Below are positions 1 through 64,000 of a stretch of 64,000 nt of DNA, one piece after another; within the stretch, counting starts at the first letter, position 1, and each line of letters begins with the position of its first letter. Both the position numbers and the translations under genes were made by a program. Below the pieces are notes generated by a model. The model searched no databases. It was given only the letters and a program-made list of their open reading frames with translations, and was not told where the DNA came from. The DNA comes from Corallium rubrum (lineage: Eukaryota; Cnidaria; Anthozoa; Scleralcyonacea; Coralliidae). Location: contig OZ036002.1 of assembly GCA_964035015.1 (NCBI GenBank), forward strand, positions 16,360,381 to 16,424,380. Direction: 5' to 3'.

Positions 1-1527
1 CTCTGAAGTTTTAACTTCAAACAGGAAAACATTGTTTTGGAAATATACCATTTCAGGTAATGTCGCATGGTCATCATCCACCCTACAATGTTCACAGAAA
101 TACACATTTAATAAATCAGCTTTTTCCTTATCATCTGAGATAAGAGTAGAACCTTCCAAAAGCGTAGTCACAGATATCCGAATTTTCCTGCCATAAAGAG
201 ACTTAACGACACCCCACCATTTCTTTGAACTGATAGAACTATCCTGCAAAACGTTATTCAATTTATCATTGTATGCGGCTTTAGCCTTTCTAATAAGTGC
301 TGTAGTGAAATTCCGGTGTCGTTTATATTTATTCCATAAACTTGAAAATTTACGTTTTTGATAATTCTTTAAAAGTCTCTTTCTTTTCCTAATTGCTCGT
401 CTCGCTTCACTAGTCATCCATGGCTTATCGCGTGGTCGTATTATAACATTTTTATTTGGTATATTGCGTTCAATAATAACTCGATAACATTCGAACCACT
501 TTTCGTATAGCATATCTATATCCGTATGAGAAAAAACATTGTTTTCCCAATCAAAAGTTAGGAAATCTTGGTTAATTCTGTTGCCATTAGCTTTGTCAAA
601 TTCCCAAATATGCCGTGTGTAACATTTAGGGTTTGAAAATGTAATATTCATTTTTGCATAAATTATCGAGTGATCACAGTCAGCAGGAGGGCTCAAAGTC
701 CCGGTAGATATAAAATAACTTGGACAATTTGTAATAAGATCTAACAAAGTCGCACCACGTTGTGTGATACGAGTCGGTTCATTTATTACTTGAAACAGAT
801 TGTTGCATTCAAGCCACCGGTGTAAAAGAATGCCAAAATCAGTACTTTGTGCCGGACTTTCCGAATCGTAATGTGCATTAAAATCGCCCAAAATCATAAT
901 AACAGATTTTGGATCCAAGGAAATTTTATCCAAACAACTTTGGAAATGTTCAATAAACAATAAATTGGATTCATAATTGTTACTAGGTGGACGATAGCAC
1001 ACACCTCATATTAGTGTAACAGACCTAAATTTAACTTCAACCCATAATAGTTCAAGGTCCTTAATTTCAAGATCCGATCTACGTCTTGCAGCAATTGTTG
1101 ATGATATATAAGGAGCAACACCTCCGCCCCGCCTACCATCTTGTCGATCTAATCTAAACATGGGACCGAAACCAGGAATATCCAAAGTCTCGCTGAGAAT
1201 TGAAGTACCTAACCAAGTTTCAGGTACCGCAAAAATATCAAATTTACGATCTAGTACTATGGAAGATATTTCGTCGAATTTATCTTCCATATTTAAGCTA
1301 CCTGCATTAATATGGCCAATAGTTAGATTAAAACTACGAGGCCCTGGATTTATTTCTATATCTCCACATAACAATATAATTAAGTACAAAATAAACATAA
1401 CGTAAGTTAAACAGGCAATTCCTAATATTAATGTTAATGAAGTTGAGATACAGAACCTTGATTTACATAACATATGACAATTAAAGAGCCCGATTGCTGC
1501 TCTGTAAGCGTCAAGCCTTATTCCCAT
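1..1527 (-). pseudogene. Non-LTR retrotransposon ORF2 (2A, endonuclease, start of RT linker), 3' part beyond window
   Basis: Reading leftward from 1527 the frame gives a hydrophobic N-terminal stretch, a 2A motif, then an apurinic-type endonuclease: ETWL near 1210, LGDFNAH near 890 and DCDHSII near 680 stand where the family has its catalytic E, D and H. It continues through the basic linker (DKPWMTSEARR, near 420) that precedes the reverse transcriptase in CR1/L2-type elements. One in-frame TGA at 1006-1008 breaks the endonuclease just before its CYRPP motif. The reverse transcriptase itself must lie left of base 1. ORF1 of the same element sits upstream (1726-2681). In the CR1 group this protein nicks target DNA and copies the RNA in place; this copy is dead unless the stop is read through. 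Confidence 0.85.
1339..1365 (-). other. 2A-like ribosome-skipping motif (GDIEINPGP)
   Basis: The residues GDIEINPGP match the 2A consensus D-x-E-x-N-P-G-P exactly. They lie about 55 residues into ORF2, directly after a hydrophobic, signal-peptide-like run and directly before the endonuclease. 2A motifs at this place are known from APE-type non-LTR retrotransposons of several invertebrates. The expected effect is co-translational separation of a short hydrophobic leader from the endonuclease/RT protein. Confidence 0.85.
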
Positions 1528-1725
1528 TTAATGGCGAAATAATACAGAAAAATTTACTTACCTCCTGTTGCAGAAAAAGATATCCTAAGTGGACTCTTAA
1601 CATATTAACAAACATAGAAAGGAAACACACAACACAATTAGTTATAAAAATAAAAATACTGTTCATGTGGTCTTGCGTGGATTGTCATATAAAATGAAGC
1701 TTGATCAGTGGGATATAATAAGTTA

Positions 1726-2681
1726 TTATACAAGTTTAAACTTCTGGAAATCATCCATACACCGGATTCTGTACACTTCATCGTCGGTAGATCAGACCAA
1801 CACCTTTCCGTCGTTATACCAAGCCGACTGTACATTATCTGCCTCTTTCCTGGCAAAGCGGACAAGACTAAAGGCCTGGCCAAACGGTTTCAACATCGCA
1901 TTCAACATGAACGAGTTGAACGATGTTCAATAATGTTGAAAGCACGAGTGGCCAAATGAATTCAACATCGTTCAACATTCATGAATGACAATTATTGAAC
2001 GCTGGCTACCACAAAAGCTGGAATCGACAATATCCTGCATGGCGCATGTCTCTGTTCAACAAAGTTGAATGAAATGTGGCCAAATGCGTTCAACACCTTT
2101 CAACATTTTGAGAACAATAGAAATGTTGAACGCGTGTTGAACGAAAATTTGAACATGTTCAAATTTCGTTCAACATCATTCAACACCATTCAACAACGTT
2201 CAACATCATTCAACAGGGGTGGCCAAACGCTTTCAACATGTTGAATTCAACAATGTTGAACGATGTTGAATGAAATGTTGAAAGCGTTTGGCCAGGCCTT
2301 AAGGTTTAACTTCGTTAAATCGTCGTTAATGAAGAAGTTACTACCTTTTAGCTCCTTCCTCTTCTTACATATTTCCATATTTGATTTGACTGTTGGGCCG
2401 TCAACGTCTGTTGAATTTTCAGCTTCAAACTGCCTCCGCCTTCCCAGTCGATGCGCACGGTCGATTTCACTCGAGTTAATTTCAATATCTAATTTCAACT
2501 TGCAAAAATTTATTATCTTCTCCGAACAATTTTCCGCCTTCGTTTCTTCCAGACCAGCAAATCTTAAATTATATTTCCAAGAGTATTGCTCGTTTTCATT
2601 CGCCTTCGTTTCTGCCTTCACTAATCGGGCCCGCAGAGAACAAACTTCCTCTACTAAAACAATTAGATTATTCGCTCTCAA
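1726..2681 (-). pseudogene. Non-LTR retrotransposon ORF1 (L1-ORF1-like RNA-binding protein), split by a MITE
   Basis: From 2681 leftward the frame has a coiled-coil-like start (heptad leucines, VEEVCSLRARLVKAE), then ENEQYSWKYNLRF and IDRAHRLGRR, the signature of the transposase_22/L1-ORF1 RRM-type fold, ending NDDLTK near 2305. The frame is interrupted by the 428-bp MITE and resumes at about 1868 with VRFARKEADN and WYNDGKV, which are the C-terminal part of the same fold, ending at a TAA at 1726-1728. One further TGA occurs in the C-terminal part after GKVLV. Such proteins coat the element RNA. The stop of this ORF and the first ATG of the downstream ORF2 are about 200 bp apart. Confidence 0.7.
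1872..2299. mobile_element. Harbinger-type MITE with TAA target duplication
   Basis: Terminal inverted repeats begin AGGCCTGGCCAAACG and are flanked by TAA on both sides (1869-1871 and 2300-2302), the 3-bp TWA duplication of PIF/Harbinger elements. The interior is packed with direct and inverted copies of TTCAACAT/ATGTTGAA, more than 15 in 428 bp, typical of subterminal transposase-binding repeats. It has no coding capacity and splits retrotransposon ORF1. Confidence 0.8.
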
Positions 2682-3067
2682 TTTCTATGAGATGATAGTT
2701 GAGTTTACGTCAGCAAATTATAAGTTATAAGTCCGGTTGGATTACGAAATAATTTTTCAACGATCATGACGAAAGAAAGCTTTGCCAGAAAAGAATGGTT
2801 TCAGCTAAAATGTACATTAATATTACTATGGAAAAAAAACAAAGAAAGAAGGGTAAGAAGAGATGTGACAGGGAGAAGAGGCAACAATAAATACGACTTA
2901 AAACCACTGGAAAAAGCCTAAAAATTACGACAAAGACCGAAAACGATGCCGACCGAAATCTATAAACTGAAATTAATGTGTCCTGAAACTGTTCAAAATC
3001 GGTAAAGAATTCTGCTCTGGTGTATTCTACTTAAAGGTCAACTCAACTCAAAGCAAATTATTTTTCC
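2682..3067. other. No recognisable gene; probable 5' region of the non-LTR element
   Basis: AT-rich sequence with no open frame that resembles a known protein. It lies upstream of ORF1 in the element's direction, so it may be the 5' UTR or flanking DNA. Confidence 0.3.
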
Positions 3068-3185
3068 AAGGGATTTTTGGTGAAAAAAAATTCGAGTGTG
3101 TAGTTGCATTTTTCGCAACTGGTCTCCGTTTGGTCTTAAAATGTATATATTCTACACTCGAATTTTCCTTCACCAAAAATCCCTT
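3068..3185. repeat. Foldback repeat, 118 bp
   Basis: Two arms of about 32 bp (AAGGGATTTTTGGTGAA... and ...TTCACCAAAAATCCCTT) surround a GCATTTTTCGCAACTGG core. The right half and core recur at 26,427-26,515, so this is a dispersed MITE-like family rather than a chance hairpin. Confidence 0.7.
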
Positions 3186-3335
3186 GAACATGCTATGTAG
3201 TCAAGTGAAATGCCCAATATGACTTCTAAATTATTTTTCCGGCTTGTTATATGCGCCAAAGTATGGAGAATACGAATATGATGATAAAAATTCGAAGCAA
3301 ATCGTACTTTTTGTTGATTTCTGAATTTTTTAACG

Positions 3336-3607
3336 AAGTATTCTAAAAAAAGCCGTGTTCTATAAAGAGTCTGGCGCTAGCAAGTTTGTGAGTAAACAGT
3401 TGAACCTGAACGATTGAAATCATAAGAAAAGCTGATTATGATGAATATAACTTGTGCAAGTTTCCAACCGCACATGTATTAAACTATTTGACGATTTTCG
3501 AGTGTGTTTACTGTAATGGATCGTAAAATCTTTCCTCCGTTTACGTCACACACTTGCTAGTCCCAGGTTCTTTATACAACGCGGCTTTTTAAAAAATTAC
3601 TTCAAAA
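3336..3607. repeat. TIR element of about 270 bp (MITE)
   Basis: The left end (GAAGTATTCTAAAAAAAGCC then TATAAAGAG and CTAGCAAGT) pairs with the inverted right end (CTTGCTAG, TTTATACAACGCGGC, AATTACTTC), giving roughly 55-bp imperfect TIRs. No coding capacity. It abuts the 3' LTR of the Gypsy remnant. Confidence 0.6.
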
Positions 3608-3886
3608 TGCGTCGATTCTATAGAATTGCATGTGTATTTATGAATATCTAATCTCAAGTAAGCAGTTCCTCTTACCATACTTACATGAAGTACACTACAC
3701 TACATCCCTCCCCATGTTCATTCTTAATTTATGTTCTGTTCAAACGCAACACATACTGTCATAATATATATAACAGTAACAAATATCAACTATTTTACAC
3801 ATATCATTCTTCGACAAACTCACTGTGACATTTCACAAACTTTCTTACTTGCTACTTATTTTTACTTGTTCTGTTCATCATGGTAA

Positions 3887-4463
3887 TACAGGGTGTCCCA
3901 AAACAATTCACCCCATCCATTTATGAGGTGCACCTTCTTTAATTATGATACAAGAAGTAAATGTTAATATCACGCCGAAAGCCCATCCCTCCTTCTTTGT
4001 TGTCTGAAATTTTCAGAGCTAAGTAGTTATCTACTCGCTTCTTGTAGCCATTTAAAGAGGCAACATCAAAATTTGAACTTTTCCAAATTATGTATGCTAT
4101 GTCAAGATTTGGAAATCTTCTCCTAAAGGCTTCCCTTGTCCTTGTTGGGCTTCTTGTTTCATGATAGGAAAGTACCATGAATGCTCTTTCCTCGGGAGTG
4201 AATTGTTGTCCTACCATCTTAAGACGGATGAAGTAAAGTGCACTTCTGCCTACCTGGCAAACATGTGCATGGAACTCTCATGAGCATTGTTATTACCCCA
4301 AAGAACCCCACATGATTTGATACCGCATTGCTTCATTTGGAATCAAACTTTATTCCCCTGTGGTCAGTTTTCATATGCATATGTATTCAAACTTGTGGTT
4401 CCGCACTCAAACAAAGCTGTGGTCAAAAACGGGATGGGCGACATTCGTTTGGGACACCCTGTA
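3887..4463 (-). mobile_element. Tc1/mariner-superfamily remnant with TACAGGGTGTCCC ends
   Basis: TACAGGGTGTCCC at 3887-3899 is mirrored by its inverse at 4451-4463, with TA at both outer edges as expected for a TA-targeting element. Inside, a minus-strand frame from 4217 to 3939 (92 aa) starts MVGQQFTPEERAFMVLSYHE and resembles the DUF4817 helix-turn-helix that opens many mariner-like transposases. The DDE catalytic part is absent, so the copy is non-autonomous. Confidence 0.65.
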
Positions 4464-4701
4464 TTTTTCCAAATCTGTAAATAGCATAGATAATTTGCAT
4501 AATTTGGACAAGTTCAAATTTTGATGTTGCCTCTTAAATGACTCCAGGAAGCGAGTAGATAACTATTTAGCTGAAAATTTCAGACAACAAAGAAGGAGTG
4601 ATGGGCTTTCGGCGTGATATAAAAATGTACTTCTTGTACTCAAATTAAAGAAGATGCAGTACAAAAACGGATAGGTGGCATTTTGGGGGGGACACCCTGT
4701 A
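4464..4701. repeat. Inverted partial copy of the adjacent mariner-type element
   Basis: This stretch repeats 3887-4130 in the opposite direction (shared GATGTTGCCTCTTAA, GAGTAGATAACTA, ATGGGCTTTCGGCGTGATAT) and ends with a third inverse copy of the 13-bp terminus at 4689-4701. The result is a composite with three termini: one direct and two inverse. Confidence 0.7.
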
Positions 4702-5952
4702 CGATAGTCTGTCCCTGTTTCTACTTGGATATCTATCAGCTTCTATTTCTCTTTGATTCTCAATGGTTGTGGTAGGTCCTGCAGTCTCCCTGAGCTCGTC
4801 ATCGTCTTCATCACTCTTGGTATTTGAATTTGCATGACCCATAAACAATTTGAAGTGTGAGAAATTTCTTGTAATCATGTGGTTTGGTCGAACTGCAGTT
4901 ATCATAGTTCCTTTGATCCTTGTGATTTTGTATGGTCTTGGATCAAAATGCGGAGTTACTTTGTTAATCTTTTTCTGTTGAACCAAGATATGGTCTCCAA
5001 CGACAAGAAGGGGTTCCTTTGCCACACGTTCGTTTGTCTGCGCACAACTTTCTCTTCTCTTTGCTACTCGATCGGCTTCCTCAATTTGCTGGTTGGTTTG
5101 GGACATGTCTTGGATGGCAGAAGGAAGTGCAGGTAACTTGTTTCTAATTGTACGGCCAAATAAAGCAGTAGCTGGTGCGATCTTTTTTTGTACAGTGGGG
5201 CGTTGTGCGATAATTTAGTAGAAATCTGTAGAGTAGATTTTATTTTCGACGGAGGCAGTTTGGATACATTTCTTGAGGGACTTCATGAAGTTCTCTGCTT
5301 CGGCGTTGCCTTGGGGCCAAAGAGGCGTGATCTTGCGATGGTTTATCTGTTTTCGCTCATGAATTTCTTAATCTCGTGGCTAGTGAATGGTGGGCCATTG
5401 TCCGTAATTATAGTGTTTGGTAATCCGTGAGTCGCAAAAACTCATTCCAGACGTGTGATCGTAGATTCGGTTGATGTATTTCGCACTATTTCAACTTCTG
5501 GATAACGAGTTCGACCATCAATGATAACGAAAAGTAGATTGCCGTTTGGAAATGGTCCTAGAAAGTCTATGTAAAGAGGATTGGCAGGCAAGGCATTTCT
5601 TTACAGAAGTCCCGACAGATAAATCAATCCCGGGAAACCAGACTTTTTCGCGAATTAATTCTTTTGTCTCGACGAGGCCTTGATGTCCTTCGTGAGCTAA
5701 TTCTATGCCTTGTTGTCGTAATTTCTTAGGAGTAATGATCCTGCTTCCACGTAACATCATCTCAACATCTGACGTAATGGATAACTCGTCTCGTAGTGTA
5801 CGAAAACGCTGTAATTCTTGGGTATCGCAGTCTTCTGGAAATGTTTCAGCATCTTTGATCGTATGCCAGGTGTTTTTCTGAATAATTTCGATTAACTTTT
5901 GTAGCGTGGAATCTTCGCGACTTGCTGTTGTACGGATGTCATGAATGTTCAT
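4702..5952 (-). pseudogene. Gypsy integrase (zinc-binding head, core, C-terminal domain)
   Basis: Read leftward from 5952: an H2C2-type zinc-binding head (ELAHEGHQG, then CLACQSS) at 5700-5590, a degenerate core with RYPEVEIVRNTSTES, ITDNGPPFTSHE (about 5510-5370) containing the second catalytic Asp, then the C-terminal region (GDHILVQQKK, FDPRPYKI, 5020-4920) that follows the core in Gypsy/Mag-type elements. Several frameshifts and stops separate these blocks. The C-terminal frame now runs into the terminus of the nested mariner-type insertion, so the original end is lost. Confidence 0.8.
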
Positions 5953-6135
5953 GGCAATTGGAGTAGCGCTTGTTGCGATGAAATTGACATATTATTCGAC
6001 AAAATTATCTGTTGTCACGGTCTTGTGAAGTGGATGTCGTGAGAAGTAGTCTGACGGATTCGTCGGTCCTGGACGATACCTGACAATAAAATTGTAACCT
6101 TGCAGTCGAAGACACCAGCGTTCAAGCCTGGCTGA
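5953..6135 (-). pseudogene. Gypsy RNase H C-terminal remnant
   Basis: The minus frame reads RLERWCLRLQGYNF followed by VRYRPGPTNPSDYFSRHPLH, the recognisable end of Gypsy RNase H (the family's NVADxLSR region). The reverse transcriptase and most of RNase H that should lie to the right are missing; gag sequence follows almost directly, which points to an internal deletion. Confidence 0.7.
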
Positions 6136-6182
6136 AGGGTGTTCGGGCATAAGTAAGCAAATCAGCGAGTTCCACAGTAGGA

Positions 6183-6600
6183 TTACGAATATCGTCGAAC
6201 TTTTTTGCTGGGAGTGCCAAGTTCGATTTGAGATTTTACTTCCTTTTCTTGAGTCCCTCCAAATTCACAGTATTTGGCGGCAATCAGTAACCGCGTGTGA
6301 AACCCATCAACAATTGTCTCCTCTACTTCTTGTTTCATGTTGCTGAATTTGAAGATTTCAAACGAAATATTCTTCCTTGGTGTAAAGTACGTATTCAACG
6401 CTTCACAGGCTTTCTTGAAATCTTTCTCGTCACCGCGATCTGGGAGTGAATCAAATATGTCATTAACATCTTCTCCGATCTAGCACTCTCCTTCGGCTAG
6501 AGTCTGTAATATTCATGATGGTAATCAAATTGTTGAAGCGTTTCAGATATTTTTCCCATCGTATGGCCAGATTGGACTAGTATTGTATATCGAATTCGTG
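6183..6600 (-). pseudogene. Gypsy gag fragment
   Basis: The open stretch 6398-6183 (YFTPRKNISFEIFKF, then VDGFHTRLLIAAKYCEFGG) is the Mag-type gag core that normally lies 5' of protease. Weaker gag similarity continues to the right in shifted frames to about 6600, near the primer-binding site. No zinc knuckle is visible; it falls in the deleted part. Confidence 0.65.
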
Positions 6601-6919
6601 GAACGAGGGAAGTGCAGCGATGTATTAAATTTATTTAACCATCTTCGTCGCCAGTATAGAATCGCATGTGTATTTATGAATATTTAATCTCAAGTGAGCA
6701 GTTCCTCTTACCATACTTACATGAAGTACACTACACCACACCACACTATTTATGATTTATTACTTTTTGAAAATGATATGTACAAATTAGGCAAGTTAAT
6801 ATTACAAAGATATCTATATACATAGGCTGTTAAGCGAGAAATGATCAGAAGAATAAGTTAAGACATTATTCTTGAGAAAGTTCATGGTAAAGATGAATAA
6901 CGAAATATATAATATTATA

Positions 6920-7060
6920 CACTTAATGTCTGCTCCCGAGGGAAACAGTTAGTTTTGTTTTCCCGAGAGTCTTGATATTTCCCGAGACGAAGTCGAGGGA
7001 AACATCGAGACTCGAGGCAAAACAAAACTAACTGTTTCCCGAGGGATCAGACATTAAGTG
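6920..7060. repeat. Foldback repeat, about 140 bp
   Basis: Arms of about 55 bp (ACTTAATGTCTGCTCCCGAG ... and its inverse) with internal CCCGAG/CTCGGG repeats. MITE-like hairpin, no coding capacity. Confidence 0.65.
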
Positions 7061-7600
7061 TTTTGATAAATAGCTTGAGTTTCGCTGAATAATTTCGACG
7101 TTTATCAAGGGAAAGTACACAAAAGACAAACGCTAAGACTTACCAAAACATTTCGCCTGGCTCCGTAATTTCACTTCAACCAAACAAATATGAGTCTCAG
7201 AACAAAAGAACAGCCGACATTTCTCCAGTTAATCTTCACACATGCTTTGAAGACCTATAAATATTCTTTTCTTCGTACCAAACAAGCTTTTGTTTATAGG
7301 ATGCCGTGAAGAGTTCAAAGTTCTAGCGATCAACAATTGAAAACTTATTGACCGAGCAGGCAATAAGTTCTCAATTATTGCCCGCTCGGTAGACATTGAA
7401 ATTTAGCTAAGATCATGTGACCACAAACCAACCAATGACAGTCATCGTTGTATCCAGTGAAATTCTAGCTATATAACAAAAGTGAATAATTTATCCATTA
7501 TTCACATATGACAAAAGTTAATTATGACCGTCAACGGACATATGGTTATAGTAAATGTTAGCAGACGCTTGGATTGCATCACTGCAACAAAGTTTGCGGA
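7061..7600. other. Non-coding interval with a short inverted repeat
   Basis: No gene seen. A hairpin near 7335-7395 pairs CTTATTGACCGAGC with GCCCGCTCGG/CAATAAG. The right edge may be the 3' UTR of the R2-like element that starts at 7611. Confidence 0.35.
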
Positions 7601-7610
7601 GAAGCAACTT

Positions 7611-8400
7611 CTATGAGCGCGTCGTACCAAGACGGGTAAGGACGGCTTCGTTAGCGGGATGCCACGCACCAATTGAACCGATTACAAAACCAAAGATGGA
7701 ACAGTTCTTGTCTTGGGCGATGTAATGGTTTTTCAGGTGATCATACTTTGCGATCTTTTCTTGTTCCACAGTTTTGAGAGCGTCGCTATCATTCTCAAAC
7801 GGGCAGGTGACGTCAATTATTGATACTTGGTTGTCGTCAGTGATCACAATATCAGGATGGGAACGGTCAGGGATGTCGGGAATTTGTTGGTCCAATCTAA
7901 CTTCACCAGATCGGATCGCACTGGAGAGGCGGTCGACGATTCTGTTGTGACGATCTCGGATCTCAGTCATGTGTTGGCGACAGTGGCAGATGATGTGTGG
8001 CAGGGTTTCGGCTTCTGAACCACATTTCCTGCACGAGGTGGAAATATTGGACCAACGGGATTTATTTTGGTTGGTTGGGACAACATTTAGTCTCGCACGA
8101 TGGATGAATCTCCAATCTTTGAAGCTGATGTTAAAGCCAGTGTAATCCCAAGAGGAACCATTGTAAAAGCGGTCAGCGACAAGGGCTCTGGCAACCTTGC
8201 CTTGGTCGGGAAGAGAAGTGAGTTTCTCGGCTGCATGACTTTGCACGAGATGGTGAAGGAAACTACAGCAAGATTTTGCCAGGATGAGACCCCTATCGAG
8301 GGAAGCGATAGATGGAGCGCCGTTGTCAGGAACAGAGAAAGACACTTTCTGGCGACGACAAGATAATCGGGCCCAAGTCCAAATAGTATCCCTCGCAGCC
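7611..8400 (-). pseudogene. R2/NeSL-type retrotransposon ORF, C-terminal part with zinc knuckle and restriction-like endonuclease
   Basis: The frame from 8345 (open without a Met to about 8400, ...AARDTIWTWARLSC) to 7611 contains RAxLNVVPT, then the CCHC motif CRKCGSEAETLPHIICHC, then PDIVITDDNQVSIIDVTCPFE. This last part is the PD-(D/E)xK restriction-like endonuclease that R2, NeSL and related clades carry after the reverse transcriptase. It nicks the target site. The matching reverse transcriptase lies at 10,353-11,615, separated by a rearranged interval and an inserted TIR element, so the ORF cannot be translated as one. Confidence 0.85.
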
Positions 8401-8417
8401 GTTCTTTGGGTCGGACT

Positions 8418-8500
8418 CTAGCCCCTCCCCACTAACGTCTGCTCAACAGGGCGACGCATTCCGTTCCGAGAGATTGACCAATCAGAGATAGGCTCCTAAA
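8418..8500 (+). pseudogene. Inverted fragment of the same R2-like ORF
   Basis: Plus-strand bases 8425-8465 (CTCCCCACTAACGTCTGC...) are the reverse complement of 10,393-10,440, where the minus-strand ORF reads SLPTNVCSTERHIPF. Thus a short piece of the ORF sits here in the opposite direction to both of its neighbours, marking an inversion or a twin-priming-like breakpoint. Confidence 0.65.
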
Positions 8501-9310
8501 ATCTGGGTGGCTGACCTTCACCTTGGCCATGTATACAACATGACCGAGCTTGATGAAAGTTAACCGATCTATTAATCTAAATTCGTATGAAAGGGAAGAG
8601 TTGGTGTGGTATATTTATAATTATAGTGAAGATGGAGTATTTATATAGGACCGATACAAAGAACGCCTGTAAATGAGACCACTGCGACGGATTCGTTGGA
8701 CAACGAAAGAAAATCTGAACCGGTGAATCCGATACCATGCATCTACAGTTATAGACCTTGAGGCTTGAGCTGACCGTTTTAACCAATATTTCGAAGACTA
8801 TTACTTATACGGTTTAGTAAAAATTTTGCGTGAATAGAATCAATAAGATGGTGTTGTAACTGTGAATCGCGATATGAATGCATGTGCATGAAATAAAGTT
8901 AAAAGCTTCACTGGAATATATGAAGCTTGCCAGACATCCAGGTAAATAATTATTATCCGCTAGATACATTTCGCCGACACTTGTAGCTTTTTTAAAGCTT
9001 TTCGCACAGATTTATTTACACGACCAGCAAGAACATATTCATAATACCTTTCTTCGTAAATTTTGTAAAGCTCTGAGTTATAGTAAACGAAATATTTAGC
9101 TTTCTAGTAAACTAATTCGGGCAGTCGCTTCAGACACTAAATCACCTTTAGCTTTGAGCTTTTGTTTAGGCTCTTACGCTCTACACTAACTTTCTCGCTT
9201 ATTTGTTTGCGTAGGCAGCAAGAACAAGTCAAAACAGTGTTCTTCGTAAATTTCGTGAAGTTCTAGGCTAAACTTTTCAAAATACTAGCTTTCGACTAAA
9301 CAAATTATAC
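8501..9310. other. No recognisable gene
   Basis: AT-rich interval between the R2-like fragments. I see no exon, motif or repeat that I can name. Confidence 0.4.
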
Positions 9311-9319
9311 ATAACAACC

Positions 9320-10325
9320 CAACCTCGTACTCAGGGCCTTCTGAAAATGGCGGGGCGGAGAGAAGACCCTGGCAAAGGCTGGTCACGTGACACCAATAAT
9401 TTTGGAATATTTTGATGAGTGACTCACATTGTACCGGGGGGGCGCGGTACAGTCACTGATGAACAGAGTATAGTTGGCCTATTCAGCGAACTATTTCATG
9501 GGAACTCAAGAATAACCAAACCGTACAAATAACAAGACATTATCTTAACAAATTTATCAAATCAGTTAGTAAGAAGCGTCTACACTACAACATATTTGCT
9601 TTATTATGCAAGCAGGAAGTGTTTAATATTTCGGTTTCTGGACTTTCCGAATCTAATTTAAAAAGTTTAGAAATATACAAAGGCAAAATCTTCAGTGCTG
9701 ATCTATAATATGTTCGTCGATCGTAGTATTGTAGTTGATCGAATATTTGTATTAAAGTACAACCTCAAAGTCAAAGTCAACGAGGACAGCAGATTCGAAT
9801 ATACCATTTGAATATCAATAGACAGACACAACAATTAAATTTCCACAAATCCAAAACGTGTGGACAAGAAACATAAATGTACTATACTGGACAGTAAATA
9901 AACTTCCAACAATCAACAGCATTCGAATATTTTAAGTGTATGTAAATGCAGCAGTACCTGTACCGCAGTAGTTCTATTGAAAGCGGGTTTCTGTTTAACT
10001 GTTTATGATCGTTCGTCGCCTTCGCCTTTCTTTCTGAGTTTCTGACGATTGACGGCAACAAATATGAAATATCCAGCAAATGTCGTAAATTTTGAAATAG
10101 ATCTAATTTACCACTCGAATTTAACATTACAGGACTTGCAGCAACCTTCTACGTTTATAAAAGAAGTGAATCAACCGCTCCCCCCAGGACGGGCGAAGCT
10201 CAAATTATCCACGTGACCAAATACTCCAAGAATCTTGGAGTATTTTGGAATCACGTGACCAGTCTTTGCCAGGGTCTTCTCATCTCGCCATTTTGAAAGC
10301 AGATAAGACCCTGGGTACGAGGTTG
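9320..10325. mobile_element. Non-autonomous TIR element, 1006 bp, 9-bp TSD ATAACAACC
   Basis: The left end CAACCTCGTACTCAGGG is mirrored by CCCTGGGTACGAGGTTG at the right. Similarity between the ends continues through AGAAGACCCTGGCAAAG and TGGTCACGTGA for about 100 bp. ATAACAACC flanks it at 9311-9319 and 10,326-10,334. A 9-bp duplication is typical of Mutator-like elements, but the superfamily is not proven. No long ORF, so it depends on a transposase elsewhere. It inserted between parts of the R2-like element. Confidence 0.75.
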
Positions 10326-10352
10326 ATAACAACCAGCCGAGGACGGCTTTAT

Positions 10353-12770
10353 TTAGCACGACAATGGTGTAATTTCATTGGTCCATGTACACAAAAGGAA
10401 CGGAATGTGTCGCTCTGTTGAGCAGACGTTAGTGGGGAGGGAGACTGGAGTCCAAATGGATTGCTTGCGATAGCGAATCTTGTTGGGATGAAAGTTACCA
10501 CAAGTGGAGCCAGAAAGGAATTCATAGATGAGGGAAGGAGAAGCGTTGTCTTGAGCAGCAAAGCGGACAGATTGGAGTAACTCGGCTTTGGCAATGTGGG
10601 AAACAAATGTGTCAGAAGAGGATAGCATCTTCAAAGCTTGAACGATGACTTGAACATCAACTTCAGCGAGTGGGTCGTGAAAAGCAAGGCCACCAACATT
10701 TCTGGAGGCGAAGATAAAGTGGGATGTGGCTCGGAGCGGTAAGTTGCATGCGGAGCGAACTACTTCAATCAACTTCTTCCGATAATTGACGAGAGGGCGT
10801 TTGAGGGGGTTGCCAGCACGGAGAACGTATGTAAGACAAGGTTGAAGGAAGGTTCGTATAGCATCAAGCTTCTGCCATGGCGCTAGCAGGGAGGAATTGA
10901 TCTTATCAAGGTCGTTGCAAAGGTGATCAACGAGAGTGTGAAGATCAGAGACATCTCGGATAACACCAATAGGAATGCCAAGATAACGATAATGTTCGTG
11001 TTGGAGGAGAGCAGGGATGGTTCTGCCTTGGACGAGGTAATCGATGGCAGCAACATTCGACTTGGTGAGAGTCCACGAGGCACATTTGTCTGGACGGAAT
11101 TCAAGGCCAAGACGCTGGAAGGAGCTGCCAGCATCGAGGAGATGTTGGAGATCATCAGACTTTCGAGAGATGATGACGAGATCGTCAGCGTAATCCAGAA
11201 CAGAGATTGGGGCACCATGATGTTTAACTGGGCCAGATCGCAGAGATTCAGCTTTCGCAGTGACGGAACGGAGGATTAGCTCGATGGATAGATTGAAGAG
11301 GATGGGAGATAGAGAGCAACCTTGTTTAACGCCAGCCAAAATGGAGATAGGAGGAGTGGTTCCAGCTGGAGTACGGACTTCAGTGGAAGCATTGGTGTAC
11401 ACATTGACAATAAGATCAATGATGGATTGAGGAATACCGATGTGAGATGACATCATGGGGAACACTACCAAACGCATTGCGGACGTCCAACCAGGAAATG
11501 CAAAGATTTCTATTGAGACGTTGAGCATCGGCGACCAAAAATTGGAGCATGAAAGTGTTTTCATAGCAGCCTTCGGAAGGACGGGCACTCTTCTGGGGAG
11601 GAGACATGAGATCATTGGATATGGAGTAAGACACCAAACGATTAGCCAAAATGCTCATGAGGAGTTTGTAGATGCAGCTCATCAGGGCAATGGGACGAAA
11701 GTTGGACACGTCATCGGAGGAACCTTTCTTGTGAATGAGGACTCTGGTAGAAGTTTTCCAGGAGGCAGGCACATCGCATTCGGATAAACATCTGGCAAAG
11801 ATGAGTGAAAGGATTTCCTCTTTGGGATCAACAGCTTTAAGGTAGCGATATTCGACTTTGTCAGAACCAGGGGCGGAGTTGGATAGACAACGGAGTTTCT
11901 TAGTAATTTCTGCTGGAGTAGGGATAGCTGTAAGACTGTCATCAGTGGGGCCAGTTGGGACAAACTCTTCAAGCTTCTGTTTGATGAGTTCAGGATTGCA
12001 ATCTTTATTGTCGAAGACTTTAGTAAAGAAGGCGTTTGCTTCATCGGCTGTGCCAGTAAATGAAGGCGAGTTGTTGGTAAGAACCTGTCGAGCAGCACGC
12101 TTCTTAGAAGTTCTGTAGAGACTTTGGATCCTACGAGCGAGAATCGGATTGAACTCAAGGTGACGACGGTTGTTGGAAGGAGCACGGGCGGCTGGACGAT
12201 CAGGACGACGAGGAGTGGGTCTGGATCTTTTGAAGGTTAAGACACTGGTTTTGAGGACATCGTCCGCAAAGTCAGAGCATTTAGAAGAGAAATCTTGCCA
12301 GGAGGAGTCCGCTGAGAAGACGGGAGACCATCTGTTCTGAAAGTCAACTACACCAGGATTTAAATTGCTAGGGAGGTGAATGGGAAACGAACCATTCCTA
12401 GGAATAACATGGGGTCAACAATGATGGTGAGCTTAGGATCAGTCAAAGGTGAAGCAGGAGGTATAAGCTGGGTCACTGGCGGCAATGGGATGAGATCCGG
12501 AGAAACAGGTGGCAACGTTTCAGTAGAAGCTTGATGTTGCTGGGAAAATTGGGAGTTGGGTGGAAGGGGAGATAATGGAGAAGGGACAATGAAGGCACTG
12601 TCATCGTTGAAAAAGGCAAGCGTGGACGGCGATGGCGAGTCTGGATCACTAGGCGGACTAGAGGGTCCTTCTTCGACATGGTTAGTCGGACGAAGTCTAG
12701 TCGAGCGGCGAAGAGCAGGTGGCGGAGACGAGTCACAGTGAAATTGGGAGAGAGTGACTTCGGCTGGTTG
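10353..12770 (-). pseudogene. R2/NeSL-type retrotransposon ORF, N-terminal and reverse transcriptase part
   Basis: Read leftward: a Ser/Pro-rich N-terminus (12,760-12,380), a linker with RRHLEFNPILARRIQSLYRT (about 12,120), then RT motifs APGSDKVEYRYLK, PASWKTSTRVLIHKKG, NFRPIALMSCIYKL (11,800-11,650), SWLDVRNAFGSVPH, GVKQGCSLSPILFN and the catalytic VLDYADDLVI (about 11,200), then YRYLGIPIG and the thumb to 10,353. At least three frameshifts break it. RLE-type elements such as R2 carry this order, with the endonuclease following, here found at 7611-8400. Loss of frame plus the displaced C-terminus make this copy inactive. Confidence 0.85.
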
Positions 12771-12777
12771 TTGAACT

Positions 12778-12960
12778 GAACTGCACTGCACTGCACTGCA
12801 CTGCACTGCACTGCACTGCACTGCACTGCACTGCACTGCACTGCACTGCACTGCACTGCACTGCACTGCACTGCACTGCACTGCACTGCACTGCACTGCA
12901 CTGCACTGCACTGCACTGCACTGCACTGCACTACACTACACTACACTACACTACACTACA
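12778..12960. repeat. (ACTGC)n / (ACTAC)n microsatellite
   Basis: About 31 pentamers of ACTGC pass into five ACTAC units at the right end. It touches the 5' end of the R2-like ORF. The long frames through it (QCSAV repeats) are artefacts of the repeat. Confidence 0.95.
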
Positions 12961-13445
12961 GATTCAACATCCGAAAATCAGCGAAAAGAAATTTCAATTA
13001 ATTTTTTTTTCCATCCTTCTACATTCTACATCATTCTATTTCCATCATCTATCTTCTTTGATACATGTATCAAGCGAAAAATGTAATTTGCCTTGAGTTG
13101 ACCTTTAACTCGAGAGAGCAAGATGAAGAACTTTTGAAACAAATGGCGTTTTAGATCATGAAGACTACTGAATGATGCCTTCTCATATTTATTTGTCAAC
13201 AACGAAAAAAGTGAGAAACCGCGAACGAGAGGAACAATCTGAAAAGAGTAGACTGAAGTTGCAGTGTTTGTGCATGGTGACAAAAGTTGAAGAAAGTTTA
13301 ACGGTAGGAGATTCGTATTTACCAGTTTAGCTGAATTAAAATGGAAGAAACCTTGAAAATGAAAATCAATATAAATAATATCTTGTCTAGGGTTGTCTTT
13401 GGACGCCAGGACGTTGGCATTGTCTTTTCTTGGCCACTATGTAAA
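12961..13445. other. No recognisable gene
   Basis: AT-rich, no convincing exon. An 85-codon minus-strand frame at 13,283-13,026 resembles nothing I know. Confidence 0.4.
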
Positions 13446-13543
13446 ATTTCAAATCCGAGTTAGTGTTCTAGACGTGGTTTCTAAATCCTAACGGCACATG
13501 GGATTTGGCAACCAAGTCTAGAACACTAACGAGGATTTGAAAT
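13446..13543. repeat. 98-bp hairpin with 43-bp arms
   Basis: ATTTCAAATCC(G/T)...GTTAGTGTTCTAGAC on the left pairs with GTCTAGAACACTAAC...GGATTTGAAAT on the right around a 12-base loop. It could be a small palindromic MITE or a miRNA-type precursor; the sequence alone does not decide. Confidence 0.6.
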
Positions 13544-13842
13544 AGCTTCTCACACATCATTAGATATTCATTGCAATGAGGGCACTCACAACGGACTAGT
13601 CGTCAAGCGCTTGCAGAGACAAGGGGAAATTTTGTTTTAAATCAGCCAGGAGTTCTGGTTCGCAAGACGTTGGATTTATTGGATAACATACATTAGATTA
13701 TGTTGAATAGCAGGATCAATTTAGCCAGGACTGATATTGAGCAGAGAAAATATAGATGACAATTGGAATAATGTAGAACTTTACAAACTAAAGAAGACAG
13801 AAAATGTTAATGGTCGATACCGGAGAAAACAAACATAACATT

Positions 13843-13959
13843 ATGAAAGGTAGATGGATGTTTAAACTTCATTACTTCAATCAGTCTGCAAGCAACATCA
13901 CTGTTTTAGTGCTTTTCGTATGTTTCTGTCTGTCGTCGAATAACGTAAATTGCACCAAC
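13843..13959 (+). CDS. Possible first coding exon with signal peptide
   Basis: ATG at 13,843 (a second in-frame ATG at 13,858) opens 39 codons ending ...NNVNCTN directly before the strong donor GTAAGT at 13,960. The middle, VLVLFVCFCLSS, is a signal-peptide-like hydrophobic core followed by a polar, cleavage-like segment. I find no downstream exon of the same gene, so the product is unknown and the exon may be fortuitous. Confidence 0.3.
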
Positions 13960-14084
13960 GTAAGTTTGGTTTCTTGTTAGTCTATTTTACTTGTAATATA
14001 TGTATCGCATGTAGTCGCTTATATTGTGAAGCGCTTAGGTAAGAAAAATCTGTTTTATTTGGAACTGGTTTCTATAGCGACAGA

Positions 14085-14195
14085 AAATTGTATTGGGAAA
14101 TGATTTCTAAATACAGCGTACTGTATTTAGAAATGTTTTCTAAATACAGTTTACTGTATTTAGAAAACATTTTTAAATACAGTATTGAAATTTTA
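14085..14195. repeat. Cluster of short AT palindromes
   Basis: Three or four overlapping copies of CTAAATACAGNNNACTGTATTTAG-type dyads. Each copy can form a stem of about 11 bp. Confidence 0.6.
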
Positions 14196-14199
14196 AATT

Positions 14200-15295
14200 A
14201 ACATATGTATTGTTCTCGTACTCGAATTAATTGGTCTCTGGTTTAGACTGGGTTTCTAGGTAAGTACATGTGACAACAAGCAACCGGATTGGCCGAAATG
14301 CTATGAATATCTAGTGATGTGTGAGAATTATATCTATTGATGATCTATTTTTGAAAAGTGTTATTACTTTGCAAATCTTTTCTTCTTGGAACGGTTTCTG
14401 TCATTGATCAGTTTATACAAGGTAAGAAATACTTTCAAAACTGTGACGTTGTTTACCTTATATACTATATACAAAATCTATAATTACTTGATCGGAAACA
14501 AATTTAATATCTTAAAGCCAACCTCGTACTTCGCTACTTATAGCAGTACTAGAAATGTTCAGCTTATATAGTTCGCTAGAAGTTGGGTCTTCAACTGTGT
14601 CCTGTTTCAAAGCTCTTATTCTTTTATGTACAGTATTATAGTGAGAAGTGTGTTTTGACCAACTTCGAGTTAGCCGCTAGGTGTTTAATTAATATTAGAT
14701 CAAACACAACTTTCGAGTATTTCAAGATCAAACAAATCAGGAAATAAATCAGTTGTCAAATAAATCAGTATTTTAAGATAAGTTTGAGGTAATCAAACCT
14801 TCGTCTCGCTTATGATTTTCCTATGTGTTTGGTTTATAAATTATTGATTTGGAGAAGTATATATCACAGTGCCCTGTATTTACACTATATACATGTATAT
14901 CAGAAATTTATGCTGACAAAATATCTTGGCTGTTTGAATAACCTAATATAAAATTTTATCCACTGAATACGTGTAGTTAAGTATGTGATAGTGCTGTTCA
15001 GCGGATGAAAGTTAAATTGGGTTGTTGAAAGCACCACTAGAGTGGTTCTCTAGCTAGGATTTATCCACCAGATATGCTATCCAGGCTTTGTACAAAAATC
15101 TGAATTTTGGGGCATGTTTATAATGCTAGTATATGCTATGCCATATATTAATCTATGGAAACAGCCTCTAAAGATGTATATATAGTATGTGCCATGTTCA
15201 AATTAGCAACACATGTATAAAATGATTTGAAATAACTGATTTTTAGTGCAAAGTTTCTTAGAAACGTTGCAGTATTGTGATGAGGGGCGAAAATT
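14200..15295. other. AT-rich interval, no gene seen
   Basis: Nothing recognisable on either strand; several short frames without domain similarity. Confidence 0.4.
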
Positions 15296-15299
15296 CACA

Positions 15300-15464
15300 C
15301 GATAGATAGATAGGTAGGTAGGTAGATAGGTAGGTAGGTGGGTAGGTGGGTAGGTGGGTAGGTGGGTAGGTGGGTAGGTGGGTAGGTGGGTAGGTGCGTA
15401 GGTGGGTAGGTGGGTAGGTGGGTAGGTGGGTAGGTGGGTAGATGGGTAGATGGGTAGATAGATA
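15300..15464. repeat. GGTA/GGTG/GATA tetranucleotide array
   Basis: Alternating GGTGGGTA octamers flanked by GATA and GGTA units. Not a telomere repeat. Confidence 0.95.
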
Positions 15465-15479
15465 GTGTAAACTTTCCGG

Positions 15480-16320
15480 GGGATAAACTTACCAGGTTTA
15501 ACGACATACATACATGTCGTAGTTGAACTAAAACCAGTGAAAATGTGAAACACCAGTATCATCTTTTATATACGGCAAATACCTATGCCGCTTAAAGCTC
15601 GTCAGTCTTAAAGAGCGATAACAGACAGGTTTGTACCTTATCTATGGGTATTTCTTGAAAGACGTGTAAAATCCTGGTAATATCTTAATGTATCGAGAAT
15701 GAAAGAAGTTTTCCCCTGGAATATATTACAATAGCACTGCGCACGCGCGGTTTTGTTTGCGACTGGCGAATGCAACAATGGCGGAGAAATACGAGGAGCG
15801 AATGGAGCGGTCAATTTTCTTCTCGAAACAACGACTATCTAGGCTTGGCTGCATGGCTAATGGTCTGGACGAAAGTATTTATAGTCTGCCTAGCGGACGG
15901 TGCGAATAAATGTTAAAAGCTTTATATTCAACTTTAATATGTCTGGCATGTTGACGATGTTGTGTAGTCAGTTTGTAGAGTGTTGTTGGTTCGTGTCAGT
16001 TATATTTTACACAAGTGGTGCTCGAGCAGTTTTGCACGTCAGCTCAATAACAAATTATGTATACTGGAGATTGTAGACTTCGCATTTTGATTTGGCGTTC
16101 AATAAACAACTATACGAAGAACCCTGGCCATATATTAAACATGAAGTTTACATGTATCTGTACCTGCGTGAAGTTAGCGCGTGATTGGGCAGACGATTCG
16201 CAAGGGTACATAACTTGAAGCTAGCAACATAATCATCAGACGATCGTAATTTGTAAAGGCAACAAAACCTTTTATATCACTACATCCACTTCGCCGATTT
16301 TAGTCAATTTTGATCTGGAT
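15480..16320. other. Mostly non-coding; GC-rich ATGGCGG start context at 15,776
   Basis: A CpG-containing stretch (GCGCACGCGCGG, 15,738-15,749) precedes CAACAATGGCGGAG, which resembles the YY1-type initiator of housekeeping genes. The frame is only 43 codons (ending 15,909) with no strong donor. Possibly a promoter remnant; not called as a gene. Confidence 0.25.
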
Positions 16321-16568
16321 CGACCACAGGGAGCCCAACTCTGACGCCTGTGGTGGTCCTTCCTCTTATTTTGTTTTATTATATTAAGCTTCTGACTGAA
16401 AACCAAGGCCACTGAACAGTTGTGTAAGCTGGGATAGTGGCGCTTCTCTAAACAGTTGGTAATATATGCATGATATATATGCAAATTGCATCGCGTAGTA
16501 ATTTGAAACTCGAAACAGCTGTGGGCTCCTGTGCCACGTGAGTGGTGTGTGACGCTCACTGAAAGCTA

Positions 16569-16842
16569 CAATCCGAGAATAATTCATTGGGACACTAAAG
16601 CATCAATTAGCTTCCTTCTTGCTTATTGCACTATCGTGGGATAAATAACGTTGCTTTACCCCTCCCCATCCCCCACCAATCAATGTTGATTTCCAGGTGA
16701 CACTTCTGAGTCCTAACAAACAAAAATTCGGTCGCAACCTTGGTCGGAGGGGGAAGGGGGAGGGCACATTTTAAAGATAAATCGCGTGCGCACAGAAGTT
16801 TCTTGACATACGCTGTGTCCCAATGTAATTATTCCACGATTG
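16569..16842. repeat. 0.27-kb module, copy 1 (inner TIR unit)
   Basis: Bounded by CAATCCGAGAATAATTCATT and its imperfect inverse AATTATTCCACGATTG, with GGGACAC/GTGTCCC just inside. Further copies lie at 18,759-19,031, 19,989-20,262 and 21,220-21,493, nearly identical to each other. It starts and ends the array. Confidence 0.85.
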
Positions 16843-19800
16843 TCTGAAAATATTCAATATCAATGAATTGAAATTACGCACTGTACAAATAATAAATAAC
16901 GGATAAAAAGCAAACGGTGGAACTAAAAAAATTAAACGGCAGAATTATCAACGAATAACTTCAACATTTCAATGAACGAGTTTTCGCTGTTGCGAAGACC
17001 GCAACAGTTGATCAAACGATCGTACGTCTACCGAACCGAATTGACTGTGTGATTAAAAGGGAGTGGAACAAAATGCTAAACCCACACTCATAGGTTGTTC
17101 TGGTTCACTTTTACTATCCGTGTCCACGTCCGTTGTTCTAAATAAGCACAAAACAGTAGAAACTTGTGTTCTATTTGCCCCGCGTATTAAATGTCAACCT
17201 GACAAAACAAAGGTAAAGACTGCATTTATAATTAGCTGTGCTATTATAATGGCTCATGCACAGTACTCCATGCCTTTACTGCGTCTTTCTCGCATAAACG
17301 CTTTCTAAATAACAACTGTCTCTATCAGGCTTATAATACAGATAAAGTGCTATATGCTGGTAACAATGAGGTAGCAAAATATCTAACTTAAACCGTATTT
17401 TTAACAGTACTCCATCTACGGCATAAATAATATTATAATTAGATTGTTTTTTAAATTATTACCACGATTTTGGTGGAGTACTGTTATTTATATGAGTAAA
17501 ACAGTCTGTACAACAATAATTATGCGCTTACAGGGAAGATTAAGTTAATATCTATCACTTCAACAAAAAACTGTGTAAAGAAGACTCAGTTCTTTCGAAT
17601 ATAGACCTATTTTAGTGGAGTACTGTGGTGGAGTACTGTGCCGGTCAACCGATACGAATCGGAAACAATCGGAAAATTATTTCACTGATGCTAATAGTCA
17701 TCCCATAGTCGTTAATAGTAAACCTGACCTTCATTGAGTGTGTAATCAATGAAAATGTGACCCTGGTATTAATATTTATGACTTGCGTATATTTCAGAAA
17801 GTCTGAAAATATTCAATATCAATGAATTGAAATTACGCACTGTACAAATAATAAATAACGGATAAAAAGCAAACGGTGGAACTAAAAAAATTAAACGGCA
17901 GAATTATCAACGAATAACTTCAACATTTCAATGAACGAGTTTTCGCTGTTGCGAAGACCGCAACAGTTGATCAAACGATCGTACGTCTACCGAACCGAAT
18001 TGACTGTGTGATTAAAAAGGAGTGGAACAAAATGCTAAACCCACACTCATAGGTTGTTCTGGTTGACTTTTACTATCCGTGTCCACGTCCGTTGTTCTAA
18101 ATAAGCACAAAACAGTAGAAACTTGTGTTCTATTTGCCCCGCGTATTAAATGTCAACCTGACAAAACAAAGGTAAAGACTGCATTTATAATTAGCTGTGC
18201 TATTATAATGGCTCATGCACAGTACTCCATGCCTTTACTGCGTCTTTCTCGCATAAACGCTTTCTAAATAACAACTGTCTCTATCAGGCTTATAATACAG
18301 ATAAAGTGCTATATGCTGGTAACAATGAGGTGGCAAAATATCTAACTTAAACCGTATTTTTAACAGTACTCCATCTACGGCATAAATAATATTATAATTA
18401 GATTGTTTTTTAAATTATTACCACGATTTTGGTGGAGTACTGTTATTTATATGAGTAAAACAGTCTGTACAACAATAATTATGCGCTTACAGGGAAGATT
18501 AAGTTAATATCTATCACTTCAACAAAAAAACTGTGTAAAGAAGACTCAGTTCTTTCGAATATAGACCTATTTTAGTGGAGTACTGTGGTGGAGTACTGTG
18601 CCGGTCAACCGATACGAATCGGAAACAATCGGAAAATTATTTCACTGATGCTAATAGTCATCCCATAGTCGTTAATAGTAAACCTGACCTTCATTGAGTG
18701 TGTAATCAATGAAAATGTGACCCTGGTATTAATATTTATGACTTGCGTATATTTCAGACAATCCGAGAATAATTCATTGGGACACTAAAGCATCAATTAG
18801 CTTCCTTCTTGCTTATTGCACTATCGTGGGATAAATAACGTTGCTTTACCCCTCCCCATCCCCCACCAATCAATGTTGATTTCCAGGTGACACTTCTGAG
18901 TCCTAACAAACAAAAATTTGGTCGCAACCTTGGTCGGAGGGGGAAGGGGAGGGCACATTTTAAAGATAAATCGCGTGCGCACAGAAGTTTCTTGACATAC
19001 GCTGTGTCCCAATGTAATTATTCCACGATTGTCTGAAAATATTCAATATCAATGAATTAAAATTACGCACTGTACAAATAATAAATAACGGATAAAAAGC
19101 AAACGGTGGAACTAAAAAAATTAAACGGCAGAATTATCAACGAATAACTTCAACATTTCAATGAACGAGTTTTCGCTGTTGCGAAGACCGCAACAGTTGA
19201 TCAAACGATCGTACGTCTACCGAACCGAATTGACTGTGTGATTAAAAAGGAGTGGAACAAAATGCTAAACCCACACTCATAGGTTGTTCTGGTTGACTTT
19301 TACTATCCGTGTCCACGTCCGTTGTTCTAAATAAGCACAAAACAGTAGAAACTTGTGTTCTATTTGCCCCGCGTATTAAATGTCAACCTGACAAAACAAA
19401 GGTAAAGACTGCATTTATAATTAGCTGTGCTATTATAATGGCTCATGCACAGTACTCCATGCCTTTACTGCGTCTTTCTCGCATAAACGCTTTCTAAATA
19501 ACAACTGTCTCTATCAGGCTTATAATACAGATAAAGTGCTATATGCTGGTAACAATGAGGTAGCAAAATATCTAACTTAAACCGTATTTTTAACAGTACT
19601 CCATCTACGGCATAAATAATATTATAATTAGATTGTTTTTTAAATTATTACCACGATTTTGGTGGAGTACTGTTATTTATATGAGTAAAACAGTCTGTAC
19701 AACAATAATTATGCGCTTACAGGGAAGATTAAGTTAATATCTATCACTTCAACAAAAAAACTGTGTAAAGAAGACTCAGTTCTTTCGAATATAGACCTAT

Positions 19801-21219
19801 TTTAGTGGAGTACTGTGGTGGAGTACTGTGCCGGTCAACCGATACGAATCGGAAACAATCGGAAAATTATTTCACTGATGCTAATAGTCATCCCATAGTC
19901 GTTAATAGTAAACCTGACCTTCATTGAGTGTGTAATCAATGAAAATGTGACCCTGGTATTAATATTTATGACTTGCGTATATTTCAGACAATCCGAGAAT
20001 AATTCATTGGGACACTAAAGCATCAATTAGCTTCCTTCTTGCTTATTGCACTATCGTGGGATAAATAACGTTGCTTTACCCCTCCCCATCCCCCACCAAT
20101 CAATGTTGATTTCCAGGTGACACTTCTGAGTCCTAACAAACAAAAATTCGGTCGCAACCTTGGTCGGAGGGGGAAGGGGGAGGGCACATTTTAAAGATAA
20201 ATCGCGTGCGCACAGAAGTTTCTTGACATACGCTGTGTCCCAATGTAATTATTCCACGATTGTCTGAAAATATTCAATATCAATGAATTGAAATTACGCA
20301 CTGTACAAATAATAAATAACGGATAAAAAGCAAACGGTGGAACTAAAAAAATTAAACGGCAGAATTATCAACGAATAACTTCAACATTTCAATGAACGAG
20401 TTTTCGCTGTTGCGAAGACCGCAACAGTTGATCAAACGATCGTACGTCTACCGAACCGAATTGACTGTGTGATTAAAAAGGAGTGGAACAAGATGCTAAA
20501 CCCACACTCATAGGTTGTTCTGGTTGACTTTTACTATCCGTGTCCACGTCCGTTGTTCTAAATAAGCACAAAACAGTAGAAACTTGTGTTCTATTTGCCC
20601 CGCGTATTAAATGTCAACCTGACAAAACAAAGGTAAAGACTGCATTTATAATTAGCTGTGCTATTATAATGGCTCATGCACAGTACTCCATGCCTTTACT
20701 GCGTCTTTCTCGCATAAACGCTTTCTAAATAACAACTGTCTCTATCAGGCTTATAATACAGATAAAGTGCTATATGCTGGTAACAATGAGGTAGCAAAAT
20801 ATCTAACTTAAACCGTATTTTTAACAGTACTCCATCTACGGCATAAATAATATTATAATTAGATTGTTTTTTAAATTATTACCACGATTTTGGTGGAGTA
20901 CTGTTATTTATATGAGTAAAACAGTCTGTACAACAATAATTATGCGCTTACAGGGAAGATTAAGTTAATATCTATCACTTCAACAAAAAAACTGTGTAAA
21001 GAAGACTCAGTTCTTTCGAATATAGACCTATTTTAGTGGAGTACTGTGGTGGAGTACTGTGCCGGTCAACCGATACGAATCGGAAACAATCGGAAAATTA
21101 TTTCACTGATGCTAATAGTCATCCCATAGTCGTTAATAGTAAACCTGACCTTCATTGAGTGTGTAATCAATGAAAATGTGACCCTGGTATTAATATTTAT
21201 GACTTGCGTATATTTCAGA
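16843..21219 (+). repeat. Four near-identical 0.95-kb modules
   Basis: Copies at about 16,843-17,798, 17,802-18,757, 19,032-19,987 and 20,263-21,218 differ by only a few substitutions. Copies 1 and 2 abut without the 0.27-kb module between them. Each begins CTGAAAATATTC and ends ATATTTCAG. Each holds five copies of AGTACTCC or its inverse GGAGTACT, two of them forming a head-to-head pair about 80 bp apart. A 62-codon frame (SVVLNKHKTVET...) is kept in all four, but near-identity of the copies alone explains that. Confidence 0.9.
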
Positions 21220-21799
21220 CAATCCGAGAATAATTCATTGGGACACTAAAGCATCAATTAGCTTCCTTCTTGCTTATTGCACTATCGTGGGATAAATAAC
21301 GTTGCTTTACCCCTCCCCATCCCCCACCAATCAATGTTGATTTCCAGGTGACACTTCTGAGTCCTAACAAACAAAAATTCGGTCGCAACCTTGGTCGGAG
21401 GGGGAAGGGGGAGGGCACATTTTAAAGATAAATCGCGTGCGCACAGAAGTTTCTTGACATACGCTGTGTCCCAATGTAATTATTCCACGATTGTAGACAC
21501 ACCGCAGGTGTTCTGCCAACATCAATTTGTTCGAGCTCAAATTACTAGGACACAGAGCGCCGCACTGTTTAGTCGTCTCAGCTTTCAGTGAGCGTCATGC
21601 GCCATTCACGTGGCACAGAAGCCCACAGCTGTTTCGAGTTTCAAATTACCGCGCGCTGCAATTTGCATATATATGCATATATTATCAACTGTTACGGCCT
21701 CGGGCTCAATATAATAAAACAAAAAAAAGAGGAAGGACCATCACAGGCGTCAGAGTTGGGCTCCCTGTGGATCAACTGGGCGTCACACGATACATATTA

Positions 21800-22747
21800 G
21801 TATCGGAATTCTTGTGATGCGCCAAGCTTTTTATGCAAAAATTTCGAGGAGTTCAAAAAGAACTTGTTATTGAACAGACCGGAAAACAATAGCGAAGGGC
21901 ACAAAGTATTCATGTTTGTCAGAGTTCATAATTTATTTTTATGCGTTCTTGACAAGAGAAAATTACTCTTTAAGACTCCCTCGAGATTCTATTTTGGGTT
22001 GTTTGTCTGAGTTTCGGCTTGTATTAAGTTAACTTGGGCTTTGCTTTAGAAAATGGGCTGGCAGGCTACGGGGCTAGCAGCTCTGTCCATATACGTGGCA
22101 AAAATTGTTATTATCTTTGACTAATGACTAGAAACTTTCCACTATCCTTGGGATCTAGTTTTTGTTTGTCTGTGTCCTTTTCACACATTTTCATGCATTG
22201 CTTCTTAAGTCTATATCTCTCTGTGCTTAATAGCGGTAGTCCCATGCACGCATTGCGTACCTATTTTTTTAATATTGATTTTGCATGTTCGTTCGGTGTA
22301 TACATGACTACAGATGAACTACAGATGACGAACAGATGAATTAATTTTTTGGTGTGTTTTCTGTGAGTTATTAATACAACAAAAAACAGAAATTGTGGGG
22401 AGGGGGGGGGGGGGGGGGGGTACAAAAATGCATATAAAGTGTGCAGTGGGTTGTTGCGTTCATATATTTCTAGTTGAATCGATAACTATGGTTGTATGAG
22501 AGTATAAATATGCGACATATCCTCTAAGAATTACTCCTGATAAACGTTGGTGCGTGAACAATAACTTTTTAAGCTACTTTTAAAAAGTTTTAGGTCGAAG
22601 TATTGTGTTAAACTCATAAAGATGCGCATCGTCAAGTCGCCATGCAGTTATAACCGCTGTTAAACGAAGTGCGCATGTGCTATCCGCTGAAGTGAATTTC
22701 ATTTACTCTAATCTAAATAAGTTTCGTTTTCCTTATATTTCTTTCAG
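21800..22747. other. Non-coding; presumed MDN1 intron
   Basis: No exon recognised. Contains a run of about 18 G near 22,402-22,421. The right end is a good 3' splice site (TTATATTTCTTTCAG at 22,733-22,747). Confidence 0.5.
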
Positions 22748-23008
22748 ACCGTACAAAGGGTTGTTCGAAATGCCAAAGAAGCCGGAATATTTCTTGTGTT
22801 CGTTATTCTCGATAATCCAGCGAATAAGGACTCCGTTCTTGATATCAAAGTTCCAGTATTTCATCCTGGTCAACTTCCAGAGCTAAAGTCATACATCGAA
22901 CAATTTCCATTCCCATTTTACATTCTGCTTCGTGACATTAGTGCCTTACCAGAAACTCTAAGCGATTCCCTACGACAGTGGTTTGAACTAGTAACGAATA
23001 TGTCGTGA
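22748..23008 (+). CDS. MDN1: Midasin (AAA ATPase of ribosome assembly), last coding exon
   Basis: After a pyrimidine-rich acceptor the exon reads 86 codons and a TGA, in phase 0. It shows VFVILDNPANKDSVLDIKVP, then ELKSYIEQFPFPFYILLRD and LPETLSDSLRQWFELV. This is the end of the VWA (MIDAS) domain and C-terminus of midasin, the giant dynein-related ATPase that strips assembly factors from pre-60S particles in the nucleus. The match is from memory of the family's highly conserved tail. No upstream MDN1 exon is visible on the plus strand in the 22.7 kb before it, so either the intron is long and full of transposons or this is a displaced copy. The exon itself is intact. Confidence 0.85.
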   Translation, partial: TVQRVVRNAKEAGIFLVFVILDNPANKDSVLDIKVPVFHPGQLPELKSYIEQFPFPFYILLRDISALPETLSDSLRQWFELVTNMS

Positions 23009-24600
23009 AGTTTACGAAAATTATTAATTCATATAAGCATACCGCGTAACTTTAATTCGTACCGAATGAAAATTTATAGAATTTGAAAATATATATTTGA
23101 AAAAAAAATTGGAGTGAAAGATCAGTCTAGTTCCTATTGGGAGAGGGCATTTTTTATTCCAGTATTTTTTATTTTGGCAATTTTTTTATTCTGGCATATT
23201 CCTGGCATTTTTTTTACATATTTTTATTTTTTTTATCATTTACGTAATGCCTAAACTACAGGCTGCATGGTTATATACAGAATGTCAAGAAAATTGGAGG
23301 TAAGTCTAGTATAAATTTAAATTTAAATAACATTTCAAGACTATAATTTTACGGCATACTGTTGTTTTTCTAGGTATTTTTCTGGTTTTGTAGACTGAAA
23401 TGACACTAATGAAATGCTTCTTCAGATTTTTAATGTTTGCTAAATAATCCAATAACATAATCTTTGCGAAATACTAAATTACACTATTATTAAATTATAC
23501 TTTAGTGACTTGCAAATACCGCTTAGGCTCGCTTGTGTTTGTAAAAATTCAGGAACTATAGTCAATTCGCAGCTGAAGATGGGATGGACTGGATCAAACC
23601 TAAAGACTAACACATGCGCAGACATATTGCACTTATGTTTCCCGAACCGGTTTCACTTTTGTCGCTTATGCTTATACTTCACTGATCTGAAAAATAGGAC
23701 TGGATCGAGTTTTCTATTATGTCCGATGAGCTGATTTTGAAGCCTGCATACTTGCATTGACTAGAGATCATTAGAAACTGCGATCGTGCAAGCAAATCAA
23801 ACTGAGACATTTGCGAAATGGGTTTAAAATCTGGTCAATATATTTACTTTGCTAACTATAAATGCACAAAAACCTGAACTTAATTTGACGCTTCACAGTT
23901 GGCTTTTCTCATTAGAGCCAACGGCGGCCATATTGGAATGACCTCATTACAAATTGAGAGGGAAAGCAAAACTGACCGACATCAAATAACTGTCCAACCA
24001 ATATGTCCCTTCACTAACATTACTTTAATAAGTTTCTATCACAAATCCTTGAATTTCATTGGCTATCGCAGAGGTTACCATCCTCTGATAGAAACCTCTG
24101 ACGATAAGCCAATAAAAAGCCTTTCTTTTAACGAAATGGACCAATCACAAAATGCGTAGTATGTCACGAGCAATGATCATTAAGCCAGCGGTTGTTCTGT
24201 TAAGCAACAATGGCGGCGAAATTCATAATGAGTGGGCATGCAAATAACAGAAGAAATTGAGTTTAGAGTAAAGGAGGGCTTTAAACAATTATGTTTAATT
24301 TATAAATAACATATCGTATAACTATTGCGGTACACTTCTGGAAAACAACCAACCAATCAGTTTAAAATTAGAGCAGCGCTTTTGTGAACGTAACTTTAAG
24401 ATCTGGCAGAACTGCTGCGAGATTCTTGGGAGAGACACTTAAAAAAATCACAAATTAAAACTGACATTTTTTATGTATTCAACTTCAAGTATTAAACTAT
24501 TAATATTTTGTTTCATGTGTTTTAAAACAACAAGTTGTGTATTAAAATACAAAAGTACATTTCGAATAGTTATTATTGGACAGTGAACTCGGGTGGAGAA
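23009..24600. other. 3' flank of MDN1; no further gene seen
   Basis: AT-rich. Two stretches, 23,679-23,715 (GATCTGAAAAATAGGACTGG...) and about 23,908-23,930 (GCCAACGGCGGCCAT), recur in inverted form at 27,149-27,183 and 27,110-27,130. They mark a dispersed repeat. A weak AACAATGGCGGCG context lies at 24,207. Confidence 0.4.
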
Positions 24601-24602
24601 TA

Positions 24603-24736
24603 ATAATGTGTTATTCCGAGTGACGAACCATACCAGAAAAGTAGAGAAAACTCTACTTTGACCGGTTCGAATCCCAGCTGGGCCAAAGTAGAGTTTTCTC
24701 TACTCCGGTATGGTTTGTCACTCGGAGTAACACATT
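24603..24736. repeat. Inverted pair of SINE tails around a tRNA 3' half
   Basis: TAATGTGTTATTCCGAGTGAC...AAGTAGAGAAAACTCTACTTTG is mirrored by CAAAGTAGAGTTTTCTCTACT...CGGAGTAACACATTA. Between them lies GGTTCGAATCCCAGCTGGGCC, a B-box and tRNA acceptor end. The tail matches the SINE at 26,150. Confidence 0.75.
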
Positions 24737-24739
24737 ACA

Positions 24740-25790
24740 TTACCCGCTTTTGCATGATTTTTTGTAAATACTTGCGCTCTTTTTTATTGGGGGCCTGGAA
24801 ATAGCCACTCCTGTTGATCAAAATATAGTTTTAATTCTAGTAGAATATTTGAAATAAAAAAACTGCACTTTTAATAACTCTATTTAAGAAAAATTTAAGG
24901 ATGATATTTCGTGAAAAATATTGAGATAAAGAAAATTGCACGTTGCTTCCAGGGTTTGAACTCAACCATGTTACCGTGCAAGCCGACTAAGACAGGCGGG
25001 AAAATTGTGTCAAAATATTATGGTTATATTGTACACTTCTTTCTTTCTATGTTTACAAAAAAAACCATCACAACAGCATCTGAAAACATTTTTCAAACCC
25101 TGCCAGCCTGCCACGGCACGCAATATTAATTTATGACATTTCAAAGTGCTGAAATTGTTTTCACCTACCTGCTAATAAATATTTCAACAGCATTTGTACG
25201 TTTTACAGCAGAAAAATTGCTCTTTTTCCGATTTTTATGCCAAATTATGGACAAGCTACGTTAGTCACAAGTGGTTTTACAATAAGAAAACTATTTGAAA
25301 AAAAGATATTAAGACGGCAGTTTAAAATACTTTAAGGACACACAAAAGAGAAAACAAAATTAACAATGATAGGATATACATAAGGAAAGTGGGAAACTCG
25401 AACAGTTTTCCTACTAAATGTTCGTGATTACTGCATGAGCTGAGCGGCTCCTCAATATTTTTACCATAAACTAAAATCGTATCGCCGGTCTTTTTCTCGT
25501 CGTCGGTTTTCAAGTTTCACTCTTGCTTTCTCCTTTCGAGTTTCGGTTTGCTCCAAACGAGGAAACATTTTTCTACCACCAGACGGGTTTCCTTCTACTC
25601 AAGACGTTGTTTTGCTTTATACGTAGACGTTGATTTGTTTCTGTTCTTTCAAAAGTGATATACGTTTCCTAAAAACTCCTTTCTCAAGTCTTTTAATATT
25701 TATTTGTTTATAGTTCAAACTTTTTATCAAAAACTATATTGTCCCCAGTGCCCCACAATCTTAACCGCGCATGGTCCGTCCACACATATA
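24740..25790. other. No recognisable gene
   Basis: AT-rich sequence with short frames only; no similarity that I can name. Confidence 0.4.
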
Positions 25791-25794
25791 TACA

Positions 25795-25796
25795 AA

Positions 25797-25883
<87 letters not shown>

Positions 25884-25886
25884 ATA
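25795..25886. repeat. (TAAA)n microsatellite
   Basis: About 22 units of AAAT/TAAA. Confidence 0.97.
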
Positions 25887-26149
25887 TTCAGATCACAGAA
25901 ATTCGTTCGCATATCACGTTTGTCCACGCGTGTAAAATGACCACGCGTGTCGAGATTAGCCCCCTCACTGGGCTCCGGGCCTTCGGCCCTACGCCCGGGC
26001 TCGGGGATTATCCACCCGAGTTCACTGTCCCATAATAATTATTCGAAATCTTCATATATGAAGACTATTGTCTAGATATTGAAGAAACTAGTTTGTTTCG
26101 AAATATCAAATAACCTAAGTACCATCATTCAACGACCAGCTCCCAACTT

Positions 26150-26283
26150 GACCTTGTAGCTCAGTTGGTAGAGCATCGTACTAGTGAACCGAAGGTCACG
26201 GGTTCGAATCTCAGCCGGGCCAAAGTAGAGTTTTCTCTACTTGTCTGGTATGGTTCGTCATTCGGAGTAACACCTTATTATTA
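26150..26283 (+). mobile_element. tRNA-derived SINE (tRNA-Thr-like head, AGT anticodon)
   Basis: The head keeps an A box (TAGCTCAGTTGG), a B box (GGTTCGAATCT) and the D stem GCTC/GAGC. The acceptor, anticodon and T stems have mismatches, so it is not a working tRNA. The anticodon position reads AGT. The tail (CAAAGTAGAGTTTTCTCTAC, GGTATGGTTCGTCA, then TTATTATTA) is shared with 24,603-24,736. Transcription would be by RNA polymerase III from the internal boxes. Confidence 0.75.
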
Positions 26284-26426
26284 CAAAAGTACATGGTTTT
26301 TTGTGTTTAAGTGATTGGAGGGGGAGGGGAGTGGGGGGGGGGGGGGGGCGAAATTTATTTTCCTGTTTTGATAATTGGGAAGGGGCTTTAAAAATTCTAA
26401 GTAATATTGGGCATTTCACTCGAGGC

Positions 26427-26515
26427 CTGTGTGGTTGCATTTTTCGCAACTGGTCCCGGTTTGGTCTTATAATGTATATATTCTACACTCGAATTTTCCT
26501 TCACCCAGATTCCTT
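26427..26515. repeat. Second copy of the 3068-3185 foldback family (right half)
   Basis: Shares GCATTTTTCGCAACTGGTC and TATATTCTACACTCGAATTT with the first copy. The left arm is missing. Confidence 0.7.
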
Positions 26516-26519
26516 TAAA

Positions 26520-27710
26520 AATTCTAGTTGTTTGAAAAAATTCTAGTTGTTTAAAAAGGGAGCAGCGAGAAAATGTTACTTCCCAGAGTTTCTCCTCACA
26601 CAACCCCCTGTACAATAAATAATGAGCAGTCCCTTAAAAGGAAATAACTGCAAACAAAACACATTACAAAATTACGCTTGCTATTGACAAGATTTCGGGA
26701 GATAAACTACATGCAAAAATTGAATGTTTCTTTTAACGTTTTGTCGTTTTTACAAATCAAATGAGTGGATATATATTGTTTGAATATTGTACATGAAAAC
26801 CCACTCTAAATTATGAAAGAAAACTTTACTTTTCCATCAGTTACCGTACGGGACCACGGAAATGTCCGAAATGACTCTTGAACGTTTACTCGTTGGCAGT
26901 TAAAAAATGTATTAAACGAGTCTCAAAGAATACGTTATGGTGGAGAATTTATTTAACTTTTGTTGGTAAATTTATAGTAAAACAATTCGCCTATTTGACT
27001 ATTCCCTCATAGAAAACTCGGGCTCGTTGTCTAATTGTTAAATAGAAAATGTCAGAATGCCCTCCAACATGTCTGCAACGCCACAGTAGTTGTTAGGTGG
27101 TCACCCCTACATGGCCGCCGTTGGCTTCATTTTCAGTAATGGAAACTCGATCCAGTCCTATTTTTCAGATCAGTATTATACTCCCACGAACAACGCGATC
27201 ACTTCTCGAATACCTGACGATCTTGTCGACATTTGGCGATAGTTGTCCTGTATGACGTAAGGGAATGTCCAATCCACTCAAGCACTCAAGATCATGCCGA
27301 CATTATGGCTGCCGCAGACTATGTCAGCGGTAGTTACAAAAATGAGCCATCATTAACCAAATTTAAAAAGGGAATTAAATCACACATCCTGCATTGACAA
27401 CCCATAATTTAATTTAGTTTATATTTCATTTAAAAGACCAAAAAAATATTATGTAAATAGATCTATACACAGCTTCTAGGTAGAACAAATTTAAATAATT
27501 ATTATTGTAATATTTGAATAGCGTACCGTCGACTTGCTATTTATAGTACAAACTGCGGACAAACAAACCAAAATCGACTTTCAAATTATTGCAAATGAGC
27601 CATTATCTACTATTCGGACTGCACGAATTGTGGGTAAAAGCGGACAAACTTAAATAGTGACGTCATCACGACGGAGCACTATTTGATAGAACTACCGCGT
27701 TTAATCTTAT
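26520..27710. other. No confident gene
   Basis: A plus frame at 27,112 (ATGGCCGCCGTTGGC..., 43 codons) overlaps sequence repeated in inverse near 23.7-23.9 kb, so it is more likely repeat than exon. Confidence 0.35.
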
Positions 27711-27716
27711 CCTTCC

Positions 27717-28142
27717 ATTCCATTCATTCATTCATTCATTCATTCATTCATTCATTCATTCATTCATTCATTCATTCATTCATTCATTCCTTCATTCCTT
27801 CATTCATTCCATTCATTCATTCATTTCGTTCGTTTGTTCGTTCGTTCGTTCGTTCGTTCGTTCGTTCGTTCGTTCGTTCGTTCGTTCGTTCGTTCGTTCG
27901 TTCGTTCGTTCGTTCGTTCGTTCGTTCGTTCGTTCGTTCGTTCGTTCGTTCGTTCGTTCGTTCGTTCGTTCGTTCGTTCGTTCGTTCGTTCGCTCGCTCG
28001 CTCGCTCGCTCGCTCATTCCTTCGTTCCTTCGTTCCTTCGTTCCTTCGTCCCTTCGTCCCTTCGTCCCTTCGTCCCTTCGTCCCTTCGTCCCTTCGTCCC
28101 TTCGTCCCTTCGTTCCTTCATTCCTTCGTTCCTTCGTTCATT
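27717..28142. repeat. Compound microsatellite (CATT)n (CGTT)n (CGCT)n (CCTTCGTN)n
   Basis: Stepwise changes of a TTCN-type tetramer across 425 bp. Long frames in it (SFVRSFVR and ERTNERTN repeats) are artefacts. Confidence 0.97.
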
Positions 28143-28405
28143 TATTCACTACCCGCGCCAGGAGTTTATGTTTTCATTTCTGTCTGAGGCTTTGCATTGA
28201 GGCTTTGCAAATGCGTGGCTATTAAATCTTGGTTGAAAATTGGATGAAAATATTATAGATGTTTAACCGTGTAGAAGGAATAATTGAACAAATGCTTATG
28301 TTTATATGCAAACCATAAATATTCACAAACAAGCTGAAGCTACAAAAAACAATGGACTTAATTATCAGTTCCATTAACTCGTTGCCGCAGGTATCCGAGT
28401 GTCCT
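28143..28405. other. Flank between microsatellite and palindromic element
   Basis: No gene seen. Confidence 0.5.
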
Positions 28406-28459
28406 GTTGTTAGTAGATAACCCCCCCCATATACCGACGGAAGTAGTTAATATTCAGCG

Positions 28460-28524
28460 TGACTCACGCATGACTCACGCATGACTCACGCACCATGACT
28501 CACGCATGACTCACGCATGACTCA
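28460..28524. promoter_or_regulatory. Six TGACTCA (AP-1-type) sites in the left arm
   Basis: Six copies of TGACTCAC, mostly in 11-bp direct repeats (ATGACTCACGC), lie about 50 bp from the terminus and about 290 bp upstream of the 96-codon ORF. TGACTCA is the consensus for AP-1/bZIP factors. They may be a promoter/enhancer, or transposition-complex binding repeats. Confidence 0.6.
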
Positions 28525-28817
28525 CGCCTGTGACATGATTGGGCAAGATTGGAATATAGTTAGTGCGTATGAAGTTATATAAATTGAATAATATGGAGAC
28601 TTTGAATATTATATTAACCTAAATGATCAAACAGTCTTATACACGTTTTGTGGCAATAAATGTTAAGAATTTTAAAGAGTTATCGTTTACTTTGGCCTAG
28701 TTTGTAGAGGAACGAAACAGAAATGGATAGAGACACTTTATATTTTTTATCTTAAACCTGGTTTGTAGGAATTTAGCGGGTTTTTGGTTAAGTAATCTTA
28801 GTGTTATTTACGAAGAG

Positions 28818-29108
28818 ATGAATGTTGACAGTTTTGGTCGAATTATCGCTTATCTAACCCTAGTGTATAGAGTATACGAATCCTTGGATGAAGAATCAAT
28901 TCGAGAAGCCGTAAAAAGAAGAACGATCAATGATTTCATGAGAAAATATAAACGGAATAACTCTTCAAGCTGGTTGCTACGCTTTCTGTTACTAACTGTG
29001 ATATTTGCATATTTATCTCAGTGCACGTGCAGGAGACAAAAGAGAAACTCGTTAGGGGCAATTAAGAGGATTAAGCGCTTAGGCAAGTCTAGGCGAGAAA
29101 GTCATTAG
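28818..29108 (+). CDS. Small basic membrane protein of the palindromic element, left copy
   Basis: 96 codons. Residues about 51-68 (SWLLRFLLLTVIFAYL) form one membrane segment, and the last 25 residues are strongly basic (RRQKR, KRIKRLGKSRR). The same protein is encoded at 32,663-32,953 in the other arm, unchanged. It lies convergent to the ATPase gene, with about 70 bp between stops. I do not recognise the family. A virion membrane or DNA-binding role is possible but unproven. Confidence 0.55.
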   Translation: MNVDSFGRIIAYLTLVYRVYESLDEESIREAVKRRTINDFMRKYKRNNSSSWLLRFLLLTVIFAYLSQCTCRRQKRNSLGAIKRIKRLGKSRRESH

Positions 29109-29176
29109 CGTCATCACAACAATCAGTTTAAAATATTTATTTCGGTTTTCGTTCAAACATATACATATAAAAAGTT

Positions 29177-30533
29177 TTAGTAAGGTCTGCTTCTTAGATT
29201 ATATTTAGGTGTTTTTATTTTAAAAGTAGCATGATAATCTTTCTTGTCTTCTGGTGATAATTGGGACACATCTTCTTTTGTCATGGGTAAATATTTTGAT
29301 CTAGTCATCATTAGATGGTGTTCATACTCTTCTCTATCATCCGGAGTCATCTTTGCCAAGTCTTTCTTGTCGGGTCGCCCAAACTTTCCCAGTTATGAAA
29401 GAAATTATGTTTAAGCGTCGGTTGTTCAACGGTAGGAGGCGGTGTTACAAAATAGGTTTTAGGTGTAGCAGGGAAACCCCACGGAAGATCGTCAGTTTCT
29501 TGCTTTATCTCCGGTGTCAAATTTGGTGTATTTTGCTGAGTTTGAAGACTAGTCAGAGGTTGAGACTGATTTTGCAGTTGGTTTTGAAACGTCAGAAAAC
29601 GTCCTAGCTGATTGGAGTAAAGTATGCTCTTTTCTTCAGGTGTTAACTGTGGCGCTTGTACAATATCTTGCATTTTTTGTTCTGTATTGTACATGGCATT
29701 AACGATCGGAGGTAATTGATAGGATTGCTTTTGTATGAAACTACCCAGCTGTTGCTGCAGGCTGGAGCTATTTTCTCCAGGTAGAACATTGGTCTTGAGG
29801 CGGTGATCGTCGTCCGTAGTCGGCTTTAGATCAAGCATTAAATAACCATGAGGGCGACTTGTGGCTTCCTCATAACTCTTCATAAATTCATGGACATGAC
29901 CTGGGTTCACCTGCCGTGCCAAGACAGAAATTTGTTGCTTATCCCTCGGAGACTTGAATAGTACGATATAGTGTGCGTTGAGGCTGATGTTTCTTGTTTC
30001 TTTGCCTTGGTGGAAAATGTTCTGAACAATATAGATGATAGATAAATTCCGGTGATGACTACCTTTAGTAAATAGACTAGCAACTCGTTTATCTCCCCTG
30101 ATTGAGCCATAAGATCATCAAGGACGATCAGGTTACGTTGAGAGACTTCAAGAAAATTATCAGAGTCAATGTTGGAAGGTATACCCTCATAGAATTCGAT
30201 GCCTGGTATTGTTTTGATCATTTCTAAATACATGGGCTGCCACTGTCCATAGCACCAAATGATACGTTCGGGAGGAGGATTAATCGTAGTTTTGGCGTTT
30301 TCAAGAAGTGTTTTCACCCATACTGTTTTACCACTTTGGGTGCACCCTGCTACAATACACGTGAACGGGTGCTGCATGACTGTAGATACGTTGGCTAGAG
30401 GAATAGGTTGCGAGGCGTCGCTCTCGGGGTGGACATTCTTAATATGACGAAGAAGGTGCTCTTTTCTCGATAGACTTTTTCCGCATTTGTTGCAAACGTG
30501 TGACATGTTTACACGATGAGTACTAAACACCAA
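29177..30533 (-). pseudogene. Zinc-finger/packaging-type ATPase, left-arm copy, two frameshifts
   Basis: Same gene as 31,269-32,594. From 30,533 the frame keeps the C2H2 finger, Walker A and Walker B. A G-run near 30,100 is one base shorter than in the right arm and shifts the frame after DDLMAQSG. A second single-base loss near 29,375 shifts it again before the C-terminal 60 codons. Between these, this copy retains a 33-bp stretch (11 codons, near 30,005-30,040) that the right arm lacks. Typed pseudogene because the frame is broken twice. Confidence 0.8.
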
Positions 30534-30599
30534 ATGAGTTTATTATTTGGAAGCGCAATGCTTAAATTATTTAACCAAATTTCTGCAGAGGATCTAAAC

Positions 30600-31206
30600 A
30601 CCCAAACACCCCGGGGGTAACCCCCAAACACCCCCGGGGGTAACCCCAAACACCCTTGGGGTACCCCAATCACCCCATGGGTAACCCCCAATCACCCCCG
30701 GGGGTAACCCCCAATCACCCCCGGGGGTAACCCCAAACACCCCTGGGGTACCCCAATCACCCCTGGGGTAACCCCAAACACCCCGGGGGTAACCCACAAA
30801 CACCCCTGGGGGTTATTGGAGTGCCCCAGGGGTGTTTGGGGTTACCCCCGGGGGTGTTTGGGGGTTACCCCCGGGGTGTTTGGGGGTTACCCCAGGGGTG
30901 ATTGGGGTACCCCAGGGGTGTTTGGGGGTTACCCATGGGGTGATTGGGGTACCCCAGGGGTGATTGGGGTACCCCAGGGGTGTTTGGGGTTACCCCCGGG
31001 GGTGATTGGGGTACCCAGGGGTGTTTGGGGTTACCCCCGGGGGTGAGTGGGGTACCCAGGGGTGTTTGGGGTTACCCCCGGGGGTGATTGGGGGTTACCC
31101 CCGGGGGTGATTGGGGGTTACCCATGGGGTGATTGGGGTACCCCAAGGGTGTTTGGGGTTACCCCCGGGGGTGTTTGGGGGTTACCCCCGGGGTGTTTGG
31201 GTGTTT
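30600..31206. repeat. GGGGTTACCCCCGGGG minisatellite, inverted around the palindrome centre
   Basis: Units of about 24-26 bp (GGGGTTACCCCCGGGGGTGTTT and variants with GGTACCCC or ATGG) run in one orientation left of about 30,815 and in the other right of it. The left block is about 210 bp and the right about 390 bp, so the right has several extra units. Every unit is itself GC-palindromic. This is the spacer and shared upstream region of the two divergent ATPase genes. Confidence 0.9.
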
Positions 31207-31268
31207 AGATCCTCTGCAGAAATTTGGTTAAATAATTTAAGCATTGCGCTTCCAAATAATAAACTCAT

Positions 31269-32594
31269 TTGGTGTTTAGTACTCATCGTGTAAACATGTC
31301 ACACGTTTGCAACAAATGCGGAAAAAGTCTATCGAGAAAAGAGCACCTTCTTCGTCATATTAAGAATGTCCACCCCGAGAGCGACGCCTCGCAACCTATT
31401 CCTCTAGCCAACGTATCTACAGTCATGCAGCACCCGTTCACGTGTATTGTAGCAGGGTGCACCCAAAGTGGTAAAACAGTATGGGTGAAAACACTTCTTG
31501 AAAACGCCAAAACTACGATTAATCCTCCTCCCGAACGTATCATTTGGTGCTATGGACAGTGGCAGCCCATGTATTTAGAAATGATCAAAACAATACCAGG
31601 CATCGAATTCTATGAGGGTATACCTTCCAACATTGACTCTGATAATTTTCTTGAAGTCTCTCAACGTAACCTGATCGTCCTTGATGATCTTATGGCTCAA
31701 TCAGGGGGAGATAAACGAGTTGCTAGTCTATTTACTAAAGGTAGTCATCACCGGAATTTATCTATCATCTATATAAGAAACATCAGCCTCAACGCACACT
31801 ATATCGTACTATTCAAGTCTCCGAGGGATAAGGAACAAATTTCTGTCTTGGCACGGCAGGTGAACCCAGGTCATGTCCATGAATTTATGAAGAGTTATGA
31901 GGAAGCCACAAGTCGCCCTCATGGTTATTTAATGCTTGATCTAAAGCCGACTACGGACGACGATCACCGCCTCAAGACCAATGTTCTACCTGGAGAAAAT
32001 AGCTCCAGCCTGCAGCAACAGCTGGGTAGTTTCATACAAAAGCAATCCTATCAATTACCTCCGATCGTTAATGCCATGTACAATACAGAACAAAAAATGC
32101 AAGATATTGTACAAGCGCCACAGTTAACACCTGAAGAAAAGAGCATACTTTACTCCAATCAGCTAGGACGTTTTCTGACGTTTCAAAACCAACTGCAAAA
32201 TCAGTCTCAACCTCTGACTAGTCTTCAAACTCAGCAAAATACACCAAATTTGACACCGGAGATAAAGCAAGAAACTGACGATCTTCCGTGGGGTTTCCCT
32301 GCTACACCTAAAACCTATTTTGTAACACCGCCTCCTACCGTTGAACAACCGACGCTTAAACATAATTTCTTTCATAACTGGGAAAGTTTGGGCGACCCGA
32401 CAGAGAAAGACTTGGCAAAGATGACTCCGGATGATAGAGAAGAGTATGAACACCATCTAATGATGACTAGATCAAAATATTTACCCATGACAAAAGAAGA
32501 TGTGTCCCAATTATCACCAGAAGACAAGAAAGATTATCATGCTACTTTTAAAATAAAAACACCTAAATATAATCTAAGAAGCAGACCTTACTAA
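31269..32594 (+). CDS. Zinc-finger/packaging-type (A32/FtsK-HerA-like) ATPase, right-arm copy
   Basis: 441 codons. A C2H2 finger (C14, C17, H30, H35) is followed by Walker A GCTQSGKT (63-70) and Walker B NLIVLDD (134-140), then a Gln/Pro-rich C-terminal half. The P-loop plus DD Walker B and the HPFxCIVAGxT context resemble DNA-packaging ATPases of Polinton-like and related viruses, which load DNA into capsids. A start at Met10 (31,296) is also possible. The frame is open, but it lacks an 11-codon block present in the left arm about 40 residues after Walker B, where the family has a conserved Gln-Asn sensor motif, so it is probably inactive. AATAAA follows the stop by about 35 bp. Confidence 0.75.
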   Translation: MVFSTHRVNMSHVCNKCGKSLSRKEHLLRHIKNVHPESDASQPIPLANVSTVMQHPFTCIVAGCTQSGKTVWVKTLLENAKTTINPPPERIIWCYGQWQPMYLEMIKTIPGIEFYEGIPSNIDSDNFLEVSQRNLIVLDDLMAQSGGDKRVASLFTKGSHHRNLSIIYIRNISLNAHYIVLFKSPRDKEQISVLARQVNPGHVHEFMKSYEEATSRPHGYLMLDLKPTTDDDHRLKTNVLPGENSSSLQQQLGSFIQKQSYQLPPIVNAMYNTEQKMQDIVQAPQLTPEEKSILYSNQLGRFLTFQNQLQNQSQPLTSLQTQQNTPNLTPEIKQETDDLPWGFPATPKTYFVTPPPTVEQPTLKHNFFHNWESLGDPTEKDLAKMTPDDREEYEHHLMMTRSKYLPMTKEDVSQLSPEDKKDYHATFKIKTPKYNLRSRPY

Positions 32595-32662
32595 AACTTT
32601 TTATATGTATATGTTTGAACGAAAACCGAAATAAATATTTTAAACTGATTGTTGTGATGACG

Positions 32663-32953
32663 CTAATGACTTTCTCGCCTAGACTTGCCTAAGCGCTTAA
32701 TCCTCTTAATTGCCCCTAACGAGTTTCTCTTTTGTCTCCTGCACGTGCACTGAGATAAATATGCAAATATCACAGTTAGTAACAGAAAGCGTAGCAACCA
32801 GCTTGAAGAGTTATTCCGTTTATATTTTCTCATGAAATCATTGATCGTTCTTCTTTTTACGGCTTCTCGAATTGATTCTTCATCCAAGGATTCGTATACT
32901 CTATACACTAGGGTTAGATAAGCGATAATTCGACCAAAACTGTCAACATTCAT
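32663..32953 (-). CDS. Small basic membrane protein of the palindromic element, right copy
   Basis: Encodes the same 96 residues as 28,818-29,108. Its stop lies 68 bp from that of the ATPase gene on the other strand. Full conservation between arms, while the ATPase copies differ, hints at recent gene conversion or at a short time since insertion. Confidence 0.55.
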   Translation of the reverse strand: MNVDSFGRIIAYLTLVYRVYESLDEESIREAVKRRTINDFMRKYKRNNSSSWLLRFLLLTVIFAYLSQCTCRRQKRNSLGAIKRIKRLGKSRRESH

Positions 32954-33246
32954 CTCTTCGTAAATAACACTAAGATTACTTAACCAAAAACCCGCTAAAT
33001 TCCTACAAACCAGGTTTAAGATAAAAAATATAAAGTGTCTCTATCCATTTCTGTTTCGTTCCTCTACAAACTAGGCCAAAGTAAACGATAACTCTTTAAA
33101 ATTCTTAACATTTATTGCCACAAAACGTGTATAAGACTGTTTGATCATTTAGGTTAATATAATATTCAAAGTCTCCATATTATTCAATTTATATAACTTC
33201 ATACGCACTAACTATATTCCAATCTTGCCCAATCATGTCACAGGCG

Positions 33247-33311
33247 TGAGTCATGCGTGAGTCATGCGTGAGTCATGGTGCGTGAGTCATGCGTGAGTCA
33301 TGCGTGAGTCA
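33247..33311. promoter_or_regulatory. Six TGAGTCA (AP-1-type) sites in the right arm
   Basis: Mirror image of the left cluster, with the same spacing. Confidence 0.6.
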
Positions 33312-33419
33312 CGCTGAATATTAACTACTTCCGTCGGTATATGGGGGGGGTTATCTACTGTTGTTTATTTTTGCATCTATTCATCCATCCAACATCAACA
33401 TCCATCCAATCATTTATCC

Positions 33420-34041
<622 letters not shown>

Positions 34042-34232
34042 ATATATAAGGTATATTTATCTCCCGAACATCCTCCCCTTCTTGACACAATAATGTCAAA
34101 AAAATATGAACCATAAATACAATTTTTTTTTGTTTTTTAACAAGGCTCACGTAACAATGTACCATAAGTGTTTACAAACAACACTGTCCAATTCAATGCT
34201 TCTCTATAGGACACAGCTTGATGATAGGTCTC

Positions 34233-34460
34233 TTAATAATACGTTTCCCAAATTTGAACGTGTGCGACTCGTACTCTCCGAATACGTCTTGCTAATGCGA
34301 CCAAGGGCCATCTTCCTCTGGGGGTGTCAACTAACAGTACGATGACGACATCACCCACTTGAATGCTATCTTGATCTCGATGCCACTTCTTCCTCTTGTT
34401 CAGTCCAGGGAGCCATTCCCGCGTCCATCGATGCCAGAAGTTTCGGACAAGCTCTTGCAC
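34233..34460 (-). pseudogene. BEL/Pao integrase C-terminal (DUF5641-like) domain
   Basis: WHRWTREWLPGL, then VGDVVIVLLVDTPRGRWPL, is the DUF5641 signature that ends BEL/Pao polyproteins. It is in another frame from the integrase core next to it, so at least one frameshift lies near 34,440. Confidence 0.8.
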
Positions 34461-35415
34461 TCGGCGCCACCGTTTGGGGTGAAAGCGACACTGTCTACAC
34501 TCTCAGGCGCAAATCGTCCTCCCACTTGCCCATGCAGGAAGTGGTTGGGTGTTAGAGGTACTATGTCTTCCGGACTCACTGATTGGTAGGTCAGTGGTCG
34601 AGAGTTGATCAGTCCCTCAGCCCTCACGACTGCACGTAAAAGCTCTTCATCTGTAATGTCAGCACAACCCAAAATGGCATATATAGCTTTCTTTGCCGCC
34701 TTTGTCATCACTTCATGGACACCACTGAAATGTGGGGCGAACGGTGGATGAAAGTGCCACTTGACTCCATAACTGGCTGTAGTGTCCTGGATCCTTTCTT
34801 TATCCAAGGCTTCCAATTCCTTCAATTCGTTGTTCCCCCCAACAAAGTTTGTTCCATTGTTGGAAAGGACGTCTTTTGGAATACCACGTCGCGATGCCAG
34901 TCGAAAGAATGCATTAAGGAAGGAGTCGGTATCAAGGCTGTACGCTACTTCAAGATGCACCGCTCTGGTAGCCAGTCAGGTAAACAAGCACAGGTACCTT
35001 TTCTGACGTATCTTTTCTCTACCTTGCTTGGTGATGAAAGGTCCACCAAAGTCGATAGAGGTCTGGTTGAAGGCACACAACGACTTCTGTGTCCGCAGTT
35101 CTGGCAATGGTGCCATTACCTGCTTCGCTGGCGTGGCTTTATTTCGTCTACATTGCATGCATTCTCTTTCCCACTCTCTTCTCTTTCTCTTTCTCTCTTT
35201 CTCTTTCTCTCTTTCTCTTTCTCTTTCCCACTCGCTTCTCTGGCCGAGATTACCCAGTATCGGGCTGATAGCTGGGAAATTACCTGATTGGTTCCTCCAT
35301 GCAGTTTCTGTTCGTGAGCATCCTTGATTTTATCAGCTTGGTAACCCAATGACTCCGGCGATTTGATAACGAGCTTCCCATGGCAGGCTGTCTGCATAGC
35401 AAAGTCTTCCATCAC
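34400..35415 (-). pseudogene. BEL/Pao integrase core
   Basis: From right to left: SQLSARYWVISAREA-type head (about 35,270), CRRNKATPAKQVMAPLPE (35,155-35,100) with the zinc-binding cysteine, FGGPF containing Asp of the catalytic triad at about 35,060, VLSNNGTNFVGGN (34,860; SDNGTNF in the family, so the second catalytic Asp is replaced by Asn) and HFSGVHEVM (34,720) with the Glu. A CT-rich tract (35,160-35,240) has expanded inside it. Frameshifts separate the blocks. Confidence 0.8.
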
Positions 35416-36700
35416 GCCTCAGTACACCATCTTTGTCTGCTTTCGGTCTCAATGGTAGTAACTTTGATCCAAGGGGTAGTTCCTTCCATACTCTCAAAGC
35501 TCGGATCTCCTCTTTGAATGCTTCTTGTTGAGCGAGTATGATGAAACGCCCTCCTGGTGATTTCTTCTGGTTTGATTGGTCCTTTTCTACGAAGGTTTGG
35601 CGGCAACCGACAATTATCCACGAAACGATTAACTCTTGAAGAGACTCTGGTAGGCTTAGTCCAACTTGAGTATCTTGTTGGGTCCAGGCGGTTCTCACTG
35701 GTTGATGTAACAAAGGCCTGATCTGCGACTTGCTTCTGTGCAAGATACTGCTTACGGATCTCTATGTCTGGTTCACACTTAGCTTGAATCTTTGTCTTGG
35801 GCCATTCTGTCTGACCTTGCTCCAGAAATGAAGGGCCATTCCACCATTTGTCTTCTTTGGCGAGCTCGGTAAACTTCATTACTCTCGTCAATTTGTCAGC
35901 TGGATTCTGTTTTGTTGGTACGTGTCTCCACTGTGCTGGATTTGTCAAGTTTTGGATTCCCCCCACACGATTTGCCACGAATGGTTTGAATGTCCGACGT
36001 CGTCCTCGGATCCAGTACAGGACATCCATGCCACCCGACCAGAATGCCCATTCAGACTTTATCATATTTAGCACATGTCCAATGACCTCAGCAAGTCAGA
36101 GTCCAATGATGGCTGCCATAAGTTCCAAACGAGGTATACTCACGGCTTGTAGGGGTGCAACTCGTGACTTTGAGGCTAACAGACGGCAAGTGACAGATCC
36201 ATCCTCATAAACATGTATTATAGCTTAGTTTAATAGCTTAATCATCATCAAATATACAAATACGAGCATAATCTGATGAAAGGTGGTCCAACAGGGCAAA
36301 GCCCCAATTGAAATGGAATGTATGTGTGACTGAATGTATGTATGTGACTGCGCCATATGCCTCTTGAGAGGCATCCACGAAGGTGTGCAGGGTCGTGCTT
36401 CTAACTTTGGTATTGACTCTGAGACATCGAGGTATGCGAAGGTTTGGTAGTTCCAAGAGTTGGTTGAACCACTGATGAGCTTTCTTCGACAGGTTCTCGT
36501 CCACCGGGTCATCCCAGTCAGTTCCACTCGCCCACATCTCTTGCAGGAGAACTTTGGCACAGACAACATATGGTGACAAGAATCCAAGAGGATCAGACAA
36601 GGTAGCTATTTTCCTCAGAAAGCTGCGTTGATTTCTTGACATTTCTCGGGTGGGTTGGCTTGAAATCTGAACTCGTCCTCTTTGGGGGACCACAACATTC
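35416..36700 (-). pseudogene. BEL/Pao RNase H region and linker to integrase
   Basis: TLSDPLGFLSPYVV and LHTFVDASQEAYGAV (36,600-36,340) mark the start of RNase H. WRHVPTKQNPADKLTR (about 35,900) marks its end. WWNGPSFL and LPPNLRRKGPIKPEE (35,840-35,560) form the linker typical of Pao polyproteins. Three or more frame changes. Confidence 0.8.
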
Positions 36701-37324
36701 CCAGGGTCTTGACAGCAGGTAGCTCACCCTTGTCAAGATCCACCTCTGTTGCACAATGTGATGATGGCATATGCTGTGAAACCTCAGGATCATTTGACAG
36801 CCACTTTCTCGCATGCATCCCTGCAGATGCCCAAAGCTGCGACAGCTGACCATACAACTCGATTCCAGTTTTCGCATCAGGGACTGAAACCATGTTGTCG
36901 TTCATCTACGTACTCTCCAGAACGGTCCCGGCTGCTAATGGGAGCTCTGACTGGTACTTCTGGGCATGCTGTCGGCAACAAACTGTGCTTGAAACGGAGA
37001 CGAGTTTACACCAAAGACAACATGGTTAAACTCATATACACCAGGTTCCTTCTGTGTGTCCAAGTCTCGCCACAGGAAACGATGATATGGTTGGTCTTCT
37101 GGCTTCAACCTGATTTGAAGATACATCTCTTTAATGTCACACATCAAGGCCACAGGGTCTCGTCGGAATCTCAGTTGTACGGCAAACACTTCATTTTGCA
37201 GCTTTGGCCCTTGAAGCACAGCATCAAGAGACACACCTTTGTATTTTGCAGAAGCGTCATACACAATTCGAGTCTTGGTTGTCGACTTGTCAGGTCTTAA
37301 TACAGGAAAGTGGGCAAGTACCAA
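36593..37324 (-). pseudogene. BEL/Pao reverse transcriptase
   Basis: TTKTRIVYDASAKYKGVSLDAVLQGP (quoted here in parts: RIVYDASA, LDAVLQGP) and MCDIKEMYLQI carry the first catalytic Asp, followed by RFLWRD and FGVNSSPFQAQ. The YVDD box near 36,900-36,912 has a small insertion that destroys the frame and the catalytic pair. Inactive. Confidence 0.85.
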
Positions 37325-37495
37325 ACTTGATCAGGCTTCTTCTCTTCTGGCAACACTTTGCAAACATATTCTTTCTTCTGGTAATCGTTAACTACATCAC
37401 TATAGGCTTAGCCAACTTCAGGACATTTCTGCAATCGTTTCTCTGTGTTCTGCAGTCGACGTAGTGCCATACTGTAGTTGTCTTGTAGTACTCCT

Positions 37496-38165
37496 TTACT
37501 GGCTTTCCATGGCATACCAACACTGTAATGGCCATCTAAAGGTGAGAGACTCTGTTGCTATCTCTGTTGCTAGCTCCTCCTCTGGGTTGGCAGTCTGTGT
37601 TTCCTTGGGCTCGTCAATGTCCCAGAAACGTCGAATCAGGGTGTTCAAATCGTCTGGATCCTTTGCAAGAAAGGTGAAGGTTGTCTGGTTTCTAACTGCC
37701 TCTACTTTGGGGTTACCAATGCAGGTCCATCCTAATGGGGTCAATCTGGCTATGGGCTCTCCTGGTCGTCCTCCGACATCTTCCAGTGAATACAGTAAGT
37801 CCGACTGATCTACTCCAATCAGTAGATCGACGATAGCCCTGGATCCTACGGATGGAAACTCGATCTCCTTCAAATGCTGCCATTTAGACTTGTACACCTT
37901 CCAGTCTACTACTTCCGTGCTACCAGTCACTCGTTCTGTTGTATAGGCTGAGGCTTCCTTGAACGTCTTTCCATCTAAACTGCTAATCGACTATGGAACT
38001 GCGTAACTTTTCCCGGTTGTCATTCACTACATTCAAAGTCAGTTCACAAGGCTCCCCTTCAAGGCCAAGCTCTTCAGCAACATCACTGTTCAAATAAGAT
38101 CTACTGCTAGCTTCATCTAAGAGAGCATTTACTTTGACTCTCTTGGTCCCATTGATTGGGTACAC
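37496..38165 (-). pseudogene. BEL/Pao aspartic protease and DUF1758-like region
   Basis: VNALLDEASSRSYLN (38,120) is the Pao-type protease active-site region. IVDLLIGVDQSDLLYS and GRPGEPIARLTPLGWTCIG (37,850-37,700) follow as in intact elements. A stop/frameshift near 37,985 separates the two. Confidence 0.8.
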
Positions 38166-38780
38166 AGGAACAGTCGCAAGGCTACAAATTCTAAGGGAAC
38201 TGCAGGTTTCTTTGCCATGGTGGTTGTGAGGGTAGTATTGGTGCTGGTGGTAGACTGATTCACTTCATTCACATGGGCTCCACTGCCTGAGGGATTCTGT
38301 TGGTTTATCTCCTCTCTTTCATTTCCTTGAACAGTTACTCTGCTTTGTTGCGCTACCACTTTATCTCCATGGAGCATTCTGTGATGTGAAGACTTGCAAC
38401 CATTGATACCACACGCCCTCCTTCTGCTACATGACTCCCCTCGATATCCTTCACCAAGACATCTGAAGCATAGCTTGTGCTCTTTGGCGATATCCCATTT
38501 GTGGTTTACTGTCATATTCTTGTAGCTATCACAAGCCCATATTCCATGAAATTGGCCACATGCTTTGCATTTCCTGGGCTGCCTCTTCTTGGGTTCATTG
38601 TTATCTTGAGTGATAAATGTTCGTCCTGAGGGGCTCCTTTCTTTCTTGGTACTTTCCTTGAGGACACCCATTATTGTTTCAGAAGCTGTAGTCAAGAACT
38701 CAGACTCTTTGTCAATGAACTCCCCCAGCGTTGCAACATTCTCATTCTGGCACTTGTCACGTGGCAAAGAAATTCCTGTC
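38129..38780 (-). pseudogene. BEL/Pao gag C-terminal part with zinc knuckles
   Basis: 212-codon frame: ATLGEFIDKESEFLTTASE, then CKACGQFHGIWAC and CFRCLGEGYRGESC and CGINGCKSSHHRMLH, the paired zinc-binding motifs of BEL gag that bind genomic RNA. It is cut at the right by the CR1-type insertion. The other half of gag is at 41,771-42,763. Confidence 0.85.
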
Positions 38781-38789
38781 AGAAATCAA

Positions 38790-41775
38790 ATAGGCGTTCC
38801 AAGTCTAAATAATCAAATCCAAGCAAATCTTTTGCCTACTCCTGTTATTGTTTCTTCAACCCGTTCAACTAGAACACCTCGCGAAGACCATCGATCAAAT
38901 GTTGGAAATTGTATTCGAATTACAACAGACAATTCCAATCTTGGTTTGTCTCATAATAATAACTTACAAATATTAAACGAATTTGCTCCCAGTATTCTAA
39001 CAAATGTCATGTCTCTCGCTCCTAAAATCGGCGAGCTTAGAGTCTTAATATCTCAACACAGCTTCGATTTTCTTTTTATTACGGAGACGTGGCTAAGAAA
39101 CACGATCGGGGATAATCATATTTTTTTGGCAGACTATAATCTCAGGCGTGATCGTATATCCGGTCAGCATGGAGGAGTATGTTTTTACACCAGAAATCAT
39201 ATAAAGTGTAGACGTTTGGACGAGCTTGAAGATCCGAACTTTGAAGTACTATGGGCTCATACTCGGCCTCCTAGATTACCGAGAAGAGTCCCCTGTGTTA
39301 TCGCTGCCTGCGTCTATCACCCTCCATCTTCGAACGACAGTCTCATTTTCGAATATTTATGCGAATCTTTAACAAAGGTTGAGGGCCTTTTTCCCGGTTG
39401 TGCTATTGTTATTGCTGGAGACTTCAATCAACTAGACATTAAACTCCTGATGTATAACTTCCAGCTGAAACAATTGGTTAATCGCCCAACCCGCGGCTCA
39501 AATATTTTGGATTTAGTTCTTACCAACCTGCATAAATATTATGGGCCCTCATCAGTGAAAATTTTGCCTCCTTTTGGTTGTCCGATCACAACACTATCAC
39601 CATTTCACCTAAGCAGAGAACTTCCGAACTTTCCAGTCAACGGACTGTCCTGAAAACAGACACCCGACCGTCCCGAAAAGCGGAGCTTGACCGTTATTTG
39701 TCTAAAATAAATTGGAACACACTTGAGAACGCAGAATCCTGTGAGGAGAAGAACGAATTATTTTCCAAAATTATTTCTACTGGTGTTGATATTATGCCCG
39801 AACGAACAATCAAGCTACACTCTAACGATGCACCATGGGTAACCGAAGATTTTAAACGATTAATATCTTTGCGTCAACGCGCCTTTTCTTCTGGAAGGTT
39901 AATCTTGTTTAAATTTTACCGCAATAAGGTGAATAGGATGAGAAAACTCTGTCGAGCCAAATTTTTTGCCTCAACAGTTAATCAATTGAAACTATCTAAA
40001 CCTAAGACGTGGTGGTCCCAAGTTAAACGCATTGGTGGTATGAAGACCAGTTATTGCAACCTTCAATCGCAACTTGAAATAGATAACATAGATCATTTAT
40101 CTTCAACGGAAATTGCAGATCTAATTAATGTTACCTTTTTGGAGCCCATGAAATCGTATCGTCCTCTATGCACCGAAGACATTTCCACCTTGTATCAAGC
40201 AATTCCAGGAGATCCTCCTTCTGTGGTTACAAGTTTAACTACTTCAATTTCAGTTAAACAAAACTGAAGAATTTGGTGACTTCCAAAGCACCAGGGCCCG
40301 ACAGCATTCCTAATTGGATTCTAAAATGTTATGCCGAAATTATCGCATCCCCAATTTCAAACTTGTTGAATGCGTCCTTCCATGAACAAAGTCTTCCTCT
40401 TTCTTGGAAAAAAGCTAAAATTACCCCTATCCCAAAGGAAAAACCTGTACGTGAAATAAATAGGCACCTTAGACCTATATCTCTTACATCTGCGGTCTCA
40501 AAATTAGCTGAGGACTTTGTAATCGAAGAATATATTGCTCCAGCAATATTAAGTATAGTCGATCCTGCCCAATTTGGGGGCATTCCGTGTTCCTCAGCAA
40601 CCCATGCGCTTATCTCAATGGTTCATAACTGGTCCAAGGCTACTGATGGAACCGGAAACGCAGTCAGGGTGGTATTGTTAGATTACCGCAAGGCGTTCGA
40701 TCTTATTGACCATCGTATTTTAGCTGAGAAAATTATTCAACTCCCTATTCCATCATTTGTCAAAAAGTGGACTCTTGACTTCTTGACGAACAGAGTGCAA
40801 CGTATTAAATTATCTAACGATTGTTATTCGGAGTGGGCTGGAGTTCCCTCAGGTGTACCTCAGCGCACTAAACTGGGCCCCTGGCTTTTCATTTTAATGA
40901 TTAACGATCTTAGAACCCCAGATATTGACAATTGGAAATATATTGACGACACCTCTATATCCGAAGTTGTAAACAAGCACAATATAAGTACAATCCAAAA
41001 TTCTGTCAATGAAGTTCAAAGTTGGTCTGCAGCAAATAAATTACAACTCAACGTTTCCAAGTGTAAAGAACTCCAGATCTGTTTTACGAAGTCTACCACT
41101 CTTTCTCTGCCAAGTGTAACATTGGTTTGTCATCAGTTTGAAGTCGTAACCCAAGTTAGAATACTGGGTCTAACAATAAGCAGTGACCTAAAATGGAACG
41201 CGCATATAACTAATCTTATTAAGAAAGTGAACAAACGATTTTATCTCATTGTTCAACTCAAACGTGCAAAAGTTCCTGCTCATGACATAATCACTTTTTA
41301 TTGCACCTGCATCAGGCAAGTCCTGGAATACTGCTGTCAAGTCTATCATTATGGTTTACCAAACTACCTCTCCAATGCTATTGAACGTGTTCAAAAGCGA
41401 GTTATGTCTCTTGTTTATCCCTACGCAAACTACGACGACAGCCTGATCCTTGGAGGTATTGACAAACTCAGTACTAGACGCGAGAAAGCGTGTGAGAAAC
41501 TTTTTAGTAAAATTATTAACAAACCAGATCATAAATTAGCTCATCTTTTACCACCAAAACAGGAGATACATTATAACTTAAGACAATCCCGCGTTTTTGC
41601 TAATTACGCCGCGAATACTAACAGATTTTTTAACACTTTTATTCCTTCATCTGTTGAACTTTTTAATCTAAATTGTAAATAGCTTTACATTACAACCATC
41701 ATGTTAATATGTTTCTTTAATTTAGTTTTGATTGTATCAGCTAATTTTGTAAATTGCACGCAATTCAGCTTTAAG
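38790..41775 (+). pseudogene. CR1-group non-LTR retrotransposon, 5'-truncated, nested in BEL gag
   Basis: Endonuclease (FLFITETWL near 39,080; IAGDFNQLD near 39,420; LSDHNTI near 39,580), RT linker, then reverse transcriptase: APGPDSIPNWIL, LRPISLTSAVSKL, LLDYRKAFDLIDH, SGVPQRTKLGPWLF and the catalytic KYIDDTS (about 40,945), with the thumb and end (STRREKACEKLF) to 41,682. YIDD in place of YADD is unusual but still has both Asp. Frameshifts near 39,580 and 40,262 break the ORF. The copy has no ORF1. Gag residues appear to be lost at the junction. Confidence 0.85.
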
Positions 41776-42763
41776 CTGCAAGGTCACCTTGGAGGCATTC
41801 ACGCATGCGCAATAACTTGTATTCAGGGGTAGCCCTCACCTGGTCAACACATGAGTAGAAGGCTGCTTTCCAAGCCTCATAGTTCTTCTTGTTGCCCGAA
41901 AACTTAGGAACATTTACTCTCTTTAATAATGATGCAGATTCAATACTGAGCTGGTCGATAATAGAGTTCGATGGTCGATTACTACTAGTGGTTATATGTT
42001 GTGCTTCTCTTAAATTAAACGAAGGTTGAGGTGTATGCATACCACTGTATGTAGGTGATGTCACAACATTGGATGCAATAAATGGCTGTTGCACTGAAGT
42101 TTCTGTTCTTGGTGAAAGTTGTTGTTGGGAATGAATAGGTTGAACTAATGGGTGGACTGGCTCAGACACTGAAGTCTGAGGGGGGAAGGGAGTAGACGTA
42201 ACAATTCCATTAGACGAAAGTGAAGATAACACTGCCATACCTTGCTTTTGTGGGACCAAACCCTCTTGAACTCCTTCATTAGAGTAATGTTGTTCTCCGC
42301 GACGTTTCTGTTGAGTTTCTTTCTGGTATTCAACATAGGTTCTTTCAAATTCTTGTGCAAGTCGATTAAACTCTTCCTCTTGCCTTATAATCTCCAGTTC
42401 TAGTTGTTGCTGTTCCGACGAAGATTGTCCAGTAGGTGTTGATCTTGAACCATGTGCGATTTCACTTCGATTCTTCTCTAAATAACCTTTAACAATCTGT
42501 TCGGTCTCGTTGAAATCCTCCTCCATAACGTCCATTTCGCGTGACATAATCCTAAGTTTATCTAATTCTCCAACAGTCTCATAGAACGATCCCAAGTTTT
42601 CGTACGCACAAATAACGTTTTCAAAGGCTCCAGCAAAGATATATAAACGTTCAGTTACCTGCGCTCTCGCAGATTGTCCGCCCTCCATCGTCATCAGTAA
42701 TTTAGTTCTGCTTCGTGTGTAAGCGCCTTTACCCTTGGCCTTCTCTCTCTTGAATTTCTCCAT
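41771..42763 (-). pseudogene. BEL/Pao gag N-terminal part (DUF1759-like)
   Basis: 330 codons from ATG 42,763. The first half is Glu/Lys-rich and helical. The end reads VPKFSGNKKNYEAWKAAFYSCVD and YKLLRMRECLQGDLA, the DUF1759 core of BEL gag. The frame ends where the CR1-type element was inserted. About 100 residues expected before the part at 38,780 are missing. Confidence 0.85.
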
Positions 42764-42826
42764 CTTCGTCCTTAATAATCATCGCTGTAATCTTCGGTGA
42801 AATCTTCCAATTTTCGCTTATTCTAA

Positions 42827-43056
42827 CCACTCTGCTACCATTTTATGTTCCGGAGTAATGACGATCGATTGAACATTTAAGCATTTTAATATTATAAAGA
42901 AACAAAAATAAAAAAGGTAAACTTGAAAATGAAATATACGAAGACCACTCAAAACTCGTGTTCGAATAACAACCTTACTGAGCATGCGCCAGCTTTCAGT
43001 TCCAGGCTCCATGCTGAGTGGGTGCCGTGACCGGGGTTATATTTTCCTCCCGAACA
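42827..43056 (-). repeat. BEL/Pao 5' LTR (42,846-43,056) and primer site
   Basis: The LTR is bounded by TGTTC...GAACA short inverted ends, 211 bp. The primer-site-like TGGTAGCAGAGTGG follows 5 bp inside. Its partner at 34,042-34,070 keeps only the first 29 bp. Confidence 0.75.
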
Positions 43057-43153
<97 letters not shown>

Positions 43154-43320
43154 GTTGGTTGGTTGGTTGGTTGATTGATTGGTGGATGGATGGATGGATG
43201 GATGGATGGATGGATGGATGGACGGACGGACGGACGGACGGACGGACGGACGGACGGACGGACGGACGGACGGACGGACGGACGGACGGATGGATGGATG
43301 GATGGATGAATTGATTGATA
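43057..43320. repeat. (GATT)n (GGTT)n (GGAT)n (GGAC)n microsatellite
   Basis: Starts at the very edge of the BEL 5' LTR. Confidence 0.97.
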
Positions 43321-43430
43321 GATTGATAGATATATTGATGTAAACCTCGCTAGTTCATTGGTTCCAGCTTCTGGCGTTGAGAAATAATTTCTGAATATTT
43401 GAGCCAGCGTGAACGTATTTACCAAACCTC

Positions 43431-43676
<246 letters not shown>

Positions 43677-43678
<2 letters not shown>

Positions 43679-44110
43679 TCAACCTACTTAAATGTTTCTC
43701 TCTATTTTTAATCACGTAAAATTCCTTGTCCTGCCTGACATTTTTAGGCCTAAATGGTTATCACAGGTAGCATGTACTTTAAACTTACAATATGATCAAG
43801 TCAGTTTTCTTTGATGTACCGCGGTTTATGTATACAGGTTATAAAACTCCCAACCTTATATAATGGATTGAATGTTTGAGGGGCCAACAGTCGACAGTGA
43901 CCTCTCAAGTCGGTGAGGCAAGTTGAAATTCTTACAGTCAAAACGAGTGCTAGTTCAATCGCCGGGACCACAAACCCTGTGCACAGAATAAAGATATAAC
44001 AAGAAGTCCCACCGTATGTCGGTATTCTCTTTAGCTAATGATTTATGAAATCGCACGTTTAGCGGTAAAAAAGATTAAAAAGTAGTCCCTAAAAGACTGA
44101 GGTGGGGTAA
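43677..44110. other. No recognisable gene
   Basis: AT-rich flank, no exon seen. Confidence 0.4.
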
Positions 44111-44828
44111 TTAGTCATACAAACAAGGGTGAATTTCGTTTTCGACCAATCAGCGCATTTGTTTACGTTTTTGCTCTAAGTCAATCAGAATGCGTAAATG
44201 GTGTTTACTTCCGGTTACAATATGAATTTCAATGCGAAAAATAGGGTCTTAAATAAAGCCTTGGGGGGATCAGGATTTTTATTTGTTTTTATTGAATTTA
44301 ACTGAATCAAGTAAAATATAAAATTTTCGAAAAATTTGCCGCTGGGATTTGTGTTTAATGGCGTAGTTTTAAAATTACTGGCATTCGAACAACGGCGCAC
44401 GCAAGCAGACAACGTAAAATTCATTTTTGGCGAGCAAGCATACAGTATATTGTTTTTAAAAGTTTCCCTCAAATGAGAATTATTCTGAAACTAAGAAACT
44501 TTAAAAACGTGTTAGCAGTCCAATATAAATATTCAATACAACTGTCAGTGCGTACATACTATCTTAGACCTAGTGTGTTCTACATAACACAAGCTACGAT
44601 GTACCACATTCGAAAATAATTCTCCTCTTGCAAACTTAACTGGTCACGACCCTCCTTTGACTTTGTAAACGATAAATGTGATGTTTTCTGTCTTCTAAGT
44701 TTTGCAACAGCCAATATCAAATCAATCAAAGTAATTCGCGCCAAAAACTAAACTTTTAATAGCCTCAACTTGTTTTCCATTTTCGAACACAATTTCTCAA
44801 CAAGGCAACAGCTTTTTTCAGAGCTAAA

Positions 44829-45089
44829 ATGCCTAAATATCCCAGAGCGTGTAATAATCGTCACTTTCACGAAAAGTGGGGAAGTGGGGAAAATGTAAAT
44901 GGCATTAACCTTCGTAGGAATGGTTTGTCGGATTTGGCAAACACGTTTGAAAAATGTTTAATGGAAGAACATGGAATCAAGTCACCAACAGTGACAAACG
45001 TTTGCAGTGATTGTCTCCAAAAATGCCTTCAAAAGCGAGTTTTCACAAAATACTTGGCAACAAATAATGCAAAAACAATAGAAACCAAG
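44829..45089 (+). CDS. Transposon gene, exon 1 (Cys/His-rich)
   Basis: ATG at 44,829 opens 87 codons (CNNRHFHEKWGSG ... NVCSDCLQKCLQKRVF ... ETK) ending at the donor AAG|GTAAAA. Phase 0, which joins without a stop to exon 2 at 45,792. The Cys pattern suggests a small zinc-binding head. Confidence 0.6.
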
Positions 45090-45791
45090 GTAAAAAATAT
45101 TTGCAAACCAATTTATTTATTTATTTATTTATTTATTATTTATTGATTGATTCGCCCACATATACAAAATTAAAGTGGTTTTCGTTTACAAATTAAATAC
45201 AATCTAGTGATAAGGCTAGAGGTCTATTGAAACCTTTACAGGCTTTTTGTTAAAGACCCCTAGTTTTAAAAAGTTTTGTTCCTGCTTAAAACAGTTCACT
45301 AATCAGAAAATACATTGTTATAGTTGTTATATTACAGAGATTTGATAAATTGAAAGATTGATAAGTATTATACTAAAAAAGAGGAAGAATACATTAAAAT
45401 AAATATATATTAACTATTTTTGTTATGCCAATCTTTATTATCTTAGCAACAGTAGCATGCTGGCAGGGAGGGGGGGGGGGTGTTGCCCCCCCCCCATGGA
45501 TTTTCAGAGGGGGCAAAAGCTTAGAGGGCATCAAAATTGTGTGAAATAAAACAAAAATGGTCAATTATACATACAAAACCATCAAACCTCGCCCCTCCCC
45601 CCCCCCCTGTTGACACATATTTTGGAAAATTTATATTGAGGGGTGCACAATTTTCAGCTGGCCATCATTGCCGAATAGGAGCCAGCATGCCACTGGCAAA
45701 ACAAGGGTACTGTATATATTGTTCAAATTAGCTTCGAGTATTACTGCAAAATCCAAGACACAAGAAGGATGATAACGCACCAGTTGTCTAG

Positions 45792-47981
45792 GTCGAAAAT
45801 GATACTGCAGTGCTCATTGGCCAAGATGAAGTTGTTACTGTTGAAAATTATGACACCAGCCCTCCTGTTGTTCTTGGTTCACCTGCAATAGATGTAGGAA
45901 ATACAAGTTCGATAATTGTTACTGATAGTCAGAACACTGAGAAAAGCAGTCAAGATAGCCAATCAACAATCACCTTAAGCAGCCCAAGTCAAAAGCTCCT
46001 TGATGATTTTGAACAGTCGACTGACCATGCAGGAACAAGTAAAACCTACCATGAGAAAGAGGTCCAAACAGATGAAAGTATTTTTATTTCCAAGGATGAG
46101 TATGAGCAGCTACGTCAACAGGCATCATCATCTGTTGCTGACTTTAAGAATGATCTGGACAAATTATGTTGCTATTTTTCAAGTGTTTTCAACCAATGTC
46201 CGGAAATGAATCCCAGTGAATTTGAAAAAATTTGCAAGCAAGTTGGTGCTGAAAAGCTGTTTAAAGTTTTGCTTAATGTAATAAGCTCGGACAGAATGTC
46301 GGATGAAAGAAAACATCTTGCCAAACTTCGCACAATGGTGGTGATATATATTATGATGTACTCACATTCGCAAAGAGCTAACTGGTTCCAGATAACGCTT
46401 TCTAGAACACTCCAGCAATTTGGTATAAGCGACCGAGGCTTGGCGTCCCTAAGGAATCTTGGAGTGGCAGCACATCCTCGTACAGTCAAGGCTGCAACGC
46501 AATCATCTGCCGCTTTGTATTTAGATAATGTTGCCAGTTTCTTTCAGGAAGTAGTGGAAAATGAACATTTTCTTGTGTTCTGCATAGATGACTATCATAA
46601 CATTCACACAAAGCATCGTCCTGAAGCAAAAACACAAACACAAGCAGTTCATATGAGCACGTTGTTAGTAAAAGTGTTCCCAAATGTTAAAGCCATCTCG
46701 AAGGAAGGTCTTCACACACCTTTGTTACCTCCTACTCCAGTTCAGCCTGAACATTTGTCTCAACAAATTGGTAGCAATATGGCTGGTCTATCACAGAGCT
46801 ATGCCACAAATATGCCAGACTGGGTGCTAGTCAAGTACTTTGACCCTGAAGCTGAGCGACACAGGCTCCTGTTACACGACTACCAGCAAACAGAAATACA
46901 GAAAATGAGATGCCTGGAAAACACCAAATTAATTGACAGCCTCCATTTGCCTTTGAAATCAAATGAAGATCTCCGTACTGTATTTAAGCACATGCTTTCC
47001 AATGGTTTGGAAATCTACCTCAGCAATTTTCTAGCTCCGTTCATGGGGGACTGGCCTACACAGTTCTTCATGCGACAACTGGTTTATAATTTGGCTAAAG
47101 TTTCTTTACCTACCGTTTGTCAGAATGTTGTGCCACTGATCGGTCCCTTGCATATTTCCTTAAATTCACGGGAGTGTGTCCTGAAGCATATCCATCCCAT
47201 TTTTGCAGAGCTGTATTCCCTCCTGTTTGGAAAAAAGGCAAAATTAGCAAAGAAGCCGCAGCCATGGAGAGTGTCCCTATTACTCGAGGTCCTATATGGT
47301 GGCTGGACACTTGTTCGAGAAAGCATTCTGTCAGTTTTCTGCCACTGTAAAGAAATTGAGTTCCTTACCCTTGTCAACCTTGTTGATAATTACGTGCCAC
47401 TTGTGTTAAGCATCTACTCTATTGTGTTTAAATGTAACGACTATGATTTATATTGCAAGTCTATGTTGCGCTGTTGGGTTATGTTCATGGTGTGCCAGAG
47501 GCGTCATTATGACAAGGCGCTGTTGGTAGTTCTGTCAACATTCATGTATTGGCAAGAGAACAACCATCCTATGTACCACACCTATGTACCATGAGTACCG
47601 AGTTGAAAATTTTCACTCTGTACTGCGAGCAAGAACAAATGCCACTGACAATGCTGAGCAAATCAGTCTAAAGGCAAAGGAGATTGATGCATGTAAGCAA
47701 GAACTGCATTAATTTAAGTCAATGTTTGTGCCACCAAAGAAGTTCAATTTCAGCAGGAAAACAATAACAAAATTGAAAGTCAAGGCTGCTGAGTTTTTAA
47801 TTGAGAAATTTGGAGTGCTGCACAACAATCCCGGCAAAGCTGTATTACTGCCAAGAGTCCGAGGACAAAACAAGAACACAACAAAGTGGCAATTACCAAA
47901 CTTGTTTGGAAAAAAGGTTGTCACCCAAAGAGTTTTACCACTGGGATTCACATCCATCGAAAGACCCCCTAACCCAGCAAT
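45792..47981 (+). pseudogene. Transposon gene, exon 2 (putative transposase core), frameshift and stop
   Basis: The acceptor GTCTAG|GTCGAAAATG is in phase with exon 1. The frame runs to 47,594 (about 600 codons): a Ser/Asp-rich head, an all-alpha middle, then VFCIDDYHNIHTKHRP with a DD pair, and a long hydrophobic helical C-terminal part. Coding similarity to itself continues after 47,594 in another frame (EYRVENFHSVLRART) and, after an in-frame TAA at about 47,713, through PPKKFNFSRKT to WQLPNLFGKK and a donor GTAAGT at 47,982. I recall similar FCxDDxHNIHT proteins as uncharacterised genes in cnidarian genomes. The DD suggests, but does not prove, a DDE-type transposase. Confidence 0.6.
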
Positions 47982-48255
47982 GTAAGTTCAGTACAAAACT
48001 ATATCAAGCCTCAAGGGTTAGTTTCTGTTTTAGTAAATAGCTTTTTACTCCATGATAATAAAAAATGACTAAATTTGTATCAGCGCATTAACACACAACT
48101 GACAACATGGAGAAAAATCTATTTACCAAATCAGCTAAATATCCTGTAAACCGTAGTAAGCGTGCATGAACAAAAATTATATGATTTGATACACATGATG
48201 ATTTACTGTAAATATGAATCATAACATATTGTACCTTTAATTTCCATTGAAACAG

Positions 48256-48625
48256 TAAATGTGACAAGATGGAATGCGACCGAGTTAGTCCATTGTGGCG
48301 CATTTTTCGAGGCTGTGGACACTCCTTCCACCTTGAATGTAACCTCCCATATATCAGTGTATGTGCCATTTGTAATTCCCTTCTCGAGTCGAAAGCGGTG
48401 AGCTTGGGGAAAACGGCAACCAACACTGTCATAAATTTCACCGTAGCATCTTCTAATGAAACAAACGACACGAGCGATCAGGACACGAGCGATGATGATA
48501 GCGAGTCGAGCGACGACGAAGACATTGATGACTTCAATGAACAATCCACCAACGACGAACGCGCCATTGGAGGTCTTATCTCAAGAATTGCTTCTTGGCA
48601 ACATGTTCAGCCACCCAACCATTAA
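48256..48625 (+). CDS. Transposon gene, last exon (RING-like zinc finger, acidic tail)
   Basis: After the acceptor AAACAG the frame joins phase 2 from 47,981 and reads KCDKMECD, then RGCGHSFHLEC and CAICNSLL: a C-x4-C ... C-x-H-x3-H-x2-C ... C-x2-C pattern like RING/PHD fingers. It is followed by an Asp/Ser-rich tail (DTSDDDSESSDDEDIDD) and ends IASWQHVQPPNH. Possible role: protein contact or ubiquitin-type activity of the transposase; inferred only. Confidence 0.6.
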
Positions 48626-49186
48626 ACTGCGATATCGTGAGTCATATTTTATTGTTTTTAAATGTTCTATATCAACAAATATGGTCATCACCCCTTTTGG
48701 TCATATATAAATGACCATCCGCCACCTGATCGGGAATTCGAAAATGCTCTCTTTCCCGAGCGGCCGAACAATCTGAACTATAAAATATTTCCGCTCATAT
48801 GCCTGCTCTTTCACTTCCTATATATGTCAATACAATATGACACGTTATGTCTATTTTTGGCCACTTATATTTTTACATGTACACGCGTGTCTGCTTGCGT
48901 GCGCCGTTGTTCGAATGCCAGTAATTTTAAAACTACGCCATTAAACACAAATCCCAGCGGCAAATTTTTCGAAAATTTTATATTTTACTTGATTCAGTTA
49001 AATTCAATAAAAACAAATAAAAATCCTGACCCCCCCAAGGCTTTATTTAAGACCCTATTTTTCGCATTGAAATTCATATTGTAACCGGAAGTAAACACCA
49101 TTTACGCATTCTGATTGGCTTAGAGCCAAAACGTAAACAAATGCGCTGATTGGTCGAAAACGAAATTCACCCTTGTTAGTCATACA

Positions 49187-49570
49187 TGCATTGAATTGAG
49201 ATGCTATAAATAAGGGCAGTAATGACTGGAACAGTCTTGTTTGGTTAGAACGTCGCAGAAGACGAAATCCGGTGATTTTTAGCTGGAAAACCTCACTGTT
49301 GGCCTACAGCCTATCGTCCATATGCTGAATATTCGTTCTACGACAGGGAAATAGGTTCCTTGTGGTTCCTTTGCATTTGTTTGAGAATTGAAGATGAACG
49401 CTAAGCGTGACTGCATCGACAACAGGTCGAAGAAATTCTACCAGAGTGGGTTCTACCAGAGTGGGTTCGTTTGTGTTTGCTTTGGTAAGTTTAGTGCTTA
49501 GATGGTTTCCAATCTGTGTGAGCTCTAGGCGGGCGGAGCATAGGCTGTGGAAGATTATTTTTCGGCATAA
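49187..49570 (+). other. Possible promoter and first exon
   Basis: CTATAAATAAGG (49,203-49,214) resembles a TATA box. An ATG at 49,394 opens 30 codons (MNAKRDCIDNRSKKFYQSG...) ending at a donor GGTAAGT at 49,483. A 15-bp direct repeat (TTCTACCAGAGTGGG) lies inside. No second exon found, so this is a weak call. Confidence 0.25.
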
Positions 49571-50391
49571 GAGGACATATATATGCAGTTTGTTGTTTTT
49601 ATTCCTACCACCCGCCGTTTGGCGTGATTGGGCATTCAGTTTTATATTGTGGTAGTTTATGTCTGTACGCGTTAAGAGGTTTCGCTATATTCACTCATCT
49701 CCGATAAATGTCCATTTTACCCCGCAACTGGTAGCACGAGTCTCGCCTCTCGGTTTAGAGGGTTTTCACGAGGGCACCGTGTTTGCAGATAATTGTAAAT
49801 TTGTTTCCCAAAACTTTACTCGTTTTCGCCGTTTACCATGGCATCGCATTTTCTCATCCAGGGACGTAGCGAGGGGGGGTGTGTGGGGGGTGCTACCCCC
49901 CCCCCCCCCCCAATTGAGACAGTGCGAAAAAATCAGGTAAAATTGTGTGACAATCAGGTAAAAAATTGAGGTAGATATATCTGCTAAAATGTGAAAGGCT
50001 AGAGAAATTTTCTTTCTTGTCTGATTTTCTTGCGTACGCAGCGGCCGCGGATCAAACATAATTGCGCTTGACATATTATTTTAGTTAAACTCCCCCTGAC
50101 GAGTGACGACGCACTACACTAGTAATTGGCATTGTGTTTCCTGCTTAGAAAATGTTTGTTTATCGCTATCGAATTCGCTTTTAATAGCACGTGCGCTCGC
50201 GCAGTCGTTTAAATTTGAAATATGATACACGGTAAGATAACAAAGAAAACCTTATTTACACAGCGCGCGTATATTTTCTTATGCGTTAAGAGTTACACTT
50301 ACATTGCGCTTTTCAGCCGAGTTTTGAACGGATAATTGACTAACTGTGGGAAAGTTGTGTTAATTTTGAATTCACTAATCATTGCTATGCA

Positions 50392-50586
50392 ATGAAACGT
50401 AGGAAAGTTGAACGATCAAATCGAAATCGCGTCGTTTGCTTGCGATGCGACAAGGTATTAAACAGAGATAATGTAGCACATCATCAGCGATCAAAACATG
50501 AAGGTCTGATACCGAAGTTTCAAGATGTAGCCGACAAATCGCAGCGGCTTCTTAATTTTGGTGGACTATCAAAACCTGTGGATAAC
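50392..50586 (+). CDS. hAT transposase exon 1 (C2H2/BED-like finger)
   Basis: ATG 50,392; basic start, then VVCLRCDKVLNRDNVAHHQ and KHEG, a C-x2-C...H-x4-H-like finger, ending LSKPVDN at the donor GTTAGT. Phase 0 to the next exon at 51,175. Confidence 0.6.
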
Positions 50587-51174
50587 GTTAGTTTATATAT
50601 TCCTTATATCTTATGGTATATCTGTTCAGTTTCAGTTAATAATAATAGGGAAAATGGGCAATAACATTAACATGATTATATTGTAATATATTATTGTTTA
50701 TTTGTGGCCGGCGTAGTTTAACTGAAGCTGAACAGACATCAAAAATTATATTCTTTATATGATATACATATACAGCATACGTAGAATCCGGCTTATAAAC
50801 CCTGGGCTTCCTTATACAACTTCGCAAGGGGTTTTGAGTGGCTTATAACCAGGGGGCTAATAAGCAGGATAGAAAAAAGGTTTCAAAACGCAACAGACAA
50901 ACTATGTTGGCACTTTATTGCTCAACGTTTTGCTTAATATCGCACGTTAGTTGCGCTGTTTCTCTGTTTTTTTCGTTGTTATTTTTACTATAAAATGTGC
51001 TAATGGGAAGGTGGGCTTATATCCGGGGCCAAACAGATGGGCTTATAACCGGGGGACTTATAACCGGGGGCTTATAAGCGGGATTCTACGGTATACTTTA
51101 TCCATCTGATCTGACTTACAAAATTCATTCTCATCAACGCATGATCTTATTTTTTCTATATTAACGTTTTGTAG

Positions 51175-54162
51175 TCTATAGACTTAACAGACACCATAGT
51201 CACCAGTGAACCATTAAAAGGAGCAAGTTCACAACTGTCATCTCAGATAACTGTAAGTAACCGTATGCAAGACGAAGATTTAGAGAATGACCAAGTTATC
51301 GTCGCCCCGTTTAATTCTACCACTACAGAAGGCGAAGACGAACAACAACAAATGGTATGCTCATCGAAACCATCGACTAGCCACACTCCAGCAAATACAC
51401 GCACGTTCGTTACCATTTAAGACATTGGAAATGAACTACCAGAGCGTACTGTCCCTGAATTGTCCCCCAAAGAAGGCAAAGATGTTGAAACAGGAAGTGA
51501 CTTACCAGAAAGCGTCATCCCAGAATCGGTGACTGAAGAGTGGGCTGAAGACACCGAAAATGAAAATGCCGAGCCAGCTGAGGAGGAACTACTTGATGAC
51601 GTTGGTTCTTTGTCTGAATTGTCTCTAACAGAGAGATACCTTCGCTGTCTGGGACAGTTGCGATGGAGCTCTGAAAAATTATCAAATCTTGTCAGTGAAG
51701 CATCTGATAAAAATCCAGTCCACTTGAAATCTGTGTATACAGAGCTTGTCGATACTTGCGACAAGGTCGTCACTATGCTCAGTGACACAAAGAGCTTGGC
51801 CGTGGCTGGACTACAAGCTGTACAGAATCAATCACAGAGCCATGAGTTTGAAATGCTTGAGAAAAATACTCTGGTTGAACACGATCCTGCTAGAAGACCA
51901 TCAAAATTGACCAGAAACCAGATAAAATATGTGATCCATCTTGGACCGTGCCAACCGCAACTAACAATTTACCCACGAAATCCTGCCCTTATCAAGAAGG
52001 GAAAACAAAGTTCATTTTCTGGAACATGGTTTCATGATTACCCTTACTTAGATTACAGTGTTACGGAGAATAAAGCTTACTGTTTCGTCTGCAGCGTGTT
52101 TGGAAAAGGCTACCAGAGAGAAAGATCAGATAAAACATGGACAGAAGGGATTGATGACTGGTCAAAGCTGAAAGGTAGTCGAGGCAAAAACAAAGCCGGA
52201 AAGCTTGAGACGCACTTTAGCTGTGCCGCCCACACCTCTGCACTCCGTGACTACACCAACTTTGTCCGCGAAGGTGGCCAGATCGATACATTGTTGACAA
52301 AGCAGCAGCGGAGAGGCATCATCGACAGTGAAACCGAAAAGGAGAAGAACAGAGAAGTTATCGAGGTGCTCTTTGACGTGGCGAAAACCTTAGCAAGAAA
52401 TGGGATGGCATTTCGTGGAAACAACGCTGATGAAGACGGAAATTTCCGCCAGATTGTCGAACTTCTTTCGCGCCATAACCCAATGATGAAAGCCTGGATA
52501 GATAACCGTTCTGCGCGTAAGCATCACACGACGTACCTAAGTCCACAAAGTCAGAATGAGTTCATTAGCCTACTGGGCGAGGAGGTGAGAAGCAGAATAA
52601 GCACTTGTGTGAAAAATGCTGGTTTCTGCTCAGTTATGGCAGACAACCACACCAGACGTGAGTCACAGTGATCAGCTCTCTGTTGCTGTCCGTTATGTCG
52701 ATGCTGAATCCTGCATGCCTAAAGAACGTTTGGTGAGGATCGCAGTAACTAAAGACAAGACTGGAGCTGGACAGGCAAAAGATATTGTGAAGTGTTTGAA
52801 ACAATCTGACATTCCATTGTCTACTGTTATGTACCATTCAACTGCAAGTATGTCTGGAAAGTTTAATGGCGCCCAACAGAAGCTTAGTGAATTGTTAGAG
52901 AGAAAGATCCCTTACACAAAGTGCACTCCGCATGGTGTAAATCTGGTGGTAGAGCACGGTTGTACAGCCTCGCCATTAATTGGTAAGGTGTTCACGGTCT
53001 TGGAGCAGATTTTCGTATTTTTACCAGCAGCACAAAAAGGCATGAAGAATTACAGCAGAAATCTCATGAAGTTGAAAACTACCTGCAGTTGCGAAACCTT
53101 TCCAAGACAAGATGGACAGCCCGACCCGAATCTGTTGAAGCTGTTTGGAGAAGTCTGGAAGCTATTCTGTCAGCTCTCGATACAATAAAAGAGTCAAGAT
53201 CCTGTGACAAAGAGTCAAAGACGAAAGCGCCGGCACCGATTAACAACATTGTCAACATCGACTTCATCTGCGGAATAATGTTTCTGAAGAACGTCATGTA
53301 CAAGACAAAACTACTCGCCGACTTCCTTCAAGGAGAGACAGTTGATATTGCCGGTGCCCTCATTGCGATAGAGTCAACACAAGATTGTCTACAGAAAATG
53401 CGGGTGGATGATAAAGCGATCGACGACCAAGTACAAGCTGCAATGGCAGTGGCTCGGAATATCGGCGCTGACCCAGTTGCTGATTTTTCCAGGTTACACA
53501 GAATAAGGAGGCCTTCTAAACGACTAGACAATCAACCAGAATCAACAGCTGTGGAGCTGGCAAGCATCCCTACTTTTTATCGCACCGAATTTTTCAAGTT
53601 CATCGACCAATTGTGCACCACATTGATGGAGAAAGGGAATTCTCTCAAAGACACGTTCGAACCTTTCCTGAAAGTGCTGCATCCAGAAAGGCCAGGAACA
53701 GTCGAGGACATGCGAATATTGGTAGCTATGTTCCCGTTAGTATTATCACCTGAATCAAGTGGAGCAATTCACAGCGAATTGGCAGTTTTCTTTGAGTATG
53801 CGATGAAGGAACATAAACGAGAACAAGATGAACGCCAGTCAGAAGGTTTAGAAGCAAAACCGATGACATACACGATCGCTGCAAAAATCGCTCTTAAAAC
53901 AGCCCGGAATCATGGACTCTACAAGTTAGCTGCCAAGGTTTACAAGTTATTTCTAACAGCCGCTCCAGCCGTTGTTACGAACGAGCGATCATTCAGTCTA
54001 ATGAAGATTGTGAAAAGCTATTCACGAAACAAGATATCAGAAGAACGTTTGAATGATTGCATGATTCTTGCTGCAGAAAAGGATATCACTGACGCCGTCG
54101 AAGTCAATAAGCTGGCAAAAAAATGGTCAATCTTGAAAAACCGACGACTGTCGATCGAATGA
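51175..54162 (+). pseudogene. hAT transposase exon 2 (TTF-type finger to dimerisation domain), one stop, two frameshifts
   Basis: After the acceptor TTTTGTAG the frame reads on in phase with exon 1. A TAA near 51,418 breaks the acidic linker. From 51,460: TTF-type finger (YLDYSVTENKAYCFVCSVFG), then helical RNase-H-fold parts. Frameshifts lie near 52,650 (between SVMADNHT and PDVSHSDQLSVAVRYV) and near 53,095 (before LSKTRWTARPESV). The end, AAPAVVTNERSFSLMKIVK, is the hAT C-terminal dimerisation region that family members keep. Similar to ZMYM1-like hAT proteins. Inactive in this copy. Confidence 0.85.
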
Positions 54163-54185
54163 AGAAGCTTTTAACTAACTTTTAA

Positions 54186-54188
<3 letters not shown>

Positions 54189-54262
<74 letters not shown>
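54189..54262. repeat. (AT)n microsatellite
   Basis: About 36 AT units inside the hAT element, 30 bp after the transposase stop. Confidence 0.97.
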
Positions 54263-54265
<3 letters not shown>

Positions 54266-54839
54266 TAATCACTATTCGTGCATTTTCATCTTTTGAAATT
54301 TTAGGACTTGAGACTTTGTGAACTTGTAAATATTAGTACCTCAATGTATGTATAATGTTGATTTTTGTCGTTATACATATTTTTGTATACATAAGTACAT
54401 GCAGGTTCAGAACTGCCTGGTGTTCACTTTGTTTTTGTAACGGTGTTAAAAGAACTTGGTGCATGGGAACGGGAAATAATGTGTTGACGTGAGACCACCT
54501 AAATAATATGCAGTTAAATTTCAGGTAAATTTCCAAAATATTTTCCAAATCAGGTAAATAACCACCATACCCCCCCCCCCCCCAACTTCCAAGGCTTCGT
54601 TACGTCCCTGTTCTCATCTGTTCATACTTTCGGAATGGGCCTTCAATAACTTTCCCTCCCCGATCCTTGTACTCTCCTATTCGATGTGTAAACCAATTGA
54701 GAGGCACAAGCTTCGAAATGTTGCAAAATGGCGATTGTTTGCCCCATCAGAAAACACATCATTTATGGAATCCGCACCAATTTACCAAAATACACCGTAA
54801 TAAATTTCAATCAGGAATTAAATTACACACAGCAAAACC

Positions 54840-55022
54840 TACAACAACCACGCAAAAACCAACATCGGTTTAGTACTGATTTAGTAAGTCATGTGACCAA
54901 AATCTCAATGAAATGGTTTGTCTTTGGTATGTGTTCGTTTATGAGAAGAAACTAAGTGACTAGACTATAAAAATGTCTTGTTACAGACATCACAATTGTA
55001 TGGTTTCTCTCCAGTATGCAAT
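54840..55022 (-). pseudogene. C2H2 zinc-finger gene fragment
   Basis: Read leftward from 55,022: LHTGEKPYNCDVCNKTF, stop, SSHLVSSHKRTHTKDKPF, stop. This is a linker, one finger with both Cys and both His, and the next linker, with stop codons where Cys or Ser codons belong. It is a decayed fragment of a multi-finger KRAB/Krueppel-type protein, too short for the usual gene callers. Confidence 0.7.
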
Positions 55023-55515
55023 TTGTTGTTTTTATTCCTACCACTCGCCGTTTGGCGTGATTGGGCATTCAGTTTTATATTGTGGTAGTTTATGTCTGTA
55101 CGCGTTAAGAGGTTTCGCTATATTCATTCATCTCCAATATGACTGGTAGCACGAGTCTCGCCTCTCGGTTTAGAGGGTTTTCACGAGGGCACCGTGTTTG
55201 CAGATAATTGTAAATTTGTTTCCCAAAACTTTACTCGTTTTCGCCGTTTACCATGGCATCGCATTTTCTCATCTGTTCATACTTTCGGACTGGGCCTTCA
55301 ATAACTTTCCCTCCCTGAACCTTGGACTCTCCTATTCAATAGTAGTATAGGACTTGGGGGTGCTGGCACACTTTTTTTTTTTTTGCCAAAAACACCCTCA
55401 AAATGTTGGGATTCATCGGGAAAGGATGTTTGAAAGGGTGAACTCTTTTTTTCCATTTTTCAAAGTATAAGCAGACCGAAAAATGGGTTTTGGGGAGTGG
55501 CAGATTTTCCTCCTT

Positions 55516-56139
55516 TCAAAAACGCTTCGTAAGGGCTTGGTTGTTCCAAGTTTTAGTTAGTTTCCGTTTATGTTCAACTACTTTTGTTTTATGTTGGTAC
55601 ACATGTTTTCCCACAGTTACACCACCAGATAACAGTCCGAGACATGGTATATACGGCGTGATCATGGCTACAACTTTACCAACGTCACTCTTTAACAGTT
55701 TATCTTTTTGTAATTCGTTGTCTAGCGCCTCAGAGCTTTCTACGGCGTCCAGACCACCGAGAACATTAGAGAATCTACTGATTAAAATATCAGTTAGGAA
55801 TTCGTTAGCTCTTTCCATTCTTCTAGCCTCATATTCAGCGTATAGCTTATCCACAACCTTTACCGTCGCTTTTTTGATGTAGCTGACTGACTGAGTTACC
55901 TCACCATCCTCTGATAATTTTATCAGCTCACTTCTCTTCTTATTGGTGTCATCGGTTGGTGGAGGTGTTGAGCTGGTTTCCTCAGTCTTTTTTAGATCAT
56001 TGACGAGCTCATCGACGAGGTTGGGGATTTCAGCAGGTATTTCCGTTTCTAGTTCCCCAACAGATGCCTCGACTGGTTCCACAGCGGATACCCTGATTTT
56101 TCCCCCAACTTTTACCGTTTTAGTTTTCTTTTCGGCCAT
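55516..56139 (-). CDS. Polinton-like element, hypothetical protein (207 aa)
   Basis: Lys/Glu-rich start, Pro/Thr-rich linker at about 60-70, coiled-coil-like region (KKATVKVVDKLYAEYEARRMERANEF) and a hydrophobic patch near 160-178 (VAMITPYIPCLGLLSGGVTVG). It follows the ATPase by 4 bp and is the last gene before the left terminus. Family not recognised; a structural or internal virion role is possible. Confidence 0.6.
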   Translation of the reverse strand: MAEKKTKTVKVGGKIRVSAVEPVEASVGELETEIPAEIPNLVDELVNDLKKTEETSSTPPPTDDTNKKRSELIKLSEDGEVTQSVSYIKKATVKVVDKLYAEYEARRMERANEFLTDILISRFSNVLGGLDAVESSEALDNELQKDKLLKSDVGKVVAMITPYIPCLGLLSGGVTVGKHVYQHKTKVVEHKRKLTKTWNNQALTKRF

Positions 56140-56143
56140 CTTA

Positions 56144-56752
56144 CTACAGACCAGATTTTGGGATGACCACCTTATACGCGTACGGATGTCTTAACATAAT
56201 CTCAAGTCCGGCGTATTTGTTCTCTTTTAACTTTTTAGTTACCTCCATAACCTCATCACGATCTAAGCCACCCAGGTAGTCATCAGTAATAACCTTCATG
56301 TCGGTTTTGTTGGGGTTGTAGAACGTTACTAACTTACTGATATTCTCCCTATAAGGTTTTGTGATAGCCGTTAGCTGTTGTGTGATTACAATAGTTGAGA
56401 GATTGTAGTGTCGAGCGCTGAAGGCTAATTTAACCAACTCACTTGTTCTGTTCTTTACGGGTTGTCCACTGGCACAGTCGTCGAGGACTATCAATGTTCT
56501 AGACCCCCTGAATATTTCGACAATGTGTTTTAGTATAGTTTCAACGTCGTCCTGACTACACTCCACAACGATGAAGTCCGGGTCGGGGGTATACTTCCAG
56601 GTACCATATGTTTTGTTCCAGCTGAACGTTGGACAGAGCAGAACGATGTAGTCGAAGACTCCGAAGTAATCGTCTTCTAACATCTTTAGAAGATACCAGG
56701 TTTTCCCACAAGCCGTCATACCAACGATCAACATATTGAACGGATGATCCAT
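56144..56752 (-). CDS. Polinton-like DNA-packaging ATPase
   Basis: 202 codons. Walker A GMTACGKT (11-18), Walker B TLIVLDDCA (86-94), sensor-like TQQ (124-126). This is the compact A32/FtsK-HerA packaging ATPase of Polintons and relatives, which drives DNA into capsids. The frame is intact. It abuts the capsid gene: the stop of that gene and the ATG here are adjacent, so the genes are tightly packed. Confidence 0.9.
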   Translation of the reverse strand: MDHPFNMLIVGMTACGKTWYLLKMLEDDYFGVFDYIVLLCPTFSWNKTYGTWKYTPDPDFIVVECSQDDVETILKHIVEIFRGSRTLIVLDDCASGQPVKNRTSELVKLAFSARHYNLSTIVITQQLTAITKPYRENISKLVTFYNPNKTDMKVITDDYLGGLDRDEVMEVTKKLKENKYAGLEIMLRHPYAYKVVIPKSGL

Positions 56753-57996
56753 TTAATACTGAATTGATTTTAGGTTTTTGTTTACCATGTTCACCAAACC
56801 ATCACTCAACACAAAGATCCGACAGACTGTGTCAGCCACAGTCACCTTTTTGGTAATCTCAATCAGGACCCCAGACTGTGTATTAACAATTCTTTTCTCA
56901 GTCCCAACACTATCGCGATCCTCAATGCTTCTCAAGTCAATCGCCAGAGCGAAGGCGTTCTTGTAGAACTTTTGGATTGTCAAAAACTGATCCGTGTTTT
57001 CCTTTCCACCAAACAGTCTTTTAGCCTCATCATAGAGCCGACTTTTTGGGATCCCCTGACTGAAGACAGCGTTGGGTACACCCTCAATTGTTAGCTTAAC
57101 ACTTTCAATGTTTGGATAGACGTATTCCTCACTATCAGTCCGGGTTTTATTTGTTAACATCATCACGATTCCTTTCATAGACTTTCGTGGGAGGTTAATG
57201 TGTTCGTTGATCAGGGTTGATCCAGCCGTCCATTCAGTTGACTTCATTAATGTTACGTGTTTGTAGGATAACGATCGACCAACCGTGTACAGCGAGATTA
57301 TCTCACTGGCGATGTCGGTGTTATCAATCGTCTCATACTCCAGTTCGAGGTTTTCCAGTGTGTACCCATCAACAGATTCACTTGACTGGGCCACCATAAC
57401 ATCACTCGCCTTTGGTAAGCTAATGACGTAGCGTAAGTTGTTGTACATTTCAAAGGGAGCGTAAAGCCCATGAGCCTCAAGGATTTTATCCAGTTTCACC
57501 CTCAGCTTTGTCCCATGGATTGTGAGCATCAAAGCGTCAGCCACCTTTTCAGTGTCCCCAGAGGAAGCCCCACTGTCGTCCTTAGACATCAGCTTTCTCA
57601 GGTTCTCTGGACCGATTCCATATACCCAACCATCTGATCCCTTACACTCTTCGGTAGCCAGAGATCTCTGTACACACCGAAGACACTTTCACCCGTATTG
57701 TCGTAAACAGTTTCACCGGCTAGCTTGACGACCAACCTTTCAACCAGAAGCTTGGAGAGATTGTTTAGGAACCACGACTTGGTATTAGCGTTCTTGAAGT
57801 CGAACAATAGATGAAAGCTACCCGGGACCAAACAGCTATCGGGTTTTAGCTTTGGTATGTCGATGTAAAGGTCCTCACCAGGGTTGACTTTGTTGGGATT
57901 CATGGTGATCGTATGTCTTGTTCTACTTCCCCTAATTTCCGACATCCTCGCCCGTCTGAATCCAGGTAACAGCTCTGTCTGACTTCTGTTGGTCAT
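56753..57996 (-). pseudogene. Polinton-like major-capsid-type protein, split by a 2-base frameshift
   Basis: The upstream piece (57,996-57,598) has NPNKVNPGEDLYIDIPKL, LVPGSFHLLFDF and LVERLVVKLAGETVYDN, which read like the N-terminal jelly-roll of a capsid protein. The downstream piece (57,589-56,753, 278 codons) continues with MYNNLRYVISLP, IVMMLTNKTRTD and LTIQKFYKNAFALAI. The open frames change at about 57,605, where an extra TA-type dinucleotide shifts the frame; the intended reading continues across it. About 410 residues in total, shorter than the roughly 600 of well-known Polinton capsids. Assigned by context and fold-like features, not by a certain family match. Confidence 0.7.
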
Positions 57997-58013
57997 ATAC
58001 TACATAACAGACT

Positions 58014-59246
58014 TTATTTCCTACTTTTTCTGTTTTTCCAGTAGTCATACAATAACCACGCCATAGCTATGGCTAAAACCCACAGATTGTTGGCTAACCA
58101 TACTATTCCTTTTGCTCCCCAAGTCAGAACCTGTGTTACTAGGTTGAATAGTGGTGCTAACAGAGGTCCCAAACTCTTACCCAGGTTAGCGAGTGCCTTA
58201 GCGAAACCACCAACAGCTTTTGCTCCCCCCGAAACAACATTTCTGGCCGCCACAACTATTGTCGTTACAATCCCAGCTATGGTGATGGCTATAGCAGACA
58301 GACCAACCATATTTTTCCTAGCCCACCTCTTGAAACGTTCCAACCTACTTAGGTCATTGCTTTCCACCTCATTGGTTAAGACAGACACGGCTTCTGTGTG
58401 TTCAGGCCTCTCACCAATCCTAATTCTTATGCTGTCTGCCTTTAGTTCCGCTGTATCGCTGAAGCTATTGTAGTACTGTTTCCTAACAAGGTCGGTTTCG
58501 TTTGATGCTTTCACTCTGTAGTCTTCGGCCAGTATTTCAAGAAATCCGATTTTTTCCGTATCCGTACCTTGTGGGTTGTGTATTCCGGAGAGTTCTCTTA
58601 CTTCCTGTTCGGGTATAAATATTCCTTCCGCCTGTTCTTGTAGGTCTTTCTCTCTTTCTTCAACCCAACCGTCGATCACTGAACTTGCTCGTGAGACTAT
58701 ATTAACCACCACTTCTTCAGAAAGCATTGGGTTGCCGATAATTTCCTCAACCGCTCCCTCAGCCGTTTCATAATGTACAATTCTGGCTTTTTCTAACAGT
58801 TCTTTGAAAAGTATGACGGATTCGGCTATGTTTTTTGATTTGTTTTCACTGTACCTAATTCCAACACCATCAGATACGAGAATTTTCACACCATTAAAAA
58901 ATGCTCCGTTGACGCGACCCTTCCTATTAAAGGAAAACTCAGTCTGTTCTATTATGTTCTTGGACGATATACCGTCTTTCTTATTTACTATAGCATTTAA
59001 CTCTGTGTGAAAGAGCTGCTTTTTATCACGTGTGATGGACCCTTTCATTGACCCAACATCACTACCAATGTCGGGCACCCCATCCTCAATACGGGTTATG
59101 TGTTCCGAAGGTTTGGATACGGGATTGTCCAGTTTGGGGTCATCATTGTTGTCACCTACGGAACCCGTCTCGTCGATACCATTTTCTTCTCTCTCTCTGC
59201 CTTCACCACGCTCATCCATTTCGATGTTGACTTTTCCCTCAGCCAT
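58014..59246 (-). CDS. Polinton-like element, large protein with C-terminal membrane segments (410 aa)
   Basis: The first 75 residues are acidic and disordered. The middle (80-290) is helical and mixed. The C-terminus has hydrophobic stretches at about 315-333 (VGLSAIAITIAGIVTTIVV), 336-372 (Gly/Ala-rich, amphipathic: GGAKAVGGFAKALANLGKS) and 385-402 (WLANNLWVLAIAMAWLLY), ending KNRKSRK. It resembles membrane-active minor virion proteins in layout. It lies between the capsid gene and the minor virion-type gene and starts 7 bp after the latter ends. Family not recognised. Confidence 0.6.
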   Translation of the reverse strand: MAEGKVNIEMDERGEGREREENGIDETGSVGDNNDDPKLDNPVSKPSEHITRIEDGVPDIGSDVGSMKGSITRDKKQLFHTELNAIVNKKDGISSKNIIEQTEFSFNRKGRVNGAFFNGVKILVSDGVGIRYSENKSKNIAESVILFKELLEKARIVHYETAEGAVEEIIGNPMLSEEVVVNIVSRASSVIDGWVEEREKDLQEQAEGIFIPEQEVRELSGIHNPQGTDTEKIGFLEILAEDYRVKASNETDLVRKQYYNSFSDTAELKADSIRIRIGERPEHTEAVSVLTNEVESNDLSRLERFKRWARKNMVGLSAIAITIAGIVTTIVVAARNVVSGGAKAVGGFAKALANLGKSLGPLLAPLFNLVTQVLTWGAKGIVWLANNLWVLAIAMAWLLYDYWKNRKSRK

Positions 59247-59252
59247 TATACA

Positions 59253-59923
59253 CTAACCTATGTACAACTCAAGCAGAACAGCTCCGATCCCAACCGGCCG
59301 ACCTACTGAATGATCATTGTTTCCACGGACCCTAAAGGTCATCTTACCATAAACACCCTTTCGAATCTCAGCTTTCGACTCAATGTCTGTGTAGTGCTGT
59401 ACACTCCCTTTCAGACTCTGTTCAGAGGTTATTGGAAGAGCACCAATCAGATTACTCCTCCTCCCATTGTCCAGACAGCGTCACACAAGATCTCGACATA
59501 CCTCAACCCTCTATTGATGTCCACTTGGTTTGGACTGTTCGTCCACCCACTACCACCGTTTATCACATCATCCTCATCAAACCCCAAAAGAAGACCCATC
59601 TTCCCAAGTTTCAACTTTTCCGACGTTCTTATCCTAGATGTTCCGTTGTAAACATTCTTTCCGAATTCAACCGTCCCACCAGACCCCCTGGCTAGAGTTT
59701 TGACGAACGTTTCCAACGCGTCAAAGTCCAGATAACCTTCGGTAGCGGGCGACTTCATATCACCAAACCACACCGAGTCGTTCAGACCTGACACCACGTT
59801 GTTGTAGTTCCAGTATACCGTCGCTTTCTTCAGCATTATTTGTGGTTTCGGATTTATCACCATGATAGGTTGTTCGAAGTAGACAGTCTTCTCACCATTT
59901 TCAATGAACAATGTTAACCTCAT
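59253..59923 (-). pseudogene. Polinton-like minor virion-type protein, frameshifted
   Basis: The frame from 59,923 (LTLFIENGEKTVYFEQPIMV...) stops at 59,447, but a second frame carries on at once (LIGALPITSEQSLKG ... GIGAVLLELYIG) to a TAG at 59,253, so one frameshift near 59,450 divides a protein of about 220 residues. Beta-rich. The position beside capsid-type genes suggests a minor capsid or fibre-base protein; inference only. Confidence 0.6.
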
Positions 59924-59937
59924 TACCTGAGTATATA

Positions 59938-60757
59938 TTAACCCAGATTTTGTACGTCACTTTCAGGTATCCATGAGTTGTGCTTGTTGTCATAACCCAA
60001 CCACTTGACCAACACCATCTTCCTTCCCGCGACTTTCTTCCTTTTCAGTACCTTCTCCACCCTATAAACGTCATCCTTCTTATCCACCGGCGACAGCTCT
60101 TCCTCATAGAACTTTCCGATAATCGGTTCACCCTCAGCGTCCTCTATCTCGTAAACGTTTGGATCACCACGGATGACCTTCACTATCCTAAAGATTTCCT
60201 CAGTGAAGTTAGCTTCATAACTCTTTGTAAATATACTCTTGTACTTTGACACCTTCACAGTGTCTCCAATCCTGAACCTGGGTAAGGGGTGATCACCAAA
60301 ATGGTGACCAAACAACGTATTCCAAACCTGATTTTCGTTTGACTTATTAACGTCCTTGGGCTTCAGCATAACGACACTATGTTTTGTGTTGTTATAACCC
60401 TCAACGAGGTCGTCCAGGACATCAATCCACCTATAAGTCCCCTTGGTGTAAAAATACTTCCACATAGCAGTTTTTAGTGTTCTGTTAAACCGTTCGACAA
60501 TCGCTGCTTTCTTGTCTGAGTGCATACTGAAGTACTCAACACCGTGTTCCTTCAGTAGGTCTTTCACACCGACGTTGTAAAACTCCTTTCCGTCGTCGAA
60601 CTGAGCCAGGTCAGGATAACTACCAAGGCGACCTCTGAACTGTTCCAACAGCTCAGCCACAGCCCCAGTCATGTTACTCGTGTCCTTCCTGTAAACGGGA
60701 ACGGCGAAGGCATACCTACTCAGAATCTCAACAGTCGTTAGGATCCAGTAATACCCT
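59938..60757 (-). pseudogene. Polinton-like integrase, C-terminal part with chromodomain
   Basis: WILTTVEILSRYAFAVPV, then FDDGKEF with the second catalytic Asp (about residue 64 of the open frame), KAAIVERFNRTLK with the catalytic Glu (97), an SH3-like part (RFRIGDTVKVSK), and a C-terminal chromodomain (VEKVLKRKKVAGRKMVLVKW, LGYDNKHNSWIPESD). In Polintons the retrovirus-type integrase cuts and joins ends giving 6-bp duplications; the chromodomain can guide it to chromatin. The N-terminal part continues at 61,197 after a retrotransposon insertion. Apart from that insertion the two parts are open. Confidence 0.9.
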
Positions 60758-61196
60758 TTATTTGACGTACGACCATATAACACCGGTTTTAGAACAGCTA
60801 AAATGGCTGCCAGTGCGTGATATGTTAAGGCTACGAGATGTTGTTATGACCTTTAAATATATTAAGGGAATGGCTCCAGCATACTTATGTGGTAGGTTCA
60901 TTACAAGAATGCGTGTACATGATCGCAATACTAGATATAATAATAAGTTGGAAATTCCTTTGTGTAAGTCAGCTGCCGGACAGCGAAGTTTCTTATACAG
61001 AGCGGTTGCCTTGTGGAATCAATTACCGGATGATATTAAGAACAAAGAGCAACTAAAAAGTTTTAAGACGGATTTTAAACGTATTCTTCTTAAATAATTT
61101 ATTAGATATATAGTTACATATTTTAATATTTACTGACTTCTTTGTAATTAACTACTGAAAAGCCCTTTGGGAGTATTTAATAAAGTATGTATGTAT
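60758..61196 (+). mobile_element. 3' end of an L2/CR1-type retrotransposon inserted in the integrase gene
   Basis: Plus-strand frame 60,762-61,097 reads HITPVLEQLKWLPVRDML, FKYIKGMAPAYL and LWNQLPDDIKN, the C-terminal tail of an L2/CR1-group polyprotein. A 100-bp 3' UTR follows, ending in (ATGT)n-type repeats (GTATGTATGTATT). Severely 5'-truncated, as is usual for target-primed insertion. ATT occurs at both junctions. Confidence 0.8.
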
Positions 61197-61551
61197 TCTG
61201 GTTCTTGTACTTTCCCATATCAACCAGGTCCATCTGTATCTGTTCACCGAGATGGCTGACGAACGTCTGTCTGAACTTATGCTTTCTCACAACTGGTTTG
61301 TACCTCGTATACGTGTCCTGTGTTTTCAGCCAATCCCTTACCACCTTCCTACTCACATCAAGACCTTCCCCCAATGCGTTCTGGTAGAACCGTTCAGCTG
61401 ACTGATATCCTGTTTTCGGATTGTACCATATATCTCTCAGTTCCTGTTCCAGCCCAACCCCGGCGTCCATATAACCTAACCTATGATATATGGATAAGAC
61501 CTTAAGAGAATTTTTCACCAAATATCCATACGCCGATAGAACTAAGTTCAT
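61197..61551 (-). pseudogene. Polinton-like integrase, N-terminal part
   Basis: 124-codon frame: YNPKTGYQSAERFYQNAL, VVRDWLKTQDTYTRYKP, then GEQIQMDLVDMGKYK, carrying the first catalytic Asp (Asp108 or Asp111). This is the usual head of Polinton integrases. The last few residues of the open frame come from the inserted retrotransposon. Together with 59,938-60,757 it makes a full D,D-E enzyme interrupted once. Confidence 0.85.
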
Positions 61552-61660
61552 AACTGATTAGTGATTCAGTCTTCGGTCAGTCAGAACCTGGTGTGTTCTT
61601 CGGACCTATCAACGATACATACATCTACACTGGCGATACAGATTTTAAGAACAATAAAAA

Positions 61661-62860
61661 CTACACCAAGTATTTAACAATAAATAAGCCATCACCTGGA
61701 TTCAGGACTGGTAATTTTGCCATAAAAAAGTCCTCACCGTTAACATAAATCCTGAAATTGTTAAGGTCGTAGTCTATGGCGTTGTTTGATAGATACGTAA
61801 ACTTCGAGAAGTCATATTTTCCCTCAATGTCCCTCTTCCAGTGTCGCTTACCCTGAACTTTCTGTACCATACCACCACCAAGCCATATCTTTGGAAATCT
61901 TGGTGGTTGTTTGTGGACACCTTGGTAGTTGACTTCAGAATTAATACCAAACCTCATACCCTTCGACGCACGTCTGAGTAAGTTATTGTATCCTAAGATT
62001 TTCTCCTTCAGTATCGTCAATGAGCCCGGTACTAACCACGTGTCAGGACTTATGGCTAGGTTCTGGGTGACGTTAGTATCTGATATTGCCCTGTTCATGT
62101 TCAGAATCCAAGTACTGACAGAATAGTTAACGATAGCATCCTGTACAAGGACTCTGAATTCTTGCTGTGTCTCGAGACTACCAGCACCTTTGTTAACAAT
62201 ACTGATCCTTGTTTTAGCCTGTGAACCAAGAACGGCGTAAACGTAAGCCTCGATAGACTCATTGAGATACTGCAGACCTACCCTGGTGAAACCATTTGTC
62301 CGTAAGGGGATGAATCTTCTGTAGTGTGTCTTATAATCACTATTGAGACGCCACATCCACTCATGAAATGGACGGTTGTGTTTGAAACCAGAGTGAGGAT
62401 TAATCAGGAACTTTTTTTCTCTAGGTATATTCGCCATGTTGTCAATCACATCGTGTTCTCCGACGCCAAACTCCCTCATTAGGTCTCTCCTCTTTTCCGT
62501 TATGAGACGTCTTAGTATACGCCGCGTGGTAAAATAAAGGTGGAAACGCATGATACTGGTAACCACTGGATAGACATCGTCTGAGAATTTTAGGTGTTCT
62601 ACCCCAACGCCACAGCAGTACGAACTGAGGTAGACAGCAAAGATGAGCTGGTAATAAGGTTCATTGTTATTCCACCATACCGCGATGTCCGTCCGACTAC
62701 CAAAGACACACCAAGAAAACGGTCCACACTTAGAAACATTAGACGACAAACCTGACGAACATACTGACAGACCAGCCGTCCATACACCTGACAAACCAAC
62801 CGTCCATACACCTGACAAACCAGTCGTCCATACGTCTGATAGACAACCAAAGCCAGACAA
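61661..62860 (-). CDS. Polinton-like element, 399-codon protein of unknown family
   Basis: The open frame starts at 62,860, but the first 60 or so codons are antisense to a likely real plus-strand gene and look non-native (WTTGLSGVWT repeats). A start at Met104 (62,551) or somewhat upstream is more credible. The body has helical RRILRRLITEKRRDL, then ISPDTWLVPGSLTIL, which echoes the PDSCLVPGSF motif of the capsid-type protein at 57.8 kb, so a distant jelly-roll relation is possible. Function otherwise unknown. Confidence 0.55.
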   Translation of the reverse strand: MSGFGCLSDVWTTGLSGVWTVGLSGVWTAGLSVCSSGLSSNVSKCGPFSWCVFGSRTDIAVWWNNNEPYYQLIFAVYLSSYCCGVGVEHLKFSDDVYPVVTSIMRFHLYFTTRRILRRLITEKRRDLMREFGVGEHDVIDNMANIPREKKFLINPHSGFKHNRPFHEWMWRLNSDYKTHYRRFIPLRTNGFTRVGLQYLNESIEAYVYAVLGSQAKTRISIVNKGAGSLETQQEFRVLVQDAIVNYSVSTWILNMNRAISDTNVTQNLAISPDTWLVPGSLTILKEKILGYNNLLRRASKGMRFGINSEVNYQGVHKQPPRFPKIWLGGGMVQKVQGKRHWKRDIEGKYDFSKFTYLSNNAIDYDLNNFRIYVNGEDFFMAKLPVLNPGDGLFIVKYLV

Positions 62861-62927
62861 TGAGTTGGGAATCCTATTGGTCCTAATAGTTGTGTCTGGG
62901 TATCTGTTCAGTAAATATGTCCTATAA
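62664..62927 (+). CDS. Polinton-like element, tail-anchored membrane protein (87 aa)
   Basis: Three to four repeats of VHTPDKP (residues about 39-58), then a single membrane segment at the C-terminus (LGILLVLIVVSGYLF). It ends 3 bp before the next plus-strand ATG, as in a packed viral gene block. It overlaps the N-terminal end of the 399-codon minus-strand frame; codon content favours this strand here. Function unknown. Confidence 0.5.
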   Translation: MLFHHTAMSVRLPKTHQENGPHLETLDDKPDEHTDRPAVHTPDKPTVHTPDKPVVHTSDRQPKPDNELGILLVLIVVSGYLFSKYVL

Positions 62928-62930
62928 TAT

Positions 62931-63722
62931 ATGAGTCTGTTTTATGGTTACAGCAAACCGGACATGGTAACTAAGAAACAACTCAGCGATAAGCTAAGAG
63001 AGGTCCTTAACACAAAGGTTCGTGACTACAAGGTCATCTTTGACCTAAACGTAACCAGATCCAGTAAAAACGCGGTCTCCAAACTCTCTCCTTTTGTTGA
63101 TTACATAGAGGACAGAGACGGTGAGACCAACTCAACCATGTTCTGGAGACCCTCTAGTATCAACCCACAGCTAAACACCGCCGGTGATCACCACTTCCTT
63201 TACCCTGAGACGACGATAAGAACAGCCTTCCACGCTAACGTACCCAGATTCATGTTCACTGATGTCTCAGTTTTCGTTGTGGTAAAGAGGAATAGTGTGA
63301 GATCGGCGTCGGGTACCTGGGAAACAATCGTTTCCAATGTCAATGTTAACGATGGTAGAAGCCTTGGGTTTAAAGCTGGGGTGAATAACAAACTGGTTTT
63401 CGGTGGGATGACACCGTCTAGGTTTCGTGAGTGCACAATTCCAGCGAAGTTCATCGGAAAAAAGGTCTTGGTATCTGCCCACTGGCTATCCGGACTTAGA
63501 GTGTCACACATCAGGAGAAATGGTGAGATACTGAGAGACTCATACTCTATGTGTGACCTCGATCAGATAGGGGCATCTTATCTGAATGTGTTCGGGGTAA
63601 ACAGCTTAAAAAGTTTTTATTCAGACATCAGCTTCTACGGTATGAAGATCGTAGAGGGTCGTCTTGGGGAACCCGAGATTGGGAGAATCTGTAAGGAGGT
63701 TATGGCTGAATATGACCTGTAA
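62931..63722 (+). CDS. Polinton-like element, concanavalin/LamG-like surface protein (263 aa)
   Basis: Beta-rich throughout; SVFVVVKRNS, VLVSAHWLSG and the end SFYSDISFYGMKIVEGRLG followed by EPEIGRICKEVM fit the last strands of a LamG/concanavalin-A-type lectin domain. Such domains in virion surface proteins bind glycans. The frame is intact. Assigned from pattern, not from a certain match. Confidence 0.55.
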   Translation: MSLFYGYSKPDMVTKKQLSDKLREVLNTKVRDYKVIFDLNVTRSSKNAVSKLSPFVDYIEDRDGETNSTMFWRPSSINPQLNTAGDHHFLYPETTIRTAFHANVPRFMFTDVSVFVVVKRNSVRSASGTWETIVSNVNVNDGRSLGFKAGVNNKLVFGGMTPSRFRECTIPAKFIGKKVLVSAHWLSGLRVSHIRRNGEILRDSYSMCDLDQIGASYLNVFGVNSLKSFYSDISFYGMKIVEGRLGEPEIGRICKEVMAEYDL

Positions 63723-63727
63723 TTAGA

Positions 63728-64000
63728 ATGAAGAGAAAAAGCGTTATCAGCTTCAACCACATTGGTAAAAACCTCCAATCGGCTGAGGTAGACAAACTAC
63801 AAAGACTTTATTCGTATTATCATAGGCTAGCGACTTGTCACAAATGGAAACACATCAGGCTGAGGAGACTGAAAATGATCCTCGAGACGGTCAGTACTGG
63901 ACTGACTGTGATTGGGGGAATAGCCGGTGGTGTTACAGCTAACCCATTAATTCTCGGAACCATAGCCGGTCCTGGCGTCCTGATCCAAGGGTATATGACC
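63728..64000 (+). CDS. Polinton-like element, hydrophobic protein, C-terminus beyond window
   Basis: ATG 5 bp after the stop of the upstream gene; 91 codons are visible (MKRKSVISFNHIGKN...). Basic start, helical YYHRLATCHKWKHIRLRRLK, then a long Gly-rich hydrophobic stretch (LTVIGGIAGGVTANPLILG). It has no stop before the window edge. Looks like a membrane-active virion protein; family not recognised. Confidence 0.5.
   Translation, partial: MKRKSVISFNHIGKNLQSAEVDKLQRLYSYYHRLATCHKWKHIRLRRLKMILETVSTGLTVIGGIAGGVTANPLILGTIAGPGVLIQGYMT

What the first reader, a model, noticed from the sequence alone, without database searches (positions are those of the whole stretch)
28412..33359. A 4.95-kb near-perfect palindrome with Polinton-type ends and a 6-bp TSD
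The whole element is inverted repeat, with AG...CT termini and GTTGTT on both sides. Polinton integrases leave 6-bp duplications and AG/CT ends, yet this element has only an ATPase and a 96-aa gene per arm. It looks like a self-complementary mini-genome integrated by an integrase supplied in trans, comparable in form to palindromic adenovirus mini-genomes. Unequal minisatellite length and differing lesions in the arms argue against a simple hairpin read artefact.
Basis: partly seen in the sequence, partly recalled or inferred. Interest (0 to 1): 0.88.

Follow-up and report, generated by a model that had tools for sequence, protein, structure and literature searches.

The report
Heritable palindromic Polinton-derived mobile elements
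This animal genome carries many young copies of a virus-like jumping element made of two mirror-image halves, and the mirror form appears to be inherited from copy to copy, which points to an unusual way of replicating.

Summary
The palindrome at 28,412-33,359 is real: AG...CT ends, exact 6-bp duplication GTTGTT, arms that differ by four events outside the central minisatellite. It is not an artefact: the same animal genome holds a family of such palindromes. Of 12 elements with both arms in hand, 11 have an exact 6-bp duplication and one has 5 of 6. The terminal motif occurs 606+609 times against 14+23 for its reversed control. Same-ended elements include a 14.7-kb Polinton with PolB, ATPase and chromodomain integrase, so the palindromes are Polinton derivatives. 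Twelve of 18 ATPase palindromes share one unique hairpin-tip sequence, yet arms within an element differ by 0-7 substitutions while the main lineages differ by 17-54. The palindrome is thus inherited as such and its arms kept alike; ATPase changes are mostly synonymous. Best explanation: replication through a self-complementary strand, with polymerase and integrase supplied in trans. That mechanism is inferred; arm-to-arm gene conversion is the main rival. In this copy the ATPase is damaged in both arms, and the 96-aa ORF is part of a Bcl-2-like gene.

The parts
28406..28411 (.). left 6-bp target-site duplication GTTGTT
28412..28431 (+). left terminus AGTAGATAACCCCCCCC..., shared by the family
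28460..28527 (+). six copies of TGACTCACGC in the left arm (mirrored at 33244-33311)
   Evidence: read directly
28818..29108 (+). 96-aa ORF, C-terminal part of a Bcl-2-like gene; upstream residues recognisable in another frame
29177..30506 (-). left-arm ATPase gene, frame broken by 1-bp indels
30600..30812 (.). left half of the central GC-rich minisatellite (self-complementary units; limits approximate)
30813..30823 (.). unique tip between the inverted minisatellite halves, shared by 12 of 18 palindromes
30824..31206 (.). right half of the minisatellite, longer than the left (limits approximate)
31296..32594 (+). right-arm C2H2-finger + A32/FtsK-type ATPase, 432 aa, with an 11-residue in-frame deletion
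32663..32953 (-). right-arm 96-aa ORF, identical to the left one
33340..33359 (-). right terminus ...GTTATCTACT
33360..33365 (.). right 6-bp target-site duplication GTTGTT

Best explanation
It is one copy of a large, young family of non-autonomous Polinton (Maverick) derivatives whose whole length is inverted repeat. Shown: the palindrome, its ends and 6-bp duplications in many copies; a complete-looking Polinton with the same type of ends in the same genome; a unique tip sequence shared by diverged palindromes; near-identical arms within each element; mostly synonymous change in the ATPase. Inferred: PolB and integrase of a same-ended Polinton replicate and insert the element in trans. Each single strand of a palindrome is self-complementary and can fold into a full-length hairpin during strand-displacement replication, so that one arm templates the other in each cycle; this keeps the arms alike and passes the palindromic form on. 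The first palindromes probably arose by fold-back at self-complementary minisatellite units beside the ATPase gene. The ATPase was kept under selection, perhaps for packaging. The copy in this window is itself damaged in both arms.
For: Family of inward-facing arm pairs (63 matches, 40 of 2,232 candidates scored). Exact 6-bp duplications in 11 of 12 palindromes, 5 of 6 in the other; in 10 further same-ended elements 8 exact, one 5 of 6, one exact but shifted by 3 bp. Terminal motif 606+609 against control 14+23. In 17 of 20 sampled end pairs the stretches 1-2.5 kb inside the ends are inverted repeats at 98-100% after masking of simple repeats; same-strand control 0 of 20. 14.7-kb element with the same end type, 261-bp ITR and duplication GATAGT, carrying PolB, A32 ATPase, rve+chromo integrase, GRF finger and a terminal Bcl-2-like ORF. 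Shared tip in 12 of 18 palindromes, in none of 17 other loci within an element. Within-element arm differences 0-7 against 17-54 between main lineages. pN/pS 0.00-0.41 in 15 pairs of six tip-bearing copies.
Against: No reads, no extrachromosomal DNA, no activity data. Only 12 of 18 share the tip; of nine further centres read, five are not symmetric in the stretch fetched, so many same-ended elements are long-ITR forms, not full palindromes. In this copy both ATPase copies are damaged; 12 of 30 arms read have no 443-445-aa frame. In C1:56.63 the arms differ by 7, nearly as much as from its sisters (8-12). Sister copies can differ by 0, so youth explains part of the arm identity. The pN/pS test used only open frames, and among very close pairs it reaches 1.06. 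No relatives confirmed in the IMG/VR or GTDB scans. The genome-wide integrase search did not run.
Confidence: 0.66

Rival explanations
1. The palindromes are Polinton derivatives with over-extended terminal repeats, and their arms stay alike through gene conversion between arms (or with other copies) in the chromosome, not through a self-complementary replication intermediate.
For: Arms are near-identical; long-ITR forms with unique centres exist; growth of inverted repeats by conversion is discussed for Galileo, which mentions expansion of Polinton inverted repeats (PMC3573991, passages).
Against: Does not by itself explain palindromes from several parts of the Polinton genome, nor symmetry that runs through the centre in many copies. 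No direct evidence against conversion was found.
Confidence: 0.22
2. Each palindrome formed anew from a linear Polinton by a replication error and is a dead end, as with defective by-products of viral replication.
For: Palindromes or long inversions derive from different parts (two ATPase lineages, PolB); this copy has both ATPase copies damaged.
Against: Twelve of 18 share one unique tip and have diverged among themselves with mostly synonymous ATPase change.
Confidence: 0.07
3. A gene-partitioned (segmented) Polinton: ATPase, PolB and other genes travel on separate same-ended palindromes that need each other.
For: Same-ended palindromes with ATPase only and with PolB in both arms.
Against: A 14.7-kb same-ended element holds the genes together.
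Confidence: 0.04
4. Assembly or hairpin-read artefact.
For: Inverted chimaeras are a known artefact of long-read libraries (recalled).
Against: Flanks differ on the two sides and inversion stops at element ends with 6-bp duplications at many unrelated sites; the arms carry different lesions.
Confidence: 0.01

Closest known systems
Polinton / Maverick elements
   Same: AGT-repeat-like ends and 6-bp duplications (for vertebrate Mavericks ends (AGT)2//(ACT)2 and 6-bp duplications are given in PMC8097293, passages); A32-type ATPase; same ends as a 14.7-kb Polinton in this genome.
   Different: No PolB, integrase or capsid gene in this element; the whole element is inverted repeat; the palindromic form is inherited.
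Foldback / Galileo elements
   Same: Long, internally repetitive inverted repeats that can make up most of a copy (PMC3573991, passages).
   Different: Galileo is classed in the P superfamily (same passages); here the ends, 6-bp duplication and genes are of Polinton type, each arm carries genes, and the tip is shared by diverged copies.
ODIRA inverted dimers in yeast
   Same: An inverted dimer that replicates outside the chromosome and then integrates (PMC4689423, abstract).
   Different: A one-off chromosomal rearrangement model that integrates by homologous recombination, not a transposon family with ends and target duplications.
Palindromic adenovirus mini-genomes and self-complementary AAV (recalled)
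   Same: Virus-derived linear DNA with terminal repeats in inverted-dimer form.
   Different: By-products or constructs, not families of integrated, inherited copies; no paper on them was read here.

Membership tests
Polinton/Maverick | 6-bp target-site duplication | tested here: met
   GTTGTT; 11 of 12 palindromes exact
Polinton/Maverick | terminal inverted repeats beginning AG(T) | tested here: met
Polinton/Maverick | A32/FtsK-type packaging ATPase | tested here: met
   window ORF itself below the Pox_A32 cut-off (16.8 of 22.8 bits); its relative L040 above it (24.9); 422 relatives at E 0.001 or better
Polinton/Maverick | protein-primed PolB in the element | tested here: not met
   absent between the ends; present in same-ended elements
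Polinton/Maverick | rve integrase in the element | tested here: not met
   absent between the ends; present in the 14.7-kb same-ended element
Polinton/Maverick | capsid genes in the element | tested here: not met
   no ORF besides the ATPase and the 96-aa ORF of such a kind
Foldback-type element | inverted repeats that make up most of the element | tested here: met
Foldback-type element | foldback or Galileo-type transposase or ends | not tested
   ends and genes are of Polinton type instead
Palindromic viral mini-genome | free linear self-complementary DNA | not testable with these tools
   no reads or particle DNA available
Bcl-2 family (96-aa ORF) | Bcl-2 fold | tested here: inconclusive

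The most novel reading that the evidence does not exclude
A new class of virus satellite: Polinton derivatives whose heritable genome is self-complementary. In each cycle one arm serves as template and the other is rewritten from it, giving built-in arm repair; such palindromes are a large part of all same-ended elements and may live on, or interfere with, full-length Polintons.
Probability: 0.38. Interest if true: 0.92.

Novelty: new variant of a known kind. Interest (0 to 1): 0.8.

Why it matters
How Polintons replicate and move is largely inferred. A family in which the palindromic state is inherited, the arms are rewritten and the ends still insert with 6-bp duplications bears directly on the replication intermediate and predicts detectable hairpin or inverted-dimer DNA. 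It also shows that long, nearly perfect palindromes, usually thought unstable (recalled), persist in numbers in an animal genome. And it offers natural defective genomes of a virus group whose particles, according to the abstract start of PMC8097293 (listing), have not been observed.

Tried and rejected
Rejected or empty: (1) the two other matches of the terminal 10-mer in the window (4026 and 4554) lie in an unrelated short inverted-repeat element. (2) The one IMG/VR match to the terminal 16-mer (L001) was read for 428 bases around the motif and looks like chance. (3) Relatives in IMG/VR (two protein scans) and GTDB contigs (one scan): none confirmed. (4) A purely segmented Polinton, after the 14.7-kb element was read. 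(5) Solved-structure sequence searches: the ATPase profile hits shown were chiefly C2H2 fingers (60 of 162 shown); P0121 gave nothing significant. (6) PHROGs: nothing useful. (7) Papers: the listings (listed parts only) show no paper that by title or abstract start reports palindromic Polintons; PMC11071308 has none of six words such as palindrom or inverted; PMC2836005 passages gave no end or duplication data for Polintons. Only open-licence PMC is held, and the adintovirus paper was not held. (8) Host name: Wnt genes show an animal; a COX1 on contig C129 reads almost wholly in the standard code and may be a contaminant; no species named. (9) Genome-wide integrase count: not obtained.

How samples were drawn. 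From the first 100 of 1,215 terminal-motif places (all on contig C1) I took +/- pairs of 4.4-11.7 kb in list order, leaving out one known palindrome (C1:15.20), the 20-kb pair already read and the 13.9- and 14.7-kb pairs: 20 of about 37 pairs. In 18 the stretches lay 1.5-2.5 kb inside the ends, in two 1-2 kb. Without masking 17 of 20 matched inverted; with masking again 17 of 20, longest masked match 143-982 bp. One search compared 12 representatives out of 21 open frames (19 from 30 arms, plus L040 and L041). One search used the 8 tip-bearing elements with both arms fetched, and counts substitutions only.
Full report
What is there. The window lies at C18:16360381-16424380 of a genome of 474,352,983 bases in 312 contigs that has Wnt genes (26 matches), so an animal. 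At 28,412-33,359 stands an element that is inverted repeat from end to end, with GTTGTT on both sides. Outside the central minisatellite the arms differ by four events: two 1-bp indels, one substitution and a 33-bp gap. Each arm holds an inward-pointing 96-aa ORF and an ATPase gene read outward from the centre. The left ATPase frame is broken. The right one is open for 432 aa but lacks 11 residues that all 29 aligned relatives have, 7 of the 11 columns being nearly invariant. So neither arm of this copy has the usual frame; 18 of the 30 arms fetched have one of 443-445 aa.

A family, not an oddity. A search with one arm gave 63 matches (40 of 2,232 candidates scored), many in inward-facing pairs. 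For 12 elements both arms were in hand: 11 have an exact 6-bp duplication, one 5 of 6. One exact match is expected by chance in 4,096. Ten further end pairs, with other contents, gave 8 exact, one 5 of 6, and one exact match shifted by 3 bp; one of the 8 lies in a TA repeat and tells little. The degenerate terminal motif occurs 606+609 times against 14+23 for the reversed motif. In 17 of 20 sampled end pairs the stretches 1-2.5 kb inside the two ends are inverted repeats, with simple repeats masked, at 98-100% over 143-982 bp (longest match); the same-strand control gave 0 of 20. Of nine centres then read, four are symmetric through the centre and five are not in the stretch fetched. So long inversion is the rule in this sample, full palindromes are a large part, and long-ITR forms exist too (L040 and L041: ITRs of roughly 1.7 kb in 5.7 kb).

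Kinship with Polintons. The element at C1:6874550-6889266 (14.7 kb) has the same type of end, a 261-bp ITR and the duplication GATAGT. Read in two pieces it shows PolB in two frames (PF03175 above its cut-off in the first), an A32-type ATPase, an integrase with rve and chromodomain above their cut-offs, a GRF zinc finger, and a terminal 119-aa ORF of the Bcl-2-like type. ORFs that I take, from recall and not from a call, for the adenain-like protease, capsid, penton-like and pX-like proteins are there as well. Its subterminal DNA matches the ITR of L040 at about 92%. An 11.7-kb same-ended element carries PolB in both arms, and a 7.6-kb one carries inverted copies of part of the PolB of the 14.7-kb element, 98.8% identical. 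A 20-kb end pair proved to be a palindrome of a second ATPase lineage (44% identical to the L040 ATPase), apparently split by a transposon-like insert. Long inverted forms have thus arisen from more than one part of Polintons.

The palindromic state is inherited. In the main ATPase class the two minisatellite halves meet at a short tip that is not part of the repeat. The tip occurs once in each of 12 of 18 palindromes, across subfamilies with different termini (in C39 the array beside it is truncated). Seventeen other loci scanned have none within an element; one unrelated match lies outside the element of L040. A shared single site of this kind means common descent from one palindrome. Had the two arms evolved apart since, arms within an element should differ at least as much as arms of different lineages. 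Instead they differ by 0-7 substitutions in about 1,550 bases, while the four main lineages differ by 17-54. Closer sister copies differ by 0-12, and the C1:56.63 arms (7) are nearly as far apart as its sisters (8-12). So the arms are rewritten from one another, with few exceptions. Over the same history the ATPase changed mostly at silent sites: pN/pS 0.00-0.41 in the 15 pairs of six tip-bearing copies, e.g. 17 synonymous and no non-synonymous change between L022 and L011. This points to function while palindromic, with two limits: only open frames were compared, and the closest pairs of the whole set reach 1.06 on very few changes.

How it most likely works. Polintons are described as replicating with a protein-primed PolB and inserting by a retroviral-like integrase (PMC6431247, passages). 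A same-ended element could use both in trans (inferred). A displaced strand of a palindrome is its own complement and can snap back into a full-length hairpin, from which both arms are made from one (inferred). The minisatellite units contain self-complementary cores such as ACCCCCGGGGGT and sit where fold-back would have to happen; the centre of the second lineage also has units of self-complementary type. Unequal numbers of units on the two sides fit slippage. Arm-to-arm gene conversion is the chief rival for the homogeneity and is not excluded; conversion-driven growth of inverted repeats is discussed for Galileo, with a mention of Polinton inverted repeats (PMC3573991, passages).

Novelty. 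The listings show no paper that by title or abstract start reports palindromic Polintons; the library is open-licence PMC only, and full texts were not read. Long-ITR foldback elements and Polintons are known kinds. A Polinton derivative whose palindromic state is inherited, with a gene that looks to be under selection in that state, is as far as these searches go a new variant.

Noticed in passing
window 55516-60843, with L042:394-930 beyond the window: A second, different Polinton-like stretch: A32-type ATPase, rve-like (below cut-off) + chromodomain ORF; a deoxynucleoside kinase ORF lies beyond the window.
   Followed up: partly
window 28460-28527 and 33244-33311: Six copies of TGACTCACGC near each end; TGACTCA is an AP-1-type site (recalled), so it may be an enhancer for the Bcl-2-like gene.
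   Followed up: no
window 16324-21770: About 1,230-bp units in tandem (98-100% alike), flanked by inverted repeats of 95 and 54 bp.
   Followed up: no
L043 and L044 (C1:16133500-16153499): A palindrome of a second ATPase lineage, arms 99% alike, apparently split by a roughly 10-kb insert with short inverted ends and a 638-aa ORF.
   Followed up: partly
L040:2841-3512 and L086:8039-8803: Acidic ORFs; the L086 one hits Adeno_E1A weakly (17.6 of 27.7 bits), the L040 one DCA16 weakly (18.6 of 27 bits).
   Followed up: no
C1:5378681-5389784 (L059, L085, L060): An 11.1-kb same-ended element with rve integrase, ZnF-ATPase and RING ORFs and duplication GACAAC; not inverted at 1.5-2.5 kb.
   Followed up: partly
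L117 (contig C129): COX1 that reads almost wholly in the standard code on a contig with several partial COX1 copies; odd for an animal, perhaps a contaminant.
   Followed up: no
window 34400-38785: Retroelement-type ORFs that look like BEL/Pao (label recalled).
   Followed up: no
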